NCBI RefSeq assembly: GCF_009363255.1
Contig: NZ_CP045318.1
Location: 3,523,501-3,587,500 of the forward strand
DNA from: Roseivivax sp. THAF197b
GTDB taxonomy: Bacteria; Pseudomonadota; Alphaproteobacteria; Rhodobacterales; Rhodobacteraceae
Direction of reading: 5' to 3'
DNA length: 64,000 bases
Shown: piece by piece, positions 1 to 64,000 of the stretch
Numbering within the stretch: the first letter of the stretch is position 1
Layout of the letters: each line of letters begins with the position of its first letter
The notes under the pieces: model-generated
What the model was told of the DNA's origin: nothing
The model's input: the letters and a program-made list of their open reading frames with translations, nothing else
The model's database searches: none
Program-made: the position numbers and the translations under genes

Positions 1-1
1 C

Positions 2-934
2 AAGGACGCGATCCGGATCGAAGGCTTAACCAAGACCTATGGCGGACAGGGCCGGGCGCCTGCAAAAGAGGCGCTGAAGGGCATCGATCTCGATGTGCCA
101 CAAGGCTCCGTCTTCGGGCTTCTGGGCCCGAACGGCGCGGGCAAGTCGACGCTGATCAACATCCTTGCGGGGCTTGTGGTGAAGACCTCGGGCCGGGTCA
201 GCATCTGGGGATTCGATCAGGACAAGAACCCGCGCCAATCCCGCGCCTCCATCGGGGTGATGCCGCAGGAGCTGAACCTCGACCCGTTCTTCACTCCGCG
301 CGGCGCGCTCGAAGTGCAGGCGGGGCTATACGGCGTGCCCAAGGGGCAGCGCCGGTCGGACGAAATCCTCGAGATGATCGGCCTGTCGGACAAGGCCGAA
401 GCCTATGCGCGGACGCTCTCGGGCGGCATGCGGCGGCGGCTTCTTCTGGGCAAGGCGCTGGTGCATCGCCCGCATATCCTGGTGCTCGACGAGCCCACCG
501 CGGGCGTCGATATCGAACTGCGCCAGATGCTCTGGGACAATGTGCGGCGGCTCAATCGCGAAGAGGGTATGACGATCATCCTGACCACCCATTACCTCGA
601 AGAGGCCGAGGAGATGTGCGACGAGATCGCGATCATCAACCAGGGTGAGCTGGTGGCGCGCGACACGACGCGAAACCTTCTGGGCGAGCTTGACGCGCGC
701 ACCATGGTGATCGAGCCCGAAGAGACGCCGGAGCGCATTCCGGAAATGGCCGGAATCGAGGTGGAGACGCGCGAAGATGGCGTGCTGGCCCTGACCTATC
801 ACGCGCGAGAGACACGGGCCGAGGACGTGCTCGACGCGGTGCGGCAGGCGGGCATCCGCATCTCGGATGTGCGCACCGAACAGCCCGACCTGGAAGATGT
901 GTTCCTCGCGCTGACGAAGGGCGCGCATGGGTGA
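2..934 (+). CDS. ABC-2 type transporter ATP-binding protein (5' end outside window)
   Basis: The reading frame is open from base 2, so the start codon lies before the window; a GTG at 95 is internal to the domain and is not the likely start. The protein has the ABC ATPase signatures in order: Walker A GPNGAGKST, the signature LSGGMRRR, Walker B ILVLDEP followed by TAGVD, and the H-loop TTHYLEEAE. The C-terminal 80 residues resemble the extension of YadG/CcmA-type drug or polysaccharide ABC-2 ATPases. It should energise export by a membrane permease, but no permease gene follows; the partner may lie upstream of the window. The family is certain, the substrate is not. Confidence 0.9.
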   Translation, partial: KDAIRIEGLTKTYGGQGRAPAKEALKGIDLDVPQGSVFGLLGPNGAGKSTLINILAGLVVKTSGRVSIWGFDQDKNPRQSRASIGVMPQELNLDPFFTPRGALEVQAGLYGVPKGQRRSDEILEMIGLSDKAEAYARTLSGGMRRRLLLGKALVHRPHILVLDEPTAGVDIELRQMLWDNVRRLNREEGMTIILTTHYLEEAEEMCDEIAIINQGELVARDTTRNLLGELDARTMVIEPEETPERIPEMAGIEVETREDGVLALTYHARETRAEDVLDAVRQAGIRISDVRTEQPDLEDVFLALTKGAHG

Positions 935-1037
935 GAATGCGGAAGACTGCGCAGTCTCATACGTGCCGTCCCTTTCCATGGCTTGAGCGATGAACAAAGG
1001 AGCGCGGAATCAAGGCTGCTTGCAGCCGCCGCGCTTC

Positions 1038-1164
1038 AGCGCCTGCCCGCTCCCGTGGGCTGGCGCTTTGGAGCCGTCGGCGCTTCGTACCTTCTGAGCG
1101 GCGACTTGCATCAAATAAATCGCCTGGGTTCGACCGTCGCAGCGCCAACCCGCGGGCAGGCGCT
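1038..1164. repeat. Long imperfect inverted repeat in intergenic DNA
   Basis: The roughly 300-base gap between the ABC ATPase and the HIT gene contains no convincing gene. Its arms at 1038-1080 and 1131-1164 are imperfect inverted copies. The outer 13 bases are perfect (AGCGCCTGCCCGC at 1038-1050 against its complement at 1152-1164), followed by matching TGGCGCT and CGTCG blocks. Folded as RNA it would give a long interrupted stem with a loop of about 50 bases. It could be a degraded small repeat element or a structured RNA; no T tract marks it as a terminator. Confidence 0.55.
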
Positions 1165-1230
1165 TCAACGTCGCTCTGCAATCCATTTGCACCATCGCTC
1201 TGTTTTCAAGCTGAGCGATGGCCCCGGGCG

Positions 1231-1599
1231 CTACCCCTTAGCCAGCATCCGCCCCAGGGGCCGCCCGGCCAGGATATGCACGTGCAGATGCGGCACTTCC
1301 TGCACCCCGTCGCGGCCCGCATTGGAGATCAGCCGGAAGCCATCCTCCGATACGCCTTCGAGTTCACAGACCTTGCCCACGGCCCGGATGTAATCGACGA
1401 TTTCCATCTCGGAGGCGTCCTGCGCGAAATGATCGAAGGACACGTATTTGCCCTTGGGGATCACCAGCACATGGCAGGGGGCCTGCGGCTGGATGTCCCG
1501 GAAGGCCAGCGAATGCGCGGTCTCGAGCACCGTGTCGTTGGGGATCTCGCCGCGCAGGATCTTGGCGAAGATGTTGTCGTCGTCATAGGTGAATGCCAT
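1231..1599 (-). CDS. HIT family nucleotide-binding hydrolase
   Basis: A 122-residue protein, the usual length of HINT-type HIT proteins. The histidine triad HLHVHIL sits near the C-terminus and the N-terminus NIFAKILRGEIP is typical of the family. Members cleave nucleoside phosphoramidates or dinucleoside polyphosphates using the central triad histidine. It follows the GT14 gene by 9 bases on the same strand, so it is probably co-transcribed with it, although no functional link is obvious. Confidence 0.93.
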   Translation of the reverse strand: MAFTYDDDNIFAKILRGEIPNDTVLETAHSLAFRDIQPQAPCHVLVIPKGKYVSFDHFAQDASEMEIVDYIRAVGKVCELEGVSEDGFRLISNAGRDGVQEVPHLHVHILAGRPLGRMLAKG

Positions 1600-1608
1600 G
1601 GGGCCTCC

Positions 1609-3186
1609 TCAATCGGCAAAGAGATGGTCGGTCCGCGCGATCTCCTGCGCCTTTTCCTCGCCGACGGTGAGAAACTGCGCGATGGCCTGCGCGTTCAGGT
1701 CGGGACTGTCGATTTCGCGGATCCGCAGGTGATTGTCGAACTCCGCGTCCCGGATCCGGTCGCTTTCGTGCAGCATGTCGTTGCGGATCGTGGGCAGCAA
1801 CCGCGCGAGCGTATCGGACGGGGTCTGGTCGCCCGCAAGCCCGACGCGCATCGCATGCCCAGTCAGGTAATCGTCCGAGAACTGGCATTCGATCTCGAGG
1901 ATGCGGGTCACGGCCCGGTCGCGGCAGAAATCCTCCAGCAGGTCGAGATTTACCGGATCGAGACAGACCAGAAGCCGCTCAGTGTCGAAGTAGTCATAGA
2001 GCATCCGCATCAGCGCCCGCCGGTGCCTGTGCCGCTTGGACATCGTGGCCTGAATGCCGCCGAGATCCGGCAGGGCCGTCGCCTCCTCGTTGAAGAGGTA
2101 TTCGATGCAGGGCACGTTCGTCTGCTGGCGGATGCGTTCGAGCAGGCGCTTGGCCACGTGCCATTTCTTGCACACGACAATCAGCAATTCGCGTTCGCGG
2201 CCCAGCGAGCTTTCCGTCTCCCAGAACCGCGGCGCGAAACGGCGCCCGATGCGCCCCTTGCCGGTCAGGAACTTGAAAAGCTCCCGCCCCTCGTTCGAGA
2301 TCTGGAACTTCACCTTCTCCGCCGAATAGAGCACGCCCAGCCGGCGCTTCAGATCATGCGCCTCGGGGCTGATCTTGCGGGCAAAGAGGTAATCCTGGCT
2401 CAGCAGCACGTCGTAATGGTCGTTATAGAAGACCGTCGGCATGCCGTAATCGGTGAACAGCAGGAAGGTCAGCGTCCGGCTGTCGATCTCCCGCTCGGGC
2501 ACGAGGTGGCGCACGACGGTCTGAAAGAACGTCTCGTCCGGAATCCATGTGGTGCGGAAGAAGCGCACCACATCGGGGCGTTTGCGGACGAAATCCAGAA
2601 CTGCCTCCACGGTGCGGCGGCGCAGACACCACCATTGGCTGCCGATCATCATGTCGATATCAGACGGCACGCTGCGCGTGAGCTTGAGCCGTTTCTGCGC
2701 CTCGAACATGGCGTAGAAGAGTTTCTTGTTGGTGCGTTCGTTGACGAAGTGGCGGTAGATCAGCCGCTCTTCCTTCCAGCCGGTCTTGATCCAGTCGGAT
2801 TTGAAGTAATCGAAGCTTTCGATGTAATCGACCTCGCGCCGGTCGAGGAAGTCATGCGCGTATTCCGCCGACTTGATCGCCATGCAATCGCCCGAGAGCA
2901 TGTAGAAATGCGTGGCGCGCGGAAAGGCATCGACCGCCGCCTTCAGCGCCTCGAGCGTGGCGGCCACGAGGCTCCATTCCCCCCAGCCGCACTTGATGCG
3001 CCGCTTGGCGAAGGTGACATTGGGATTGTCCGCAAGCGCCGTGCGAATCTTCGCATAGGCCGAGGCCGGGGCGGATTTGTCGAAATGGATCGACATGTAA
3101 TCGCCGACCGCGGTCAGCGACCGCGCCTGACGGATGATCGCTTCCGGATCCTTGTGACACAGGAGAATGAAGGCGATTTTTGCCAT
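1609..3186 (-). CDS. Beta-1,6-N-acetylglucosaminyltransferase-like (GT14) with DUF5928-type C-terminal domain
   Basis: A 525-residue protein. The N-terminal half (about 1-260) matches the core-2/I-branching GT14 fold: it begins AKIAFILLCHKDPE, then has HFDKS, LSGDCMAIKS and the IGSQWWCLRRRT block. The C-terminal part (about 270-525) fits the DUF5928 extension found on these proteins in Rhodobacteraceae. It has no signal peptide and probably acts in the cytoplasm on a surface glycan or glycolipid. It is divergent from a sulfotransferase gene across a 140-base gap, a pairing that suggests the two modify the same glycan. Family assignment is strong; acceptor and product are unknown. Confidence 0.85.
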   Translation of the reverse strand: MAKIAFILLCHKDPEAIIRQARSLTAVGDYMSIHFDKSAPASAYAKIRTALADNPNVTFAKRRIKCGWGEWSLVAATLEALKAAVDAFPRATHFYMLSGDCMAIKSAEYAHDFLDRREVDYIESFDYFKSDWIKTGWKEERLIYRHFVNERTNKKLFYAMFEAQKRLKLTRSVPSDIDMMIGSQWWCLRRRTVEAVLDFVRKRPDVVRFFRTTWIPDETFFQTVVRHLVPEREIDSRTLTFLLFTDYGMPTVFYNDHYDVLLSQDYLFARKISPEAHDLKRRLGVLYSAEKVKFQISNEGRELFKFLTGKGRIGRRFAPRFWETESSLGRERELLIVVCKKWHVAKRLLERIRQQTNVPCIEYLFNEEATALPDLGGIQATMSKRHRHRRALMRMLYDYFDTERLLVCLDPVNLDLLEDFCRDRAVTRILEIECQFSDDYLTGHAMRVGLAGDQTPSDTLARLLPTIRNDMLHESDRIRDAEFDNHLRIREIDSPDLNAQAIAQFLTVGEEKAQEIARTDHLFAD

Positions 3187-3213
3187 TCTTGAAACGAACT
3201 GCCCCAGTCTTCG

Positions 3214-3243
3214 CCCGATTGTTTAGCTTGATACCCTAAACGG
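3214..3243. promoter_or_regulatory. Palindrome in the divergent GT14/sulfotransferase intergenic region
   Basis: GTTTAG at 3221-3226 and CTAAAC at 3236-3241 are perfect inverted copies separated by 9 bases; CCCG/GGG flanks extend the symmetry with a 3-base bulge. It lies between two divergent genes with likely related roles, where a shared operator would be expected. No binding protein can be assigned from sequence. Confidence 0.4.
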
Positions 3244-3327
3244 GCGTTGAATGAACAAGGTTTCTTTGCTTTTTTGTGACAAACGCCGTGCCAGAAGCAA
3301 GCACGGATCAAAGAGGCAGCTGTCAAT

Positions 3328-4146
3328 ATGGGGTTTCCCGGAACCTGGATGACCGAAAGCGAAAGCGTCGTCTATCGCGTGGTCCCGAAATGTGCCTGCT
3401 CGACCATCGGGCAGATCATGTATTACTCCGACCACGGCGAATTCTTCGACGGCGACATTCATGACGCCACCGAGGGCCTGCACAAATGGGCCCGCGAAGA
3501 CAGCCAGGCGGCGATCAAGGCGAACGTGAAGACCCGTTCTTCCTACGCATTCACCTGCGTGCGCAATCCGTATGGGCGTATCCTGTCGTCGTTCTTCGAC
3601 AAGATCTGCGGCATCCAGCGCAATGGCAAACGCTATCGCGGGAACCTCGTCCCGCTTCTGATCCAGAAATACGGGATCGAGGTCGGTGGCGACGACGGGA
3701 CGGAGGAATTCGACCAGGTCAAAAGCTTCCGCCGTTTCCTGCTCTTTGCGCGCGACACCATTCGCTGGCGGCGCCCGATGGATCCGGACATCCACTGGTC
3801 GGCCATGTCGGGCCATATCTCGACCTTCATCGTGAATGGCGGGCGCTACAACAAGATCTTCTGGACGGAGCATTTCAACGACGGCATGCAACAGGTCCTA
3901 GACGCGATCGAGACGCCGAAAGAGGTCGTGCTGAAGGACGTGCCGCGCTTCAACGAAAGCGAAGGCCACGGCCCCAAGCGCCTCCATCCCATCGAGGATT
4001 ACTTCGACGATCTGTCGATGCATCTCGTCTACGAGATCTACAAACGCGATTTCGAGCTGTTCAAATACGATTTCGAGAACCCGGGCAACAAGATGCCCGT
4101 GGGCGAGATCGACCTCGACGAGGTGCATGCCAAGCTGGGCGACTGA
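3328..4146 (+). CDS. PAPS-dependent sulfotransferase family protein
   Basis: A 272-residue protein with the two PAPS-binding elements of membrane-type carbohydrate sulfotransferases (Sulfotransfer_2): a 5'-phosphosulfate loop PKCACSTI near residues 20-27 and a 3'-phosphate motif CVRNPYGRILSSF near residue 77. It should move sulfate from PAPS onto a sugar hydroxyl. No signal peptide or membrane segment is visible, so it is cytoplasmic. It is divergent from the GT14/DUF5928 gene, which may build its acceptor. The ATG at 3328 has only a weak upstream purine tract; Met8 at 3349 is an alternative start. Confidence 0.87.
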   Translation: MGFPGTWMTESESVVYRVVPKCACSTIGQIMYYSDHGEFFDGDIHDATEGLHKWAREDSQAAIKANVKTRSSYAFTCVRNPYGRILSSFFDKICGIQRNGKRYRGNLVPLLIQKYGIEVGGDDGTEEFDQVKSFRRFLLFARDTIRWRRPMDPDIHWSAMSGHISTFIVNGGRYNKIFWTEHFNDGMQQVLDAIETPKEVVLKDVPRFNESEGHGPKRLHPIEDYFDDLSMHLVYEIYKRDFELFKYDFENPGNKMPVGEIDLDEVHAKLGD

Positions 4147-4186
4147 CCCTTCGGAAATGTGCTAGAGTGCGGAATGGAGACCCGCC

Positions 4187-4963
4187 ATGCTGGCATTTGA
4201 TGCGAAAACCGCCGCCCTTCTCAACCGCTGCTACCTTGGCGCGGACTTTGCGCACAGGCGCCGGGTGAACTTCGACGCGATCCTACCCGCGCCCGGCGAC
4301 TGCATCGCGGATATCGGCTGTGGCAACGGCATGCTGACCGTCGATCTGTCGCGTGCGGTCGGCCCGGACGGACACATCTTCGGGATCGAGCCGAGCCCGG
4401 ACATGCGCAGCACGGCGCAATCGGCCCTGCATGGCATGGACAACGTGTCGGTCCTCGACGGGACGGCTGAGGCCTTGCCCCTTGATGATGCGAGTTGTGA
4501 CAAGGCCGTGTCGGTCCAGGTTCTCGAGTACGTGCCCGACCTGGATGCCGCGCTGCGCGAAGTCGAAAGGGTTCTGAAGCCCGGCGGTGTGGTTGCGGTG
4601 GGTGACATGCATTTCGGCACCTTCACTTGGGCCAGCGACGATCCTGCGCGGATGAACCGGATGCTGCGCGCATGGGACAGTCACGTCGCGCATGTCGACC
4701 TTCCTGCAAGCTTGCCCGCCTGCATGGCGCGGGCGGGGCTGACAGTCGAAACCGTCCGTGCCGTACCGATGACCGACCATCTTTTGCGCCCGGACGGGAT
4801 GGCTGCGATGCTCCTGATCCTGATGCGCAATCACGCGATCCGCATCTCTGCCATGACGGAGGAAGAGGCGGATGCCTGGCAGGCCGAACAGCAGACCCGC
4901 GCCGCGCAGGACACCTTCTTCTTCTCGCTGACCCATTTCGTGATCGTCGGGCGGAAACCCTAG
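4187..4963 (+). CDS. Class I SAM-dependent methyltransferase
   Basis: A 258-residue protein with motif I IADIGCGNGM near residue 43, an acidic residue ending beta-2 (GIEPSPDM), and the later VLKPGGVVAVGD strand typical of Methyltransf_11/25 enzymes. The substrate cannot be read from the sequence. The ATG at 4187 follows GGAATGGAG. Its stop overlaps the stop of the convergent hydroxypyruvate isomerase gene within a shared CTAG. Confidence 0.88.
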   Translation: MLAFDAKTAALLNRCYLGADFAHRRRVNFDAILPAPGDCIADIGCGNGMLTVDLSRAVGPDGHIFGIEPSPDMRSTAQSALHGMDNVSVLDGTAEALPLDDASCDKAVSVQVLEYVPDLDAALREVERVLKPGGVVAVGDMHFGTFTWASDDPARMNRMLRAWDSHVAHVDLPASLPACMARAGLTVETVRAVPMTDHLLRPDGMAAMLLILMRNHAIRISAMTEEEADAWQAEQQTRAAQDTFFFSLTHFVIVGRKP

Positions 4964-5715
4964 CGTCCGACCCGCGCGCGAAGCGCTCGAAGCCAGTCAT
5001 ATCCAGCGCCCGCGTCGAAATATTCCGCGCTGATCCACCCGTCATAGCCGCTCTCGGCGACCGCGTCGTAGAAGGCCACTTCTTCGGGGGCGTCCGGGTC
5101 CGGCGCGCCACGGGCGTCAAATCCGCCGATCTGCACATGCCGGACGAGATCCGCATGCCGCGTCCAGGTCGCGGCCACATCCCCGTGTATGCGCTTTGCG
5201 TGCCAGGCATCGAATTGCAGCCCGAGATTGGACAGCCCGACGCAGCCGATGATCTCGGCCGCCTGATCGAAATCGTTCAGGAAATAGCCCGGCACGTCGA
5301 AGGGATTCAGCGGCTCGATCAGGATGGTAAGGTCCGGTGCCGCGAGACAGGCTGCGCGCAGATTGGCCTTGAAGCGGGCCAGCGCATCGGCCCCGCGCGC
5401 CTTGCCCGCCATGGCATGGATACGGCCCGTCCCGGTGGCCCGCGCAAAATCGATGGCCGCGTGCATGTCGGCGGCAAAGCGCGCCACCTCGCCTGGCACG
5501 GCCGCGCGGCCCCGCGCGCCATCGTCCCAATCGGCAACCGGCGTGTTGATCAGAACGAGCGGCATGCCGTTCAGCGCGTCGTTCATCTCCTGCGCGGAAA
5601 TTACGTAAGGGAAAAGGCACTCCACCCCGTCGAACCCCGCCGCGCGTGCCGCATCGGGCCGCGCCACGAGGGGTACATCAAATGTCAGGAGCGATATGTT
5701 GGCCGCGATCTTCAT
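4960..5715 (-). CDS. hyi: Hydroxypyruvate isomerase-like TIM-barrel protein
   Basis: A 251-residue protein of the AP-endonuclease-2/xylose-isomerase-like TIM barrel superfamily. The N-terminus (AANISLLTFDVPL), the block ILIEPLNPFDVPGYFL with its metal-binding Glu, LQFDAWHAKRIHGD and the C-terminal WISAEYF match hydroxypyruvate isomerase, which interconverts hydroxypyruvate and tartronate semialdehyde in glyoxylate metabolism. A glycolate oxidase operon lies 10 kb away but is not linked in transcription. Other sugar isomerases of the fold remain possible. Confidence 0.8.
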   Translation of the reverse strand: MKIAANISLLTFDVPLVARPDAARAAGFDGVECLFPYVISAQEMNDALNGMPLVLINTPVADWDDGARGRAAVPGEVARFAADMHAAIDFARATGTGRIHAMAGKARGADALARFKANLRAACLAAPDLTILIEPLNPFDVPGYFLNDFDQAAEIIGCVGLSNLGLQFDAWHAKRIHGDVAATWTRHADLVRHVQIGGFDARGAPDPDAPEEVAFYDAVAESGYDGWISAEYFDAGAGYDWLRALRARVGR

Positions 5716-5756
5716 GCCCGAAGCCTAGCATGCAGGCCTGCGAACGGGAGAAAATC

Positions 5757-6359
5757 TTACCCAAGCTCCGCCGCCGGAATGATCGGAAAGAACGTGCCGC
5801 TGGAGCGGATGCCGAACCAGCGCGCGCCCTCATGCACTTCCTCGGTGCCGATCTCCACGAGCCGGTAGAAACTCTTGCGGTCGATCAGCGCTTCGAGATT
5901 GCGCCGTACCAGGATGTAGGGCGATGGCTCCCCGGTCTCGGCGTCGCGCTCGACGCGGATCGGATGCTCGGGCCCGGCCACGGCGGTGTCGCCGACGTGA
6001 GTCGTGAACGTCAGAACCTGATCGTCCCCGACCTCCGCCACGTCGAAATCCACGGCGACGAACGGCGCGTCTTCGACGGTGATTCCCACTTTCTCCACCG
6101 GAGTGACCAGAAAATAAGCATCTCCTTCCTTCTTGAGGATCGAGGAGAACAGCGTCACCAGCCCTTTGCGACCGATGGGAGAGCCCAGGTAATACCACGT
6201 CCCGTCCCGCGCGATACGCATGTCCAGATCGCCGCAAAAGGGCGGATCCCATTGATCCACAGGCGGCAGGCCGCGCCCCTTCCGGGCCGCTTTGGCCGAA
6301 GCCGCAATACCGTCTGCCGAGGGGGCCACGCGATTTTGTGACGTCATTGGTTTTGCCAT
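5757..6359 (-). CDS. DUF1285 family protein
   Basis: About 200 residues from the ATG at 6359; Met at 6347 is a close alternative. The motifs PPFCGDLDMRIARDGTWYYLGSPIGR and YFLVTPVEKVGITVEDAPF place it in the DUF1285 family, small cytoplasmic proteins common in Alphaproteobacteria with no established function. It is divergent from the MoxR operon with a 56-base gap, an arrangement that suggests a shared control region. Confidence 0.85.
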   Translation of the reverse strand: MAKPMTSQNRVAPSADGIAASAKAARKGRGLPPVDQWDPPFCGDLDMRIARDGTWYYLGSPIGRKGLVTLFSSILKKEGDAYFLVTPVEKVGITVEDAPFVAVDFDVAEVGDDQVLTFTTHVGDTAVAGPEHPIRVERDAETGEPSPYILVRRNLEALIDRKSFYRLVEIGTEEVHEGARWFGIRSSGTFFPIIPAAELG

Positions 6360-6415
6360 TTCCGTGTCGAGGGATACTCTCCTACCAACAGATAGCCGCA
6401 AATAGGATGATTGCC

Positions 6416-7423
6416 ATGGCCGAAGCAGAAGACCTCGTCGCCGAAATCGAGGCGCTGGAAGGCAAGCTCGCCGAGGCGAAAACCGCGATCACGCGGCGCT
6501 TCATCGGCCAGGAGCAGGTCGTGGACCTGACCTTGTCCGCATTGTTGTGCGGCGGTCACGCCCTGCTGATCGGTCTGCCCGGCCTCGGCAAGACGCGCCT
6601 GGTCGAGACGCTCTCGACGGTGATGGGCCTTGATGGCAACCGCGTGCAGTTCACCCCGGACCTGATGCCCGCCGATATTCTGGGCTCCGAGGTGCTGGAG
6701 ACGGGCGCGGATGGCACGCGCGCCTTCAAGTTCATTCCCGGCCCCATTTTCTGTCAGCTTCTGATGGCGGACGAGATCAACCGCGCGAGCCCGCGGACGC
6801 AATCGGCGCTGCTTCAGGCGATGCAGGAAAAGGTCGTCACCGTCGCGGGCGAGACGCGGCCCCTCGAGGCGCCCTTCCACGTGCTCGCCACGCAGAACCC
6901 CATCGAGCAGGAGGGCACCTATCCGCTTCCCGAAGCGCAGCTTGACCGTTTCCTCGTGCAGATCGACGTGGCCTATCCCGACCGCGACACCGAGAAGGAC
7001 ATTCTTCTCGCCACCACCGGCGCGGAGGAATCCGACGCCTACGAGGTCTTCGACGGCGCCTCGCTGATCGCGGCACAGCAGCTTCTGCGCCGCATGCCCG
7101 TGGGGGATACCGTGGTCGAGACGATCCTCGATCTCGTTCGCGCCTTCCGGCCCGGCGATCCCTCGGCCCCGGAACGCGTGCGGGACGTCGTGGCCTGGGG
7201 CCCCGGCCCGCGTGCCGCGCAGGCGTTGATGCTGACCGTGCGGGCGCGCGCGCTCCTGCAGGGGCGCCTCGCCCCATCGGTCGAGGATGTCATCGCGATG
7301 GCGCGCCCCGTTCTGGTGCACCGGATGGCGCTCAGCTTCTCGGCCCGCGCCCGCGGCGAGGATCTGGGCACGCTGATCGACGAGGTTGCAGGCGCCGCAT
7401 TGCGGAGCGAGGCCGCCGCTTGA
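6416..7423 (+). CDS. MoxR family AAA+ ATPase
   Basis: A 335-residue AAA_3 protein with Walker A GLPGLGKTRL, Walker B LLMADEINRASPRTQSALLQAM and sensor region LATQNPIEQEGTYPLPEAQLDRF. MoxR proteins act as chaperone-like ATPases that help mature or insert partner proteins, usually with VWA/DUF58 proteins encoded next door, as here. It is the first gene of a four-gene operon. ATGs at 6407 and 6416 are both in frame; the second gives the more typical N-terminus. Its stop overlaps the TTG start of the DUF58 gene. Confidence 0.93.
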   Translation: MAEAEDLVAEIEALEGKLAEAKTAITRRFIGQEQVVDLTLSALLCGGHALLIGLPGLGKTRLVETLSTVMGLDGNRVQFTPDLMPADILGSEVLETGADGTRAFKFIPGPIFCQLLMADEINRASPRTQSALLQAMQEKVVTVAGETRPLEAPFHVLATQNPIEQEGTYPLPEAQLDRFLVQIDVAYPDRDTEKDILLATTGAEESDAYEVFDGASLIAAQQLLRRMPVGDTVVETILDLVRAFRPGDPSAPERVRDVVAWGPGPRAAQALMLTVRARALLQGRLAPSVEDVIAMARPVLVHRMALSFSARARGEDLGTLIDEVAGAALRSEAAA

Positions 7424-8301
7424 GTTCCGATCTCGCCCTTCTGGCCCGCGCCCGCGCCGAAGAGGAGGCCAGCCGCCTTCCGCCGCTTCTGGCCCGGGCG
7501 GAGCAATTGGCCGGAACGGTGCTTCTGGGCGAGCATGGCCGCAAGCGGGCGGGTCTCGGCGATGATTTCTGGCAATACCGGCCGATGATGCCGGGCGATA
7601 CCTACCGCTCCATCGACTGGCGCCGCTCGGGCCGGGGGGATGCGCAATTCGTGCGCGACCGCGAATGGCAGATCGCGCAAAGCGTGATGCTCTGGGTCGA
7701 TCGCGCGGCCTCGATGCGCTTTGCCTCCACCCCCGATCTGCCGCAGAAGGCCGAACGCGCGCGGCTTCTGGGCCTTGCCGTCGCCATCCTGCTAAATCGC
7801 GGGGGCGAACGGGTGGGGCTGACGGGGTTCACCCTGCCACCCCGGCGGGGCAGCGAACAGATGATGCGGCTCGCGGAATATTTCGCCGGAAGCGAAGACG
7901 ACGATTACGCCGCCCCAGAGGCGCGCGGCATGATCCCCCATGCCCGTGCGGTCTTCATCTCAGATTTTCTGGGTGATTTCGACGCGGTTTCGGCCGCGCT
8001 GACCAAGGCTGCGGACCGCGGTGTGCGCGGCGTTCTCCTGCAGGTGCTCGACCCGTCGGAGGAGAATTTCCCCTTCCGCGGGCGCACCATCTTCGAATCG
8101 GTCGGCAAGCAGGTCGCGCATGAGACGCTGAAAGCCAACGATCTGCGCGAGCGCTACCTTGAGCGGCTGGCCGAGCGAAAGGACCAATTGTCCTCGATCG
8201 CCCGCGCGACCGGCTGGCTCTACACCACGCATCATACATCGGAGCCCGCGCAATCCGCGCTTCTGTGGCTCTGGCGCGCGCTTGACGGGAGCCACGGATG
8301 A
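7420..8301 (+). CDS. DUF58 domain protein
   Basis: A 293-residue protein with the DUF58 signature GDDFWQYRPMMPGDTYRSIDWRRSGR near residue 46, followed by a VWA-like fold (VMLWVDRAASM). It begins with TTG overlapping the MoxR stop, so translation is coupled. DUF58 proteins are usual MoxR partners, possibly scaffolding cell-envelope or stress complexes. It has no transmembrane segment and should be cytoplasmic. Confidence 0.9.
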   Translation: MSSDLALLARARAEEEASRLPPLLARAEQLAGTVLLGEHGRKRAGLGDDFWQYRPMMPGDTYRSIDWRRSGRGDAQFVRDREWQIAQSVMLWVDRAASMRFASTPDLPQKAERARLLGLAVAILLNRGGERVGLTGFTLPPRRGSEQMMRLAEYFAGSEDDDYAAPEARGMIPHARAVFISDFLGDFDAVSAALTKAADRGVRGVLLQVLDPSEENFPFRGRTIFESVGKQVAHETLKANDLRERYLERLAERKDQLSSIARATGWLYTTHHTSEPAQSALLWLWRALDGSHG

Positions 8302-11117
8302 CCCTTTTCGGAACCATCGGCTTCGGGGCGCCCTGGCTCCTTCTGGCGCTTCTGGCGCTGCCGATCCTGTGGCTCATCCTGCGCGCGGTGCCGCCCGCGC
8401 CGATCCGCCGGATGTTTCCGGGTGTCATCCTGCTGCTGGGTCTCAAGGATGACGAGCAGGTCAGCGACCGGACGCCCTGGTGGCTGTTGCTTATGCGCAT
8501 GCTGGCCGTGGCCGCGATCATCATTGGCCTCGCGGGCCCCGTGCTCAACCCCGAGGAAGATCGCGCGGGCGCGGGCGACGCGCCGCTTCTGGTGGTGATG
8601 GATGGAAGCTGGGCGTCGGCGGCCAGTTGGCGCGCCAAGATGCAGTCGCTGGACGCGGCTCTGGCTCAGGCAGGGCGGGATGACCGGCCCGTCGCCACGC
8701 TGATGCTGACCCGGCCCGAACCGGCCACGTTCCAGGCCGCAGGCACCGTTCAGAACCGCGCGGCGGGCATGATCCCGAACCCCTGGGCCCCCGATACGGT
8801 CCGGACGGAGGCCGCACTCGACGCCCTGCCCGAGGGGAATTTCGAGACGCTCTGGTTCTCCGACGGGCTTGAGCGCGACAGCCGCGCGACGCTGCTTGAG
8901 GCCTTCGAGGAACGTGGCCCGGTCACGATCTACGAAAGCCCCGCACCGCTTTACGGGCTGGAGCCCGCGCGTTTCGAGGATGGCGCGGTGCAACTGACCG
9001 CGCATCGCCTCCGCCCCGGGGCCGCGCGCGACATTCGCATTCTGGCGCAGGGCCGCGATCCCGCGGGCAATCCTGCCCTCCTCGCCGAGGCGACGCTGAC
9101 ATTCGAACAGGACGCCACGACGGCGGAAGGGGCGGTCTCCCTGCCTGCGGAGCTGCGCGCGCGGATCGACCGGTTCGAGGTTGCCGGTTCGTCCTCGGCG
9201 GGTGCCGTCACCCTGCCCGATGACAGCCTGCGCCGCCGCGAAGTGGCGCTCATCGCGGGCTCCGAGAACCGCGAGGGGCTCGAGCTGCTTTCACCGCTGC
9301 ATTACCTGACCCGCGCGCTTGCCCCGACCGCCGATCTGATCGATGGCGCCCTTCTCGACATCCTGCCCGCCAATCCCGATGTGATCGTGCTCGCGGATGT
9401 GGCGACCGTCAGCCCCGCCGAAGAAGACGCGCTGCTCGGATGGATCGAAGCGGGCGGCATGCTTCTGCGCTTCGCCGGACAGAGGCTCGCCGCGAGCGAG
9501 GTCAGCCGCGCCGAGGAAGACCCCCTGATGCCCGTGCGCCTGCGCGCGGGCGGTCGGACCGTGGGCGGCGCGATGAGCTGGGGCGAGCCCAAAACGCTGG
9601 CCCCCTTCGACGATGAAAGCCCGTTCTTCGGCCTCGCCATCCCCGAGGACGTCACCGTGAGCGCGCAGGTCATGGCGCAGCCCGACCCGACGCTCGCCTC
9701 CCGCGTCATCGCCCAACTGAGCGACGGCACGCCCCTCGTGACCCGCAAGCGCGAAGGTCAGGGGCAGATCGTGCTGTTCCACGTCACGGCCAATGCCGAA
9801 TGGTCGAGCCTGCCGCTCTCAGGCCTCTTCGTGCAGATGCTCGAGCGGCTGGCGGTGTCCTCGATGGCGGCGCAGCCCGAAGCGGCGGACCTCGAAGGCA
9901 CGACCTGGACGCCGCTGCGCGTGCTCGACGCGTTCGGGGCGCTGGCCACTGCCGAGAACCTGCCCGGTATCGCAGGCGAGGATCTGATCAATGCCGAACT
10001 TGGACCTGAACTGCGTCCGGGTCTCTACCAGGCCGAAGATCGCAGCATCGCGCGAAACGTGATCGGCGCGGACGCGACCCTGACCCCCACGGTCTGGCCC
10101 GATCGTATTCCCGTCGAAGGGCTGGAGCGGGCCGAGGAAACGCCGCTTTCGGGCTTCCTTCTGGCGCTTGCCGCGCTCTTGCTGGTCGCGGATGTGATCG
10201 CGGCGCTGGCGTTGTCGGGACGGCTTTTCGGTCTGCGCACCGGGACGGCGGTTCTGCTGGCAGCGCTCATGACCGTGCCGCTGCATGAAGTGCGCGCGCA
10301 AACGGGCAATGCACCGGCCGGGAATGCTCAGGCCGGGACTGCACAGGCGGATGGGGCGGAGACCAATTTCGCCACCGCCGCCACGGCGGAAGTGACGCTC
10401 GCCCATATCCTGACCGGCGACGATGAGATCGACCGCGTGGCGCAAGCGGGACTGCGCGGTCTGTCCGATACGCTGTTCTTCCGCACTTCCGTGGAGCCGG
10501 GCGCGCCCGTGGGCGTCAACCTCGAAGCCGATGAGCTGGCCTTCTTTCCGTTCATCTACTGGCCCGTCACGCCCGATCAGGCGCAGCCCTCGCCTGCCGC
10601 TTATGCGAAACTGAACGAATATCTGCGCGCGGGCGGGATGATCCTGTTCGATACGCGCGACGCCGATATTGCGCGCTTCGGTGCGGGTTCGCCCAATGGC
10701 CGCAAGCTGCAGGAGCTGGCCGCGCCGCTCGATATTCCGCCGCTTGAGCCGGTGCCAGAGGATCATGTTCTGACGCGGACCTTCTACCTCTTGCAGGATT
10801 TCCCGGGCCGCTATGCCAGCCGCGACGTCTGGGTCGAGGCCGCACCCCCAGACGCAGAACAGATCGAGGGGATGCCCTTCCGCAACCTCAACGACAACGT
10901 CACGCCCGTGGTGATCGGCGGTAATGACTGGGCCTCGGCCTGGGCCGTGGATCAATCCGGCCAACCCTTGCGACCCGTCGGCTCCGGCTTCACCGGAGAG
11001 CGGCAGCGCGAGGTCGCCTACCGCTTCGGCGTCAACCTCGTGATGCATGTGCTGACCGGCAACTACAAATCCGATCAGGTGCATGTGCCCGCCCTTCTCG
11101 ACAGGCTTGGACAATGA
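8298..11117 (+). CDS. BatA-like membrane protein with C-terminal DUF4159
   Basis: A 939-residue protein. The N-terminus has two membrane segments around the BatA-type motif (residues about 8-32 and 57-78), then a long VWA/amidotransferase-like periplasmic region. Another hydrophobic pair lies near residues 615-665. The C-terminal 210 residues match DUF4159 (ELAFFPFIYWPVTPD; GGMILFDTRDAD). ATGA overlaps tie it to genes on both sides. Such proteins are the large membrane component of alphaproteobacterial MoxR operons; their biochemical job is unknown. Confidence 0.85.
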   Translation: MTLFGTIGFGAPWLLLALLALPILWLILRAVPPAPIRRMFPGVILLLGLKDDEQVSDRTPWWLLLMRMLAVAAIIIGLAGPVLNPEEDRAGAGDAPLLVVMDGSWASAASWRAKMQSLDAALAQAGRDDRPVATLMLTRPEPATFQAAGTVQNRAAGMIPNPWAPDTVRTEAALDALPEGNFETLWFSDGLERDSRATLLEAFEERGPVTIYESPAPLYGLEPARFEDGAVQLTAHRLRPGAARDIRILAQGRDPAGNPALLAEATLTFEQDATTAEGAVSLPAELRARIDRFEVAGSSSAGAVTLPDDSLRRREVALIAGSENREGLELLSPLHYLTRALAPTADLIDGALLDILPANPDVIVLADVATVSPAEEDALLGWIEAGGMLLRFAGQRLAASEVSRAEEDPLMPVRLRAGGRTVGGAMSWGEPKTLAPFDDESPFFGLAIPEDVTVSAQVMAQPDPTLASRVIAQLSDGTPLVTRKREGQGQIVLFHVTANAEWSSLPLSGLFVQMLERLAVSSMAAQPEAADLEGTTWTPLRVLDAFGALATAENLPGIAGEDLINAELGPELRPGLYQAEDRSIARNVIGADATLTPTVWPDRIPVEGLERAEETPLSGFLLALAALLLVADVIAALALSGRLFGLRTGTAVLLAALMTVPLHEVRAQTGNAPAGNAQAGTAQADGAETNFATAATAEVTLAHILTGDDEIDRVAQAGLRGLSDTLFFRTSVEPGAPVGVNLEADELAFFPFIYWPVTPDQAQPSPAAYAKLNEYLRAGGMILFDTRDADIARFGAGSPNGRKLQELAAPLDIPPLEPVPEDHVLTRTFYLLQDFPGRYASRDVWVEAAPPDAEQIEGMPFRNLNDNVTPVVIGGNDWASAWAVDQSGQPLRPVGSGFTGERQREVAYRFGVNLVMHVLTGNYKSDQVHVPALLDRLGQ

Positions 11118-13156
11118 CCGGCACCATCATTTTCGACCCGCTTCTGCCGTGGATCGCCATTGGCATCCTCGCCGCGATTTCCGCAGGTGGCATCCTGATC
11201 GCGGTGCTGCGCGGCCTGCGTGGCTGGGGCTTGCGTGGGTTGGCCGCGCTGGTGCTGATCGCGGCCCTGACGCAGCCCTCCCTGCAGGACGAGGATCGCG
11301 CGCCCCTGTCCGACATCGTGCTGCTGCTGGAAGATCAAAGCGCGTCGCAACAGCTGGCAGAGCGGTCGGATGCCACGGCGAACGCGGTGAATGCGCTCGC
11401 TGCTGATCTAGCCGCGCGGCCCAATACCGAGATCCGGCGCATCCGCGTGGGCGATGGCGGCGACAACCAGGGCACCCAGCTGATGACTGCACTGAGCGAG
11501 GCGCTGGCCGAGGAGCCTTCGGGCCGGGTCGCGGGCATCATCGCCGCCTCGGACGGGCGCCTGCACGACATGGACCGCACCCCGGACCTGCCCGCGCCGC
11601 TGCACCTTCTGATGACCGGCCGCGAAGAGGATTGGGACCGTCGCCTCATCATCCGCAACGCGCCTGCCTTCGCGATCCTCGATGAAAGCTTCACGTTGAC
11701 GCTTCGGATCGAGGATTCGGGCGCCGCACCACAGGCGACGAACGTGCCGCTCGATATTTCCGTGGACGGCGAGTCGCCGCAGACCTTCACCGTGCCCGTG
11801 GGCGAGGATATCGACCTGCCGGTGACCCTGCCTCATGGCGGGCTGAACGTGATCCAGTTCACCACGCCCGAGGCCGAGGGCGAGCTGACGGATCGCAACA
11901 ATTCTGCGCTCGTGCAGGTCAATGGCGTCCGCGACCGGCTGCGCGTGCTCTTGGTCTCGGGCGAGCCGCATGCGGGCGGGCGCACCTGGCGCAACCTGTT
12001 GAAATCGGACAGCTCCGTCGATCTGGTGCATTTCACCATCCTGCGCCCGCCCGAAAAGCAAGACGGCGTGCCGGTGAACGAGCTGTCGCTCATCGCCTTT
12101 CCGACGCGCGAGCTGTTCCTCGAAAAGATCGACGATTTCGACCTGATCATTTTCGACCGCTACAAGCGCCGCGGCATCCTGCCCGCGATCTACCTCGACA
12201 ACGTGCGCAACTATGTCGAGGAGGGGGGCGCGGTGCTGATCTCGGCCGGGCCGGATTTCGCGTCTGCCGACAGCCTCTTCCGTTCGCCCCTGGGCGAGAT
12301 CGTGCCCGGCGCGCCCACCGCCCGCGTGCTGGAAGAGCCGTTCCAGCCCGTCATCACCGATCTCGGCGACCGACACCCCGTCACCGCCGGGCTCACCGGC
12401 GAGGAAAGCTGGGGCCGCTGGCTGCGCCAGATCGAGGTGGAGCCGGAAGGGGCGGGCAACGTGCTGATGTCCGGCATCGGAGAGCGACCGCTTCTGGTGC
12501 TCGACCGGGTGGGCGAAGGCCGGATCGCCTTGATGGCCTCGGACCAGGCTTGGCTCTGGTCACGCGGCTATGAAGGCGGCGGGCCGCAGCTGGAACTTCT
12601 GCGCAGGCTGGCCCACTGGATGATGAAGGAACCCGAGCTCGAGGAGGAGACGCTCTTCGCCGAAGCCTCCGGGCAGACCATGCGCATCATTCGCCGCACG
12701 CTCGAGGATGGCATCGGTCCCGTCACCGTGACCCGGCCCGACGGCGAGACCGAGGAGATTTCGCTGGAAGAGGTCGCACCGGGCCGTTTCGAGGCGCTCT
12801 ATGACGGCCCGGAGATCGGGCTCTACCGGTTGTCCGAGGGAGAACAGGAAGCGGTGATCGGGCTTGGCCCCTCCGCCCCGCGCGAGTTCGAGGAAACCAT
12901 CGCCACGGCGGATATCATGGCCCCGGCAATCGATGCGATGCGCGGTGGTGCGCTGCGGCTCGAGGACGGTCTGCCCCGCATCCGCGAGGTTGGTGCGGGA
13001 CGTCCGGCGGCCGGGCGCGGCTGGATCGGGATCACGCCCCGGGACGCCTACGAAACGCTGAATGTGCGCAACGTGCCGCTGCTGCCCGCCTGGCTGACAT
13101 TGCTTCTGGCCTCCGCGCTGATCTTGGGCGCCTGGCTCCGCGAAGGCCGTCGGTAA
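11114..13156 (+). CDS. Membrane protein with glutamine-amidotransferase-like domain, MoxR operon
   Basis: A 680-residue protein with two N-terminal transmembrane helices (residues about 10-27 and 36-54) and one at the C-terminus (about 650-672) bracketing a large extracytoplasmic region. The middle contains a class-I glutamine-amidotransferase-like fold (RVLLVSGEPHAGGRTWRNLL; YVEEGGAVLISAGPDF) without an evident catalytic Cys. It is the last gene of the operon, coupled by ATGA, and appears to be the partner of the DUF4159 protein. Confidence 0.8.
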   Translation: MTGTIIFDPLLPWIAIGILAAISAGGILIAVLRGLRGWGLRGLAALVLIAALTQPSLQDEDRAPLSDIVLLLEDQSASQQLAERSDATANAVNALAADLAARPNTEIRRIRVGDGGDNQGTQLMTALSEALAEEPSGRVAGIIAASDGRLHDMDRTPDLPAPLHLLMTGREEDWDRRLIIRNAPAFAILDESFTLTLRIEDSGAAPQATNVPLDISVDGESPQTFTVPVGEDIDLPVTLPHGGLNVIQFTTPEAEGELTDRNNSALVQVNGVRDRLRVLLVSGEPHAGGRTWRNLLKSDSSVDLVHFTILRPPEKQDGVPVNELSLIAFPTRELFLEKIDDFDLIIFDRYKRRGILPAIYLDNVRNYVEEGGAVLISAGPDFASADSLFRSPLGEIVPGAPTARVLEEPFQPVITDLGDRHPVTAGLTGEESWGRWLRQIEVEPEGAGNVLMSGIGERPLLVLDRVGEGRIALMASDQAWLWSRGYEGGGPQLELLRRLAHWMMKEPELEEETLFAEASGQTMRIIRRTLEDGIGPVTVTRPDGETEEISLEEVAPGRFEALYDGPEIGLYRLSEGEQEAVIGLGPSAPREFEETIATADIMAPAIDAMRGGALRLEDGLPRIREVGAGRPAAGRGWIGITPRDAYETLNVRNVPLLPAWLTLLLASALILGAWLREGRR

Positions 13157-13198
13157 CTCTGCCTGCGGCGCGGGGGGCGCGTCCGCGGGGCGGCCGCG

Positions 13199-13256
13199 TT
13201 GGAGGCTCTGCCTCCAAACCTCCGGAGGTATTTCTGGTCCGAACGTGACAGGACGG
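13199..13256. repeat. Intergenic repeat, copy 1: hairpin plus conserved 20-mer
   Basis: Between the convergent ends of the MoxR operon and the next gene sits a perfect 8-bp hairpin (TTGGAGGC at 13199-13206, GCCTCCAA at 13210-13217), then the palindrome ACCTCCGGAGGT and TATTTCTGGTCCG, then CGTGACAGG. The part from CCGGAGGT onward recurs at about 23461, again after a GC-rich hairpin downstream of a gene. The arrangement suggests a dispersed bidirectional terminator or REP-like element. Confidence 0.6.
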
Positions 13257-13299
13257 TCGCGCGCGCCATGGGGCAGCGCACGTTGCGGCACGGAAGATG

Positions 13300-13686
13300 T
13301 CAGAGTTCCGGGCGGACCTTCACGGCGACGCGGTTCTCGGACCAGCCATCGACGGAGCACCGTGCCCGCACATAGACGGTCCAGACGCCATCGGGCACCA
13401 TCACGGAGGAAAGCGAGCGCGTGAAGGGCTGCTCCTGCACATGCGGGTGGTGCAGCACGCGGGTGTCGATCACCTCACCCTCTTCCGTCTCGATCCGCCA
13501 GCCATCCGCGTAATGGTCCCAACCGGTATCGGGATGGGCCAGCGTGACCGAGACGCGCCAATCCATGCCCAGCTTCTCGAAGGAGACATCGCGAATCTCG
13601 GGCGGGTCTGCCGCCACGGATGTCGCGAGAGCAAGGCAGATCGAGAGCGGGCCGAGAAGAGCGGGGGCGAGGATGTGTTTGCGCAT
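13300..13686 (-). CDS. Secreted hypothetical protein
   Basis: A 128-residue protein from the ATG at 13686. It begins with a clear Sec signal peptide (MRKHILAPALLG, hydrophobic core, cleavage near SVAA-DPPE). The mature part is a small beta-rich domain with a single Cys, HPDTGWDHYADGW and HHPHVQEQPFTRSL. I do not recognise a functional family, though similar secreted proteins occur in Rhodobacteraceae. It is convergent with the MoxR operon. Confidence 0.7.
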   Translation of the reverse strand: MRKHILAPALLGPLSICLALATSVAADPPEIRDVSFEKLGMDWRVSVTLAHPDTGWDHYADGWRIETEEGEVIDTRVLHHPHVQEQPFTRSLSSVMVPDGVWTVYVRARCSVDGWSENRVAVKVRPEL

Positions 13687-13720
13687 ATCGCTGATTAGCA
13701 CCCGGTCCTTGAAACGAGGG

Positions 13721-14431
13721 TCATTTTTCCGTGTCTTCGGGACGCGCGGTCAGCAGGACGGCGCGGCTGCTGGCGAAGAACTCCCGCCGCAGGATGACTG
13801 CCACGGTCAGCGCGGTTGCGAGCATCAGCGCGATCGGGCCAATCATCCAGGCCGCACTTGCAATGCCGAAATACACCGACCGCATCCCCCGATTGTAGCT
13901 GCGGGCTGCCGTCGAGTTGATCTCGCCCGCCTGCCGTGCGCGGGCCAGTGCCGCGCGGTCGGCCGGATCGTTCGGCACCGCTGCCATGAGCACGGCGCAA
14001 TAACCAAACAGGCGGTGTGACCAGACGAATTTCAGGAAGGCATTCACGGCGAAGAGCAGCATCAGCGCGATCTTCACCTCCCAGACGATGGTCGGATCGG
14101 CGGGCAATGTCAGGTCCCGTGCGACACCCTGCAGCCGGTCGGCGTTGCCGATCAGCGCAAGCGCGCCGCCGATGGCGATCATCGTGGCCGAGGCGAAGAA
14201 GGTCGCACCCTGCCGCAATATGCCGACAATCTGGCTGTCGAAGATGCGCGGGTCGCGATGCAGGAACTGCACCATCCAGGCGCGACGATACTCCGCCATC
14301 AGGATCGAGGTGGAGGGGCGCGCCGCCGGTGGGTTCTCGATGATCTGCGTGACCGAAAGCCAGCCGGTGATCAGAACGCCAAGCGCGACCCAATCCGCAG
14401 GCGCCATGAATTGCAGCAGCGTGGGCGTCAT
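13721..14431 (-). CDS. DUF599 family membrane protein
   Basis: A 236-residue protein with about four transmembrane helices; motifs YRRAWMVQFLHRDPRIFDSQIVG and VWSHRLFGYCAVLMAAVPN are typical of DUF599. The function is unknown. Its ATG overlaps the stop of the upstream HemJ-like gene as TGATG, so the two are translationally coupled and the proteins probably act together in the inner membrane. Confidence 0.82.
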   Translation of the reverse strand: MTPTLLQFMAPADWVALGVLITGWLSVTQIIENPPAARPSTSILMAEYRRAWMVQFLHRDPRIFDSQIVGILRQGATFFASATMIAIGGALALIGNADRLQGVARDLTLPADPTIVWEVKIALMLLFAVNAFLKFVWSHRLFGYCAVLMAAVPNDPADRAALARARQAGEINSTAARSYNRGMRSVYFGIASAAWMIGPIALMLATALTVAVILRREFFASSRAVLLTARPEDTEK

Positions 14432-14844
14432 CAGACGGGCTGCGCCACGACGACCCACAGCACGGCGATGACCACGAAGACGCTGACTTCGTTGAAGATG
14501 CGCAGGAAGCGGTCGCTTTCGGTGAAGACCCCGCGCCGTGCGCGCAGCACCATGCGACCGGTCCAGCCGTAATGCGCCGCAAGTCCCGCCACCAGCGCCA
14601 CTTTCCACCAGACCCAACCCGGCATCGCCAGCATGCCCGCGAGCCAGAAGCCGGTGATGATGGCGATCACGCCGAGACCCAGCGAAAAGCGGTAGAGCCG
14701 GATCGTCAGATCGCCCAGCGGGCCGAACGCATCGAGAGACGCATATTCGCGCTTCCAGTAGATCAGCGCCCGCGGCACCGCGAAAATGGATGTCATCCAT
14801 CCCATGACGCACAGAATATGAATGACCTTGACCCAAACCAACAT
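14431..14844 (-). CDS. HemJ/CopD-like four-helix membrane protein
   Basis: About 137 residues with four membrane segments. The HemJ-like pattern is visible: a conserved His in helix 1 (VKVIHILCVMGWM), another His and Arg in AAHYGWTGRM, and the C-terminal FLRIFNEVSVFVVIAVLWVVV resembling the RxxNE-containing end of UPF0093/HemJ protoporphyrinogen oxidases. It is shorter and more divergent than true HemJ, so a haem-binding relative is also possible. It starts the two-gene operon with DUF599 and is divergent from glcD. Confidence 0.65.
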   Translation of the reverse strand: MLVWVKVIHILCVMGWMTSIFAVPRALIYWKREYASLDAFGPLGDLTIRLYRFSLGLGVIAIITGFWLAGMLAMPGWVWWKVALVAGLAAHYGWTGRMVLRARRGVFTESDRFLRIFNEVSVFVVIAVLWVVVAQPV

Positions 14845-14989
14845 GCTGTCTTTCGCGCTCCCTGTGCCGCTTCTACCCGCCATATACTGCGGACAGCGCC
14901 CCTGCGGCGATGCATCGCCACCCTCTGGGGTATGGCTTTGCCTCTGAAAATGCTAGATACACGTCAAGTGCCAAAAGGGAGTTTTCGCG

Positions 14990-16438
14990 ATGCAGATGCC
15001 AACCCCCGACGCCCGTGTCCTCGGCCGCAAGGCGGAAATCGTGGACCGCTTGCGCCGCGTCCTGCCCGCTGATGCGGTGATCGACGACGTGGCGGAAACG
15101 CGCGCCTATGAATGCGACGCGCTCACGGCCTATAAATGCCCCCCGCTCGCTGCCGTTCTTCCCGCCAACACGGACGAAGTCGCTGCCGTGCTGAAGATCT
15201 GCCACGAGCTGGACGTGCCCGTCGTGCCGCGCGGCTCGGGCACATCGCTTGCAGGCGGCGCACTGCCCACGGCAGATTGCGTCATTCTTGGCGTCTCCAA
15301 GCTCAACGATGTACTTGAGACCGATTACGACAACCGCTTCATCCGCGTGCAGACCGGACGGACCAACCTTTCGGTCACCGGCGCCGTTGAGGAGGAGGAT
15401 TTCTTCTACGCGCCCGATCCATCCTCGCAGCTGGCCTGCGCGATCTCGGGCAATATCGCGATGAATTCGGGCGGCGCGCATTGCCTGAAATACGGCGTGA
15501 CCACCAACAACCTGCTGGGCGTCACCATGGTGATGATGGACGGCACCGTCGTGGAGTTGGGCGGCGCACATCTCGACGCGCCGGGGCTCGACCTGCTGGG
15601 CGTGATCTGCGGCTCCGAGGGACAGCTGGGCGTCGTGACCGAGGCGACCCTGCGCATCCTGCGCAAGCCCGAAGGTGCGCGGCCCGTGCTGATGGGCTTT
15701 GACGCCAATGAGGTGGCGGGCGCCTGCGTGTCCGACATCATCAAGGCGGGTGTCCTGCCCGTGGCGATCGAGTTCATGGACCGCCCCTGCATCCGCGCCT
15801 GCGAGGCCTTCGCCAAGGCGGGCTACCCCGATTGCGAGGCGCTTCTGATCGTCGAGGTCGAAGGCTCCGACGCTGAGATCGACCACCAGCTGAGACTGAT
15901 CATGGAGATCGCCAAGCGCCACAATCCGGTGGAGCTGCGCGAGGCCAAGGATGCCGACGAGGCGGGGCGGATCTGGTTGGGCCGGAAATCGGCCTTCGGT
16001 GCCATGGGGCAGATCAACGATTACATGTGCCTCGACGGGACGATCCCCGTGTCGGAACTGCCGCGCGTGCTGACCCGGATCGGCGAGATGTCGAAGGAAT
16101 ACGGGCTCGATGTGGCCAACGTCTTCCATGCGGGCGACGGCAACATGCACCCGCTGATCCTCTTCGACGCGAACAAGGAGGGCGATCTGGAGAAATGCGA
16201 GGCGATGGGCGCCGACATCCTCAAGCTGTGCGTCGAGGTGGGCGGCTGCCTGACCGGCGAGCACGGTGTCGGCATCGAGAAGCGCGACCTGATGCATGTG
16301 CAATATGCGCCCGCCGATCTTGAGGCGCAGATGGCGGTGAAGGACGTGTTCGATCCGAACTGGCTTCTGAACCCCGCGAAGGTGTTCCCGCTCGATGCCT
16401 CGGATGCGCGCCGGGCCCTGGACGTGGCCGCGGAATAA
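14990..16438 (+). CDS. glcD: Glycolate oxidase subunit GlcD (FAD-binding)
   Basis: A 482-residue FAD-linked oxidase. The PCMH-type FAD domain shows VVPRGSGTSLAGGA (near residues 76-89), SGNIAMNSGGAHCLKYG and GSEGQLGVVTEATLRI; the C-terminal cap has VFHAGDGNMHPLILFD and LTGEHGVGIEKRD. With GlcE and GlcF it oxidises glycolate (and D-lactate) to glyoxylate, passing electrons to the membrane quinone pool. The start at 14990 has AAGGGAG about 9 bases upstream. It is the first gene of glcD-glcE-orf-glcF. Confidence 0.95.
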   Translation: MQMPTPDARVLGRKAEIVDRLRRVLPADAVIDDVAETRAYECDALTAYKCPPLAAVLPANTDEVAAVLKICHELDVPVVPRGSGTSLAGGALPTADCVILGVSKLNDVLETDYDNRFIRVQTGRTNLSVTGAVEEEDFFYAPDPSSQLACAISGNIAMNSGGAHCLKYGVTTNNLLGVTMVMMDGTVVELGGAHLDAPGLDLLGVICGSEGQLGVVTEATLRILRKPEGARPVLMGFDANEVAGACVSDIIKAGVLPVAIEFMDRPCIRACEAFAKAGYPDCEALLIVEVEGSDAEIDHQLRLIMEIAKRHNPVELREAKDADEAGRIWLGRKSAFGAMGQINDYMCLDGTIPVSELPRVLTRIGEMSKEYGLDVANVFHAGDGNMHPLILFDANKEGDLEKCEAMGADILKLCVEVGGCLTGEHGVGIEKRDLMHVQYAPADLEAQMAVKDVFDPNWLLNPAKVFPLDASDARRALDVAAE

Positions 16439-16449
16439 GCCCCAGACCT

Positions 16450-16472
16450 GCCCCGGCCATGCACGCCGGGGC
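16450..16472 (+). other. Hairpin between glcD and glcE
   Basis: A perfect 8-bp stem, GCCCCGGC at 16450-16457 and its complement at 16465-16472, with a 7-base loop, fills much of the 60-base gap. There is no T tract. It may stabilise the glcD transcript or tune GlcD/GlcE stoichiometry rather than end transcription. Confidence 0.5.
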
Positions 16473-16498
16473 CTCTCAAATCCGGACGAAATCAAAGT

Positions 16499-17623
16499 AT
16501 GACACCCACATCGGAAGACGAGCTGAGCGCCGCGATCAAATCGGCCAAGGGGCCCTTGCAGATCCGCGGCGGCGGCACGCGCGGCGGCGCGGGCACGGGC
16601 ACCGTGCTGGACACGGGCGGGCTGTCGGGCATCACCCTTTACGAGCCCGGCGCGCTGACGCTGGTGGCCGGTGCGGGCACGCCCGTGGCGGAAATCGAGG
16701 CCGCGTTGGCTGCGGAAAATCAACGCCTCGCCTTCGAGCCAATCGACCACCGCGCCATCCTCGGCACGACCGGCACCCCGACGCTGGGCGGCGTGGCCGC
16801 GACCAACGCCTCCGGCCCGCGCCGCATTCAGGTGGGCGCCGCGCGCGACTTCATGCTGGGCGTGCGATATGTCGACGGGGCCGGCAACATCGTCAAGAAT
16901 GGCGGCCGCGTGATGAAGAACGTCACGGGCTACGATCTGGTGAAGCTGATGGCGGGCAGCTGGGGCCAGCTTGGCGTCATGACGGAAGTGTCGCTCAAGG
17001 TACTGCCGGTGCCCGAGATGATCGCAACCCTGCGGATCAACGGGCTCGACGACGCTCAGGCAGTGCAGGCGATGAGCCGCGCGCTTGGCTCCCCGTTCGA
17101 GATCACGGGCGCGGCCCATGCGCCCAACGGCCCGGACGGGCATCCCGTCACGATGTTGCGGATCGAAGGGTTCGAGACGCAGATCACCTATCGCGCCGCG
17201 GAGCTGAAGAAGCTGCTTGCCGCCTTCGGCGATATCACGCTCGAGACCGATCAGGACCGCGCCGCGGCAGGCTGGGCCTGGGTGCGCGATGCGGAGCTGA
17301 TGAAGGACCAGCCGGGCGATATCTGGCGCTTTTCGGTCAAGCCGTCGGACGGGCCGGCGCTGGCCCGGGCGCTGGGCGCAGACGATATCCTTTACGATTG
17401 GGGCGGCGGCCTCGTCTGGGCGCGGATGCCCGAGGGCACCGATGCGCGCGCTTCGATGGGCGGCATTGCAGGCCATGGTACCTTGGTCCGGATGAGCGAT
17501 GCGGCCCGTGGCACGATCCCGCGCCTGCATCCCGAACCCGCACCGGTCGCGAAGATCACCGATGGCCTGCGCGCCCGCTTCGATCCGCGCGGATTGTTCA
17601 GCCCGGTGACCGAGCCCGCATGA
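16499..17623 (+). CDS. glcE: Glycolate oxidase subunit GlcE
   Basis: A 374-residue second FAD-binding subunit. It has the short PCMH FAD loop IRGGGTRGG near residue 23, then ILGTTGTPTLGGVAATNASGPRRI and NVTGYDLVKLMAGSWGQLGVMTEVSLKV. The length fits GlcE, which is shorter than GlcD and lacks the full C-terminal cap. Its stop overlaps the ATG of the small membrane gene that follows. Confidence 0.94.
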   Translation: MTPTSEDELSAAIKSAKGPLQIRGGGTRGGAGTGTVLDTGGLSGITLYEPGALTLVAGAGTPVAEIEAALAAENQRLAFEPIDHRAILGTTGTPTLGGVAATNASGPRRIQVGAARDFMLGVRYVDGAGNIVKNGGRVMKNVTGYDLVKLMAGSWGQLGVMTEVSLKVLPVPEMIATLRINGLDDAQAVQAMSRALGSPFEITGAAHAPNGPDGHPVTMLRIEGFETQITYRAAELKKLLAAFGDITLETDQDRAAAGWAWVRDAELMKDQPGDIWRFSVKPSDGPALARALGADDILYDWGGGLVWARMPEGTDARASMGGIAGHGTLVRMSDAARGTIPRLHPEPAPVAKITDGLRARFDPRGLFSPVTEPA

Positions 17624-17961
17624 TGCCCCCGCTTCTGATCGCTTTCGTGCTCTCCTTCGCGGTCGGGCCGCTCCTGTTCCTGCTGTTGATCCAGCCCGAT
17701 CCGACGAAGCCGCTTCTGGCCGCGCTGGCCATCGGCGCGCTCGCCGCAGCCCTTCTCGGCGCGAGCCTGTTCGACCGGTCACCCCTGTCGGGCCTCGCTG
17801 CCGTCTGGCTGGGATGGGTCAGCGCCGTCGCCTTCATCGCTCATGCCGCACGGCGCATGATGCACCGCCCCAGAACCGACCTCGCCACGCGCGTGGCAGG
17901 CAGCCTCGCCACGACGATCCCGTGGTTTGGCCTGGCCACCGCGCAGATGCTTTCAAGCTGA
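17620..17961 (+). CDS. Small membrane protein inside the glcDEF operon
   Basis: A 113-residue protein starting ATGATG at 17620, overlapping the glcE stop. Three to four hydrophobic helices are predicted (about residues 5-23, 30-48, 55-74 and 90-110), with a basic loop ARRMMHRPRTD. The E. coli operon has no such gene between glcE and glcF. Its position suggests a membrane anchor or assembly factor for the glycolate oxidase complex; this is inferred from context alone. Confidence 0.75.
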   Translation: MMPPLLIAFVLSFAVGPLLFLLLIQPDPTKPLLAALAIGALAAALLGASLFDRSPLSGLAAVWLGWVSAVAFIAHAARRMMHRPRTDLATRVAGSLATTIPWFGLATAQMLSS

Positions 17962-17970
17962 GGATTTCCC

Positions 17971-19350
17971 ATGCAGACGACCTTCACACCCGAACAGCTC
18001 AAGGATGCCGATGTCGCGCGCTCGAACGAAATCCTGCGCAATTGCGTGCATTGCGGGTTTTGCACGGCGACCTGCCCGACCTATCAGGTGCTGGGTGACG
18101 AACTCGACAGCCCGCGCGGGCGCATCTACCTGATCAAGGACATGCTCGAGAACGAGCGCGTGCCGGACGACAAGACCGTCAAGCATATCGACCGCTGCCT
18201 CAGCTGCCTCGCCTGCATGACGACCTGTCCCTCGGGTGTGCATTACATGCACCTCGTCGATCACGCCCGCGCCTATATCGAAGAGAAATATGAACGCCCC
18301 TGGCAGGACCGCGCGTTGCGCTGGGTTCTGGCGCGCATCCTGCCCTATCCGGGCCGCTTCCGGCTGGCGCTGCTGGGCGCCAAGATCGGACGCCCGTTTG
18401 CAAAGCTCATGCCCGATGTGCGCCTGCAGGCCATGCTGGAGATGGCACCGAAGACCATCCCGCCGGTCAGCAGCAACGACGATCCGCAGACCTTCCCCGC
18501 CAAGGGCCAAAGGAAGATGCGGGTCGCGCTGATGACGGGCTGTGCGCAACGCGCGCTCAACACGGATATCAACGATGCGACCATTCGCCTTCTGACCCGG
18601 CTGGGCGCCGAGGTGGTAATCGCCGAGGGCATCGGCTGCTGCGGCGCGCTCACCCACCACATGGGAAAGATCGACGAAAGCCACGGGACAGCGGCCAAGA
18701 ACATCCGCGCCTGGGCACGCGAGATGGACGGCGAGGGCCTCGATGCGGTGGTGATCAATACCAGCGGATGCGGCACGACCGTAAAGGATTACGGCCACAT
18801 GTTCCGCACCACGGACATGGCGAAGGACGCCGCCCGCGTCTCAGAGATCGCCCGCGATGTCTCCGAGGTGCTGAACGAATTGATGGCCACACCCGAGACC
18901 GACACGGCGCAAGAAGCGCGCGAGGGGATCGCGGGCACCGACGCGGCGGCGGGGCATGGCATCTACGCGCCGCCCAAGGGCGCCTCCGGTGGCGCCATGC
19001 GCGTGGCTTATCACGCCGCCTGTTCGCTGCAGCACGGCCAGCAAATCAAGACATACCCCAAGGCCCTTCTGAAGAAGGCCGGTTTCGAGGTGGTGGAGCC
19101 GGCCGACAGCCATCTCTGCTGCGGTTCTGCAGGCACCTACAACCTGATGCAGCCCGTGATCTCCAAGCAGTTGAAAGAGCGGAAGGTCCGTACGCTCGAG
19201 GCGAAGTCGCCCGAAGTGATCGCCGCGGGCAATATCGGCTGCATGATGCAGATCGGCGGCGGCACGGATGTGCCCGTCGTCCATACGGTCGAGCTTCTGG
19301 ATTGGGCTACGGGCGGGCCGAAGCCGCCCAAGCTGATGGAAACAGAGTAA
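17971..19350 (+). CDS. glcF: Glycolate oxidase iron-sulfur subunit GlcF
   Basis: A 459-residue protein with two [4Fe-4S] motifs, CVHCGFCTATCP near residue 25 and CLSCLACMTTCPSG near residue 75, followed by two Cys-rich CCG domains (GIGCCGALTHH; DSHLCCGSAGTYNL). It transfers electrons from the GlcD/GlcE flavins to the respiratory chain. It begins 9 bases after the small membrane gene. Confidence 0.96.
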   Translation: MQTTFTPEQLKDADVARSNEILRNCVHCGFCTATCPTYQVLGDELDSPRGRIYLIKDMLENERVPDDKTVKHIDRCLSCLACMTTCPSGVHYMHLVDHARAYIEEKYERPWQDRALRWVLARILPYPGRFRLALLGAKIGRPFAKLMPDVRLQAMLEMAPKTIPPVSSNDDPQTFPAKGQRKMRVALMTGCAQRALNTDINDATIRLLTRLGAEVVIAEGIGCCGALTHHMGKIDESHGTAAKNIRAWAREMDGEGLDAVVINTSGCGTTVKDYGHMFRTTDMAKDAARVSEIARDVSEVLNELMATPETDTAQEAREGIAGTDAAAGHGIYAPPKGASGGAMRVAYHAACSLQHGQQIKTYPKALLKKAGFEVVEPADSHLCCGSAGTYNLMQPVISKQLKERKVRTLEAKSPEVIAAGNIGCMMQIGGGTDVPVVHTVELLDWATGGPKPPKLMETE

Positions 19351-19438
19351 CCCGCAGATCGAAACAAGATCGCAAAGATATGCCACATTGGTGACACGCC
19401 GGGCCGCGAGGCAGGGTGAAACCACCAGGGATTCCTTT

Positions 19439-20284
19439 GTGACGCGCTGCCAACGCCTTCTTGTCGCCTGCCTCTGTACGGGGCTCTTCGCCGGTCCTGC
19501 CTCGGGACAGGGCATTACCCAGCTGTTCGGTGGCGGCCCGGAGGGCGATTGGGGGGCCGTTGGGCGACTGGAATTCAAGGACAAGGCTTTTTGCACCGGG
19601 GCTCTGATCTCTGAGGCGCTGGTCTTGACCGCCGCCCATTGCCTCTTCGATCGCGATACCGGCGCGCCGGTGCCCGTCGAGGAGATGGAATTCCTGGCAG
19701 GCTGGGAGAACGGGCGCGCCGCCGCCTATCGCCGGGTGCGCCGCGCGGTCGCCCATCCGGATTTCGATTTCACCTCGGCAACCGACAGCGCGCGCGTCCG
19801 GCATGACCTCGCCCTGTTGGAATTGCAGCACCCGATCCGCAACACCACGATCACGGCCTTCGCCACCGACGAGGACCCCGAGGCAGGCGATGACGTCGGC
19901 GTCGTCTCTTACGGTCGCCGCGACGAGACCGCGCCGGACCTGCAGGAGCGCTGCGATGTCCTGTCACGACAGGACGGTATCATCGTGATGTCTTGCGCGG
20001 TTGATTTCGGCGCGTCCGGCGCGCCCGTCTTCTCCTTCGAAAGCGGCACCCCGCGGATCGTCTCGGTCGTGTCCGCGAAAGCCCAAGTCGGGGAGGACGC
20101 GGTATCGCTCGGGGTAATTTTGGGCGGCACCCTGGATGTCCTGCGCGACTTGCTCGACGCCGAGATCGACCAGTCGCGCCCACCCGGCGTGAAGACCATC
20201 ACCGGATCGGGCCGTCCCGCCACCGCCGCGAAATTTCTGCGCCCCGCGGAGCGCGAGGCGGAGACCGGCGCTGCCTCGGAATAA
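19439..20284 (+). CDS. Secreted trypsin-like serine protease
   Basis: The GTG at 19439 was chosen because AGGG lies 8 bases upstream and it gives a clean signal peptide (TRCQRLLVACLCTGLFAGPASG). The 281-residue product has the S1 triad His67 in LTAAHC, Asp123 in HDLALLEL and Ser193 in GASGAP. The GASG form replaces the usual GDSG, as in several bacterial S1 proteins. It should be a periplasmic or secreted endopeptidase. A C-terminal tail of about 50 residues is low-complexity and charged. Confidence 0.87.
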   Translation: MTRCQRLLVACLCTGLFAGPASGQGITQLFGGGPEGDWGAVGRLEFKDKAFCTGALISEALVLTAAHCLFDRDTGAPVPVEEMEFLAGWENGRAAAYRRVRRAVAHPDFDFTSATDSARVRHDLALLELQHPIRNTTITAFATDEDPEAGDDVGVVSYGRRDETAPDLQERCDVLSRQDGIIVMSCAVDFGASGAPVFSFESGTPRIVSVVSAKAQVGEDAVSLGVILGGTLDVLRDLLDAEIDQSRPPGVKTITGSGRPATAAKFLRPAEREAETGAASE

Positions 20285-20362
20285 CGTTCAGGCGCGCCAC
20301 ATATGCAAGGAAAGTCAGCGATCCCAATGGATTGCTCCGGATCGACATTTGCGATTGCGGGT

Positions 20363-20391
20363 CTTGAAAGCCTCGAAGACGCATCCCATTT
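20363..20391 (+). promoter_or_regulatory. Sigma-32 (RpoH) type heat-shock promoter of the Hsp20 gene
   Basis: CTTGAAA at 20363-20369 exactly matches the sigma-32 -35 element; TCCCATTT at 20384-20391 matches 7 of 8 of the CCCCATNT -10 element, with a 14-base spacer. It lies about 100 bases upstream of the small heat-shock protein start, the gene class it would control. Confidence 0.82.
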
Positions 20392-20493
20392 CTGATCCGT
20401 CGGGACGCCGCATCAGGGTCCCGGCATCTCCAGACGCCTGTCCCGGACGGGAAGGCGCATTCCAGAATGGTATCGCTCACAGGAGGATAACCC

Positions 20494-20967
20494 ATGCGTA
20501 GCTTTGATTTCGCACCGCTTTACCGTGCAACCGTCGGTTTCGATCAGATCGCCGACATGATGGACCGGGTTCTGGCATCCGATGTCGCCCAGCCCACCTA
20601 CCCGCCCTACAACATCGAGAAGACGGCGGATGACGCCTACCGCATCTCGATCGCCGTTGCGGGCTTTTCCGAGAATGATCTGTCTGTCGAGGTGAAGGAC
20701 CACGCGCTTGTCGTCGCCGCCCGCAAGGCCGACGAGGATGAAGGCCGCACCTACCTGCATCGCGGCATCGCCACCCGCGCCTTCGAGCGTCGCTTCCAGC
20801 TCGCTGACCATGTCCGAGTAATTGGCGCATCGCACACTGATGGCATGCTGCATATCGATCTGGAGCGCGAGATCCCCGAGGCGCTGAAACCGCGCCGCAT
20901 CGCGATCCAGAAGGTCGATACGGTCGAAACCCGCAAGGACGTGCTCGAGGCCGACAAGGTCAACTGA
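20494..20967 (+). CDS. Small heat-shock protein, Hsp20/IbpA family
   Basis: A 157-residue protein with the alpha-crystallin domain (about residues 38-130): YPPYNIEKTADDAYRISIAVAGF at its start, and LHRGIATRAFERRFQLADHVRV, typical of IbpA-class proteins in Proteobacteria. It binds unfolding proteins and holds them for DnaK/ClpB refolding. A strong AGGAGG at 20481 fixes the start. A sigma-32 promoter lies upstream and a terminator downstream, so it is monocistronic. Confidence 0.95.
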   Translation: MRSFDFAPLYRATVGFDQIADMMDRVLASDVAQPTYPPYNIEKTADDAYRISIAVAGFSENDLSVEVKDHALVVAARKADEDEGRTYLHRGIATRAFERRFQLADHVRVIGASHTDGMLHIDLEREIPEALKPRRIAIQKVDTVETRKDVLEADKVN

Positions 20968-21003
20968 TCCGGCCCGTTTCACCGATATACCGTCGAAACG
21001 CGA

Positions 21004-21034
21004 ACGCCCCGGCCATACCCGGGGCGTTTTGTTT
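21004..21034 (+). terminator. Rho-independent terminator of the Hsp20 gene
   Basis: A perfect 9-bp stem (ACGCCCCGG at 21004-21012, complement at 21019-21027) with a 6-base loop runs into TTTTGTTT. It lies 37 bases after the Hsp20 stop. Confidence 0.9.
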
Positions 21035-21052
21035 GACAGAACGTCTGGACGG

Positions 21053-22534
21053 TCAGACCGTCAGGCAGACGTACTTCATCTCCATGTATTCCTCGATGCC
21101 GTGATGGCTGCCTTCGCGGCCAAGGCCCGATTGCTTCACGCCGCCGAAGGGTGCGACCTCGGTCGAGATGAGGCCGGTATTCACGCCGACGATGCCGTAT
21201 TCCAGCTCTTCGGCGACCTTCCAGACACGGCTGAGGTCCTTGGCGTAGAAATAGGAGGCCAGGCCGAAGATCGTGTCGTTCGCCATGGCGATCACGTCGT
21301 CGACGTCATCGAACTTGAAGAGCGGCGCGAGCGGGCCGAAGGTTTCCTCCTTCGCGAAGGCCATCTCCTGCGTGGCGCCGGTGACGATGGCAGGATGGAA
21401 GAAGTTTCCGTCTGCGTCATCCTTGTCGGAACCGAGGATCAGCGTCGCGCCCTTCGAGGTGGCGTCGCGGATATGCTCCTGCACCTTGTCGATGGCATCG
21501 CGGGTGATGAGCGGGCCCAGATCGACAGCGTCTTCGGACAGCCCGTCGCCCACTTTCAGCTTCTCAACCGCCGCCTTCAGCTTCTGTGCAAACTCGTCAT
21601 AGACGCCCGATTGCACGTAGAGGCGGTTGGCACAGACACAGGTCTGGCCGTTGTTGCGGAACTTGCAGGCGATGGCGCCTTCCACGGCCGCATCGATATC
21701 GGCGTCGTCAAAGACGATGAAGGGCGCGTTGCCGCCAAGCTCCATGGAGCATTTCATCACCTGGTCGGCGGCCTGACGCAGCAGGATGCGGCCCACCTCG
21801 GTGGAGCCGGTGAAGGTCAGCTTGCGGACCTTTTCGTTCTCGCAGAACTCCTTGCCGACCTCGGAGGCCGAGGAGGAGGGCACCACGTTGAAGACGCCTG
21901 CAGGGATGCCCGCGCGCTCGGCCAGAACGCCCAGCGCGATGGCCGAAAGCGGCGTCTCGGCGGCGGGGCGTGCCACGAAGGAACAGCCCGCGGCCAGTGC
22001 CGGGGCCGCCTTGCGGGTGATCATCGCGTTGGGGAAGTTCCAAGGGGTGATCGAGGCGGCCACACCGATGGGCTGCTTCATCACGAGGATGCGCTTGTCG
22101 CGCCCGTGGCCCGGAATTTGTTCACCGAGGACGCGCTTGGCCTCTTCGGCGAAGAACTCCACGAAGGAGGCGCCATAGGCGATTTCGCCCTTGGCTTCGG
22201 CCAGCGGCTTGCCCTGCTCGGCGGTCATGATCTTGCCGAGGTCTTCCTGGTTTTCCATCATCAGGTCGAACCATTTGCGCAGGACGTTTGCGCGCTCCTT
22301 GCCGGTCCATTTGGCCCAGTCCTTCTGCGCGGCATAGGCCGCGTCGATGGCCTTTCCGACCTGCGCGCGGGACAGATCCGCGACCTTGGCGATGACATCG
22401 CCCCGCGCGGGGTTGGTCACTTCGAACGTGCCGTCATCGCCGTCGATCCAGTCGCCGCCGACATAGGCGCGGCTTTCCAGCAGGCTGGGGTCCCGCAGGA
22501 GCTCGGGAAGGTTTGTGGTTTGGTCGAGCATCAC
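21053..22534 (-). CDS. gabD: NAD(P)-dependent succinate-semialdehyde dehydrogenase, GabD type
   Basis: A 493-residue aldehyde dehydrogenase. Catalytic residues are Cys299 (NNGQTCVCANR) and Glu265 (SMELGGNAP); the cofactor loop is FTGSTEVGR and the fold markers TPWNFPNAM and EETFGPL are present. The C-terminal GREGSHHGIEEYMEMKYVCL is characteristic of GabD, which oxidises succinate semialdehyde to succinate in GABA breakdown. The usual Lys of the KPA motif is Arg189 (ARPAAETP), which may affect the preference between NADP and NAD. It is divergent from the hydrolase gene. Confidence 0.92.
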   Translation of the reverse strand: MMLDQTTNLPELLRDPSLLESRAYVGGDWIDGDDGTFEVTNPARGDVIAKVADLSRAQVGKAIDAAYAAQKDWAKWTGKERANVLRKWFDLMMENQEDLGKIMTAEQGKPLAEAKGEIAYGASFVEFFAEEAKRVLGEQIPGHGRDKRILVMKQPIGVAASITPWNFPNAMITRKAAPALAAGCSFVARPAAETPLSAIALGVLAERAGIPAGVFNVVPSSSASEVGKEFCENEKVRKLTFTGSTEVGRILLRQAADQVMKCSMELGGNAPFIVFDDADIDAAVEGAIACKFRNNGQTCVCANRLYVQSGVYDEFAQKLKAAVEKLKVGDGLSEDAVDLGPLITRDAIDKVQEHIRDATSKGATLILGSDKDDADGNFFHPAIVTGATQEMAFAKEETFGPLAPLFKFDDVDDVIAMANDTIFGLASYFYAKDLSRVWKVAEELEYGIVGVNTGLISTEVAPFGGVKQSGLGREGSHHGIEEYMEMKYVCLTV

Positions 22535-22613
22535 GCTCTCCTTTCAATTTACAGCGGGGATGGACCCCAAATTTCTGCGCGGTATGGTCGCTGCAAAGCG
22601 ACCGGAGACATTC

Positions 22614-23408
22614 ATGGAACTCGATGACGCATACGCAAATGCACCTCACATACCCGATGCCGAGGCCTACCCTGCGCGTTGGGCCGAGAAGGCACAGGCG
22701 TTGCGGAGCAAGCTTGGCGCGGTGAACCGCGCTCGGCTGGGTCTGATGTACGGGCATGGAACGCGAAATGCCATAGACCTGTTCCTGCCTCTGCGCCGCC
22801 CCGAAGGCCTTCTGGTCTTCGTGCATGGCGGCTATTGGCTGCGCTTCGGCCGCGAGGACTGGTCGCATCTGGCGGAAGGCCCCATGGCCCATCGCTGGGC
22901 GGTGGCGATGCCCTCCTACGATCTGTGCCCGCGGGTGCGGATCGCCGACATCACTCGTCAGATTGCCGATGCGATCGCCGTGGCCGCGCATGAGGTGCCG
23001 AACGTGCCGATCCGCCTGGCGGGCCATTCCGCGGGCGGGCATCTCGTCTCGCGCATGCTGGCCCCGGACATGCTGCCCGAGGATGTCGCATCGCGGATCG
23101 AAGCGGTCATGCCGATCTCGCCGCTTTGCGATCTGGAGCCGCTTCTGAAGACCTCGATGAATGCCGAGCTGGGCCTCGATGCCGACAGCGCGCGTGCCGA
23201 GAGCCCGCTGCATCAGCCGAAACCGTCCGTGCCGGTGACGGTCTGGGTCGGCGCCGAGGAGCGGCCCGTATTTCTGGATCAGGCGCGCTGGCTTTCGGAG
23301 GCCTGGGGCGCCGATCTGGTGGAAGATGCGGGGCGGCATCATTTCGACGTCATCGACGGGCTGGAAGATCCCGACAGCCGGATGACGAAGGTCGTGCTCG
23401 GCCTCTGA
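22614..23408 (+). CDS. Alpha/beta hydrolase, kynurenine formamidase-like
   Basis: About 264 residues from the ATG at 22614, chosen for the GGAGA upstream; in-frame ATGs at 22560 and 22584 overlap or approach the gabD leader. HGGYW at 71-75 is the oxyanion-hole motif of kynurenine formamidases and related esterases, and Ser139 in GHSAGG is the nucleophile. RHHFDVI near the end should carry the catalytic His. The role could be N-formylkynurenine hydrolysis or another small ester or amide; no kyn genes are adjacent. Confidence 0.82.
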   Translation: MELDDAYANAPHIPDAEAYPARWAEKAQALRSKLGAVNRARLGLMYGHGTRNAIDLFLPLRRPEGLLVFVHGGYWLRFGREDWSHLAEGPMAHRWAVAMPSYDLCPRVRIADITRQIADAIAVAAHEVPNVPIRLAGHSAGGHLVSRMLAPDMLPEDVASRIEAVMPISPLCDLEPLLKTSMNAELGLDADSARAESPLHQPKPSVPVTVWVGAEERPVFLDQARWLSEAWGADLVEDAGRHHFDVIDGLEDPDSRMTKVVLGL

Positions 23409-23435
23409 GGGTCGCGCCCCGTGGGGAGGGCGGGA

Positions 23436-23497
23436 GCGAGGGGCCAGCCCCTCGCGCTCCCCGGAGGTATTTCTGGTCCGGTCGTGACAGGGGCGGC
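23436..23497. repeat. Intergenic repeat, copy 2: hairpin plus conserved 20-mer
   Basis: A 9-bp hairpin (GCGAGGGGC at 23436-23444, GCCCCTCGC at 23447-23455) precedes CCGGAGGTATTTCTGGTCCG and CGTGACAGG, which match copy 1 near 13222-13251 almost base for base while the hairpin stems differ. The rest of the 316-base gap before the creatinase gene shows nothing further apart from its AGGAGGGG ribosome site near 23709. Confidence 0.6.
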
Positions 23498-23724
23498 GCG
23501 CTCCTCCGTTGAGGTGGGTCGCACGGATGAGAAGGGGCGCTTGCGCGACGCTTGAGGCGCAATGGGCGCTTGCCTGAACCCTTGTTTCGGGGAATATGGC
23601 GACATGGCCGGGCGATGGCGTCGCCCCGATGGCCTTTTCCATCCGTCCTGAACGCCGGGACCTTTCTGCGCGCCATGAAGGCCTGGGAAGGGCCGCGCGG
23701 CGCGTGACCAGGAGGGGTTCACCC

Positions 23725-24930
23725 ATGGATCGACCACATTTCTATCCCTGTCACAACGGCGAGAAGGCCGTGCTGCCCTTCGAGGGCGCCGAATACGAGG
23801 CGCGCCTGGCCGGGTTGCGGCAGTCGATGGCGGCGGCGGGGCTCGATGCCTGCCTGCTGACCTCGATGCACAATGTCGCCTATTACTCGGGCTTTCTCTA
23901 TTGCAGCTTCGGGCGGCCCTACGGTCTTGTCGTGACGCGCGAGGCTTGCGTGACGCTGTCAGCCGGGATCGATGCGGGCCAGCCCTGGCGGCGCTCCTAC
24001 GGGGATCAGCTGACCTATACCGACTGGACCCGCGATAATTTCTGGCGCGCAGCCGCGCATGTCGCGGGCACTGGTTTGCGCATCGGAATCGAGGGCGATC
24101 ACATGACGATCGCGGCGCGGGACCGGCTGACCGCTTTTCTGGAGCCTTCGGAAATCGTGGATATCGCGCCCGCCACGATGCGCCAGCGCATGGTCAAATC
24201 GCCCGCAGAGATTGCCTTGATCCGCGCCGGTGCCGCCGTGGCTGATGTGGGTGGCTATGCCATTCGGGACGCAATCGCCGAGGGCGCGCGCGAGATCGAT
24301 ATCGCCATGGCGGGCCGCGATGCGATGGAGCGCGAGATCGCCGAACGCTTTCCCGATGCGGAATATCGCGACACCTGGGTCTGGTTCCAGTCGGGGCTGA
24401 ACACCGATGGCGCGCATAACCCCGTGACCGCGCGCAAGCTCGAGCGCGGCGACATCCTGAGCCTCAACACCTTCCCGATGATTTCCGGCTATTACACCGC
24501 GCTCGAGCGGACGCTGTTTGTGGGCGCGGTCGATGACGCCTCCCGCGCGATCTGGGAGGCCAATGTCGGCGCGCATGAGCTGGGCATGTCACTTCTGAAG
24601 CCGGGCATGCGCTGTTCGGAGGTGACCGAGGGCGTGAACACTTTCTTCACCGAGCGGGATCTCCTGCAATATCGCACCTTCGGCTATGGCCATTCCTTCG
24701 GCGTCCTGTCGCATTATTACGGGCGCGAAGCGGGGCTGGAGCTGCGCGAGGATATCGACACGGTGCTGGAGCCGGGCATGGTCATTTCTATGGAGCCGAT
24801 GCTGACCCTGCCCGAGGGCATGCCCGGCGCGGGCGGCTACCGGGAGCATGACATCCTGCTCATCACCGAGGACGGCAACGAGAATATCACCGGCTATCCT
24901 TACGGGCCGGATTTCAACGTGGTCGGCTGA
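23725..24930 (+). CDS. Creatinase (creatine amidinohydrolase)
   Basis: A 401-residue pita-bread fold protein that hydrolyses creatine to sarcosine and urea. It aligns along its whole length with Pseudomonas creatinase as I recall it: FLYCSFGRPYGLVV, DAGQPWRR, WFQSGLNTDGAHNPVT, SLNTFPMISGYYTALERTLF, RTFGYGHSFG and PGAGGYREHDIL. The catalytic His is His231 and the substrate-binding Glu is Glu261, one position off the reference numbering. Unlike aminopeptidase P relatives it lacks the metal-ligand set. AGGAGGGG upstream sets the start. No creatininase or sarcosine oxidase gene is in the window. Confidence 0.94.
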   Translation: MDRPHFYPCHNGEKAVLPFEGAEYEARLAGLRQSMAAAGLDACLLTSMHNVAYYSGFLYCSFGRPYGLVVTREACVTLSAGIDAGQPWRRSYGDQLTYTDWTRDNFWRAAAHVAGTGLRIGIEGDHMTIAARDRLTAFLEPSEIVDIAPATMRQRMVKSPAEIALIRAGAAVADVGGYAIRDAIAEGAREIDIAMAGRDAMEREIAERFPDAEYRDTWVWFQSGLNTDGAHNPVTARKLERGDILSLNTFPMISGYYTALERTLFVGAVDDASRAIWEANVGAHELGMSLLKPGMRCSEVTEGVNTFFTERDLLQYRTFGYGHSFGVLSHYYGREAGLELREDIDTVLEPGMVISMEPMLTLPEGMPGAGGYREHDILLITEDGNENITGYPYGPDFNVVG

Positions 24931-24944
24931 TCGGGGGAGAGAGG

Positions 24945-24978
24945 CCGCCCCGCCCTCCGGGAGGGATGGGCGGGGCGG
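24945..24978 (+). terminator. GC-rich hairpin after the creatinase gene
   Basis: A perfect 11-bp stem (CCGCCCCGCCC at 24945-24955, complement at 24968-24978) with a 12-base loop begins 14 bases after the creatinase stop. There is no T tract, so it may act as a transcript-end stabiliser or a Rho-assisted terminator. The rest of the 226-base gap shows no gene. Confidence 0.5.
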
Positions 24979-25156
24979 ACGTCATGTTCAGGGCGCAGTC
25001 TTGGGCCCCAAGCAGGTCCGGGGAGACGCGGCAGACCCGCCGACGGAATACGCGGCACGCGCGCAATGATCGCAGCGACGGCACGTGACCCCTTGGATCG
25101 CAGGCGCCAAAGGGCCAGATTGACGGAAGGCATTCGCAGCAAAGGACCGCCCCGCC

Positions 25157-25789
25157 ATGGCATATGTGAAATGGACGCTGATCGCGCTTTGGTGGATCGT
25201 GGTGCTGGCCTTCCTGCATTACACTCTGCCGCAAAACGATATCGCGCGCATCACCGACACCTATGAGAAGCGCGAGGATATCGGCTCCAACGCGCTGTTC
25301 TGGGCGCGCGGCGATGCCGGATCGGCACAGACCGACAGCCGGGACGTTTTCTTCATCCAGACCCGCCGCGCGGGCGATGACATCATGGTCTACCGCAACG
25401 AGGATACCGGCTGGGGCTGGCCGCCCTTCTTCAAGTTCGACAGCTCGAACCTGCAAGCGGAAGCCGCCGATCTGCGTTCCACAGCCGATGCGCCTGCCTG
25501 GGTGGCGATCCGGCATTACGGCTGGCGTCTGGAGTTCCTGTCGGTCTTCCCGAACGCGCTGTCGATCAAGCCGGTCGCGGGCCCGGACGTGACCATCATC
25601 CCCTGGCGCGCGATCATCACGATGATCCTGCTCGTGGCCTTCTTCTGGGCGATCTGGGTGCGCTGGCGGCGCTTCCAGCAGGCGCGGATCGATCCGGTGC
25701 TGGATCAGGTCGAAGACAGCTTCGACGATGCCTCGGACGGCCTGCGGTCCCGCGGCAAGCGCATCTCGGATTGGTTCCGCGGGCGCTGA
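25157..25789 (+). CDS. DUF1523 family membrane protein
   Basis: A 210-residue protein with one N-terminal helix (residues 5-22), a periplasmic domain containing NEDTGWGWPPFFKFDSSNLQAEA, and a second helix near residues 153-170 followed by a basic cytoplasmic tail. The pattern fits DUF1523, an alphaproteobacterial family of unknown function. It appears to be transcribed alone. Confidence 0.82.
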   Translation: MAYVKWTLIALWWIVVLAFLHYTLPQNDIARITDTYEKREDIGSNALFWARGDAGSAQTDSRDVFFIQTRRAGDDIMVYRNEDTGWGWPPFFKFDSSNLQAEAADLRSTADAPAWVAIRHYGWRLEFLSVFPNALSIKPVAGPDVTIIPWRAIITMILLVAFFWAIWVRWRRFQQARIDPVLDQVEDSFDDASDGLRSRGKRISDWFRGR

Positions 25790-25910
25790 CCCGCCGCCAT
25801 CGCCGCGCCGCCATTGTTTCCGCTTTCGCCATAATCCCGCCGGGATCGTGGGCTACGCACAATCAAGACATCCCGCGCGAGACGGGGTTTGATGGTGTGA
25901 GGCAATCAGC

Positions 25911-26384
25911 ATGTTGGAGGCTTTGACAGCGCTCGGACTCACCCTCGTGGGCGGCACGCTCGGCGGGGCGATGATGGCGGACAGCCCGGAGGAGGACGAC
26001 GCCGTAGACCGACCCGAGAACATGAATCCGGATCACGCGCAGAATGCGGAGCCAGATCATGACCCTTCCGACACGCTGGTTCTGCCGGATATGGCCGGAA
26101 GCAGCGCAAGGTTCGACGCGTTCGATCCCGAGCGGGATCAGGTCGTGGTGGTCTTTCCCGACGCGATGGGCGCGGCGGGCATCGCTGATCTGACCTTCGA
26201 TTACGACGAGGACCGGGACGAAACCCATGTCACGCTGAGAACTCCGAACGGGCCGAGCCCGGTCTGTTGCCTCGCCGAGGTGGCACCAGGCGAGATGGAT
26301 GCGGGAAACTTCGATTTCATCTCCGCACACGACGCGGAGGCGACGCTTGGTCCCCTGTCCCACCCCGCGCCGAACGCGGTATAA
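25911..26384 (+). CDS. Hypothetical acidic protein with N-terminal hydrophobic segment
   Basis: A 157-residue protein of unknown family. It begins with a hydrophobic stretch (residues about 2-22, GLTLVGGTLGGAMM), then an Asp/Glu/Pro-rich linker and a small C-terminal domain (about 70-135) with beta-like strands DQVVVVFPD and ADLTFDYDEDRDETHV. Similar strands occur in calcium-binding secreted proteins of roseobacters, but no RTX repeat is present. It is flanked by gaps of about 120 bases on each side. Confidence 0.6.
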   Translation: MLEALTALGLTLVGGTLGGAMMADSPEEDDAVDRPENMNPDHAQNAEPDHDPSDTLVLPDMAGSSARFDAFDPERDQVVVVFPDAMGAAGIADLTFDYDEDRDETHVTLRTPNGPSPVCCLAEVAPGEMDAGNFDFISAHDAEATLGPLSHPAPNAV

Positions 26385-26507
26385 CAGGGTGCGCGTCCGG
26401 GGCGGCCCCGGGCGCAGAGAACGAGTAAGGCGGGCAAGGCCGCGCGGCTTCGGCAGAGCTTCGCATCAGCGCCCCGCCATGTGAGAAGTGAGGGCAAGGG
26501 ACGAAAG

Positions 26508-27899
26508 ATGCCCAACGCATTCGCCTTGTTGATCCTCGCGGCCTGGCCGGTCGTGACGGTGATCCTGTTCCGGGAGATGTCCCAGAGGCGGGCCCTTTTG
26601 GCGAGCCTGATCGCAGGCTTCCTGCTTCTGCCGGGACCGCAAGCGGCCTTCGACCTGCCGCTGATCCCGCCGCTCAACAAGACGAACCTGCCCGCGCTGA
26701 TCAGCCTCGTCTGCCTGCTCTACATCAACCCGGAGGACAATCGCCGCCTGCTGCCGGATGGCTGGATCGCGAAGACGCTCGTTCTGACCTATATCTTCGT
26801 CCCCTTCGCCACGGCGGCCACCAACAATGCACCGGTGCTCTGGGGGCGGATCGAATTGCCACCGGTGAGCTACAAGGATGCGCTCGGCCTCTCGATGCAG
26901 CAATTCTTCACCATTTTGCCGATGCTGCTGGCGCGCCTGCACCTCGCGACGGGCGGTGCGATCCGCGATCTGATGGTGGCGCTGGTGATCGCAGCGCTGG
27001 CCTATCTGCCGCTGATGCTGATCGAAGTGCCCTTCGGTCCGGTTCTGCATTCGGCGATCTACGGCTTCCAGCAATCGCTGCCCTTCCAAGCCATTCGGGG
27101 CGATACGTTCCGCCCTGTGGTCTTCCTCGAACATGGGCTTTGGGTGGCCTTCTTCCTGCTGACCGCCACCGCGGCCGCCTGGAGCTTGTGGCGCGCGACG
27201 GAGACCGGCCGCACGCGCTATTTCCTGACCGCCATGGCGCTGAGCGTCATGCTGGTTCTGATCAAATCCTTCGGCGCGCTCTTGATGATGATCCTGCTGC
27301 TGCCCGTCCTGCTGATCCGCGGACGTCGCCTGCAGGTCTATGCCGCCGTCGCGATCGGGCTCTTCTGCATCCTCTATCCGATGCTGAAAAGCGCGGGCTA
27401 CATTCCGCAGGAGCGCATTCTGGGCCAGATCGCCCAGCTGAGCGAAGAGCGGGCCTTCTCGCTCGAATTCCGGCTCGACAACGAATCGATGCTGCTGGAG
27501 CGCGCGCTCGAAAAGCCGATCTTCGGCTGGGGAAGCTGGGCGCGAAATCACATCATCGACCCCGTGAGCGGCAACCTTCTGACGGTCACGGACGGACGCT
27601 GGGTCATCGCGCTGGGCGTGTTCGGCCTTGTCGGATTCCTCGCGGAGTTCGGGCTGCTGATGCTGCCCATCCTCCTTCTGATACGCGCAGGCATCACCCG
27701 GCGGCCCGACGCCTTCGATCCGCTGGCGGTGACATTGTGCCTGCTGCTTGCGGTCAATATCTTCGATCTCATCCCGAATGCCACGCTGACGCCTGTCACC
27801 TGGATGATTGTGGGCGCACTTCTTGGCTATGCCGAAGGTGTCCGCACCCGCGATGTCGACTGGCGCAACCGCCCGCTGGAATGGAAGCCCGTCTTATGA
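26508..27899 (+). CDS. O-antigen polymerase/ligase-like membrane protein (Wzy-like)
   Basis: About 463 residues with roughly ten hydrophobic helices and a large loop near residues 305-365 containing FGWGSWARNHIIDP, the place and type of loop expected for Wzy polymerases or WaaL ligases. Sequence in this family is weakly conserved, so polymerase and ligase cannot be told apart. It is the first gene of an operon coupled by ATGA overlaps to a glycosyltransferase, a GMC oxidoreductase and an SDR, so polymerisation of an exopolysaccharide is the likely role. The ATG at 26508 avoids a charged N-terminal extension. Confidence 0.75.
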   Translation: MPNAFALLILAAWPVVTVILFREMSQRRALLASLIAGFLLLPGPQAAFDLPLIPPLNKTNLPALISLVCLLYINPEDNRRLLPDGWIAKTLVLTYIFVPFATAATNNAPVLWGRIELPPVSYKDALGLSMQQFFTILPMLLARLHLATGGAIRDLMVALVIAALAYLPLMLIEVPFGPVLHSAIYGFQQSLPFQAIRGDTFRPVVFLEHGLWVAFFLLTATAAAWSLWRATETGRTRYFLTAMALSVMLVLIKSFGALLMMILLLPVLLIRGRRLQVYAAVAIGLFCILYPMLKSAGYIPQERILGQIAQLSEERAFSLEFRLDNESMLLERALEKPIFGWGSWARNHIIDPVSGNLLTVTDGRWVIALGVFGLVGFLAEFGLLMLPILLLIRAGITRRPDAFDPLAVTLCLLLAVNIFDLIPNATLTPVTWMIVGALLGYAEGVRTRDVDWRNRPLEWKPVL

Positions 27900-29227
27900 G
27901 TGGCCCCGCACCCCGCCGACCACGCGTCCTCGCCATCGCCGAGGCCGCCAATCCCGATTGGGTCTCCGTCCCGCTTGTGGGTTGGTCGCTGGCCCATGCC
28001 CTGCGCGAGGTCGCCGATGTGCATCTGGTCACGCAGGTGCGCAATCGCGACGCCATTCTTGCGGCAGGCTACGTTGAGGGGCGCGACTTCACCGCCATCG
28101 ATTCCGAGGCGCTGGCCCGCCCGGCCTACAGGCTGGCCGAAAAGCTGCGCGGCGATTCCGGCAAGGGCTGGACGATCCTGCAGGCCGCCAACGCGCTGAG
28201 CTATCCCTATTTCGAACATCTGGTCTGGCGGCGCTTTCGGGACGATCTGATCGCGGGCGACTACGATATCGTGCACCGGATCACGCCTCTCTCGCCCACG
28301 GTGCAATCGACGCTGGCCGCCAAGCTGAACAGGATCGACGTACCGTTCGTGCTGGGTCCGCTCAATGGCGGGGTGCCCTGGCCCGAAGGCTATGATGCGG
28401 CCCGCCGCGCCGAACGCGAATGGCTGGCCCCTCTGCGCGCGGCCTACAAGCTGCTGCCGGGTCGGCGCGCCACCATGGCCCATGCCAGCGCCATCCTCGC
28501 AGGCTCCCGCCACACCGCGTCCGAAGTACCCGCACGCTTTGCCGACAAGGTCGTGTGGCTGCCCGAGAATGGCATCACGCCGGAGCGGTTTTCGCGCCGC
28601 GCCGATCCCGGCAAAGGTAAGCCCCTGCGCGCCGCCTTTGTCGGACGGCTGGTACCCTACAAGGGCTGCGACATGCTGATCGAAGCTGCCCGCCCGCTGA
28701 TCGAGGCGGGTCAGGTCGCGCTCGATATCATCGGCGACGGACCGGAGATGGCGCGCCTGCGCGAACTGGCCGAACCCTTGGGACAAGGCGTCATCTTCCA
28801 CGGATGGCAGCCTCATCACCGGGTGCAGGACATTCTGTCAGGGGCCGATCTCTTGGGGTTCCCGTCTATTCGCGAATTCGGCGGCGGGGTCGTGCTCGAA
28901 GCCATGGCGCTGGGATTGCCCCCGCTCGTGGTCGATTACGCCGGGCCGGGCGAGTTGGTGGATGACGCGGTCGGGTTTACCGTGCCCTGCCTGCCGCCGA
29001 CCGCGCTGATCCCGGAATTGCGCCGGACGCTCCAACATATCGTGGCCGCGCCCGACATCCTGCCGCAGAAAGGCGCCAAGGCCGCCGCGCGCGTCGCGGC
29101 ACAATTCACCTGGCAGGCCAAGGCGGCGCAGATCGCGCGGGTCTACGACTGGGTGCTTGCGGGCCGCACGCAACTCAGGCCGGATCTCTTCGCGGCAGAT
29201 CCTGCCTTGGGGGCGAAGACCGCATGA
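27896..29227 (+). CDS. Glycosyltransferase family 4
   Basis: A 443-residue GT-B protein. The C-terminal donor-binding half carries AAFVGRLVPYKGCDMLIEA and the E-x7-E motif in EFGGGVVLEAMALG, both diagnostic of GT4. The N-terminal half should bind a lipid-linked acceptor. It is coupled by ATGA to genes on both sides. The sugar is not predictable. Confidence 0.9.
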   Translation: MSGPAPRRPRVLAIAEAANPDWVSVPLVGWSLAHALREVADVHLVTQVRNRDAILAAGYVEGRDFTAIDSEALARPAYRLAEKLRGDSGKGWTILQAANALSYPYFEHLVWRRFRDDLIAGDYDIVHRITPLSPTVQSTLAAKLNRIDVPFVLGPLNGGVPWPEGYDAARRAEREWLAPLRAAYKLLPGRRATMAHASAILAGSRHTASEVPARFADKVVWLPENGITPERFSRRADPGKGKPLRAAFVGRLVPYKGCDMLIEAARPLIEAGQVALDIIGDGPEMARLRELAEPLGQGVIFHGWQPHHRVQDILSGADLLGFPSIREFGGGVVLEAMALGLPPLVVDYAGPGELVDDAVGFTVPCLPPTALIPELRRTLQHIVAAPDILPQKGAKAAARVAAQFTWQAKAAQIARVYDWVLAGRTQLRPDLFAADPALGAKTA

Positions 29228-30783
29228 GCCACCCAGCTTTTGACCAGGATTGGGATGTCGTGATCATTGGCACGGGCATCGGTGGCGGCACGGCGGGCCG
29301 CGCGCTGGCCGAAGCCGGATTGCGCGTGCTCTTCCTCGAACAGGGCGCGGAGGGCTTCCGCCGCGAAGAGACACCGCTCGACATGAGCACGCCGCATCGC
29401 GCGGCGCGCCTGGCACGCGGGGCCTTTCCCGATCCGATGCGGCTGACGCTCAATGGCCGGACGGAGCAGCGCTTTCCCTATGCGGGCTCGGGCGTCGGGG
29501 GCTCTTCGGCCTATTACGCCGCAGCTTTGGAACGGCCGGCACCCCATGACCTTGATGACGGCGCAACGCGCCCGCATCCAACCGGCGGCTGGCCTGTTTC
29601 TTTCGCGGTCTTCGAGCCATATTTTTCGCGCGCGGCAACGCTCTACCGGTTGAGCGGCACGGATGATCCGCTGTCGCAGGCAGAGCGCCTGCCCTTGCGC
29701 ACGCCGCCCGAAATGAGCCGCGGCGAAGCCTCGCTCCTGGCCGATCTCGAGCGCGCGGGCCTGCATCCCTACCGGCTGAACACCGCCATCGAGGGCGGAC
29801 CCGATTGCCGCTTCTGCATCGGTCACAAATGCCCCCGGCCCTGCAAGATGGACGGTCGCTCGGCGGGTGTCGAACCGGCGCTTGCCACCGGGCGCGCGGC
29901 CTGCGTGACCGGCGCCGAGGTGCTTCACCTCGAAACCGACGGGGCGCGGATCACAGCCCTCACGCTGCGGCATGAAGGGCAGGTGCACCGCCTGACGCCG
30001 CCGCGCGTGGTCCTTGCGGGGGGTGCATTTGCCTCGCCGCGGCTGTTGCTGGCCTCACGCTCCGAAGCGGCGCCCACGGGCATCGGAAACGCGCGGGATC
30101 AGGTCGGGCGGCACCTGATGTTTCACCTCAACGAGATGATCGCGCTTTGGCCCCGCCGCCATGCATCGGGCGACGGGCCTGCCCGGTCCCTTGCCTTCCG
30201 CGACCTCTATCACGATCCGGAGGACCGCTTCGGCCTCGTGCAATCCATGGGTCTGCGCGCGGATTACGGCCAGATCCTGCAATATCTCGATCAGGTTCTG
30301 GAGAGGCAGGGTCTTGGACGCTTCCGCCGCCTGACCCGCCCGGTCGCGGCCCTGGGGGCATGGGCCTTGGGGCGTGGCTACATCTTCGTGGGCCTTCTGG
30401 AAGACCCGGGCCTGCCCGAGAACCGCGTGCGCTTCGATCCCAAAGAGCCGGAGGCGCTGGTCGTCGACTACACAATGTCCGAGGCGCTTCTGGCCCGGCG
30501 GAAAGCCTTCCGGCGCGCGCTGAAAAAGCGCCTCAGGGGCACACGCCGTTTGCTTCTCTCCCCGGCGCCGGAGCTGAATTACGGCCATGCCTGCGGTACG
30601 CTGCGTTTCGGCTCGGACCCCGCCACATCGGCGCTGACACCCGAGTGCCGACCGCATGGCATCGATAACCTCTGGGTCAGCGACGCCTCCTTCATGCCCT
30701 CGGCCATGGGAGTGAATCCCAGCCTGACCATCGCCGCGAACGCCCTGCGCGTCGCCGATCTGATCCTGGAGGACCGGCGATGA
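29224..30783 (+). CDS. GMC-family FAD oxidoreductase with a four-Cys cluster
   Basis: A 519-residue flavoprotein. The FAD dinucleotide fold is IIGTGIGGGTAG (residues 15-25). The GMC C-terminus has HACGTLRFG and GVNPSLTIAANALRVAD, which should hold the catalytic His and Asn. Cys195, 198, 203 and 207 form CX2CX4CX3C, unlike classical GMC enzymes but resembling members reported to bind an iron-sulfur cluster. No signal peptide is seen, so it acts in the cytoplasm. Lying inside a glycan operon and coupled to an SDR, it probably oxidises a sugar or sugar-lipid. Confidence 0.85.
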   Translation: MSHPAFDQDWDVVIIGTGIGGGTAGRALAEAGLRVLFLEQGAEGFRREETPLDMSTPHRAARLARGAFPDPMRLTLNGRTEQRFPYAGSGVGGSSAYYAAALERPAPHDLDDGATRPHPTGGWPVSFAVFEPYFSRAATLYRLSGTDDPLSQAERLPLRTPPEMSRGEASLLADLERAGLHPYRLNTAIEGGPDCRFCIGHKCPRPCKMDGRSAGVEPALATGRAACVTGAEVLHLETDGARITALTLRHEGQVHRLTPPRVVLAGGAFASPRLLLASRSEAAPTGIGNARDQVGRHLMFHLNEMIALWPRRHASGDGPARSLAFRDLYHDPEDRFGLVQSMGLRADYGQILQYLDQVLERQGLGRFRRLTRPVAALGAWALGRGYIFVGLLEDPGLPENRVRFDPKEPEALVVDYTMSEALLARRKAFRRALKKRLRGTRRLLLSPAPELNYGHACGTLRFGSDPATSALTPECRPHGIDNLWVSDASFMPSAMGVNPSLTIAANALRVADLILEDRR

Positions 30784-31556
30784 GCCGCATCACGCCAGAC
30801 GAGGGACGTATCGTCGTCACAGGTGGCGGATCGGGGCTTGGCCGCGCCCTGGCGCAGCGCTTTGCCGCGCTGGGTTTTGCCGTCACCATCATAGGTCGGC
30901 GCGCGGAGGCGCTGGCGGAAAGTGCTGCCTCGCATCCGCAGATCACGCCCCTGCCGCTCGATATCGCGGATGCCCGCGCAGTGGTGGACGCGTTCCGCGC
31001 GCTGGCGGCCGAGGGTCCGATTGCGGCGCTTGTGAACAACGCGGCCATCTACCCGGTCGAGGATTTCCTGACCGGACGGCCGCAGACCCTTCTCGATGCC
31101 GTCGCCATCAATCTCAGCGGCACGGTCGCCTGCAGTCACGCGGCCTTGCAGGACATGGCGACGCGCGGACGGGGCCGGATCGTCAATGTCGCGACCTTCG
31201 CGGATCAGGTCCCCCTGCCCGGATCGGCGGCCTATTCCGTCTCGAAGGGCGCGCAACGCATCTTCACCCGCGCGCTGATTGCGGAGACCGCGGACCGCTT
31301 GCCCGGTATCGTCATCTCGGACTGGATCCCCGGCGCGCTTCGAACCGAGATGGGCCTGCCCGATGGCATCGCCCCCGAGGACGCCGCGCGCTGGGGCGCG
31401 GCCCTGACGCTTGCGGCGGATCGCGACCTGATGGGCGTGACGTTCGAGCGCGACCGCGAAGTGCTGGCCCCTCAAAGCCTGAAGCGGCGGCTCTTCAACA
31501 CGGTGACGGGTCGAAGGCCGCGCGCCCGGCGGATCACGGATGGCGGCGTTGTCTGA
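30780..31556 (+). CDS. Short-chain dehydrogenase/reductase with Thr at the catalytic Ser position
   Basis: A 258-residue classical SDR: cofactor motif TGGGSGLG at 14-21, NNAA at 86-89, Asn111, Tyr152 and Lys156 (YSVSK). The residue 13 before the Tyr, normally Ser, is Thr139 (NVATFAD), a conservative but uncommon change. It is coupled by ATGA to the GMC oxidoreductase. The pair could invert or remodel a sugar carbon through a keto intermediate. Its 3' end overlaps the convergent WecG-like gene by 23 bases. Confidence 0.86.
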   Translation: MSRITPDEGRIVVTGGGSGLGRALAQRFAALGFAVTIIGRRAEALAESAASHPQITPLPLDIADARAVVDAFRALAAEGPIAALVNNAAIYPVEDFLTGRPQTLLDAVAINLSGTVACSHAALQDMATRGRGRIVNVATFADQVPLPGSAAYSVSKGAQRIFTRALIAETADRLPGIVISDWIPGALRTEMGLPDGIAPEDAARWGAALTLAADRDLMGVTFERDREVLAPQSLKRRLFNTVTGRRPRARRITDGGVV

Positions 31557-32307
31557 GCGCCAACCAAACTTCCCGTGGCACGATCGCCGCGCATGCCACG
31601 TAGCGCATCGCGAGCCTGCGAGGATCGCGCATCATCCGCCACACCCATTCAAGGGCGAAGCGCCGCATCCAGGCCGGTGCGCGTTTCTGCGTACCCGCGA
31701 AGAAATCGAGCCCTGCCCCGATGGAGGCAAAACCCATCCGCGGCTGCATCCGCCGTCCATGGGCGGCGAAGCGTTCCTGCTTGGGCGCACCGAGGGCCAC
31801 GAACAACAGCCCGACGCCCGCATCCGCCGCACGCGCCAGGATATCCGTCGCGGCCTCGCCCTCGGGATCGAAGCCCATCGGCGGCGCTTCGGTGAAGGCG
31901 ATCCTGAGGCCCGGCACCTCGCCGCGCAGGAAGGCCTTGGCCTTCTTCAGAACGTCCTCGGTGCTGCCCACGAAGCCTACATTCACGTCCAGTTGTGCGG
32001 CCAGACGGCACATCGGCACGATCGCATCCGAGCCCGTGACAAGCGACAGGTCATGCCCGGCCATCCGGCCCAGCCACACGATCGGGTTGCCGTCGGCGGT
32101 CACGAGATCATGCGCGGCATAGGCCTCCCGGAAGGCCGCATCGCGCCGCAGCTTCACCAGGTGATCGAGGTTGATCGTCGCCAGCGCGTAGCCTTCGTCC
32201 CGGCGCATCCGTTCGCGCAATTGCGCATCGAGCGCGGCCCGGTCCCGGACCGTCACCGCGATCTGGCTTCCGCCCACATCGAAAGTCATGGCGCGCGTTC
32301 TCGTCAT
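31534..32307 (-). CDS. WecB/TagA/CpsF family glycosyltransferase (GT26)
   Basis: About 257 residues; ATG at 32307, alternative at 32289. Family motifs: TINLDHLVKLRRD, LVTADGNPIVWLGRMAG and LLFVALGAPKQERF. GT26 enzymes add N-acetylmannosamine(-uronate) or a similar sugar to an undecaprenyl-diphosphate-linked acceptor, giving an early step of a surface polymer. It is the only leftward gene in the right-facing arm of the locus. Confidence 0.9.
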   Translation of the reverse strand: MTRTRAMTFDVGGSQIAVTVRDRAALDAQLRERMRRDEGYALATINLDHLVKLRRDAAFREAYAAHDLVTADGNPIVWLGRMAGHDLSLVTGSDAIVPMCRLAAQLDVNVGFVGSTEDVLKKAKAFLRGEVPGLRIAFTEAPPMGFDPEGEAATDILARAADAGVGLLFVALGAPKQERFAAHGRRMQPRMGFASIGAGLDFFAGTQKRAPAWMRRFALEWVWRMMRDPRRLAMRYVACAAIVPREVWLALRQRRHP

Positions 32308-32495
32308 GCATCCGGTCCTAGCAGGGGGACGGGGCGGCAGGGAGACCCGCGCGTGCGCAACGCGAAAAGTGCGACTCTCTTGCGTCAGCAAGGGGGGCAC
32401 CGCGCCGCGCATCTTGCCAATCCCCGCCCGACAAGCGCCATCTTCGGCGGGCATCAAGGCCCCGGCGCGGAGCCGGGCAGAGCAAGAGGGCAGAG

Positions 32496-33695
32496 ATGAA
32501 ACGCGTGGCCTACCTGACCGGGCATTATCCCCGCGCCTCGCATACCTTCATCGAGCGGGAGGTCGCGGCCCTGCGCGCCCAGGGACATGCGGTCGAGACC
32601 TGTTCGATCCGGCGCACGCCCGCCTCGGACCTCTCCGGCCCTGATCAGGTGGCCGAGCAATCCCGCACCTGGCACGTGATCGAACACGCCAAATCGCCCG
32701 CGCGCCTGATCGGCGCGCAGCTGCATTACCTGCGCCGCGCCCCCCACCTCTGGGCAGGCGCGCTGAAGCTCGCGCTTTCGACGTCGGCGGATGGTCCGCG
32801 CGCGCTTTTGTGGCAGATCTTCTACTTCCTCGAAGCCGCCGTTCTGGCGCGTCACCTCGAAGAGCAAGGCGTCGAGCATCTGCACAACCACCTCGCCTCG
32901 CAATCCTGCAACGTGGCGCTTCTGGCCTCGGCGCTGTCGGGTATTCCGTTTTCCTTCACGATCCACGGGCCGGATACCTTCTTCGAAGCGCCCCGCTGGC
33001 ATCTCGGAACCAAGGCGCGGCATGCAGCCTTCGTCGCCTGCATCTCGCATTTTGCCCGCTCGCAACTGATGTGTTTCGCAGCACCTGCCGATTGGGACAA
33101 GCTGCGGATCGTGCATTGCGGCGTCACGCCGGAGGCGTACCGCGCGGAGACGTTCCGGGGCACGCGACTGCTGTTCGTCGGGCGGCTCGTGGGGGTGAAG
33201 GGGCCGCGCCTTCTGCTCGATGCGCTGGTCAGGCTATCCGCGCAGCATCCGGAGGTGACGCTGACCTATATCGGCGACGGCCCGGATCGCGCGGCACTCG
33301 AGGCCAAAGCCCGGTCCGAGGGGCTGGAAGACCGGGTGCGTTTCCTCGGATTTCAGCCACCTGCCGCGGTTGCGGATGCGCTGGCGGACGCGGATGTCTT
33401 CTGCCTGCCGAGCTTCGCCGAGGGCGTCCCCGTCGTCCTGATGGAGGCCATGGCCGCCGAACGCGCGGTCGTCACGAGCCGCATCGCGGGCATCCCCGAA
33501 TTGATCGAGGATGGCGTGACCGGCCGCCTCGTCCCGCCGGGCGACCTCGATGCCTTGACCGATGCGCTGTCCGATTGCCTCAGCGATCCCGACAGATCCC
33601 GCGCCATGGGACAGGCCGCCCGGCGCAAGGTCGCGGCAGAGTTCAACGTGGCGCAGGAAGCCGCCAAGCTGTCGCGCCTGATCGAGGACGCGTGA
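32496..33695 (+). CDS. Glycosyltransferase family 4
   Basis: A 399-residue GT-B enzyme: acceptor-side start VAYLTGHYPRASHTFIEREV, then LLFVGRLVGVKGPRLLLDAL and the E-x7-E motif EGVPVVLMEAMAAE. The N-terminus resembles colanic-acid WcaL/AmsK-type transferases. It overlaps the next glycosyltransferase by TGATG, so the two are translated together. AGAGGGCAGAG precedes the start. Confidence 0.9.
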   Translation: MKRVAYLTGHYPRASHTFIEREVAALRAQGHAVETCSIRRTPASDLSGPDQVAEQSRTWHVIEHAKSPARLIGAQLHYLRRAPHLWAGALKLALSTSADGPRALLWQIFYFLEAAVLARHLEEQGVEHLHNHLASQSCNVALLASALSGIPFSFTIHGPDTFFEAPRWHLGTKARHAAFVACISHFARSQLMCFAAPADWDKLRIVHCGVTPEAYRAETFRGTRLLFVGRLVGVKGPRLLLDALVRLSAQHPEVTLTYIGDGPDRAALEAKARSEGLEDRVRFLGFQPPAAVADALADADVFCLPSFAEGVPVVLMEAMAAERAVVTSRIAGIPELIEDGVTGRLVPPGDLDALTDALSDCLSDPDRSRAMGQAARRKVAAEFNVAQEAAKLSRLIEDA

Positions 33696-34687
33696 TGCCG
33701 ACCGGGGCCCCGAAGACAGCCGTCGACATCGTGCTGATCGGACGCAACGAAGCGGCCCGCCTGCCTGCGGTCCTGTCGGCGGTGGCCGCGACGGACGCAC
33801 GGACGATCTATGTCGATTCAGGCTCGACCGATGGCAGCGCAGAGATCGCGGAGGCGGCGGGTCTGCCTGTCCTGCCGCTGGACCTGTCGGTTCCCTTCAC
33901 GGCGGCGCGCGCGCGCAATGCAGGTGCCGCGGCATTCGAGGCTCCGGCCCCGTATCTGCACTTCATCGACGCCGATTGCGTCCTCGATCCCGGTTGGATG
34001 GAGGAGGCAGTCACCTTCCTTGAGACGCATCCCGATCACGCGATGGTCACGGGCTGGGCCGCCGAGGAACACCCCGAACGCTCCGTCTACAATCGTCTGA
34101 TCGATTGGGAGTGGAAGGCCCCTGCGGGCCGGATCGACGCCTCGACCGGGAACATGCTGGTGCGGCGCGCGGCCTTCGATGCCGTGGGCGGGTTCGATCC
34201 CGCCTTCATCGCCTCCGAGGAAGAGGATCTGTGCCTGCGGCTCATTGCTGCGGGATGGCACCTCGAACGGCTGCCCCGGCTGATGGTGCGGCACGACGCG
34301 GCCATGACCCGGCTCGGGCAATGGTGGCGCCGGACGGAGCGCGCGGGCCACGGGCTCGCGCAAATTGCCGCGAAGCATGGCGTCCGCCGGGTCCGCGAAC
34401 GCCGCCGCGCATGGGTGTTCGGACTGGGCATCCCGCTTGCCGCGTTACTGGCGCTGGCCGTCGCCCCGTCCCTGTCGGCGCTGGTTCTCCTGGCCTATCC
34501 GCTGATCTGGGTGCGAGGTTATCGCGCGATGCGGCGTGACGGCATCGGTGCGCGGGATGCGGCGTCGTTCGCGGGGCTGTTCACGCTGGCGAAATTCCCG
34601 ACTCTGCAAGGCATGCTGCGCTACCATGCGCGTCGATGGTCGGGGCAGGATCTGCACCTGATCGAGTATCGCACGCCCACGCGGTAA
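33695..34687 (+). CDS. Membrane-anchored glycosyltransferase family 2
   Basis: A 330-residue GT-A enzyme: nucleotide-sugar site VDSGSTDGS, acid motif FIDADCV (DxD-like), a GNMLVRR loop and the EEEDLCLRL block that carries the base. C-terminal hydrophobic helices lie near residues 248-275. The ATG overlaps the stop of the GT4 gene. It probably extends the repeat unit on the cytoplasmic face. Confidence 0.88.
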   Translation: MPTGAPKTAVDIVLIGRNEAARLPAVLSAVAATDARTIYVDSGSTDGSAEIAEAAGLPVLPLDLSVPFTAARARNAGAAAFEAPAPYLHFIDADCVLDPGWMEEAVTFLETHPDHAMVTGWAAEEHPERSVYNRLIDWEWKAPAGRIDASTGNMLVRRAAFDAVGGFDPAFIASEEEDLCLRLIAAGWHLERLPRLMVRHDAAMTRLGQWWRRTERAGHGLAQIAAKHGVRRVRERRRAWVFGLGIPLAALLALAVAPSLSALVLLAYPLIWVRGYRAMRRDGIGARDAASFAGLFTLAKFPTLQGMLRYHARRWSGQDLHLIEYRTPTR

Positions 34688-34740
34688 GCCTGGCATTGCG
34701 CCTCGTTTCGTAAACAATACCCGTTTTTTGACCTAATTTT

Positions 34741-34758
34741 GAACAGATTTCCCTGTTC
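34741..34758. promoter_or_regulatory. Inverted repeat upstream of the CpsD-like gene
   Basis: GAACAG at 34741-34746 and CTGTTC at 34753-34758 are perfect inverted copies 6 bases apart, in an AT-rich stretch 80 bases before the CpsD-like start. A TTGACC at 34728 could be a -35 element, which would place the repeat across the promoter. The spacing does not fit the alphaproteobacterial LexA box. Confidence 0.4.
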
Positions 34759-34836
34759 TAAGCGAGGCCGGGTACACAGGTACTCGGAACGCGCAGGACG
34801 TAGTGACATGGACGGTCGGACCACGGATTCGAGCAT

Positions 34837-36798
34837 TTGGCCGACAAATCTGGCAACGGAGCGGCTCCAATGACGGCAGAGCGTATCTTTCGACGCAAAA
34901 ACCGCCCCGGTGCGCGGTCCGATTCGTCGCGTGATGTGCAAATGTCCGGGTCGGGTGAGACTTCGGGCGCCGAGAAGCCGAAAGTGTTTCGCCGCCACAA
35001 ACGGGCGGAAACGAAGCGCAATGCCGAGGCGCCGGATAAAAGCCCCGCGCAGGCGCCGCGCATTGCCGACAGACCGCCACAGGATATCGCCGGGGAGACG
35101 ACGGAACCCGGCACCGCCGCCGCACAGCTTCCGCCGCTGGAGCCGTCGGAGACGCCCGCGCCTGCGCAGACGTCGCGCGAGGCCTTGATGGCACTTGCCG
35201 AAGATCTGACTGCGCCCGAGGATGATCCGGAGCGCGAAGCCGAACAGGAGACCGACCCCGACACGGACGACGATGCCGCGGAGGTGCAGAACTTCTGGGG
35301 CTCGGACGTGGACAGGGATGAAGCCAACGACGAGGCTTTAGACACGGCGGACGCCTCGACGGATGTCGCGGATAGCGACGTTGCAGAAATGGATCAGGAT
35401 TTCGCGCCGGGCGGCCATCCGCCGAAATCTGCGCAGCCTGCCACGGTTGAAGCGTCGGACATGTCTGAGCCTCTCGCAGACGAACCGAATGCCCGCGATG
35501 CGGAGTCGCTTCCCCCGCAGGCAATCGCGCCCGCACACCATCCCGAACGGCCTCTGCGCAAAAGTGCGGAACCGGTCTCGCGGCCTGTCACGGCGGATGA
35601 TGAGCTCGACGATATCGAAGACATCGAGGCGGCGCCGTCTGTGTCGACCGCTTCGCCCGACACGGTTGCGGCGCCGCCAACGAAGGTGGAAGACCTGCGC
35701 GCGGACACCCCTGAGCAAAGCCCGACGCCGCCCCAGCGGTCCTATATCCGAATGCCTGCGCAAGCCGCACAGCCGCCTGAGCACAAAGAAGACGTGCCGT
35801 CGCAGGACACGGACGACATGCCGGAGCACGACGCGCCAGAGCCGCTCGTCCTGTCTGCGGACAGCAAATTGGTGACCGATCCACCCGAAGCTCAAGACGC
35901 CGCGCCCTTGGATGAGCCTCCGCAAGACGACGCGGAATCCGAGGAGGATGTCGCAGAGGCAGATACACCCCCTGCCCCCGAGACAGACCCGCTACCTGAC
36001 ACAGATGCCGACACGGACGCGACGGACCCACCTGCCGAGGAACCCACAGGTGACGCACCCCCGCGTCCCGACCTCAACGGCTGGTCGCGCCTTGGCCCCG
36101 TGATCGTCGACGAGCGCGTTCTCGACCGGCACCGCGTCATCACCGCGACGCGGTACGATCCCGCCCATGCAGCCTTCGATGTGCTGCGCACGCGCCTTTT
36201 GCAGGCCGTGTCGGAACGGGGATGGTCCCGGATCGCGATCACCTCGCCCACCAAGGGCTGCGGCAAGACCTTCACCGCGGCGAACCTGGCCATCAGCCTC
36301 GCGCGGCAGGAAAACTGCCGGACGATCCTGTTTGACACCGATCTGCGCGACCCGATGCTGGCACGCACCTTCGGCGTGTCGAATGTTGGTTCCATCGGCG
36401 ACATGATGCGGGGCCGAATTGCGCCCGAGGATCACCTGCGCAGGCTCGGACCCAACGAATTTCACGCCGGACCGAACCTGGCCTTCGCCTTCAACGAGGC
36501 GCCCGAAACCTATGCCTCGGAGCTGCTGCAAGATCCCCGGACGTCCGAGACCCTGCGCGGCATCGAAGCGCGGTTCGCGCCGAAACTGATGCTGTTCGAC
36601 ATGCCGCCCGCACTCTACGGCGACGACGTGCTGGCGATGCGTCCTATGATCGACGCCGTGATCCTCGTCGTCGGCGGGGGCATGACCACAGCGAACGAAA
36701 TCCGCGAAGTGGAAAATCGCCTCGGCACGGAGACCCCGCTTCTGGGCGTGGTCCTCAATCGCGCGGAAGGCTCCAAAACCCGCCAATACGGGTACTGA
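34837..36798 (+). CDS. CpsD/Wze-like polysaccharide ATPase (BY-kinase family) with a long acidic N-terminal region
   Basis: A 653-residue cytoplasmic protein (possible start also at Met12, 34870). Residues about 20-410 are low-complexity, rich in Asp, Glu, Pro and Ala, and probably disordered. The C-terminal 220 residues form the ParA/MinD-like domain: Walker A SPTKGCGKT at 470-478, Walker A' ILFDTDLRD and a later Walker B-like LMLFDMPPAL. The tail has only RQYGY instead of a rich Tyr cluster, so autophosphorylation capacity is doubtful. It is convergent with the Wzz-like gene whose product would be its membrane partner in controlling polymer export and length. Confidence 0.8.
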   Translation: MADKSGNGAAPMTAERIFRRKNRPGARSDSSRDVQMSGSGETSGAEKPKVFRRHKRAETKRNAEAPDKSPAQAPRIADRPPQDIAGETTEPGTAAAQLPPLEPSETPAPAQTSREALMALAEDLTAPEDDPEREAEQETDPDTDDDAAEVQNFWGSDVDRDEANDEALDTADASTDVADSDVAEMDQDFAPGGHPPKSAQPATVEASDMSEPLADEPNARDAESLPPQAIAPAHHPERPLRKSAEPVSRPVTADDELDDIEDIEAAPSVSTASPDTVAAPPTKVEDLRADTPEQSPTPPQRSYIRMPAQAAQPPEHKEDVPSQDTDDMPEHDAPEPLVLSADSKLVTDPPEAQDAAPLDEPPQDDAESEEDVAEADTPPAPETDPLPDTDADTDATDPPAEEPTGDAPPRPDLNGWSRLGPVIVDERVLDRHRVITATRYDPAHAAFDVLRTRLLQAVSERGWSRIAITSPTKGCGKTFTAANLAISLARQENCRTILFDTDLRDPMLARTFGVSNVGSIGDMMRGRIAPEDHLRRLGPNEFHAGPNLAFAFNEAPETYASELLQDPRTSETLRGIEARFAPKLMLFDMPPALYGDDVLAMRPMIDAVILVVGGGMTTANEIREVENRLGTETPLLGVVLNRAEGSKTRQYGY

Positions 36799-36868
36799 TC
36801 CAGCCCCGTTCGCAGCGCTGTGATGGCGCGATGGCGCCGCGCCTCAACGGGCGCGCACCCACAACCGC

Positions 36869-38194
36869 TCAGCTATTCGCGCGACGTGGCAGGAAGCGCC
36901 CCCAGAGCGCGGGATCGACGAGGCGCGCCACTCCGGCGGCCAGAAGGGCGAGCCCCCCGAAGATCAGCGCGAAAAGCCCCCCGCGCCGCTTCCAGCGCCC
37001 GATATCCGAGGAGCGTTTCTGAACGACCGGCACCGAGATGACGGGCTTGATCCCGAGCTGACGCTCGAGCTGGGCCGCACTGCGGATCGCGGGGTTGAAG
37101 AGCTCCAGCAAGTATCCGATGCCGAAGGCCACGACCACGCTGAAGAGCGCGCCGAGCATCACGATGGATTTGCGGCTGCGCGAGAAGGAATATTCCGCGG
37201 GCACCGCCTCTTCCAGCACCTCCAGCCGTTCGGATTGGTCCTGCACTTCCATGACCTGCTCGAACTCCGCATCGGCGCGTTGCTGCACAACAGCGCTGTA
37301 TTGCTCCTGCAGACCGTCGAGGCGTCGCTCCAGAATGCCGAGATCCCGCGCCACGTCCGGCGCGCGGGCGATGGCCGCTTCGATCTCGCTCTCGCGCGCA
37401 ACAATGAGACGCTTTTGGTTTTCTAGAAGCTCCGTCCGACGCGCCAAATCGGCATCGCGCAGCCGGTCCGAGTTGGCGCGCAGTTCCGCAAGCTGGCGGT
37501 CGATCTCGAATTCCGACACTTCGAGCGAGGCCAGTTGCGACCGCAGCGCTGCGATGGAGCCTGGCAGCGCCTCGTCATTGGCGCGGCGGAACTCCGCGAT
37601 CTCGGCTTCGACGGCACTGATGCGGGCATCGATCTCCGAAGCTTCCTCGTCGAAGAAGGTGAGCGCGTCCTGCGCCCGCTGAAGATTGCGTGCACGCGAT
37701 TCCGCGATGGCCGCGGTCATGATGCCGTTGGCCAGGGCCGCTGCGGCTTCCGGCTCTTCCCAGACGACCTCGATGATGATCGCGAAGGGCGCGACGGTCG
37801 GCGAGAATGCGAAGTTCCCGGTTTCCGCGCGGACGGTGACCGCGTTGCGCAGGACGATCAGCTTCTCGTCCCGGCTGGGCATGCGGCCACCCGGCTCGCG
37901 CGGTTGGAACAGGCCCACATCCTCCGAGACCTGCAACAGCGACACGGTCGAGGTCATGCGCTGGCGGATCAACTCGATCCGGCGCACGGCCTCGTCGCTC
38001 ATTCGGCGGCCACTATCGGGGTCGGGAATGCGCGGACTTTCGATCTGGATCGCCGCCGTGGCGCGGTAGAGCTTGGTCTTGTTCATCGCGATGTAGACGG
38101 AGGCCAGGCACCCGATCACGACGATCAGAAGCATGATCGGCAAGCGGCGCCGAAGCGCTGAAAAGAGTTCTTCGCGGCTATGGAATTGGACCAT
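36869..38194 (-). CDS. Wzz/GumC-like polysaccharide co-polymerase
   Basis: A 441-residue inner-membrane protein with helices at residues about 18-37 and at the C-terminus (two segments near 330-350 and 405-425). Between them lies a long periplasmic coiled coil rich in Glu, Arg and Ala (about 160-310). The N-terminal YRATAAIQIESPR matches the Wzz domain. It lacks an attached kinase domain, so the CpsD-like ATPase encoded convergently is its likely partner. It sets chain length or couples polymerisation to export. Confidence 0.85.
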   Translation of the reverse strand: MVQFHSREELFSALRRRLPIMLLIVVIGCLASVYIAMNKTKLYRATAAIQIESPRIPDPDSGRRMSDEAVRRIELIRQRMTSTVSLLQVSEDVGLFQPREPGGRMPSRDEKLIVLRNAVTVRAETGNFAFSPTVAPFAIIIEVVWEEPEAAAALANGIMTAAIAESRARNLQRAQDALTFFDEEASEIDARISAVEAEIAEFRRANDEALPGSIAALRSQLASLEVSEFEIDRQLAELRANSDRLRDADLARRTELLENQKRLIVARESEIEAAIARAPDVARDLGILERRLDGLQEQYSAVVQQRADAEFEQVMEVQDQSERLEVLEEAVPAEYSFSRSRKSIVMLGALFSVVVAFGIGYLLELFNPAIRSAAQLERQLGIKPVISVPVVQKRSSDIGRWKRRGGLFALIFGGLALLAAGVARLVDPALWGRFLPRRANS

Positions 38195-38281
38195 GTCTTA
38201 TCTCCCGGCCTGCGGTGAAGAAGCGGGCGTCTGATTCAGCCCTGCTGTCGCCTGATCGGATGCTGTGAGCGAGGACCTTAC

Positions 38282-38339
38282 CGAAATATGGTTAATTTCG
38301 CGAATGGCAGAGGGCACATGCGTCGAAACACAGTGTTTC
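38282..38339. promoter_or_regulatory. Two palindromes between the PPTase and Wzz-like genes
   Basis: Two separate inverted repeats occupy the 173-base gap upstream of the Wzz-like gene. CGAAAT/ATTTCG spans 38282-38300, and a perfect 15-base palindrome GAAACAC-A-GTGTTTC spans 38325-38339. Both are AT-rich relative to the surroundings and sit where the promoter of the leftward Wzz gene should be. They are candidate operator sites. Confidence 0.42.
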
Positions 38340-38367
38340 CGGATGGCATATGATGCGGCGGTTCGGG

Positions 38368-39042
38368 TCACGACGCCCCCCGCGATCCGGCATGTAGCAC
38401 TGACAGCGACAGGCACAATCCGTCGCCCGTCCACTGGGTGACCGGAATGGCATCGCCCTTCGCGAAAGGCGGCACCGGGCCGGAAAAGCGCAAGGTCCGC
38501 CGCACACTGTCATAGCGCAGCCCCTCGAAGCCGAACAATGTGCGGGTCAGCGGGTATTGCGCCTTGTAAGCGGCTTCCTTGGCGGAAAAGAGCTGCCGCG
38601 CGGCGAGACGTCGGTCGGGGCCGATGCCCGCGATTTCATCCTCGCGGCCGATCTCGTGGACGATGTCCTCGGGCAGGGGATCGTAAGGTTCGATATCGAC
38701 ACCAAGCGAGGCGATGCGCGCGGCCTCGGCGACAACGGCGATGCAGGCCGCGGGGCAATGCGACAACGATCCGACAATGCCCTGGGGCCAGACGGGCGCG
38801 CGGTCCTCGGCCATGGGGATGGCGACAGGCGCGTATCCGAGGGCCTTCAACGCCTGCCGCGCGGCCTGACGGCCTGCCGCGAATTCCGCACGGCGACCGG
38901 CCACAGCCCGACTGACGGCGGCTTCCTCGATCGGAAACAGCGGCTCGGTCACCTGCTCCGGATCGACGACGGCCACGGCCACGCCATCGGGCCAGGCATC
39001 GCCCAGTCCCTTGATCATCTGCAAAAGGGGCATGGAGGACAT
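38368..39042 (-). CDS. 4'-phosphopantetheinyl transferase, Sfp/EntD family
   Basis: A 224-residue protein with the metal-binding GVDIE (Asp116, Glu118) and the second motif FSAKEAAYKAQY (Lys155, Glu156, Lys160) of EntD-like PPTases; GSLSHCP is the family substrate loop. It converts apo carrier proteins to holo form by adding phosphopantetheine from CoA. Its start lies 4 bases past the NRPS stop, so it almost certainly activates the NRPS and PKS carrier domains of the same transcript. Confidence 0.93.
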   Translation of the reverse strand: MSSMPLLQMIKGLGDAWPDGVAVAVVDPEQVTEPLFPIEEAAVSRAVAGRRAEFAAGRQAARQALKALGYAPVAIPMAEDRAPVWPQGIVGSLSHCPAACIAVVAEAARIASLGVDIEPYDPLPEDIVHEIGREDEIAGIGPDRRLAARQLFSAKEAAYKAQYPLTRTLFGFEGLRYDSVRRTLRFSGPVPPFAKGDAIPVTQWTGDGLCLSLSVLHAGSRGAS

Positions 39043-39046
39043 GGGC

Positions 39047-42000
39047 TTATCCCTGCGCTCTGGCACGCATTTCGCGCCGCTTGGCCATGGCTGCGCGCCG
39101 TGCATCGGCACGCGGATTGCGGATCGGGGCCGGATCGGTGGCGGGCATGCGTGTCGCCGTCGGAGCCTGCGCCTCCGTTTCCGGCGCGCGTGTCTTGGGG
39201 CGCACAGAGACCGCACGTGCGGGCGCATCGCCGCGCAGCTCCGCCACCCGGTCCGCCATTGCCTTCAGCGTCGGGAATCGGAACACATCCGTGATCGAAA
39301 ACTCCTTCGCGCGCATCCCGTCGCGGATCGCCCGGTGCAATTCCACCGCCAGCAAAGAATGCCCGCCCAGCGCGAAGAAATTGTCCGCCGCTCCGACCTG
39401 TCCCACGCCGAGCGTTGTGGCCCAGAGGTCGCCGAGCTCGGCCAGCGTTGCGCGCGATGCACCTGTCTCTTCGCGCGCCACGTACGGGGCGGGGGCTGCG
39501 GTCACCGCTTGCGGTGCGACCTCTCGGGAAGCGGCGGCAGAGTGCGATGCGGGCGCGGGCGCCTTGGGCTCCGGCAGCGCGTTGCGATCGACCTTCTTGT
39601 TCGGTGTCAGCGGCAGTGCATCGAGCGTCACGATCCGCCCCGGCACCATATGCGCGGGAAGCCCTGCGGCCAGCGTCGCCTTCATCGCCGTCTCATCGCC
39701 GGGTGTGCCCGTGACAAAGGCCAGAAGCCGGTCGTCCCGCACGATGGCGGCGGCTTGCGTCACACCGTCCAACGCCTCGATCCGGGCCTCGACCTCGCCC
39801 AGTTCGATGCGCATGCCGCGCAGCTTCACCTGCCCGTCCGCCCGTCCGAGGAAGTCGATCATCCCGTCGGCGCGGCGCATCACCATATCGCCGGTGCGGT
39901 ACATCCGGCCGCCCGTTTCCGCGAAGGGATCGGGGCGGAACCGCTCTTGGGTCAGGGTATCGCGCTGCCAATAGCCCCGTGCGACGCCCTGCCCGCCAAT
40001 CCAGAGCTCGCCCGGCTGGCCGATGGCGCAGGGCGCGCCGCCCTCGTCCAGCACGTAGAGCGCGGTATTGGCGATGGGCGCGCCGATGGGGACCACGCCG
40101 GGCACCGCCTGCGCAGGACCAACGGCGGACCAAATCGTCGTCTCCGTCGGCCCGTACATGTTCAGCACCTGCGCACGGGTGACCTGGCCCAGCGCCTCGA
40201 CCAGCGGTCCCGGCAAGGCCTCGCCTCCGAGGAAAATGTGATCGAGCTGGCGCAGCGCCGCGCGCGCGCCGTCATCGGCCATCATCAGCCGCATCAGCGA
40301 TGGCGTGCATTGCAGATGCGTGGCGCCGTGCCGCCGGATCTGCGCGGCGACGGAGAAGTCGCGATCATCGGGCACGTCCTCTCCGGAGACGCGGGCGATC
40401 ACCTCGGCCAGGGGTTTGAGCCCTTCGAGCACCACGTCAGGGGCAATACCATAATCGATGAGACAGGCCACTTCCTTGACACCGATGGCCTTCAGATCGG
40501 CGATCCGCGCCTCCGCATCATCGACGGTACCGAAAAGGCCGCTGTCGTTGAAATACCGCTCGAACGCGAAATCGAGGATGCCCTCCAACTCGTCGTCATC
40601 AAGGCTGCCGAGGTCGATCTGGTGCGGGTTCTCCACGCCCTGCGGTTTCTTGAAGGCCGGGAAGGCCCAGGCATATTGCTTGATGAGGCCCGCGGCAGAG
40701 CGCAGGTAATCCTTCATCGGCGCGCGCGCGATCTCGCGGGCCTGATCGCGGGTATCCGCGAGGTATGTGTGCAGCATGAGGCAAACCTCGCCCGTCTCGG
40801 GGTCGAGACCCGCGTCTGCCCGCGCCTCGCGGTAAAGCGCGATCTTCTCGCTGACCTCCGCAATGCTTTGGCCCAGCAGATGCGTCAGCACGTTCGCACC
40901 AAGGCGGCCCGCTTCGCGCCACGTCTCGGGGTTGCCCGCTGTCGTGAGCCAGAGCGGCAGCTCTTCCGACACCGGGCGCGGCTGGGTCACCACCTCGTGC
41001 AGGGAGCCATCGGCGCGCGGAAAAGCCACCGCCTCGCCGCGCCAAAGGCGGCGGATCTGGTCGATCGCGGTCAGCATCGCCGCCTTGTTGTCGGGCGGCG
41101 CATTTTCGGGGCGCAGCACGAAATCGTCGGGCTGCCAACCGCTTGCGATGGCGAGGCCCGCGCGGCCCTCGGTCAGGTTGTCGATCACGGCCCATTCCTC
41201 GGCCACGCGGGCGGGATGGTGCAGGGGCGCCACGCAGGAGCCTGCGCGTACGCCGATCCGGCTCGTGACGCCCGCCACCGCCGCGCCTGTCACGGACGGA
41301 TTCGGATAAGGCCCACCAAAGGCATGGAAGTGCCGCTCCGGTGTCCAGACCGCGCAGAACCCGTTCTGGTCGGCGAATTTCGCGCCTTCCAGAAGCGTAC
41401 GGTACTTGTCGCGCCCCGCCCCGTCATCATTGCCCCAGTAATAGAGCGAAAGGTTCATCCCCGAGGTGCGGCGCGGCCCCGAAGATACCGTGGAGGCCAC
41501 GTTCTCTGAGGCCATCACCACCTTGAAGCCGCGCGAGACGGCGTAGAACAGCTCAAGCACCGAGATGTCGAAATTGAGCGAGGTGACAGCGAGCCATGTG
41601 CCGCCGGGATCCGGGACGACCGCATCCATAGCCGTGAAGAAATTGGCCACCTGCCCGTGCTCGATCATCACGCCCTTGGGCTTGCCGGTCGAACCGGAGG
41701 TGTAGATCAGGTAGGCAAGATGCCCCGCCTCGGGCGCAATGCCGGGCCGCGCGGGGGAGGCGGAAAAAAGCCGCGTCTCGGTATCGAGCCACAGCTCAGC
41801 CGCCTTGTGACGCGGCAGGGACCGGGCGATGGCACTTTCGGTCACGATGATCGCGGCCCCGCTATCGGCGAGGTAATGCGCCTGTCGGTCGGCGGGATAG
41901 GCGGGATCGAGCGGCAGATAGGCCGCACCGGCCTTCAGCACCCCGAACGCCGCCGCCATCAGGCGCGGACCGCGCGCAAGATGCAGGGCGACGATGCTGT

Positions 42001-43681
42001 CCGGCCCCGCCCCCATATCCCGCAAGAGATGCGCGATGCGGTTGGCATAGTCGTCAAGCTCCCGGAAGCTGAGTTCGTGATCCTCGAAGACAAGTGCTGT
42101 GGCCTCCGGTGTCGCCTCCACCTGCGTCTCGAACCGGTCGATCATGGAGGTGTCGGACAGCGGCGTCTCGGTCGCGTTCCAGGTCTCCACCGTGAGGCGC
42201 CGTTCATCCGCGCCCATGATCTGCGCCTGCGCGGCGGGACCGTCCGCTGCATCGAGGCTGCGAAGACGGTCGGCGAGAAGCGCCGCCATGTCCGGGGTGA
42301 TCGCGCCGGTATCGAAATGCAGCCGCGTCTCGGCATCGATCTCAAGCGTCAATAGCGCGCCCTCCACCGGACCCGCCGCATCGCTGATGGCAAGGGCGGG
42401 TGTGGTGATCGGGCCCAACTTTGGCATGCGGGCAGGCAGGTCGCGGGCAAAGGGTCCCGCTTCGCGGGCCTCCGCCAGGCGCGCCGCGAAGGCCGTGCGC
42501 ATCTCCGCCACAGTGCCATCCGCCTGCGCTTTGACGGGCAGCCACGGCAGAGACAGGGCCGAGGCCGCTCGTTCGGACACATCCGGCGTGGCATAGGCGA
42601 TATGGGCTACGCCATCCGGGGCAAGTCGCGCCGCCAGCAGGGCCAGCGCCCCGGCGGGGTCACGAACATTATCGAGCGGCAGACTGTTATATGTGCCGGA
42701 CGGCGCACCAAAGCCCGGAAGGATCGCCGCGCGATACTCCGCAAGTCGGGCGCGCCAGCCACGCTCTGCCCGGGCGAGATCCGACAGGTCATCCGCAGGC
42801 GCGGGCGGCAACACGTGGCCGACCTCCGGCAATGACGTTTTGCTGTCGCCGAGAAATGTCAGGGCCGACAGCCGCAGCGCATCCTGACCACAGGCCACTA
42901 CGAGCGCATCGTTGTCCACGCCAAGGATCGTGCCGGGCGCGGCCTGCCCCGTCACGACCTCCGCGCGCCCGATGGCAAGAAGCCCGGCTTCGGTGAAGAG
43001 CTTGGGCAGCGCCACGGGGTTCCAGTATCCGCCATGATCGAGCGCGCGGACCTGCCGGGCCAGAGTCTCCGCGTCTTGCGTGAAATCCAGAACGCCGTGA
43101 TGGGCGGGCCGTGCGGTGAGGCCGAAATAGCTGCGCTCGGTTTCGGGTTGCGCGTAACTCTCCGGCGCGCCCGTCGCCAGCGCGTCGATCAGCGCATCGA
43201 AACTGTCGAGTGCTGCGGCAAAGCACTTCATGTTGAGCGTGAGCGCGGTGTCCTCCGGCCCGATTTCCACGTTGCGGGCAACAAGGATATCGCCGCGATC
43301 GACGCCCTGCTCCATCAGGTGCCAGGTGATACCGTGGCGCGTCTCGCCTGCATGCAGCGCCCAGACCGGCGCATTGAGCCCGGCATAGCGCGGCAGCGGA
43401 CCATCGTGGAAATTCACCCCGCCCTTGGTGCCCAGCGCCAGCACATCCGCGGGCAGGAGGTCGAGATTGGCCACGCTCAGCACCCAATCGGCGGCATGGC
43501 CATCGAGCCGCTCCGCGAGACCCTGACCGGGCGCGATGACGGGCAGACCCGCAGCCGCGGCCCAGGCGCTCACATCCGCATCGCGGCTCACGCAGGCGGT
43601 GATCCGGTGGCCCGCGCGCAAGAGCTTCTCACCCGCTTCTCGGGTCAGGCGGTCATTGCCGATCAGGATCGCAGAAAACAT
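39047..43681 (-). CDS. Single-module NRPS: formyltransferase, adenylation domain with inserted luciferase-like monooxygenase, PCP
   Basis: 1544 residues from the ATG at 43681, 4 bases after the GT2 stop. Residues 1-290 are a complete methionyl-tRNA-formyltransferase-like domain (Asn90, His92, Asp128). Residues 320-500 resemble only the tail of a condensation domain, with no HHxxxDG. The adenylation domain spans about 515-1370: A3 TSGSTGKPKG, A4 with Asp705, A5 NMYGPTE and A10 Lys1363. Between A4 and A5, residues about 740-1097 are an FMN-dependent luciferase-like monooxygenase of the MupA/Atu3671 natural-product type. The pocket reads DILQFGMIWK, close to the glycine code. The PCP serine is Ser1442. 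There is no thioesterase; the chain presumably passes to the PKS. Predicted start unit: formylated, oxidised glycine. Confidence 0.9.
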   Translation of the reverse strand: MFSAILIGNDRLTREAGEKLLRAGHRITACVSRDADVSAWAAAAGLPVIAPGQGLAERLDGHAADWVLSVANLDLLPADVLALGTKGGVNFHDGPLPRYAGLNAPVWALHAGETRHGITWHLMEQGVDRGDILVARNVEIGPEDTALTLNMKCFAAALDSFDALIDALATGAPESYAQPETERSYFGLTARPAHHGVLDFTQDAETLARQVRALDHGGYWNPVALPKLFTEAGLLAIGRAEVVTGQAAPGTILGVDNDALVVACGQDALRLSALTFLGDSKTSLPEVGHVLPPAPADDLSDLARAERGWRARLAEYRAAILPGFGAPSGTYNSLPLDNVRDPAGALALLAARLAPDGVAHIAYATPDVSERAASALSLPWLPVKAQADGTVAEMRTAFAARLAEAREAGPFARDLPARMPKLGPITTPALAISDAAGPVEGALLTLEIDAETRLHFDTGAITPDMAALLADRLRSLDAADGPAAQAQIMGADERRLTVETWNATETPLSDTSMIDRFETQVEATPEATALVFEDHELSFRELDDYANRIAHLLRDMGAGPDSIVALHLARGPRLMAAAFGVLKAGAAYLPLDPAYPADRQAHYLADSGAAIIVTESAIARSLPRHKAAELWLDTETRLFSASPARPGIAPEAGHLAYLIYTSGSTGKPKGVMIEHGQVANFFTAMDAVVPDPGGTWLAVTSLNFDISVLELFYAVSRGFKVVMASENVASTVSSGPRRTSGMNLSLYYWGNDDGAGRDKYRTLLEGAKFADQNGFCAVWTPERHFHAFGGPYPNPSVTGAAVAGVTSRIGVRAGSCVAPLHHPARVAEEWAVIDNLTEGRAGLAIASGWQPDDFVLRPENAPPDNKAAMLTAIDQIRRLWRGEAVAFPRADGSLHEVVTQPRPVSEELPLWLTTAGNPETWREAGRLGANVLTHLLGQSIAEVSEKIALYREARADAGLDPETGEVCLMLHTYLADTRDQAREIARAPMKDYLRSAAGLIKQYAWAFPAFKKPQGVENPHQIDLGSLDDDELEGILDFAFERYFNDSGLFGTVDDAEARIADLKAIGVKEVACLIDYGIAPDVVLEGLKPLAEVIARVSGEDVPDDRDFSVAAQIRRHGATHLQCTPSLMRLMMADDGARAALRQLDHIFLGGEALPGPLVEALGQVTRAQVLNMYGPTETTIWSAVGPAQAVPGVVPIGAPIANTALYVLDEGGAPCAIGQPGELWIGGQGVARGYWQRDTLTQERFRPDPFAETGGRMYRTGDMVMRRADGMIDFLGRADGQVKLRGMRIELGEVEARIEALDGVTQAAAIVRDDRLLAFVTGTPGDETAMKATLAAGLPAHMVPGRIVTLDALPLTPNKKVDRNALPEPKAPAPASHSAAASREVAPQAVTAAPAPYVAREETGASRATLAELGDLWATTLGVGQVGAADNFFALGGHSLLAVELHRAIRDGMRAKEFSITDVFRFPTLKAMADRVAELRGDAPARAVSVRPKTRAPETEAQAPTATRMPATDPAPIRNPRADARRAAMAKRREMRARAQG

Positions 43682-43685
43682 CACA

Positions 43686-44693
43686 TCACTCCGCAAAAGA
43701 CGGGTTGGGCCGGGGCGCGCGCGTGTCGTGCCGGACCGCGGGTCTGAAAAGCGCGCGCAGATCGTGGCGCACGAGCCGCCGCAGCGTTCCAGGCGGATCG
43801 AGACGGGGCGCCCCCATGAGGCGCCGCAGCTTCCAGACGGAAAGGCCCGCCGCGCGCGCCAGCGTCGCCGCCACCGCATAGGCACGGCCGTGACACAGGG
43901 TGAAATACCGCCAGCGGCTGTCGAACCAGTACTTCGGCACCTCCGCCCATTGCTTCATGCCGGTCGAGACGGAGCCCAGATGCTCCACCCGGCTTTCGAC
44001 GAGATAGGTCGCGGTCCAGCCCTGCTGTCGGGCGCGGAAGAAGTGCTCCGTCTCTTCGAAATAAAGGAAGAAGCCGTCATCGAGCAGCCCCACCTCGTCG
44101 AGCATGTCCTGCCGCATCAGCATCGACGCCCCGGCCAGCCAGTCGACCGGCCGCGTGCGCGTGAGATCCAGGAAGGGCACGCGGTATTTGTGCAGCGCGC
44201 GGGTGACGATGCCCGTTCGGGCCGTGCCCTCGAATTCCGACGCGATCGTGGGAAAACGGAAGGCCGAGATATGGATCGGCATATCCTCGGACCAAAGCTG
44301 CGAGCCGGCAAAACCGTCCTGCGGATGCCTCTCCAGATGGTCGATCAGCACGCGCACCGCATCGGGCGCCGGAAACGCATCGGAGTTCAGCACGTAGACA
44401 TAGTCGGGCCGCGCCCCATCGCTCCGCCCTGCCCGGATGCCCGCATTGTTGCCGAAGGCAAAGCCTCCGTTGCGGCCCGATTGCACGACGCGCGCGGGCA
44501 CCGGCCATTCCGCGCCTTCGACAAGGGCGCGCAATGTCGCCTCGGAGCCATCGCCGCTGTCATTGTCGACGATGACCATCTCCGCATCGAGCCCGTCGAG
44601 GGCGCGTGCCAGGGCCTCTGCAGCGCGCGCGGTCATGTCGGGCGTGCGCCAGTTCAGAAGCACTGCGAGGAGCTTGATCTCACGCGCGCTCAT
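43686..44693 (-). CDS. Glycosyltransferase family 2 within the PKS-NRPS operon
   Basis: A 335-residue GT-A protein similar to rhamnosyltransferase-type GT2s: VIVDNDSGDGSEATL for nucleotide binding, YVLNSDAFPAPD for the metal site, and LMRQDMLDEVGLLDDGFFLYFEETEHFFRARQ carrying the catalytic acidic residues. The ATG at 44693 overlaps the PKS stop (ATGA) and its stop is 4 bases before the NRPS start. Translation is therefore coupled to the assembly-line genes, tying sugar transfer to the same pathway. Confidence 0.88.
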   Translation of the reverse strand: MSAREIKLLAVLLNWRTPDMTARAAEALARALDGLDAEMVIVDNDSGDGSEATLRALVEGAEWPVPARVVQSGRNGGFAFGNNAGIRAGRSDGARPDYVYVLNSDAFPAPDAVRVLIDHLERHPQDGFAGSQLWSEDMPIHISAFRFPTIASEFEGTARTGIVTRALHKYRVPFLDLTRTRPVDWLAGASMLMRQDMLDEVGLLDDGFFLYFEETEHFFRARQQGWTATYLVESRVEHLGSVSTGMKQWAEVPKYWFDSRWRYFTLCHGRAYAVAATLARAAGLSVWKLRRLMGAPRLDPPGTLRRLVRHDLRALFRPAVRHDTRAPRPNPSFAE

Positions 44694-47600
44694 TCCGCGG
44701 CCTCCGTGCGCGCGAAAGGCACGACCGCGCCTGCATCGCCGGGCCGCGCCGCATCGCGCATCGCCTGGGCAAGGGCCGCGGCCAGCACGCGCACATTGGG
44801 CTCGAGCACCATGGAATCGTGGTCGCCCGGCACCTCGATCACCTGCAGATCTGACAGATATTCGCCCCAATCGTTGTCATCGCTGAGATAGGCGCGTTCG
44901 TCGTTCACGAGCCGCCCGCCCGCCACGCGCCACTTCTCCCGCAAGGGCGGACGGAACAGCACGACGCGGCCCGCATAGGGTGCCATGTCATAGGCAGCGA
45001 TGGCCCCGAGGAACGCGGCCTCGATCTCCGTGTTGTGGAAGCTTTCGGGCGCGTCGGTCGCGTCCTTCGCGCGGCGCTTCTCGATCTCCCAGCGGATTCG
45101 GTTCTGCGCCCAGATCAGCGGATAGCCCACGCCCTTGCGACGCAGTTCCTGCCACTGGATCACCGCGCGGTCGACAGCCAGGAGAGGCCGCTTCTGCGGC
45201 AGCGGCGTGTCAAGGAGCGCCACCAAAGCGACCTCGTCGCCGAGATCGCCAAGCTGGCGCGCCATCTCGAATGCGATGATCCCGCCGCCAGAGAACCCGC
45301 CCAGATGATAAGGCCCATCAGGCTGCACCTGCTTCAGCTCCGCGATGTAGTCCCGCGCCGCCTCCTCGATGGAGCGGTGAGGGTCCTCGTCACCGTAAAG
45401 CCCCTTGGCCTGCAGCCCGTAGAACGGCCGGTCGCGTCCCATCAGAAGCGCGAGGTGTCGCAGGTTCAGCACGTTGCCGAACATGCCCGCCACGAGGAAG
45501 AAGGGCGGCTTCGATCCGGGCTCGCCCTCATGCATGGGCACGATATGCGAGAAGCGCCGTTCAGGCCGGATTTGCGCGGGCGCGTCGGCGTCACCGCTCG
45601 CGGTGTCGGAAATGCCCGCCTTCTCGGCGATGAGGGCGGCGCAGGCGCGGATCGTCGGGGCCTCGAACAGGACCGAGATCGGGAAATCGACGCGGTAGGC
45701 TTTCTTGACCATCGAGAAAAGCCGCACCGCGATCAGCGAATGCCCGCCCAGATCAAAGAAGCTGTCGTCGACGCCGACATTGCGCACGCCCAGAAGCTCC
45801 TCCCAGAACCCGGCAAGCCGCTTCTCGATATCGGTCTCGGGCGCTGCGAAATCCTCGTCCATAACCGGGCGGTCAAACGCCTGCATCTGGGTGGCGGGCC
45901 GCGCCGCGATATCGGCCTGTGCGCGCAATGCCGCGACCGGAACGGGAGAAACGGCGATCACCGGGCGGCTTTGCGCAAGCGCCCGCGCGAAGGCCTCGGC
46001 CCCTTCATCTGCGCGAATGCCCTGACCCAGATTGTGCTGCAGCATCTCCTCGCCCGGCGACAAGGCGGCGCCTGTTCCCTTCATCTCCGTCTCGATCTCG
46101 GCTGCGGTCAGGCGCGGCGCGCGACGCAGCTGGGCGGGATCGTCGAGCCGCCGGATCGCAAAGCCTGCAATCTCCATGACGACCGTGCCGTCGGGCGCCG
46201 CGAGCGTCACGTCGAAGCTGGCACTCTCGGCGGAGGAATGCCCCCCCTGCGCCGGACGGACCCAACTCACGATCCGGTCGGGCAAGGGCCCCCAAAGCGT
46301 GACGCGCGCGTAAGACAGCGGCACCCAAAGATGATCGGGCACGTAGCCCGGGATCAGCTCCATCGCCCAGCCTGTCGCGATATCGAGAAGGGCGGGATGC
46401 ACGAGGCAGTCATCCCCCTCCGCCGCCTTCGCAAGCGTGAGGTCGGCGAGGCCCTCATCGGGCGACAGCGCGCGTGCGGTCAGAACCCGCCAGCGCGGCC
46501 CGAAGTCGAGATGCGCCTCTTGCCCGGTCGTCAGCGTCTGGCCCGGCGGTGCGGTTTCGGGTGTACGAAGGCGTGCGCGGATCGCGGGCAGGTCGATGCG
46601 CGGCGCGGCCCCACGCGCGCGCAGGTCGATCTGCGCCTCGGCAAAGCGGGTGAGGCCAACCCGCCCCTCCGCGCGCGCCTCGCACAACAGATCGAGCTTG
46701 TAGCCCGCCTCCGTCCGCTCCAGCCGCGTGGTGACGGATCGCGCGCCGTCTTCGGGAACGGTCAGCGGGCGCAGAAAGGCCAGATCGCGGATCTCGAATG
46801 CCGCGCCCTCATGCGCCTCGGACAGCGCATGCGCGGCCAGCGTCACCGAGGCCGTGCCGGGAAGCAGCGCCAGCCCGTCGCGGGTGCGATGCTCGTCGAT
46901 GATCCAGTCGCGGGTCGAGAATTGCGTCTCGAGAACGCGCCGCCCCTCGGCGTCGAAGGACATCGTATCGAGCAACGCGCGGCTGACCGGAATCTCCGGT
47001 GCGGGCTCCGTGTCGCCCGTTCGGCGGGCAAGCGCGTCGGCGGCCATACCTGCCTCGGCCCAGATGCCCCAATTGATTGCGACGCTGCGCGTGGCATCGC
47101 CCGCACGGGCCTGCGCGAGCGCATTGAGATACTCGTTCGCGGCCACGTAATCGAGCTGCCCGGCTGCCGCCGCCATGGTCGAGACGGAGGAGAAATACGC
47201 GATCCACTCCGCCACCCCGCCCGAAAAGAGCCGGTCGATCACGTCGGTGCCGTGCAGCTTCGGGGTGAAGATATCCTCCACATCCGCAGGGCTGAGCGCC
47301 AGGAACGGCTGGTCCGAGAGGCGGCCCGCCGCGTGGATCACCCCGGCGATCGGGCCGAAGCGGTCCGTTGCCGCGTCCCTGACCCGGCGCATCGCGTCTT
47401 CGTTGCAGACATCGGCAGTGGCCACCATGACCTCCGCACCGGCCGCTTCCAGCGCTTCGACATGAGCGATGGCGCGGCGCACCGGGTCCTGCGGCGCATG
47501 GCGGCGGGTATATTCCGTCCAGTCGCTGCGCGGCGGCAGATCGGTGCGCGACACGAGGATCAGCTTGGCGCCGTTGCGGGCAGCGGCCAGCCCGAGCGTC

Positions 47601-50600
47601 CGGCAAATCCCGCCAAACCCACCGGTCATCAGGATCGTCCCGGACAGGTGCGTCTCTGCCTCTTGCGGCGCGGGGGAAAGTGGCGCGTCGATCAGCGCGC
47701 GCTCGTACCGGCGACCATCCCGGATCGCGGCTTCGCGGGTGCCCGGCGGGGAGATCAGCTCGTCCGTGATCTGATGACAGAGCGACTGGTGCGCTGTCTC
47801 GGTCGCCTGCCGGGCCTCCTTGGCGCGCCAGAACGGCGCAGGTTCAGGCTCGGGCAGGACCACATCGAGGGTCGACAGGGTCAGCCCCTCGGCCTCGCGG
47901 GGGATCACCCGAACCGGACCCGCAATCGTCGCCTTCACCGGATGCGGCAGCGCCTCGTCGCGCACCCGTGCCGCGCCATTGGTCACAACGTCGATATGGA
48001 TGTGGCTCAGCCCCTCATCGACCAGTGCCTGCCCGAGGAACAGCAGCGAATAGAAGCCCTGTTCCTGCAGACGATGGAAGAAACTCGATCCCGGCCGGTG
48101 GCTTTCATCCGCGGTCACCCCCCAGAAATGCGCGATCCGGCTGGGCGTGAAGCCGCGCGCGGCAAGATCGGAGAGCAACAGGTCGTACCCCTCGCGTCCG
48201 CGTTCCGGCGCGATATTGTAGGCCGTGTCCGACAGGCGCGCGAAGACATCACCCGGACGCACCTCGATCACACGATGCCCGGCGGCCTTCAGTGGCGTCA
48301 GCGCATCGCGCGCAAGGCCCGCATCGTCGGCGAAGACGAGCCAGGTCTCTGTCGGCAGGGCGTCCGCATCATGCGCGATATCGACGGGCGGCTCGGCAGC
48401 ACGCGGGCGCCAGATCGGAACTGCCCCCCAGTCGCGCATGTCGTCGCTACGCGCGGGATAGCGCGCGGAAGTATCGCTGACCGCATTGCCCGGTTCGATG
48501 AAATAGGGCGCATGCTGGAAGGCATAGCTCGGCAGCGGCACCCGGTTGCGCCGTGCCTCGCCCCAGACCTGATCCCAATCGACCGCAACGCCCAAGCCCC
48601 AGAGGCGGCCCAGCACCTCGTGGAAGTAGCGGTCGTCGGCGATGGCATCGTTCGGATGGCGCAAGGCAGGCAGAACGCGGTTTGCGCCGATCTGCGGCTG
48701 CTGCCGCGCCAGCGTCGACAGCGCGTGGCCCGGCCCCACCTCCATCAGCACGCGGTTCTCGGGGGCGGCAATGGTGGCGACGCCGTCCGCGAAACGCACG
48801 GTGTTGCGCAGATGATCGACCCAGTAGTCGGGGCTGGTCGCCTCCGCATCGGTCATCCAGGTGCCGGAGCGGTTCGAGATGATCGGGATCTGCGGCGCCT
48901 TCAGGTCGAGCCCGGCAAGATAATCGCGGAAGGCGGGCAGGATCGGCTCCAGCATGCGCGAATGGGCCGCGACATCGATGCCGATCCGCTGGCATTCGAC
49001 GCCTTGCGCCTTCAGCCGCGCCTCAAGCGCATCAAGCGCGGCAACGGGACCGGTGGCCACCGATAGCTGCGCGGAATTGACCGCGGCAAGATCGAGATCG
49101 TCGCCCAGATGCGGCAGCAGCGCGGCTTCGGACATGGCCACGGACAACATACCGCCGCGCGGCACCGAGTCGAACAGCCTGCCGCGAAGATGCACGAGGC
49201 CGATCGCGTCCTCGAAACCGAGAACCCCCGCGATGCAGGCTGCGGTGTTCTCACCCATGGAATGTCCCATGAGCGCTGCGGGCACGACGCCCCAGCTTTC
49301 CCAGAGCTTCGCAAGCGCCACCTCGGTGATCAGGATGAGCGGAAGCTGCACGGAAGGCTGGCGCAGGCGCTGCTCGGCCTCGGGCCCGGAGGCGAGCCAG
49401 GCATCGCGCGGATCGTCCGCCGTCAGCGTCGCGAGGTGATCGAGGCCCCGCGTCATCCAATCGGCGAAGACCGGCTCCGTCTCATAAAGGCCGCGCGCCA
49501 TTTGCGGGTATTGCGCGCCGCCGCCCGGAAACAGGAAGGCCACGTCCGGCGCGGTCAGGGCCTTGTGGCTGTGCACGCGATACCGGTCGCCCTTTTCCAG
49601 AAGCGTGGCCGCCTCGGCATGGGTTTCAGCGACGACGACCCGGCGCTCGGTGAAGTCCGCGCGGCCCTCGCGCAGGGTATAGGCGATGTCGGCGAGCGGG
49701 TGTTCGGGATGGTGGCGCAGATGCGTCGCAAGCCGCGTGGCATTGCCATCGAGCGCCGCTTTGCTGCGGGCCGACAGGGTCAGGATCTGGAAAGGAAACT
49801 CGGGCGCGTCCGAGGCCGCGCGTTCGGGCGCCTCCTCCAGCACCACATGAACATTCGTGCCGCCCACGCCCAGCGAATTGACGCCCGCGCGGCGCGGATG
49901 ATCCCGACGCGGCCAATCGCGCAGGCTGTCATTCACGCGGAAGGGCGAGGCCTCGAAATCGATGGCGGGGTTGGGCGCCTCATAGCCCAGACTGGGCGGC
50001 ATCTGCCCGTGTTTCAGCGACAGCGCGGTCTTGATGAGGCTCGCCGCACCCGCCGCCGTGTCGAGATGGCCGATATTCGTCTTCACCGATCCAATCCGGC
50101 AGAAGCCTGTCTGCTCCGTCGTCTCGCGGAAGGCGGCGGTCAGGGCCGACACCTCGATCGGATCGCCCAGATAGGTGCCGGTGCCGTGGCATTCGACATA
50201 ATCGATGGTGCCCGCGGGCGTGTTCGCTATGGCCTGCGCTTCGGCCACGGCCGCGGCCTGACCACCCACCGAGGGCGCGAGATAGCCCGCCTTGTCGGCC
50301 CCGTCATTGTTGACCGCCGAGCCCTTGATCACTGCCCAGATATGATCGCCGTCGGCGATGGCATCCGAGAGGCGCCGCAGCACCACGACGCCCGTGCCGG
50401 AACCGAAAACCGTGCCCTGCGCGCGATGATCGAAGGCATGGCAGGCGCCGTCGGGCGACAGGATCTCGTTCTCCTTGAAGAAGTAGCCCTGGCCCTGCGG
50501 CAGCTCGATCGTCACGCCACCCGCAAGCGCCATGTCGCATTCGCCGTTCAGCAGCGATTGCGCCGCGTAATGCACCGCCACGAGTGATGTGGAACAGGCC

Positions 50601-51151
50601 GTCTGCAGCGACAGCGACGGCCCCTTGAGGTCGAAGATGTGGCTCGCGCGGGTGGTCAGGAAGTCCTTGTCGTTGCCGGTATGGCGCAAGAGGAACATGC
50701 CCGTGCTGTCCACCAGATCGGGGTTCGAGCAGAGGTTGAAATAGAAGTAGCTGCCCATGCCGCAGCCCGCGAAGACGCCAACGGGGCCGGGGAAGTTCTG
50801 CGGGACATGGCCTGCGTTTTCCATCGCCTCCCAAGCCACCTCCAGAAACCGTCGATGCTGGGGGTCGAGGATTGCGGCCTCTTTCGGGGAGAAGCCGAAG
50901 AACTCGGCATCGAACATCTCGAACCCGTCGAGGCGCGCGGCGTAAGGTACGTAATCCTTCCGGCGCAGTAGCCCTTGCGGCACGCCCGCATCCAGAAGCT
51001 CGGCCTCGCTCAGCCGCGCGATGGAGGACACACCGCTGCGCAGATTGTCCCAGTACTGGGCAATCGTCTCCGCACCGGGCAGATGCGCCGCCATGCCGAC
51101 AATCGCGATGTCGGAATATGCAATGTCCGGACCCTGTTCAGGTCGTGTCAT
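44690..51151 (-). CDS. Single-module type I polyketide synthase: KS-AT-KR-DH-ACP-TE
   Basis: 2153 residues. KS about 13-440 with Cys186 (TACSTS), His322 and His362. AT about 535-850 with Ser631 in GHSMGE; its selectivity motif VAAHS fits neither the malonyl nor the methylmalonyl consensus well. KR about 1168-1370 with TGGFGG, Ser1321/1322 and Tyr1335. DH about 1415-1670 with His1421 in an HX4GX4P variant and Asp1590. ACP Ser1805 in GGHSL. TE about 1880-2150 with Ser1954 (GFSGGG), Asp1981 and His2111. One extension, reduction and dehydration followed by release is expected. It is first in the block PKS-GT2-NRPS-PPTase; the 112-base gap upstream could hold a promoter. Confidence 0.93.
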   Translation of the reverse strand: MTRPEQGPDIAYSDIAIVGMAAHLPGAETIAQYWDNLRSGVSSIARLSEAELLDAGVPQGLLRRKDYVPYAARLDGFEMFDAEFFGFSPKEAAILDPQHRRFLEVAWEAMENAGHVPQNFPGPVGVFAGCGMGSYFYFNLCSNPDLVDSTGMFLLRHTGNDKDFLTTRASHIFDLKGPSLSLQTACSTSLVAVHYAAQSLLNGECDMALAGGVTIELPQGQGYFFKENEILSPDGACHAFDHRAQGTVFGSGTGVVVLRRLSDAIADGDHIWAVIKGSAVNNDGADKAGYLAPSVGGQAAAVAEAQAIANTPAGTIDYVECHGTGTYLGDPIEVSALTAAFRETTEQTGFCRIGSVKTNIGHLDTAAGAASLIKTALSLKHGQMPPSLGYEAPNPAIDFEASPFRVNDSLRDWPRRDHPRRAGVNSLGVGGTNVHVVLEEAPERAASDAPEFPFQILTLSARSKAALDGNATRLATHLRHHPEHPLADIAYTLREGRADFTERRVVVAETHAEAATLLEKGDRYRVHSHKALTAPDVAFLFPGGGAQYPQMARGLYETEPVFADWMTRGLDHLATLTADDPRDAWLASGPEAEQRLRQPSVQLPLILITEVALAKLWESWGVVPAALMGHSMGENTAACIAGVLGFEDAIGLVHLRGRLFDSVPRGGMLSVAMSEAALLPHLGDDLDLAAVNSAQLSVATGPVAALDALEARLKAQGVECQRIGIDVAAHSRMLEPILPAFRDYLAGLDLKAPQIPIISNRSGTWMTDAEATSPDYWVDHLRNTVRFADGVATIAAPENRVLMEVGPGHALSTLARQQPQIGANRVLPALRHPNDAIADDRYFHEVLGRLWGLGVAVDWDQVWGEARRNRVPLPSYAFQHAPYFIEPGNAVSDTSARYPARSDDMRDWGAVPIWRPRAAEPPVDIAHDADALPTETWLVFADDAGLARDALTPLKAAGHRVIEVRPGDVFARLSDTAYNIAPERGREGYDLLLSDLAARGFTPSRIAHFWGVTADESHRPGSSFFHRLQEQGFYSLLFLGQALVDEGLSHIHIDVVTNGAARVRDEALPHPVKATIAGPVRVIPREAEGLTLSTLDVVLPEPEPAPFWRAKEARQATETAHQSLCHQITDELISPPGTREAAIRDGRRYERALIDAPLSPAPQEAETHLSGTILMTGGFGGICRTLGLAAARNGAKLILVSRTDLPPRSDWTEYTRRHAPQDPVRRAIAHVEALEAAGAEVMVATADVCNEDAMRRVRDAATDRFGPIAGVIHAAGRLSDQPFLALSPADVEDIFTPKLHGTDVIDRLFSGGVAEWIAYFSSVSTMAAAAGQLDYVAANEYLNALAQARAGDATRSVAINWGIWAEAGMAADALARRTGDTEPAPEIPVSRALLDTMSFDAEGRRVLETQFSTRDWIIDEHRTRDGLALLPGTASVTLAAHALSEAHEGAAFEIRDLAFLRPLTVPEDGARSVTTRLERTEAGYKLDLLCEARAEGRVGLTRFAEAQIDLRARGAAPRIDLPAIRARLRTPETAPPGQTLTTGQEAHLDFGPRWRVLTARALSPDEGLADLTLAKAAEGDDCLVHPALLDIATGWAMELIPGYVPDHLWVPLSYARVTLWGPLPDRIVSWVRPAQGGHSSAESASFDVTLAAPDGTVVMEIAGFAIRRLDDPAQLRRAPRLTAAEIETEMKGTGAALSPGEEMLQHNLGQGIRADEGAEAFARALAQSRPVIAVSPVPVAALRAQADIAARPATQMQAFDRPVMDEDFAAPETDIEKRLAGFWEELLGVRNVGVDDSFFDLGGHSLIAVRLFSMVKKAYRVDFPISVLFEAPTIRACAALIAEKAGISDTASGDADAPAQIRPERRFSHIVPMHEGEPGSKPPFFLVAGMFGNVLNLRHLALLMGRDRPFYGLQAKGLYGDEDPHRSIEEAARDYIAELKQVQPDGPYHLGGFSGGGIIAFEMARQLGDLGDEVALVALLDTPLPQKRPLLAVDRAVIQWQELRRKGVGYPLIWAQNRIRWEIEKRRAKDATDAPESFHNTEIEAAFLGAIAAYDMAPYAGRVVLFRPPLREKWRVAGGRLVNDERAYLSDDNDWGEYLSDLQVIEVPGDHDSMVLEPNVRVLAAALAQAMRDAARPGDAGAVVPFARTEAAE

Positions 51152-51262
51152 GCCTGTTGTCCTGCTGCTCCTACCCGAATGGCCTATACAGCAAATGCGG
51201 GGGAAATTTGACGCGCTTGCGATAACATATGTGACCGAATGCCCTTTTTCAGTGCCCTGATG

Positions 51263-52630
51263 TCACAGCGCCCCTGATGCGAGCGCAATGATGTCGGACC
51301 TGTGCACGGTGAAGAGCAGTGCTGCCACGGCAACGCCCAGCCCGGCGAACAGCGCATCATGCAGCGGGTCCCAGGCGCCCGACTTCCGCGACAGCCACAC
51401 CACGACCGGATAGGACAGAAGCCCGGCCAACCCCTGCCCGACAATCGCGCCGAGAAGCCCCGCCATCTCGAGCCCGACATAGACGCATGCCAGAAGGGCT
51501 GTCGCGCGAAACAGCGCCAGCACGAAGAAATTGCGGCTGTCGCCCGCCGCAAGTGCTGCCTGATCATACGTCAGGGCGATGATCTGCGGGATCCACATCA
51601 CGGCCAGCAGCACGATTACCGGCCCCGCATCGCGGTAGCGGTCGTCATAGAGGATCTCGACCAGCCACAGGCCGGCGAGCCCCAGAACCGCGATGATAAC
51701 GAGAAGGGCCGCGGTCACGACCATGCGCATACGGCGCAGTTTCAGGAAGTTCGCGCGGCTCTCGCCCGGAGGGGCCTCGCGGTAGATCGGGATCAGCACC
51801 TTGCCCGCCACCATCCGGCCCAGCATGTTCGGGAAGGAGGCGAGGAAATAGCCGATATTGTAGACGCCGAATGCACCGAGGCTCAGGAAGCGACCGATCA
51901 GGATGCGGTCCCCCTGGCTGACGAAGAAGCCCGCAATGGTCGACAGGAAGATCCATTTTCCGAAGGAGGTCAGCTCGCTCGCAGCCTCGCGGTCCCAGGT
52001 CAGCCGGTCGGGATGGCCGGGGAGGAACACCCAGTTGAAGGCCACGTTGATGATGGAGGCCAGAACCCCGGAAATCACCAGCGCCCAGACCGATTCCATC
52101 CACCAGGCAAGACCGATGGCGAGGATCACACCGAGGGTTTGCGACAGAATATCCAGCATCGACACCCGGCCCAGCAGAAGGTGCCTGTGGGCGGTCGCGA
52201 CCCGCATCGGGTTGACGCCCAGCACAACGAGGCTGAGGGCCGCGGCGGGCAGGATCTGGAGGAGCTGCGGCGCGTTGTAGAACACCGACAGAGGCCATGC
52301 GAGCAGGCAGGCAAAGAGCCACAGGATCACACCGCGCACCGCCTGGATCGTGAAGGCGGTGTTCAGAAAGCGCGGATCCTCGCCCCGCTTGTGGCCCATG
52401 ATCGCCTGCATCACCCCGGTATCTGAGAAGTTCGTCAGGCCCTGGATGATCACCGCGACAAGCGCCATCAGGCCGAACGCCTCCGGGAACAAAAGCCGCG
52501 TCAGGATCAGGTTGGAGCCGAGACGGATCAGCTGGCTCGCCGCGAAGGAGCCCGTCGTCCACACCGAAGAGCGCACGGCGCGCGCGCCCAGAGAGGCCCC
52601 GCGAAAGCGCTGTAGGCTGAAGACGCTCAT
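51263..52630 (-). CDS. Wzx-type oligosaccharide flippase (MOP superfamily)
   Basis: A 455-residue membrane protein with about 12 helices. The start SSVWTTGSFAASQLIRLGSNLILTRLLFPEAFGLMAL is typical of polysaccharide-synthesis flippases. It moves undecaprenyl-linked repeat units, or another lipid-linked product, across the inner membrane. It overlaps the upstream GT2 gene by ATGA and precedes the PKS by 112 bases. Confidence 0.9.
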   Translation of the reverse strand: MSVFSLQRFRGASLGARAVRSSVWTTGSFAASQLIRLGSNLILTRLLFPEAFGLMALVAVIIQGLTNFSDTGVMQAIMGHKRGEDPRFLNTAFTIQAVRGVILWLFACLLAWPLSVFYNAPQLLQILPAAALSLVVLGVNPMRVATAHRHLLLGRVSMLDILSQTLGVILAIGLAWWMESVWALVISGVLASIINVAFNWVFLPGHPDRLTWDREAASELTSFGKWIFLSTIAGFFVSQGDRILIGRFLSLGAFGVYNIGYFLASFPNMLGRMVAGKVLIPIYREAPPGESRANFLKLRRMRMVVTAALLVIIAVLGLAGLWLVEILYDDRYRDAGPVIVLLAVMWIPQIIALTYDQAALAAGDSRNFFVLALFRATALLACVYVGLEMAGLLGAIVGQGLAGLLSYPVVVWLSRKSGAWDPLHDALFAGLGVAVAALLFTVHRSDIIALASGAL

Positions 52631-53472
52631 CGGCCCCGGCTCCAGCCGTCTTTGGCAGGCCTGAGACGGGCCGCGAGCGCCACTCCGGAATAGACCGCGA
52701 AGCCCAAGGGATCACGCGCTGCGATGGCCAGCTTGCGCGACAGCGGAAAAGGACGGTGATCGTCGTTGCCTAGAAGCTCGGGATGCGCCCTCGCGATCTC
52801 GGCCACCCCGCGATCCTGCCTTGCACGCACGCGCACCAGGTTGCCGAAGCCGGTCACCACAGGCCATTCGTATCGTGCAGGCACGGCGTGTCGTTCATGC
52901 GGCTTAAAATGCAGACGCACGAAGGTATCGTCGGAAATGAGCGCCGGAAACGCGGCCCAGCGCATCCGGCCCGCCGCGTTGACCGCGAACAAGCCGCAGC
53001 CGGGCACGCAATCGGCCATGAAGGGCACCTGCGCCCAGACACGGGCATAGCCCCGGCTTGCGGCATTCTCCGGCGCCACGATATTCAGCGTACCCGTCAC
53101 GAAACGCGGCTGCGGATCGGCCAGCGCATCGGCGATCTGCGCCAGCAGGGGCGGCGAGACGATCACATCCGCATCGAGGTAGACCCGCGCCTGCGCCCGC
53201 GCCGCCGCATCGCCCGAATTGAGCGCGGAGGGCTTGCCCGTTCGGGGCGCAGTGATCACGCGCAGAGCCCAGCCCTTCGCGGCGAAATCGCCCTCGAACC
53301 CGCGGGCAATCCCGGCCGTATCGTCGGTCGAGCCGTTATCGACAACGATGATCTCGGGCGCTTGGTCCGCGGTCCAATCCGACGCCAGAAGCGCCGTCAG
53401 GCACGCACCGATATGCCCCGCCTCGTTCGACGCGGGGATGATCACGCTGATATGGGGCGCGTTATCCGTCAT
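52627..53472 (-). CDS. Glycosyltransferase family 2
   Basis: A 281-residue GT-A protein: ISVIIPASNEAGHIGACL, VVDNGSTDDTAGIA, the acid motif YLDADVIV and a DDTFVRL acid block. There is one weak hydrophobic segment near the C-terminus. It is coupled to the flippase gene by an ATGA overlap, so it probably builds the unit the flippase carries. Confidence 0.88.
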   Translation of the reverse strand: MTDNAPHISVIIPASNEAGHIGACLTALLASDWTADQAPEIIVVDNGSTDDTAGIARGFEGDFAAKGWALRVITAPRTGKPSALNSGDAAARAQARVYLDADVIVSPPLLAQIADALADPQPRFVTGTLNIVAPENAASRGYARVWAQVPFMADCVPGCGLFAVNAAGRMRWAAFPALISDDTFVRLHFKPHERHAVPARYEWPVVTGFGNLVRVRARQDRGVAEIARAHPELLGNDDHRPFPLSRKLAIAARDPLGFAVYSGVALAARLRPAKDGWSRGR

Positions 53473-53581
53473 CTCGCCTTATGCCCTGAGCGCGTGTACC
53501 TGCGCCACGCCACGATCGCGACGTTGCTAAGCCAATCCGGGCGCCACTGACAGCCAAAGATGGCATAAGAATGAAGCCGGT

Positions 53582-55618
53582 TCAGGGGATTGGGCGGATA
53601 TCGTCAGGTGTGGCCTCGAAACCCAGGGACTCGACATCGGTCAACCGGATCACGCGCCAGCCCGCCTGCGCATGGATGCGTCCGGGTTGAGGCTCCGACA
53701 GGGCGTAATCCTCGCGCGCACCGGGCAGGATCACCGTGTCGGCGCCCGGTCCGCCATGGATCATGTCCGCCCCCCCGCCGGACCGGATCAGGTCATCACC
53801 CGGCCCGGCCAGGATCACATCCTCCTCGGGGGAGCCTTCGATCTCGTCGTCGCCCTGCGTGCCTGCCGCCAGCGCACCATTGGCGAAGGCCGCGACAGGG
53901 CGCGCATCTGGCAACGGGGCCGTGTCGTTGTAGCGCAAAAGCGCGTCCCAGCGCGGGGTCTCGGCGCTCAAATGCGGCAACGCGCCCCAGATGCCGAATT
54001 TCGACGGCACGGCCACATCGACGAAGGCGTTGAAAAGCCGTCCGCCCGACGCCGTCCAACCCGACAGCAACCGGTCATAGAGCGCGCCCATCTCGGTCGA
54101 ATTGCCGAAGGCCGTCAGGAAATCGGTCAGCCGCTCCTCGTCCATGTCGGAGGCCACGGCGGTCAGATGCGCGCCGCCTTCATACATGATCAGATCGAGG
54201 CCATGTTTCGCTGCCGCCTCGGCGTGATAGGGAAACACCTCCGTGGTGAGCCGGGCGATCGAGGTCTCCGCGATATCCGCCGCGAGCGGCGCGAAGGCCG
54301 CATCGAACCGGTTCTCGCGCACATATTCGCGCAAGGCCACGCGCTGCAGGCCGTCCTCGCGGCCCGCAGCTTCGGCCTCCTGCTCGGCATCGTCGAGAAG
54401 CGCGCGGAGCTTTTCGGCATTCTCGTCCTTGAACTCGTTGAAGAAATAACCCGTGACGGCATAGGCATCGAAGCTCAGGGCGGGCATCTGCCCGAGCCCC
54501 AGATAGGCCAGCGGCGCGTTGAGTGACTGTTCCTCAAGGCCGAACCAGCCGGTATGCGTGGCAAAGACCCGCACGAGCCTGTCCTCGGCCGAATCGCCGA
54601 ACACCTCCGCGAAAAGGTCCATGACCTGTGCGGCGCGGTAGCCGTAATATTGGTGCCGCCCGTCCGCGGTCTCGCCCCAGAGTGCGGTGGCCTGTTCATG
54701 CGCCCAGAGACCTTGCTGAAAGACGCCGTTCCAGACCTCGTTGGAATATTCCACATAGGCCTTCAGTCGCGGATCGAGACCGTCGCGCACCGTCTCGGCG
54801 AAGCGGCGCACGAAGGTGTCATCGGCCTGATGGGGCAGCGTGAACCAGGGATCCGCGCCGATCTCGTTGGCGAGCCGGATCATCACCGGCAGCGGCACAC
54901 CCCATTCGGCATAGCTGGCATCGGTGACGCGTGGGCGGTTCTCCCAGTCGGACAGGGTGGAATTGTTGGTCTGCATCCAGTCCATGAACCGCACAGCGCG
55001 CACATCCGCGATCCGGCGCAGCCAGTCGGGATTGAAGATCGCGCCCGCCGCGTGCAGCGCTTCGTGATCCTCGCGCATGACGCGGATATTGCGGATGGGA
55101 TCGTCGGGATCGATCTCGTCGATGGAGACGCCGACCGCGCCCGGCCCTGGCGTGTAGAAGAACCGCAGCCGCCCCGGTTCGGTCGCGACCCGCCGGGCAT
55201 TGCCTGCCAGCGACAGGTTGCCCTGCCCCTCATAGGTCAGGATGTAATAGCCCCGCAGATGCGTGGCCTCTTCCTGCTGGCCCGTCAGCATCAGCGCCTC
55301 GATCCGTTCCGCCTCGGGCGGGATGGAAAGCGGCCAGCCATTGGCATCCACATGCCCGCCCGCGCGCATCTCGTCGGCCGATATCCCGCCCCATTGCCCC
55401 GGCAGATGCCCGATCCAGGCCCGCGAGGTCTTGAAGAGATCGATGAAGGGATGCTGCGTCGTCCAGTCGGTGATCCCGTTCAACCCGATGGCGAGCGCAG
55501 GTGCATCCCCGCTTACGGGCGCAGGCTCGGACAGATCGGTGTCGGGACTTGTGGCAGCCCCCAACGGCGCGGCGAATACGAGGCCCAGGAATGCAAGGCA
55601 GCGCAGGATTGTGGACAC
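53582..55618 (-). CDS. Secreted glycosidase-like protein with RTX calcium-binding repeats
   Basis: A 678-residue protein with a Sec signal peptide (STILRCLAFLGLVFAAPLGAA). The central domain resembles a TIM-barrel glycosidase: Glu294 in VEYSNEVWNG fits the acid/base NE motif and Glu480 in LIMYEGG the nucleophile strand. Residues 588-628 are RTX-type nonapeptide repeats (GSPEEDVIL, GPGDDLI, GGGADMI, GPGADTV) that bind calcium, followed by a 50-residue cap. It probably trims or releases the exopolysaccharide made by the adjacent locus. A signal peptide together with RTX repeats is unusual, as RTX proteins normally use type I secretion. Confidence 0.75.
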   Translation of the reverse strand: MSTILRCLAFLGLVFAAPLGAATSPDTDLSEPAPVSGDAPALAIGLNGITDWTTQHPFIDLFKTSRAWIGHLPGQWGGISADEMRAGGHVDANGWPLSIPPEAERIEALMLTGQQEEATHLRGYYILTYEGQGNLSLAGNARRVATEPGRLRFFYTPGPGAVGVSIDEIDPDDPIRNIRVMREDHEALHAAGAIFNPDWLRRIADVRAVRFMDWMQTNNSTLSDWENRPRVTDASYAEWGVPLPVMIRLANEIGADPWFTLPHQADDTFVRRFAETVRDGLDPRLKAYVEYSNEVWNGVFQQGLWAHEQATALWGETADGRHQYYGYRAAQVMDLFAEVFGDSAEDRLVRVFATHTGWFGLEEQSLNAPLAYLGLGQMPALSFDAYAVTGYFFNEFKDENAEKLRALLDDAEQEAEAAGREDGLQRVALREYVRENRFDAAFAPLAADIAETSIARLTTEVFPYHAEAAAKHGLDLIMYEGGAHLTAVASDMDEERLTDFLTAFGNSTEMGALYDRLLSGWTASGGRLFNAFVDVAVPSKFGIWGALPHLSAETPRWDALLRYNDTAPLPDARPVAAFANGALAAGTQGDDEIEGSPEEDVILAGPGDDLIRSGGGADMIHGGPGADTVILPGAREDYALSEPQPGRIHAQAGWRVIRLTDVESLGFEATPDDIRPIP

Positions 55619-56148
55619 GGATCAGGCTCCGGATGACGGCAGGACGCCGGTTAGCCTTACGCGATTTGGCCCGGAGAACAACGGGAACACACAGCGCAAT
55701 CACAGGCGAGTGCGATGCATGCTGCGCGTGATGGTCCAGATCCGACCCCGGCGCGGGACGCACGGTCATGCCGCGTCCGAAAAATGTAAGGTGCACGCAA
55801 GTCTCAGCAATTCATTTGCAATTTATAAAGGCTTTTGCGGCACCGTCCTGATCTGGCGGGAAAGCCAACCGCCTTCACAGGAACATGAGGACGAATCTGC
55901 ATGACGTGTCATGACCGCACTGCTTTTGAGACGCCGTCCGACCAAAAATCACCAGCGTCCTGTGCATATGGCGCGGGATCCACGGGCGGGCCCCTTGGTC
56001 GCAGCGGATTTTCGGCGCGGAGCGCGCCGATTTTCCGCGCAGGCGGGGGTCGAAAATCAGTGCCTATTTGATCCGGCTCAAAGCTTCACCATCGCGCCAC
56101 CGGGCCCGGTAAATGCATCGACACCTCACCGATACCTTTCAGGACAGT
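55619..56148. other. 530-base gene-free region between the glycosidase-like gene and the sensor kinase
   Basis: No credible gene is present. It holds an AT-rich patch with TATAAA at 55824-55829, which could be a -10 element, and a terminator-like hairpin at 56012-56034 listed separately. Together they could bound a short rightward transcript of about 200 bases, either a small RNA or an attenuated leader of the kinase gene. Confidence 0.4.
56012..56034 (+). terminator. Terminator-like hairpin upstream of the sensor kinase
   Basis: A perfect 8-bp stem TCGGCGCG-GAG-CGCGCCGA (56012-56030) runs directly into TTTT. No coding gene precedes it on the plus strand, so it would end a non-coding transcript or attenuate the kinase message. 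Confidence 0.5.
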
Positions 56149-57942
56149 ATGACCCATTTTTCGGATACGGAGCTGAAAGCAACACAACCTCTGCGGGGCC
56201 TCCGCAATATCCACTATGTGGTGCTGGTTGGCTCGCTTGTGCTGACGTTCCTGGTCTGGAATTTCGCCAGCCACGCCGCGGATCGGCAGGCTGCCACCGT
56301 CTTCGACAATGCGGTCGATCAGGTGCTCGAACTGATCACCGAGCGCATGAAAAGCTACGAAGACGGGCTGCGGGCGGGCGTCGGCGCGATCAACGCCAAT
56401 GGCGGTGATATCGGGCTCACGCGATGGCGCACCTTCGCCGAGACACTACAGATCGATCAGCAATATCCCGGAATCAACGGGATCGGCGTGATCTTCCACC
56501 TGCCCGAGGACGAGAAAACGGATTTCCTGTCCGAGCAGCGCCAATTGCGCCCCGGGTTCCGCATCCATCCGGAACATGACCGCGATATCAACCTCCCGAT
56601 CACCTATATCGAGCCGGAAGGCCCAAATGCCCAGGCCGTCGGGCTCGACATGGCCTTTGAGGCCAACCGCCTCGAGGGCCTGCTCGCGGCGCGCGACTCC
56701 GGCGAGCCGCGCATCACCGGGCCCATCGTTCTGGTGCAGGACGCAGAAGCGACACCGGGATTCCTGTTTTATGCGCCCTTTTATGCGGCCCTGTCCGACG
56801 GCGATATCACCGCACGCCGAGAGGCCTTCGCGGGCGCGGTCTACGCGCCATTCGTGATGAAGAAATTGATGCAGGGCATGCTGGACCGCGGCAAGCGTCC
56901 CATCTGGGTCAGCATCTCGGACGGGGAAACCCTGCTCTACGATGAGCACCTGGAGGAGGAGGTCGGCTACGACCCCGATCCGGTCTTCACCCGCACGGTC
57001 GAAATGGACATGTACGGACGTGTCTGGAGGGTCGACATGCGCACGAACCTCGCATTCCGCGACGCGAACCTGACGACCCAGCCGACCATCATCCTGATCT
57101 GCGGACTGATAATCGACGCGCTCCTGCTCGTCCTGTTCTGGTCCTTGGCGCGCAGCAATCATCGGGCCATCGCCTATTCCGATCAAGTCACCGAGGAATT
57201 GCGCAGGGAAAAACGCGAACTGATCAACACGAACGAGGCGCTGCAACAATTTTCCTATGTGGCATCTCATGATCTGAAGACACCCATTCGCGGCATGCGC
57301 GACACGACCGATTACCTGATGGAAGATCTTGAGGAACGGCACCCAGATGCGCTGAAAGACCCGGACATATCTCGCCAATTCCACGAGTTGAAAGAGCTGT
57401 CCCACCGTATGGAGGCCTTGGTCAAAGGCGTTCTCGATTGTGCGCAGATCCCCAGGCATGCCGCACCGGCGGACCCGCATAATCCCAGGGACATCATCCT
57501 CGACCACGCACACGATCTGCGGCTATCGACCGATCAATTGCAGATCGAGGGCATCTTCCCGGACCTCTTCGCCAGCGCCACGACTCTGTCCCAGATCTTC
57601 GGCAATCTGCTTGGAAATGCCGTGGCACATGGCGTCGGTCCCGCTCCGCTCCGTATCAAGGTGACGGGCAACATCACCGGGGAGGGCGCCACCTTTTCCG
57701 TCGCCGATAACGGACCGGGCATTCCTCCGAAATTTCATGAGAAGATATTCGAGATGTTCCAATCCCTCGGCCCCAACAAGACCGATAATGCCACAGGCAT
57801 TGGCCTCGCCATCGTCCGAAAGGCCGCGGAAAGCGTGAAGGGCACGGTCACCGTGCAGTCGCATCCCGGTCAGGGCGCCGAGTTCATCGTGACCTTTCCA
57901 TCCGATCTCGTGGCCACGACAAGCAATATCGCAGCGGAGTAG
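56149..57942 (+). CDS. CHASE-domain sensor histidine kinase
   Basis: 597 residues from the ATG at 56149 (CAGGA just upstream); an ATG at 56113 is an alternative. A helix near residues 22-42 and a second near 312-334 enclose a periplasmic CHASE domain (about 60-300: QQYPGINGIGVIFHL, AVGLDMAFEANR), which senses small ligands in other systems. The cytoplasmic part has a HisKA helix with His374 (SYVASHDLKTPIRGM) and an HATPase with NLLGNAVAHG, VADNGPGIPP and TGIGLAIVRKAAESV. The response regulator starts 3 bases after its stop. Confidence 0.92.
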   Translation: MTHFSDTELKATQPLRGLRNIHYVVLVGSLVLTFLVWNFASHAADRQAATVFDNAVDQVLELITERMKSYEDGLRAGVGAINANGGDIGLTRWRTFAETLQIDQQYPGINGIGVIFHLPEDEKTDFLSEQRQLRPGFRIHPEHDRDINLPITYIEPEGPNAQAVGLDMAFEANRLEGLLAARDSGEPRITGPIVLVQDAEATPGFLFYAPFYAALSDGDITARREAFAGAVYAPFVMKKLMQGMLDRGKRPIWVSISDGETLLYDEHLEEEVGYDPDPVFTRTVEMDMYGRVWRVDMRTNLAFRDANLTTQPTIILICGLIIDALLLVLFWSLARSNHRAIAYSDQVTEELRREKRELINTNEALQQFSYVASHDLKTPIRGMRDTTDYLMEDLEERHPDALKDPDISRQFHELKELSHRMEALVKGVLDCAQIPRHAAPADPHNPRDIILDHAHDLRLSTDQLQIEGIFPDLFASATTLSQIFGNLLGNAVAHGVGPAPLRIKVTGNITGEGATFSVADNGPGIPPKFHEKIFEMFQSLGPNKTDNATGIGLAIVRKAAESVKGTVTVQSHPGQGAEFIVTFPSDLVATTSNIAAE

Positions 57943-57945
57943 ACA

Positions 57946-58374
57946 ATGAAAATCCGGGCGAAAAGCGTCCTTTTGGTTGAGGACAACGATTTTGACGTGA
58001 AGCGCGTGACACGCGCTTTCGCGAAACTCTCCGACATGCGACAGATCGTGCGCGCCCGTGACGGTGTCGAGGCGCTCGACATCATCCGCGGGACGGCAGA
58101 GACGCGCCCGCCGGAAACGCCGTTCGTCATCGTGCTCGACCTCAACATGCCGCGTATGGGCGGGATCGAATTTCTGGAAACGCTGCGCGCCAGCGGATCG
58201 AAATCCTATCCCCAAGTCTTCGTGGTGACGACGTCGGACTATCACGTCGATGTGGAGAACGCCTATCAGCGCGGCGTCTCTGGCTATTTCGTGAAACCCG
58301 AAACAGCAGAGGAAATGATTACCATCCTCGAGAAGGCGTCGCAGTTTTGGGACCTCTGCGAAATCCCGAAGTGA
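57946..58374 (+). CDS. Single-domain response regulator (Rcp1-like)
   Basis: A 142-residue receiver domain with no output domain. Acidic residues are Glu12 and Asp13, the phospho-acceptor Asp65 is in IVLDLNMPRMGG, Thr95/96 lies in VVTTSD, and Lys117 is in GYFVKP. The length and spacing match Rcp1-type regulators that pair with phytochrome-like or CHASE kinases and relay phosphate to another protein. It is the cognate partner of the upstream kinase. Confidence 0.93.
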   Translation: MKIRAKSVLLVEDNDFDVKRVTRAFAKLSDMRQIVRARDGVEALDIIRGTAETRPPETPFVIVLDLNMPRMGGIEFLETLRASGSKSYPQVFVVTTSDYHVDVENAYQRGVSGYFVKPETAEEMITILEKASQFWDLCEIPK

Positions 58375-58468
58375 TCCCTGCACTGCATCAAGGCCCACCG
58401 CCCGCCATTCGATTGAAGCGCAGCGAAACACGCACGCAAACAAGTCGTTTCGTCGAGAGCCTCCGGTC

Positions 58469-58500
58469 GACCTTGACCCCATAGAGCGGCCTTCAAGGTC
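58469..58500. repeat. Inverted repeat upstream of the FAD oxidase operon
   Basis: GACCTTGA at 58469-58476 and TCAAGGTC at 58493-58500 are perfect inverted copies with a 16-base spacer, in the 256-base gap before the FAD oxidase. It could be an operator or an mRNA hairpin. Nothing else was seen in this gap. Confidence 0.35.
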
Positions 58501-58630
58501 AGGATTGCCGCCATTGCGGGGCGACGGGCTTTGAGCGTACCGTCTGCTGCAAGGCGGCAGGGGAATTCAACCGCATGATCAGCGCAGCGAAAGCGTCCGG
58601 TATCCGGCGCACAGACGGGGCTTGCATCGC

Positions 58631-60118
58631 ATGCAAGATCTGACGCGGCGCGCTTTGCTTTTGGGATCCGGCGCGGCCCTCGGTGCCACGGCGGTCGGAT
58701 TGTCGCGCTCCGATCTGCCGAAAGTCACGCCGCACCTGAGTATCCCGCCCCAATCGGGGCAGACAATCCTGAATGACGCCAGCGAACTCAGCCTAACGCC
58801 CGTGCACCGCCACATCACGATGACGGAGGATATGGGCGATGCCCTCGTCACCCGCATACGCGCAGAGATGCGCGATGCGGCCGAAGCGGGGCGACCCGTC
58901 AATATCGGCGCCGCGCGGCACTCGATGGGCGGGCAGTCGATCCCGCGCGACGGCCACGCGATCACCTTCGACAACGCCGGGCTTGAATTGGACAGCGCGA
59001 CCGGGATCTACCGCGCGCATGCGGGCGCACGCTGGGCTGACGTGATCCGCGCACTCGATCCGCAGGGTTTCTCGCCGCAGGTCATGCAATCGAACAACGA
59101 TTTTGGCTTGGCCGCGACCTTCTGTGTCAATGCGCATGGCTGGGCCGTGCCCTTTGGCCCGATGGGCGCGACCGTGCAGGCCATCGAGATGATCACGCCC
59201 GACGGAACGCGCCTGCGGTGCAGCCGCACCGAAGAGGCCGAGCTGTTCCGCATGACGATGGGCGGATACGGGCTGACCGGTGCGATCATCGCGCTTGAAG
59301 TGTCCGCAGCCGAAAACCTGCGCCTTGTCCCGAGCTTTCAGGCCATGCACGCGGCACGTTTTGCTCCCACCTTCATGGCCGCAGCGCGCGATAGCGGCGT
59401 CAACATGGCTTACGGGCGGCTCAACGTCGATCATGAGAATTTCTTCGAGGAGGCGTTCCTTGTCACCTATCGCCCAGACCCGGATCAGGAGGCGCTGCCG
59501 CCCGCATCCGGATCGGGCTGGACCGCGCATGTGGCAAGCCGCGTCTACCGCGCGCAGCTCGGGCGCGAATGGGCCCGGAAACTGCGCTGGTGGTTCGAGA
59601 CGGAGCTTGGTCCGGTCGTGGGCGGTGGTGCGGTGACCCGGAACTCGCTGATCAACGAGCCGGTGGCCACGCTCGATGATCGCAATCCCGCACGCACGGA
59701 TATTCTGCATGAATATTTCGTGCCGCCGGAACGCTTCCCGGATTTCCTCGAGATCTGCCGCGCGGTTATTCCAGCCTCCTATCAGCAATTCCTCAACGTG
59801 ACGCTGCGCTTTGTGGACAGCGACCCGGAATCCTGGCTGGCCTACGCGCCGGAGCCCCGGATCGCGGCGGTGATGTCCTTCAGCCAGGAGAAAACCGCCC
59901 GCGCCGAAGCGGACATGGCCCGCATGACACAAGCGCTGATCGACGGCATGCGCGAGATCGGCGGCAGCTATTACCTGCCCTATCGCCCCCACGCGCGGCC
60001 AGACCAGTTCCGCGATATCTACCCACGCGCGCAGGCCTTCGCAGACGCCAAACGCGCGCTCGACCCACGACTTTTGTTCCGCAACAACCTGTGGGATCAG
60101 TATCTGGAGCCGCTATGA
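58631..60118 (+). CDS. Tat-exported FAD-dependent oxidoreductase, aldonolactone-oxidase type
   Basis: 495 residues from the ATG at 58631. The N-terminus LTRRALLLGSGAALGATAVG is a twin-arginine signal. The PCMH FAD domain has GRPVNIGAARHSMGGQS, where His97 is the candidate for covalent flavin attachment, and MGGYGLTGAI. The C-terminus YRPHARPDQF...LDPRLLFRNNLWDQYL matches the D-arabinono-1,4-lactone oxidase (ALO) type ending. It should oxidise a sugar, polyol or lactone in the periplasm. It starts an overlapping operon with three membrane proteins. Confidence 0.87.
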   Translation: MQDLTRRALLLGSGAALGATAVGLSRSDLPKVTPHLSIPPQSGQTILNDASELSLTPVHRHITMTEDMGDALVTRIRAEMRDAAEAGRPVNIGAARHSMGGQSIPRDGHAITFDNAGLELDSATGIYRAHAGARWADVIRALDPQGFSPQVMQSNNDFGLAATFCVNAHGWAVPFGPMGATVQAIEMITPDGTRLRCSRTEEAELFRMTMGGYGLTGAIIALEVSAAENLRLVPSFQAMHAARFAPTFMAAARDSGVNMAYGRLNVDHENFFEEAFLVTYRPDPDQEALPPASGSGWTAHVASRVYRAQLGREWARKLRWWFETELGPVVGGGAVTRNSLINEPVATLDDRNPARTDILHEYFVPPERFPDFLEICRAVIPASYQQFLNVTLRFVDSDPESWLAYAPEPRIAAVMSFSQEKTARAEADMARMTQALIDGMREIGGSYYLPYRPHARPDQFRDIYPRAQAFADAKRALDPRLLFRNNLWDQYLEPL

Positions 60119-60519
60119 CCCGTTTGCGCAAACTCTGCCTGGGCTATTTCGCCATTCTGATGGCGGCGGCCTCACTCAATTACATACCCGGCCTCACCGA
60201 TCAGGACGGGCTGGCCTTCGGGATATTCGCGCTCGATATCTTTGACGACGCGCTGCATGTGGCATCGGCACTTTGGGCGCTAGCGGCAGCACTGATCTCG
60301 CAACGGGCCGCGCGTGCCTTCCTGATCCTGTTCGGCGCGCTGTACCTCGGCGACGGCATCTTCGGCTTCTTCACCGGATACGGCTATCTCGACCTCGGGA
60401 TCTTCACCAATGCGTCCGAAGGCATGTCCTTCACGCTCTTCCGTGTTCTGGCCAATGCACCGCATCTGCTGTTGGGCGGCGTCGCACTCTGGGCCGGCTT
60501 CCGGGTCGAGCGGGCGTGA
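60115..60519 (+). CDS. Small four-helix membrane protein
   Basis: A 134-residue protein coupled by ATGA to the FAD oxidase. Four hydrophobic helices are predicted (about residues 7-24, 43-62, 68-90 and 105-128), with Asp/Glu residues at helix edges. It loosely resembles DUF4383-type proteins, but I cannot place it firmly. It may anchor the oxidase or receive its electrons, though no haem ligands are obvious. Confidence 0.7.
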   Translation: MTRLRKLCLGYFAILMAAASLNYIPGLTDQDGLAFGIFALDIFDDALHVASALWALAAALISQRAARAFLILFGALYLGDGIFGFFTGYGYLDLGIFTNASEGMSFTLFRVLANAPHLLLGGVALWAGFRVERA

Positions 60520-61559
60520 TCGTCAAGCTGGCCCGCGCACTGGGCGCCACGATCGCAGCCCTGCTGGGCATCGCCCTGCTGCTGGTCTTGCCCGTGCTCT
60601 ATATAGAGACATCTTGCCGTCCCACGGGCACTGCGGCGCCCTACGATCCGATCAAGCCCGAGGCGCATCATCGCCCCGAAAGCCGCACGCTTCTGACCTA
60701 TCCCGAATGGCACATCGTGCATGCCTATGAGGATTACGCCGAAATTCTGCGCGAGGGCGATCCGCACGAATACGGCTTCCTGCGCGGCATCGCGGGTTTC
60801 TGGACCACGCTGTGCGATCTGTCGGCCGCGTCCGGCGCGCATGGCGGTTTCCCGGGCGATACGAAAACCATGGTCTACGTGGTCGGCGTCAGCTTCACCG
60901 CGGAGCTTCTGGCGAAGGCCGCCTATGAAGAAACGCTGGGCCGGGCCGCAACATGGCTTCGCGGACCGGAGCCTGCGCCGCTTGATCAGCTATCGGCCCG
61001 TCAAGCCCGCGATTACGCCGTCTTCCTGCGGCAGGTGCCCTGGTATCGCTGGGACTTCACCGAGGCAGCGGACGCCCTCGCGGCGGAGGCCACAGGGGCG
61101 CTGCGCGATCGGGAGCGGCGCATGGCACTCGGTCTCGAATACCGGGGCAAGGCCCTTTACGCGGAGGCCATCGCGGCAGCTGTCGCCTCGACGGGCAATG
61201 ACGCGCTGCGCCTGCGCATGATCGTGGACCGGGCGCCCGCGCCGGGCGACGGGCTGGAGGTGATCGGGCCGAACGGTCCAGGCATCGAGGTCGAAACGAT
61301 CCGCTATCGCGCCCTGACGGAGATGTTGCAGGGGCTTGCAGAGGAGAGGATTCAGATCCTCGAGATCGCGGGAAATGATGATATCATGCTCACCGTGATA
61401 TCGGATGAGGCGCAATATCCCGATGCCCTGATCTCTGTGCCGCGCCAGGGGTTCGGCGATTACCGGCACCTGGTTCTTCTGAAAGTCAGCGACCTGTCCG
61501 TGACCTTGCAGAGCCTTGCAACAGACAACACACGACTGGAGCATATCCATGATTATTAG
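60516..61559 (+). CDS. Membrane-anchored hypothetical protein
   Basis: 347 residues starting with GTG at 60516, overlapping the previous stop (GTGA). One N-terminal helix (residues about 6-28) is followed by a large extracytoplasmic domain with LLTYPEWHIVHAYEDYAEILREG and PWYRWDFTEAADALAAEA. The Trp/Tyr/His-rich start of the domain may be a binding site. No family is recognised. It overlaps the next gene by 11 bases. Confidence 0.7.
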   Translation: MIVKLARALGATIAALLGIALLLVLPVLYIETSCRPTGTAAPYDPIKPEAHHRPESRTLLTYPEWHIVHAYEDYAEILREGDPHEYGFLRGIAGFWTTLCDLSAASGAHGGFPGDTKTMVYVVGVSFTAELLAKAAYEETLGRAATWLRGPEPAPLDQLSARQARDYAVFLRQVPWYRWDFTEAADALAAEATGALRDRERRMALGLEYRGKALYAEAIAAAVASTGNDALRLRMIVDRAPAPGDGLEVIGPNGPGIEVETIRYRALTEMLQGLAEERIQILEIAGNDDIMLTVISDEAQYPDALISVPRQGFGDYRHLVLLKVSDLSVTLQSLATDNTRLEHIHDY

Positions 61560-61827
61560 GGTCGGCTCAGGGCTCGCGTCCCTTCTTGTCGGCTGGCTCG
61601 GCGTGCTGGCCGTCACCATGGCGCTGTCGGATGCGGCGCCCGCGGCCCTCGTTCTGTTTCCGTCCGATACGTTCCTGTCGTCGCTGCCAGATCACGTCGC
61701 GATTTCGGACCGTTTCACCCATGCGATCACGCTTGTGTCGAGCCAGCCGGGCTATGTGGCGTCGTTATACGAGGCCGGTGCGCGACTGGTTCTGCCCGCC
61801 GGTCTCGCGGGTTGTCTGTCGCTTTGA
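61549..61827 (+). CDS. Small hypothetical membrane protein
   Basis: A 92-residue protein from the ATG at 61549, overlapping the end of the previous gene. It has one clear N-terminal helix (residues about 5-28) and a weaker C-terminal hydrophobic stretch. It is the last gene of the FAD oxidase operon. No family is recognised. The next 185 bases, up to the tRNA remnant, show no gene. Confidence 0.6.
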   Translation: MIIRVGSGLASLLVGWLGVLAVTMALSDAAPAALVLFPSDTFLSSLPDHVAISDRFTHAITLVSSQPGYVASLYEAGARLVLPAGLAGCLSL

Positions 61828-62012
61828 TATTCGGGAACGCCTCAAATCCCTGACCTCTGTGCTTGAGCCCAAGACATGGGAAACGCAGCGATGTCCAAAT
61901 GAGTGACGCCTCGCTTCGACGCGATTCGATCGCATCAAGACGACGCAGCCCATGTCGGACCCAGTTCGCGCCACATTCCATCAGGAGAAGGGAGAGCTGA
62001 GTAGGTGATTAT

Positions 62013-62060
62013 TGGTCGGAGTGGCAGGATTCGAACCTACGACCCCTGCCTTCCGAAGGC
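62013..62060 (-). tRNA. 3' half of tRNA-Pro(CGG): attachment site remnant
   Basis: Read on the minus strand this is the 3' portion of a tRNA: anticodon loop TTCGGAA with CGG at 62055-62053, 3' anticodon stem GGCAG, T stem GTAGG/CCTGC around TTCGAAT, acceptor strand CACTCCG, A73 and CCA at 62015-62013. The 5' half is absent; beyond 62060 the sequence becomes AT-rich and cannot form the D arm. The identity begins inside the anticodon stem, the usual crossover zone of tyrosine integrases. Confidence 0.9.
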
Positions 62061-62199
62061 TAGGGAAATATTTTTCCTGAGCACTCGGCTTGTGACCCAT
62101 GCATACCTTTCCGGTTTGATTTTTCAATAAAAATAGTGTTTTAATAGGAAATGATCATTGTTGTGGGCACACCCCCGTTTTCCTCTCTTTACCGGCCCC

Positions 62200-62219
62200 G
62201 TGCTTCCTATGTGCTTCCT
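62200..62219 (+). repeat. Tandem 9-bp direct repeats before the integrase
   Basis: GTGCTTCCT occurs at 62200-62208 and 62211-62219, one helical turn apart, between the attachment site and the integrase start. Such phased repeats are typical of integrase arm-type binding sites. The 160-base gap also has GGAAATATTTTTCC, a near-palindrome next to the tRNA remnant. Confidence 0.45.
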
Positions 62220-62227
62220 GTAGCGAA

Positions 62228-63508
62228 ATGACCCCAGATCGACTGACCAAGACGGTAGTGGACAAGCTCGAACCACGTGAAAAAGAGTACTTTGTCTGGT
62301 GCGGCAAACTGGCGGGCTTTGGCGTCCGGGTCTGGCCAACAGGCCGAAAGGTCTTCGTAGTGCAGTATCGTGCTGGAGGCAGGGACGCCCCAACTCGCCG
62401 CAAGTCCCTCGGGGTCTTTGGCACCGTCACCACCGACGAGGCCCGCAAAACTGCAGAATCGTACCTCGCGTCCGCACACCTCGGAAACGATCTGGTTGGG
62501 GAAAAACGACAGGCACGGGGAGAAATGACCGTGGGCCAGCTCTGCGACGACTACATCAAGCACGGAATGACGACCAAGAAGCCCAGCACTATCAAGACGG
62601 ACCTTGGGCGGATTAACGGACACATTCGACCGCTGATCGGGAAGAAGAAAATCAACTCCCTTACCCGACGCGACGTTGAACAGCTTTTGCGGGACGTTGC
62701 AGTAGGCAAGACGGCTCGGGACACACGCACCGTAAAGGGCCGTTCGATCATTAAAGGCGGCAAGGGCACTGCGACGCGAACCGTTCGGCTGCTAGGCGGC
62801 ATGTTTACCTACGCGTTGAACCACGGTTTGGTAGAAACCAACCCATGCGCAGGAGTGAAGGTCTTTAAAGATGGGTCAAAGGAACGGTTCTTGCGTCAGA
62901 TCGAGTTGGATAACTTGGCCAAGACACTTGAAGAGGCCGAGACCACCGGCTTGCCTTGGACGCTAAGAACCGAAGCCAAGGCCAAACACCGACCGAATGA
63001 AGAACACATGCGCGAAATTATGTCGCCTCATGTGACCGGTGCAATCCGTCTGCTCTTGCTCACTGGGTGCCGCCTTCGCGAAATCCTGCATCTTCGCTGG
63101 AACGAGGTGGATTTGGAGCGCGGCTTACTGAACCTTCCCGACAGCAAGACCGGACGTAAGACAGTCTACCTGTCGAATGCCGCAATTCAGGTCTTGGAGC
63201 GCCTTCCCCGCGCGGGAGTCTATGTTGTCGCGGGTGACAACCCATGCAAGCCGCGAGCCGACCTAAAACGTCCTTGGAAACGAATTTCGGAACACGCCGG
63301 GATCGCAGATGTCCGCATCCACGATCTACGGCGCACGTTCGCGTCAATTGGCGCCGCACAGGGTTTAAGCCTTCAAGTCATCGGTAAGCTCTTGGGCCAC
63401 AAATCTGCGGAAACAACAGCCAGGTACGCACACTTGACCGAAGACCCTTTGCGGCGAGCGTTGAATGACATGTCCGTCAGCTTGCCGTTTGGGAAAGGCG
63501 ACGATTAA
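62228..63508 (+). CDS. Tyrosine-type site-specific integrase of a genomic island
   Basis: A 426-residue integrase with an N-terminal DUF4102-type arm-binding domain (residues about 1-90), a SAM-like core-binding domain (about 100-200) and a catalytic domain with Arg282 (TGCRLREI), Lys307 (SKTGRK), His365 and Arg368 (HDLRR), His391 (LGH) and Tyr400 (ARYAHL). All six catalytic positions are intact, so it looks functional. It starts 168 bases from the tRNA-Pro fragment, in DNA clearly less GC-rich than the chromosome to the left. Confidence 0.96.
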   Translation: MTPDRLTKTVVDKLEPREKEYFVWCGKLAGFGVRVWPTGRKVFVVQYRAGGRDAPTRRKSLGVFGTVTTDEARKTAESYLASAHLGNDLVGEKRQARGEMTVGQLCDDYIKHGMTTKKPSTIKTDLGRINGHIRPLIGKKKINSLTRRDVEQLLRDVAVGKTARDTRTVKGRSIIKGGKGTATRTVRLLGGMFTYALNHGLVETNPCAGVKVFKDGSKERFLRQIELDNLAKTLEEAETTGLPWTLRTEAKAKHRPNEEHMREIMSPHVTGAIRLLLLTGCRLREILHLRWNEVDLERGLLNLPDSKTGRKTVYLSNAAIQVLERLPRAGVYVVAGDNPCKPRADLKRPWKRISEHAGIADVRIHDLRRTFASIGAAQGLSLQVIGKLLGHKSAETTARYAHLTEDPLRRALNDMSVSLPFGKGDD

Positions 63509-63649
63509 ATATAATATTTCTCTTTTTCAATGCCTTACGTCGAAAATCGAAAAAAGTTCCCAGAACCGGACGAGAAATTGGCTCCAAAAATGTATAAATC
63601 AGGGTCACGAGGAGCGTGGCATTCCAACAAGCAAAGGGAATGACTTAGC

Positions 63650-63862
63650 ATGGACCTCCATCTTAGGCCATACGAAGCCGTCAAATATATCAGCTCGACC
63701 TATGGCTTTCGCTACAGTCCCAGGTATCTCGCCAAGCTTCGGAGTATTTCGGTGATCGGCCCGAAGTACGTCAGGCACGGCGGGCGGATATACTACCGTT
63801 CGAGTGATCTTGACGAATGGGTAGCTCAGCGCACCCAAAGTCGTCGCTCAACCTTGGAATAA
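63650..63862 (+). CDS. Small helix-turn-helix protein, excisionase/AlpA-like
   Basis: A 70-residue protein: the start RPYEAVKYISSTYGFRYSPRYLAKLRS fits a winged-helix HTH and RIYYRSSDLDEWVAQR the final wing and helix of the excisionase/MerR-like family. Being next to the integrase, it may act as recombination directionality factor or as regulator. The gap of 141 bases before it shows no gene. Confidence 0.75.
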   Translation: MDLHLRPYEAVKYISSTYGFRYSPRYLAKLRSISVIGPKYVRHGGRIYYRSSDLDEWVAQRTQSRRSTLE

Positions 63863-63908
63863 ATCTGACAATATACCAATATAATCAATAACTTAATGAA
63901 ATGAAATG

Positions 63909-63938
63909 TTGACACCCCCTGTAGGTCTGGTTTGTTAT
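63909..63938 (+). promoter_or_regulatory. Sigma-70-like promoter near the right edge
   Basis: TTGACA at 63909-63914 is a perfect -35; TGTTAT at 63933-63938 (4 of 6) is an 18-base spacer away, within TTGTTATATAAGG, so a slightly shifted -10 is possible. It would drive the gene starting at 63967. Confidence 0.6.
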
Positions 63939-63942
63939 ATAA

Positions 63943-63966
63943 GGTGAAGGTCACCTGGCCTTCACC
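63943..63966 (+). promoter_or_regulatory. Inverted repeat abutting the start codon
   Basis: GGTGAAGG at 63943-63950 and CCTTCACC at 63959-63966 are perfect inverted copies with an 8-base spacer, ending at the base before ATG. As DNA it could be an operator just past the promoter; as RNA it would pair away the only purine-rich ribosome site, GAAGG. Confidence 0.55.
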
Positions 63967-64000
63967 ATGACGCCAACCAACAGAAAGGGTCTCGTCATGG
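63967..64000 (+). CDS. Start of an island gene cut by the window edge
   Basis: ATG at 63967 is followed by an open frame (MTPTNRKGLVM) to the end. The promoter and inverted repeat upstream support a real start. The product cannot be recognised from 11 residues. Confidence 0.4.
   Translation, partial: MTPTNRKGLVM

Follow-up and report, generated by a model that had tools for sequence, protein, structure and literature searches.

Roseivivax sp. THAF197b carries a polyketide synthase (PKS) gene and a peptide synthetase (NRPS) gene in one compact operon, which raises the question of whether the encoded assembly line makes a self-contained, possibly glycosylated metabolite, as the initial annotation proposed, or serves the exopolysaccharide (EPS) genes that surround it. 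The window is the whole 64,000-nucleotide stretch of DNA that was analyzed, and all four genes of the PKS-GT2-NRPS-PPTase operon are present on its minus strand at positions 38368-51151, with these domain contents (Pfam/NCBIfam):

44690-51151, minus strand: PKS gene, type I, one module KS-AT-KR-DH-ACP-TE, 2153 aa
43686-44693, minus strand: GT2 gene between the PKS and NRPS genes, glycosyltransferase family 2, 335 aa
39047-43681, minus strand: NRPS gene, starter module formyltransferase - half C domain - A[LLM] - PCP, 1544 aa from the ATG
38368-39042, minus strand: PPTase gene, Sfp/EntD-type, 224 aa

Coordinates and reading frames confirm the linkage first described for these genes, namely an ATGA overlap at the PKS/GT2 junction (44690-44693) and two 4-base gaps, one from the GT2 stop to the NRPS ATG and one from the NRPS stop to the PPTase ATG. 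An alternative GTG start for the NRPS is possible one codon upstream of its ATG. Elsewhere in the window's genome there are two further matches to PF01648, the PPTase family. We also looked for scattering of the genes in relatives, a possibility raised at the outset, and did not see it: the PKS lies upstream of the NRPS on one strand in 97 of the 101 regions that hold both genes, and the GT2 of the operon is found in 80 of 80 named loci.

The reading of the PKS as a single KS-AT-KR-DH-ACP-TE module is likewise borne out by its Pfam and NCBIfam domains, all on the minus strand:

49832-51112, minus strand: KS, residues 14-440 (Pfam)
48695-49537, minus strand: AT, residues 539-819 (Pfam)
47054-48340, minus strand: KR with its structural sub-domain, residues 938-1366 (Pfam/NCBIfam)
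46130-46957, minus strand: DH, located after the KR, residues 1399-1674 (Pfam)
45629-45820, minus strand: ACP, residues 1778-1841 (Pfam)
44777-45430, minus strand: thioesterase (TE), from residue 1908, end approximate (Pfam)

When the 98 PKS sequences with a long enough frame (95 distinct) are aligned, the main catalytic residues are intact in 97-98 of them. The KS Cys/His/His residues are present in 97, the remaining sequence having a gap. All 98 contain the AT active-site Ser and the AT His, the latter within an (I/V)AAH motif, as well as the KR Ser/Tyr/Asn, the DH His and Asp, the ACP Ser, and the TE Ser and Asp; the TE His is found in 97. An additional KR Asp, a mark of B-type ketoreductases, is also present in all 98.

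The domains of the NRPS, together with those of the PKS, support a single starter NRPS module and a single PKS module with a TE:

42803-43681, minus strand: formyltransferase domain, Fmt/ArnA fold, N and C parts, residues 1-293
42182-42799, minus strand: half condensation (C) domain, C-terminal lobe only, 206 residues (295-500), recognized by fold
41453-42181, minus strand: A domain, first part (A3, A4) (TIGR01733)
40400-41452, minus strand: luciferase-like monooxygenase (LLM, or MOX) inserted between A4 and A5, residues 744-1094 (TIGR04020)
39512-40399, minus strand: A domain, second part (A5-A10), code DILQ(F/M)GMIWK
39245-39436, minus strand: PCP (Pfam)
39050-39124, minus strand: basic C-terminal tail, conserved in 96 of 102 sequences

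The NRPS alignment comprises 102 sequences, 99 of them distinct, with the window's included; the 102 regions from which they come likewise hold 99 distinct NRPSs (L055 is G007, L056 is G002 and L058 is G006), and L140, L141, L143 and L144 lie outside the 102. The PCP Ser is present in 100 of the 102, the other two being gaps. Almost all of the 102 NRPS and 98 PKS sequences aligned retain the catalytic residues, so this line-up is not a product of chance. The half C domain, which the first-pass reading missed, lacks the lobe with the HHxxxDG motif. Pfam returned only chance matches on this 206-residue linker, so its identity came from fold, and a search for HHxxxDG in the NRPS sequences found only an HHxxxD string within the formyltransferase part of 6 of them.

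The formyltransferase bears the catalytic Asn/His/Asp and is fused ahead of the A-PCP portion. Its fold is closest to those of ArnA and Fmt, and its matches include sugar N-formyltransferases, so the line might instead act on sugar metabolism, with an amino sugar being formylated, aminoacyl or acyl groups being added by the NRPS and PKS, and glycine not being oxidized. We regard this as highly improbable, given that the formyltransferase residues are in frame with the NRPS in 101 of the 102 aligned sequences, that the NRPS profile scores best in the PDB against LgrA, a formylating synthetase, and that the monooxygenase motifs are nearly invariant across 16 aligned sequences, which makes it probable that the oxidation is used. 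The one sequence without an in-frame formyltransferase is probably that of Deinococcus (L138), where a separate 304-aa ORF probably supplies it.

The inserted monooxygenase splits the AMP-binding domain in two (Pfam/NCBIfam) and scores 474.4 bits against TIGR04020, the MupA/Atu3671 luciferase-like monooxygenase family, for which the curated cut-off is 244.45. By motif, the order A3-A4-LLM-A5 is found in 96 of the 102 NRPSs, and in the remaining 6 one or two strict motifs are unmatched. Mapped via motif anchors rather than by structure alignment, the A-domain code of the 102 sequences reads D-I-L-Q-(M54/F34/Y7/L6/C1)-G-M-I-W-K; the first three residues are D, I and L in every sequence, and the only deviations at the later fixed positions are one exception at M, one at I and one gap at K. 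One report gives DILQLGMIWK as the code of four MOX-bearing Gly A domains (PMC12283262), suggesting that glycine is the substrate here. In the myxothiazol and melithiazol synthetases, a MOX between A4 and A5 alpha-hydroxylates glycine (PMC10204066, PMC11342130), and by analogy the MOX described here may do the same. The introduction of PMC12283262 places MOX insertions between A8 and A9, unlike PMC10204066. The initial proposal of a "formylated or oxidised" aminoacyl unit is supported, and probably both modifications occur, on glycine.

A different substrate for the monooxygenase would alter this chemistry. MupA, of the same TIGR04020 family, alpha-hydroxylates a beta-ketoacyl-ACP (PMC10952193), so the oxidized carbon could be a polyketide carbon, with the monooxygenase acting on the beta-keto intermediate of the PKS to give a 2-hydroxy product. 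We think this very unlikely, because the LLM lies inside a Gly-type A domain at A4-A5, the site of the glycine-acting myxothiazol and melithiazol MOX; such a product would still be compatible with a role of the line in EPS synthesis.

The order of action can be approached from the same domains. The NRPS has no active lobe of a C domain and ends after its PCP and basic tail, the TE sits on the PKS, and the NRPS gene directly precedes the PKS gene in three outliers, Deinococcus (L138), Aliiroseovarius (L139) and Methylobacterium (L140); from these features we infer that the chain would pass from NRPS to PKS. Both proteins match 8xjz, a PDB entry that contains a polyketide synthase as well as a peptide synthetase.

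The closest known systems each share some of these traits. The initiation module of LgrA (linear gramicidin) is F-A-PCP, with a formyltransferase joined directly to a valine-specific A domain. Our NRPS, a predicted starter, likewise has its formyltransferase fused ahead of A-PCP, and it differs in its predicted glycine substrate, its inserted MOX and the half C domain between F and A. The terminal A-MOX modules of myxothiazol and melithiazol (MtaG and MelG) share with our NRPS a MOX inserted in a glycine A domain between A4 and A5 (PMC10204066, PMC11342130), but they end a line and cut the chain to a terminal amide, whereas the module described here is predicted to be a starter that feeds a PKS. 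It also has a formyltransferase and no complete C domain, and it ends after a PCP and tail rather than being a last module followed by a TE. SolF of solanimycin, proposed to make alpha-hydroxyglycine, and MupA of mupirocin are likewise flavin monooxygenases that act alpha to a thioester (PMC10204066, PMC10952193). The SolF domain is inserted between A8 and A9 rather than A4 and A5, MupA is a separate protein rather than an insertion in an NRPS, and both belong to antimicrobial pathways, whereas our block lies in an EPS locus. A starter in which a formyltransferase replaces half of a C domain before a glycine A-MOX module appears, as far as we searched, to be undescribed.

The genes that flank the operon are as follows:

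56113-57942: sensor histidine kinase gene, just beyond the RTX gene
53582-55618, minus strand: 678-aa protein whose C-terminal part has RTX calcium-binding repeats, a conserved member of the EPS locus (present in 48 of 80 named loci)
52627-53472, minus strand: family 2 glycosyltransferase (Pfam)
51263-52630, minus strand: oligosaccharide flippase, Wzx-like (PF13440, E 4.9e-51)
36869-38194, minus strand: Wzz-like chain-length protein (PF02706, 22.6 bits, below the 25.5 cut-off; 63 of 80 named loci)
34870-36798, plus strand: CpsD-like tyrosine autokinase, P-loop NTPase (top NCBIfam matches EPS autokinases, below cut-off)
32496-34687, plus strand: two glycosyltransferases, GT4 (32496-33695) and GT2 (33692-34687) (Pfam)
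31534-32289, minus strand: WecG/TagA/CpsF glycosyltransferase (PF03808)
29224-31556, plus strand: GMC oxidoreductase and SDR, which several relatives also have in the locus
26508-29227, plus strand: possible Wzy polymerase/ligase (PF04932, weak at 25.5 bits, below the 31.7 cut-off) and GT4 (PF00534)

The flippase, the putative chain-length protein and tyrosine autokinase and the several glycosyltransferases are those of a Wzx/Wzy-type EPS locus, the Wzy and Wzz matches being below Pfam cut-offs; the top NCBIfam match of the Wzz-like protein, also below cut-off, is the XrtA-system chain-length family. Candidates for the initiating sugar-phosphate transferase of such a locus come from relatives: the annotations of the Paracoccus, Deinococcus, Ruegeria and Parasedimentitalea versions include a "sugar transferase", and that of the Shinella version a polyprenyl glycosylphosphotransferase. 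Unlike such loci, this one has an assembly line built into it and inherited with the flippase. Rhizobial RkpA, a fatty-acid/polyketide type I synthase of K-antigen loci that is thought to make a fatty acyl chain, resembles our PKS in being a type I synthase whose gene lies within a set of capsular polysaccharide genes; RkpA is not known to have an NRPS partner.

In a phyletic profile of 61 genomes, 18 have a long match to the NRPS (1238 bits or more), and exactly these 18 also hold close relatives of the Wzx and of the WecG-type transferase of the locus; the sample is phylogenetically nested, and 8 of the 18 positive genomes come from one genus. The window's own 4.24-Mb genome has one match each for the Wzx and WecG queries, both inside the locus, and genome G030 holds fragments of the NRPS but neither a close Wzx nor a close WecG. 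Among the 18, the NRPS frame is broken in G017 and runs to the contig edge in G036. Further genes of the EPS locus are carried by 99 of the 102 regions (window included), and two of the other three still hold sugar or polysaccharide genes. Within the stretch examined, at least one of Wzx, Wzz, BY-kinase and WecG is found in 74 of the 80 named loci, and all four are absent from 8 of the 102 regions. The block is thus located in a Wzx/Wzz-type EPS locus and is inherited with it.

Of 100 genera sampled in Rhodobacteraceae, 41 have an NRPS match. In a class-wide draw of 142 genomes, 2 had the NRPS, namely the window's genome and another from the same family, so in that draw it is rare outside the family. 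Rhizobiales and Deinococcus versions likewise sit among polysaccharide genes, as do 6 of the 9 plasmid records with a PKS-NRPS pair that were examined, judged by annotation. In Rhizobium grahamii, relatives of Wzx and WecG adjoin the pair, and in Methylobacterium a DegT-family aminotransferase and a protein with a weak Wzz/kinase match lie near it. In Aliiroseovarius (L139), the pair adjoins an exosortase instead. XrtD, found near two relatives (L139 and L143), was considered as an exosortase partner and, as a control in the phyletic profile, did not track the NRPS: it exceeds its cut-off in 3 of the 18 genomes with the NRPS and in 6 of the 43 without, and was dropped.

Embedded in an EPS locus and inherited with it, the block does not support the claim of a self-contained metabolite, and the operon GT2 more probably belongs with the glycosyltransferases of EPS synthesis than with the tailoring of a free compound. 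A free diffusible molecule would nevertheless account for several features. Release of an acid or lactone is the usual outcome of a TE at the end of a line, lactonization of the predicted C4 product could give something like a 5-formamido-2(5H)-furanone butenolide, the GT2 within the operon might glycosylate it, and the nearby sensor histidine kinase gene is a putative link to a signal for EPS or biofilm formation, the EPS linkage then reflecting co-regulation. We consider this unlikely, since a common polymer would explain why the block is strictly inherited with the flippase and WecG transferase better than a common regulon would, and no dedicated small-molecule exporter was recognized among the 20 window proteins scanned.

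We think it reasonably likely, therefore, that the assembly line is dedicated to exopolysaccharide and supplies one C4 group, made from glycine and malonate, for the EPS repeat. The NRPS would load glycine onto its own PCP, the formyltransferase domain would formylate the glycine nitrogen to give the smallest possible N-acyl-glycyl thioester, and the monooxygenase would hydroxylate the alpha carbon. The resulting N-formyl-alpha-hydroxyglycyl unit, or a glyoxylyl unit if the carbinolamide breaks, would be handed to the KS for a single malonate extension followed by reduction and dehydration. On this predicted chemistry the C4 group is probably 4-formamido-4-hydroxycrotonyl or 4-oxocrotonyl. The TE would then transfer it to a sugar in the lipid-linked EPS repeat or release it for attachment; Pfam recognized no separate acyltransferase among the 16 locus proteins scanned, so the transfer would have to fall to the TE. 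Genomic context suggests this attachment to EPS, and the adjacent transferases, flippase and chain-length proteins would assemble and export the decorated polymer. A further idea, which we hold to be quite unlikely, is that each repeat bears a 4-formamido-4-hydroxycrotonyl group that collapses to an aldehyde-enoate (4-oxocrotonyl) and cross-links or glues the matrix, so that the line would make a self-curing adhesive for the biofilm and not a metabolite.

At the level of titles and the beginnings of abstracts in a library of open-access papers, our search found no description of PKS or NRPS genes in EPS loci or of such a line-up, and, mostly at that level, no described compound with it, in agreement with the initial annotation. 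The individual parts are known; the combination is, as far as we searched, new. Genome-mining tools would probably class the locus among orphan PKS-NRPS metabolite clusters. What the evidence favors is a widespread link, spanning those 41 of 100 sampled genera of the family, between modular assembly lines and exopolysaccharide export. If this is true, the matrix polymers of common marine bacteria would bear non-sugar groups derived from PKS-NRPS chemistry.

The PKS-GT2-NRPS-PPTase block was described in the initial annotation as four tightly linked genes, and re-reading the gene positions and junction sequence showed its coordinates and junctions to be exact. The genes are as follows.

51151-38368 block, minus strand, first gene: type I PKS, 2153 aa
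Same block, minus strand, between the PKS and the NRPS: family 2 glycosyltransferase (GT2), 335 aa
Same block, minus strand: NRPS, 1544 aa
Same block, minus strand, last gene: phosphopantetheinyl transferase (PPTase), 224 aa

An ATGA contains both the stop codon of the PKS and the start codon of the GT2, and 4-base gaps separate the GT2 from the NRPS and the NRPS from the PPTase. Among the matches listed, the nearest protein and locus relatives of the window genes are from Roseivivax.

Profile scans show that the operon is flanked by genes for a flippase, GT2 and GT4 glycosyltransferases, a WecG/TagA/CpsF transferase, a Wzz-like protein, and a CpsD-like autokinase. The flanking genes also include those for a GMC oxidoreductase, an SDR, a large protein with RTX repeats and, possibly, a polymerase. 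The block occupies the same kind of locus, locally rearranged, in 16 relative genomes. Among the named loci, which are the best 80 of 508 confirmed and for which genes were counted within the stretch examined, the NRPS and the GT2 are present in all 80 and the PKS in 79, the exception being a short contig; Wzx is found in 64, Wzz in 63, the PPTase in 62, and the autokinase in 52. One or more of Wzx, Wzz, autokinase, and WecG occur in 74. The other locus genes had no match in three of 102 regions, two from Litoreibacter and one from Aliiroseovarius. One Litoreibacter region carries glycosyltransferases and a polysaccharide deacetylase, the other carries nucleotide-sugar and acyltransferase genes, and the Aliiroseovarius region adjoins an exosortase gene. 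It is from gene context, its sole basis, that we infer attachment of the product to exopolysaccharide (EPS); production of a free small molecule by this line seems unlikely.

The RTX-repeat protein (678 aa, window positions 53582-55618) is without any other Pfam domain, occurs in 48 of these best 80 of 508 loci, and may act on or bind EPS. Just beyond the EPS locus are genes for a putative sensor histidine kinase and a response-regulator-like protein (56113-58374; sub-cut-off NCBIfam matches for the kinase) and for an FAD-linked oxidase distantly like DprE1 (58622-60118; sub-cut-off NCBIfam match).

We profiled 61 genomes: the window's own, 8 of the same genus, 28 of the same family, and 24 of the same class. 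The same 18 carry a long NRPS match (at least 1238 bits), a close Wzx (at least 430 bits), and a close WecG (at least 239 bits), and the next-best scores are 456, 78, and 120 bits, respectively. The 456-bit score comes from NRPS fragments in genome G030, the sole exception in that it has these without a close Wzx or WecG. The NRPS match is short of full length in two of the 18, owing to broken frames in G017 and a contig edge in G036. XrtD, another gene present in some of these loci and used here as a control, exceeds the cut-off in 3 of the 18 NRPS-bearing genomes and 6 of the 43 others. An NRPS match at E 1e-100 was found in 41 of 100 genera drawn from the family (own included), and in just two of 142 genomes drawn class-wide, namely that of the window and a second member of the same family. 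On G017 contig C3 (about 517800-528500), PKS and NRPS frames are both in pieces.

We also examined nine plasmid records in which the NRPS and PKS genes occur as a pair. In six (Shinella, Aminobacter, Paracoccus, Deinococcus, Ruegeria, and Parasedimentitalea), the genes annotated around the pair include polysaccharide genes. Two are unannotated: in Rhizobium grahamii, Wzx and WecG relatives adjoin the pair, and in Methylobacterium bullatum there is a DegT-family aminotransferase along with a Wzz/kinase-like protein that scores slightly below the Pfam cut-off. The ninth, from Aliiroseovarius, has an exosortase. The PKS comes first in 97 of 101 regions. The two genes are divergent in Shinella, Aminobacter, and R. 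grahamii, and the NRPS lies directly upstream of the PKS in Deinococcus, Aliiroseovarius, and Methylobacterium, an order consistent with assembly from NRPS to PKS.

Related genes were seen elsewhere. In Paracoccus liaowanqingii (L137:6870-10925), a second NRPS of about 1350 aa adjoins the WecG gene of the same EPS locus. In Aliiroseovarius M344 (L139:10510-30517), the gene for an NRPS/PKS of about 3080 aa follows that of a related NRPS, and exosortase XrtD and a VPLPA-CTERM protein are encoded nearby. Outside the window, another locus of the same genome (contig C1, about 3095000-3106000) has large KS-bearing frames, one of 2754 aa and one of 1665 aa that also matches a PPTase; this is perhaps a fatty-acid/PUFA-type synthase.

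Alignments of 102 NRPS and 98 PKS sequences (99 and 95 distinct) were drawn from the window, the 80 named loci, the 16 relative genomes, and five plasmid loci. The formyltransferase Asn/His is present in 101 NRPSs and its Asp in all 102, and the PCP Ser in 100, with two gaps. A role in formylating a sugar is very improbable. Every PKS has the KR Tyr/Asn, DH His/Asp, ACP Ser, and TE Ser/Asp, while 97 keep the TE His and 97 the KS sites (one gap). Ala-Ala-Glu ends the PKS in 90 of 98 sequences (window 44690-44701), including that of Aminobacter though it lacks an overlapping GT2 gene, and is a possible docking or processing end. A basic tail (RR..MR) closes 96 of 102 NRPSs (window 39050-39124), the last 30 residues having a net charge of +4 to +7 in 92; docking to the PKS or to a membrane is possible.

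With positions placed by motif anchors, the A-domain code of the 102 NRPSs is D-I-L-Q-(M/F/Y/L/C)-G-M-I-W-K, with one exception at M, one at I, and one gap at K. Apart from the variable fifth position, this is DILQLGMIWK, the code of four glycine A domains with a monooxygenase (MOX) in a published survey that places all of its MOX modules in Gly A domains but, in its introduction, locates MOX insertions between A8 and A9 (PMC12283262). By motif order, the MOX lies between A4 and A5 in 96 of our 102 NRPSs, the other six having one or two strict motifs unmatched. This matches the site given for myxothiazol/melithiazol in two reports, which describe hydroxylation of the glycine alpha carbon followed by breakdown of the carbinolamide into a glyoxylyl thioester and an amide (PMC10204066; PMC11342130). 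MupA-like oxidation of a polyketide carbon, itself compatible with an EPS role, appears quite unlikely. On the Streptomyces NBC_01343 plasmid (L142:13567-19361), an NRPS combines the C-domain motif HHxxxDG with a luciferase-like monooxygenase between A4 and A5; its gene overlaps that of a flavin reductase, a likely partner of the FMN-dependent domain.

The NRPS module shows some, not all, of the defining features of the MtaG/MelG type, and likewise of the LgrA type. Every single part of the line is already known. Among the open-access papers listed, we found no description of this line-up, or of a PKS-NRPS in such EPS loci; subscription papers lay largely outside the search, so these absences are weakly supported.

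We favor, as somewhat probable, a line in which glycine would be loaded, N-formylated, and alpha-hydroxylated, the resulting unit extended by a single malonate, reduced, and dehydrated, and the product transferred by the TE onto a sugar of the EPS repeat. The formyl group may be the N-acyl counterpart of the upstream chain on the myxothiazol MOX substrate, and would also steady the carbinolamide. The end group on the polysaccharide would either retain the formamido group or be 4-oxocrotonyl.
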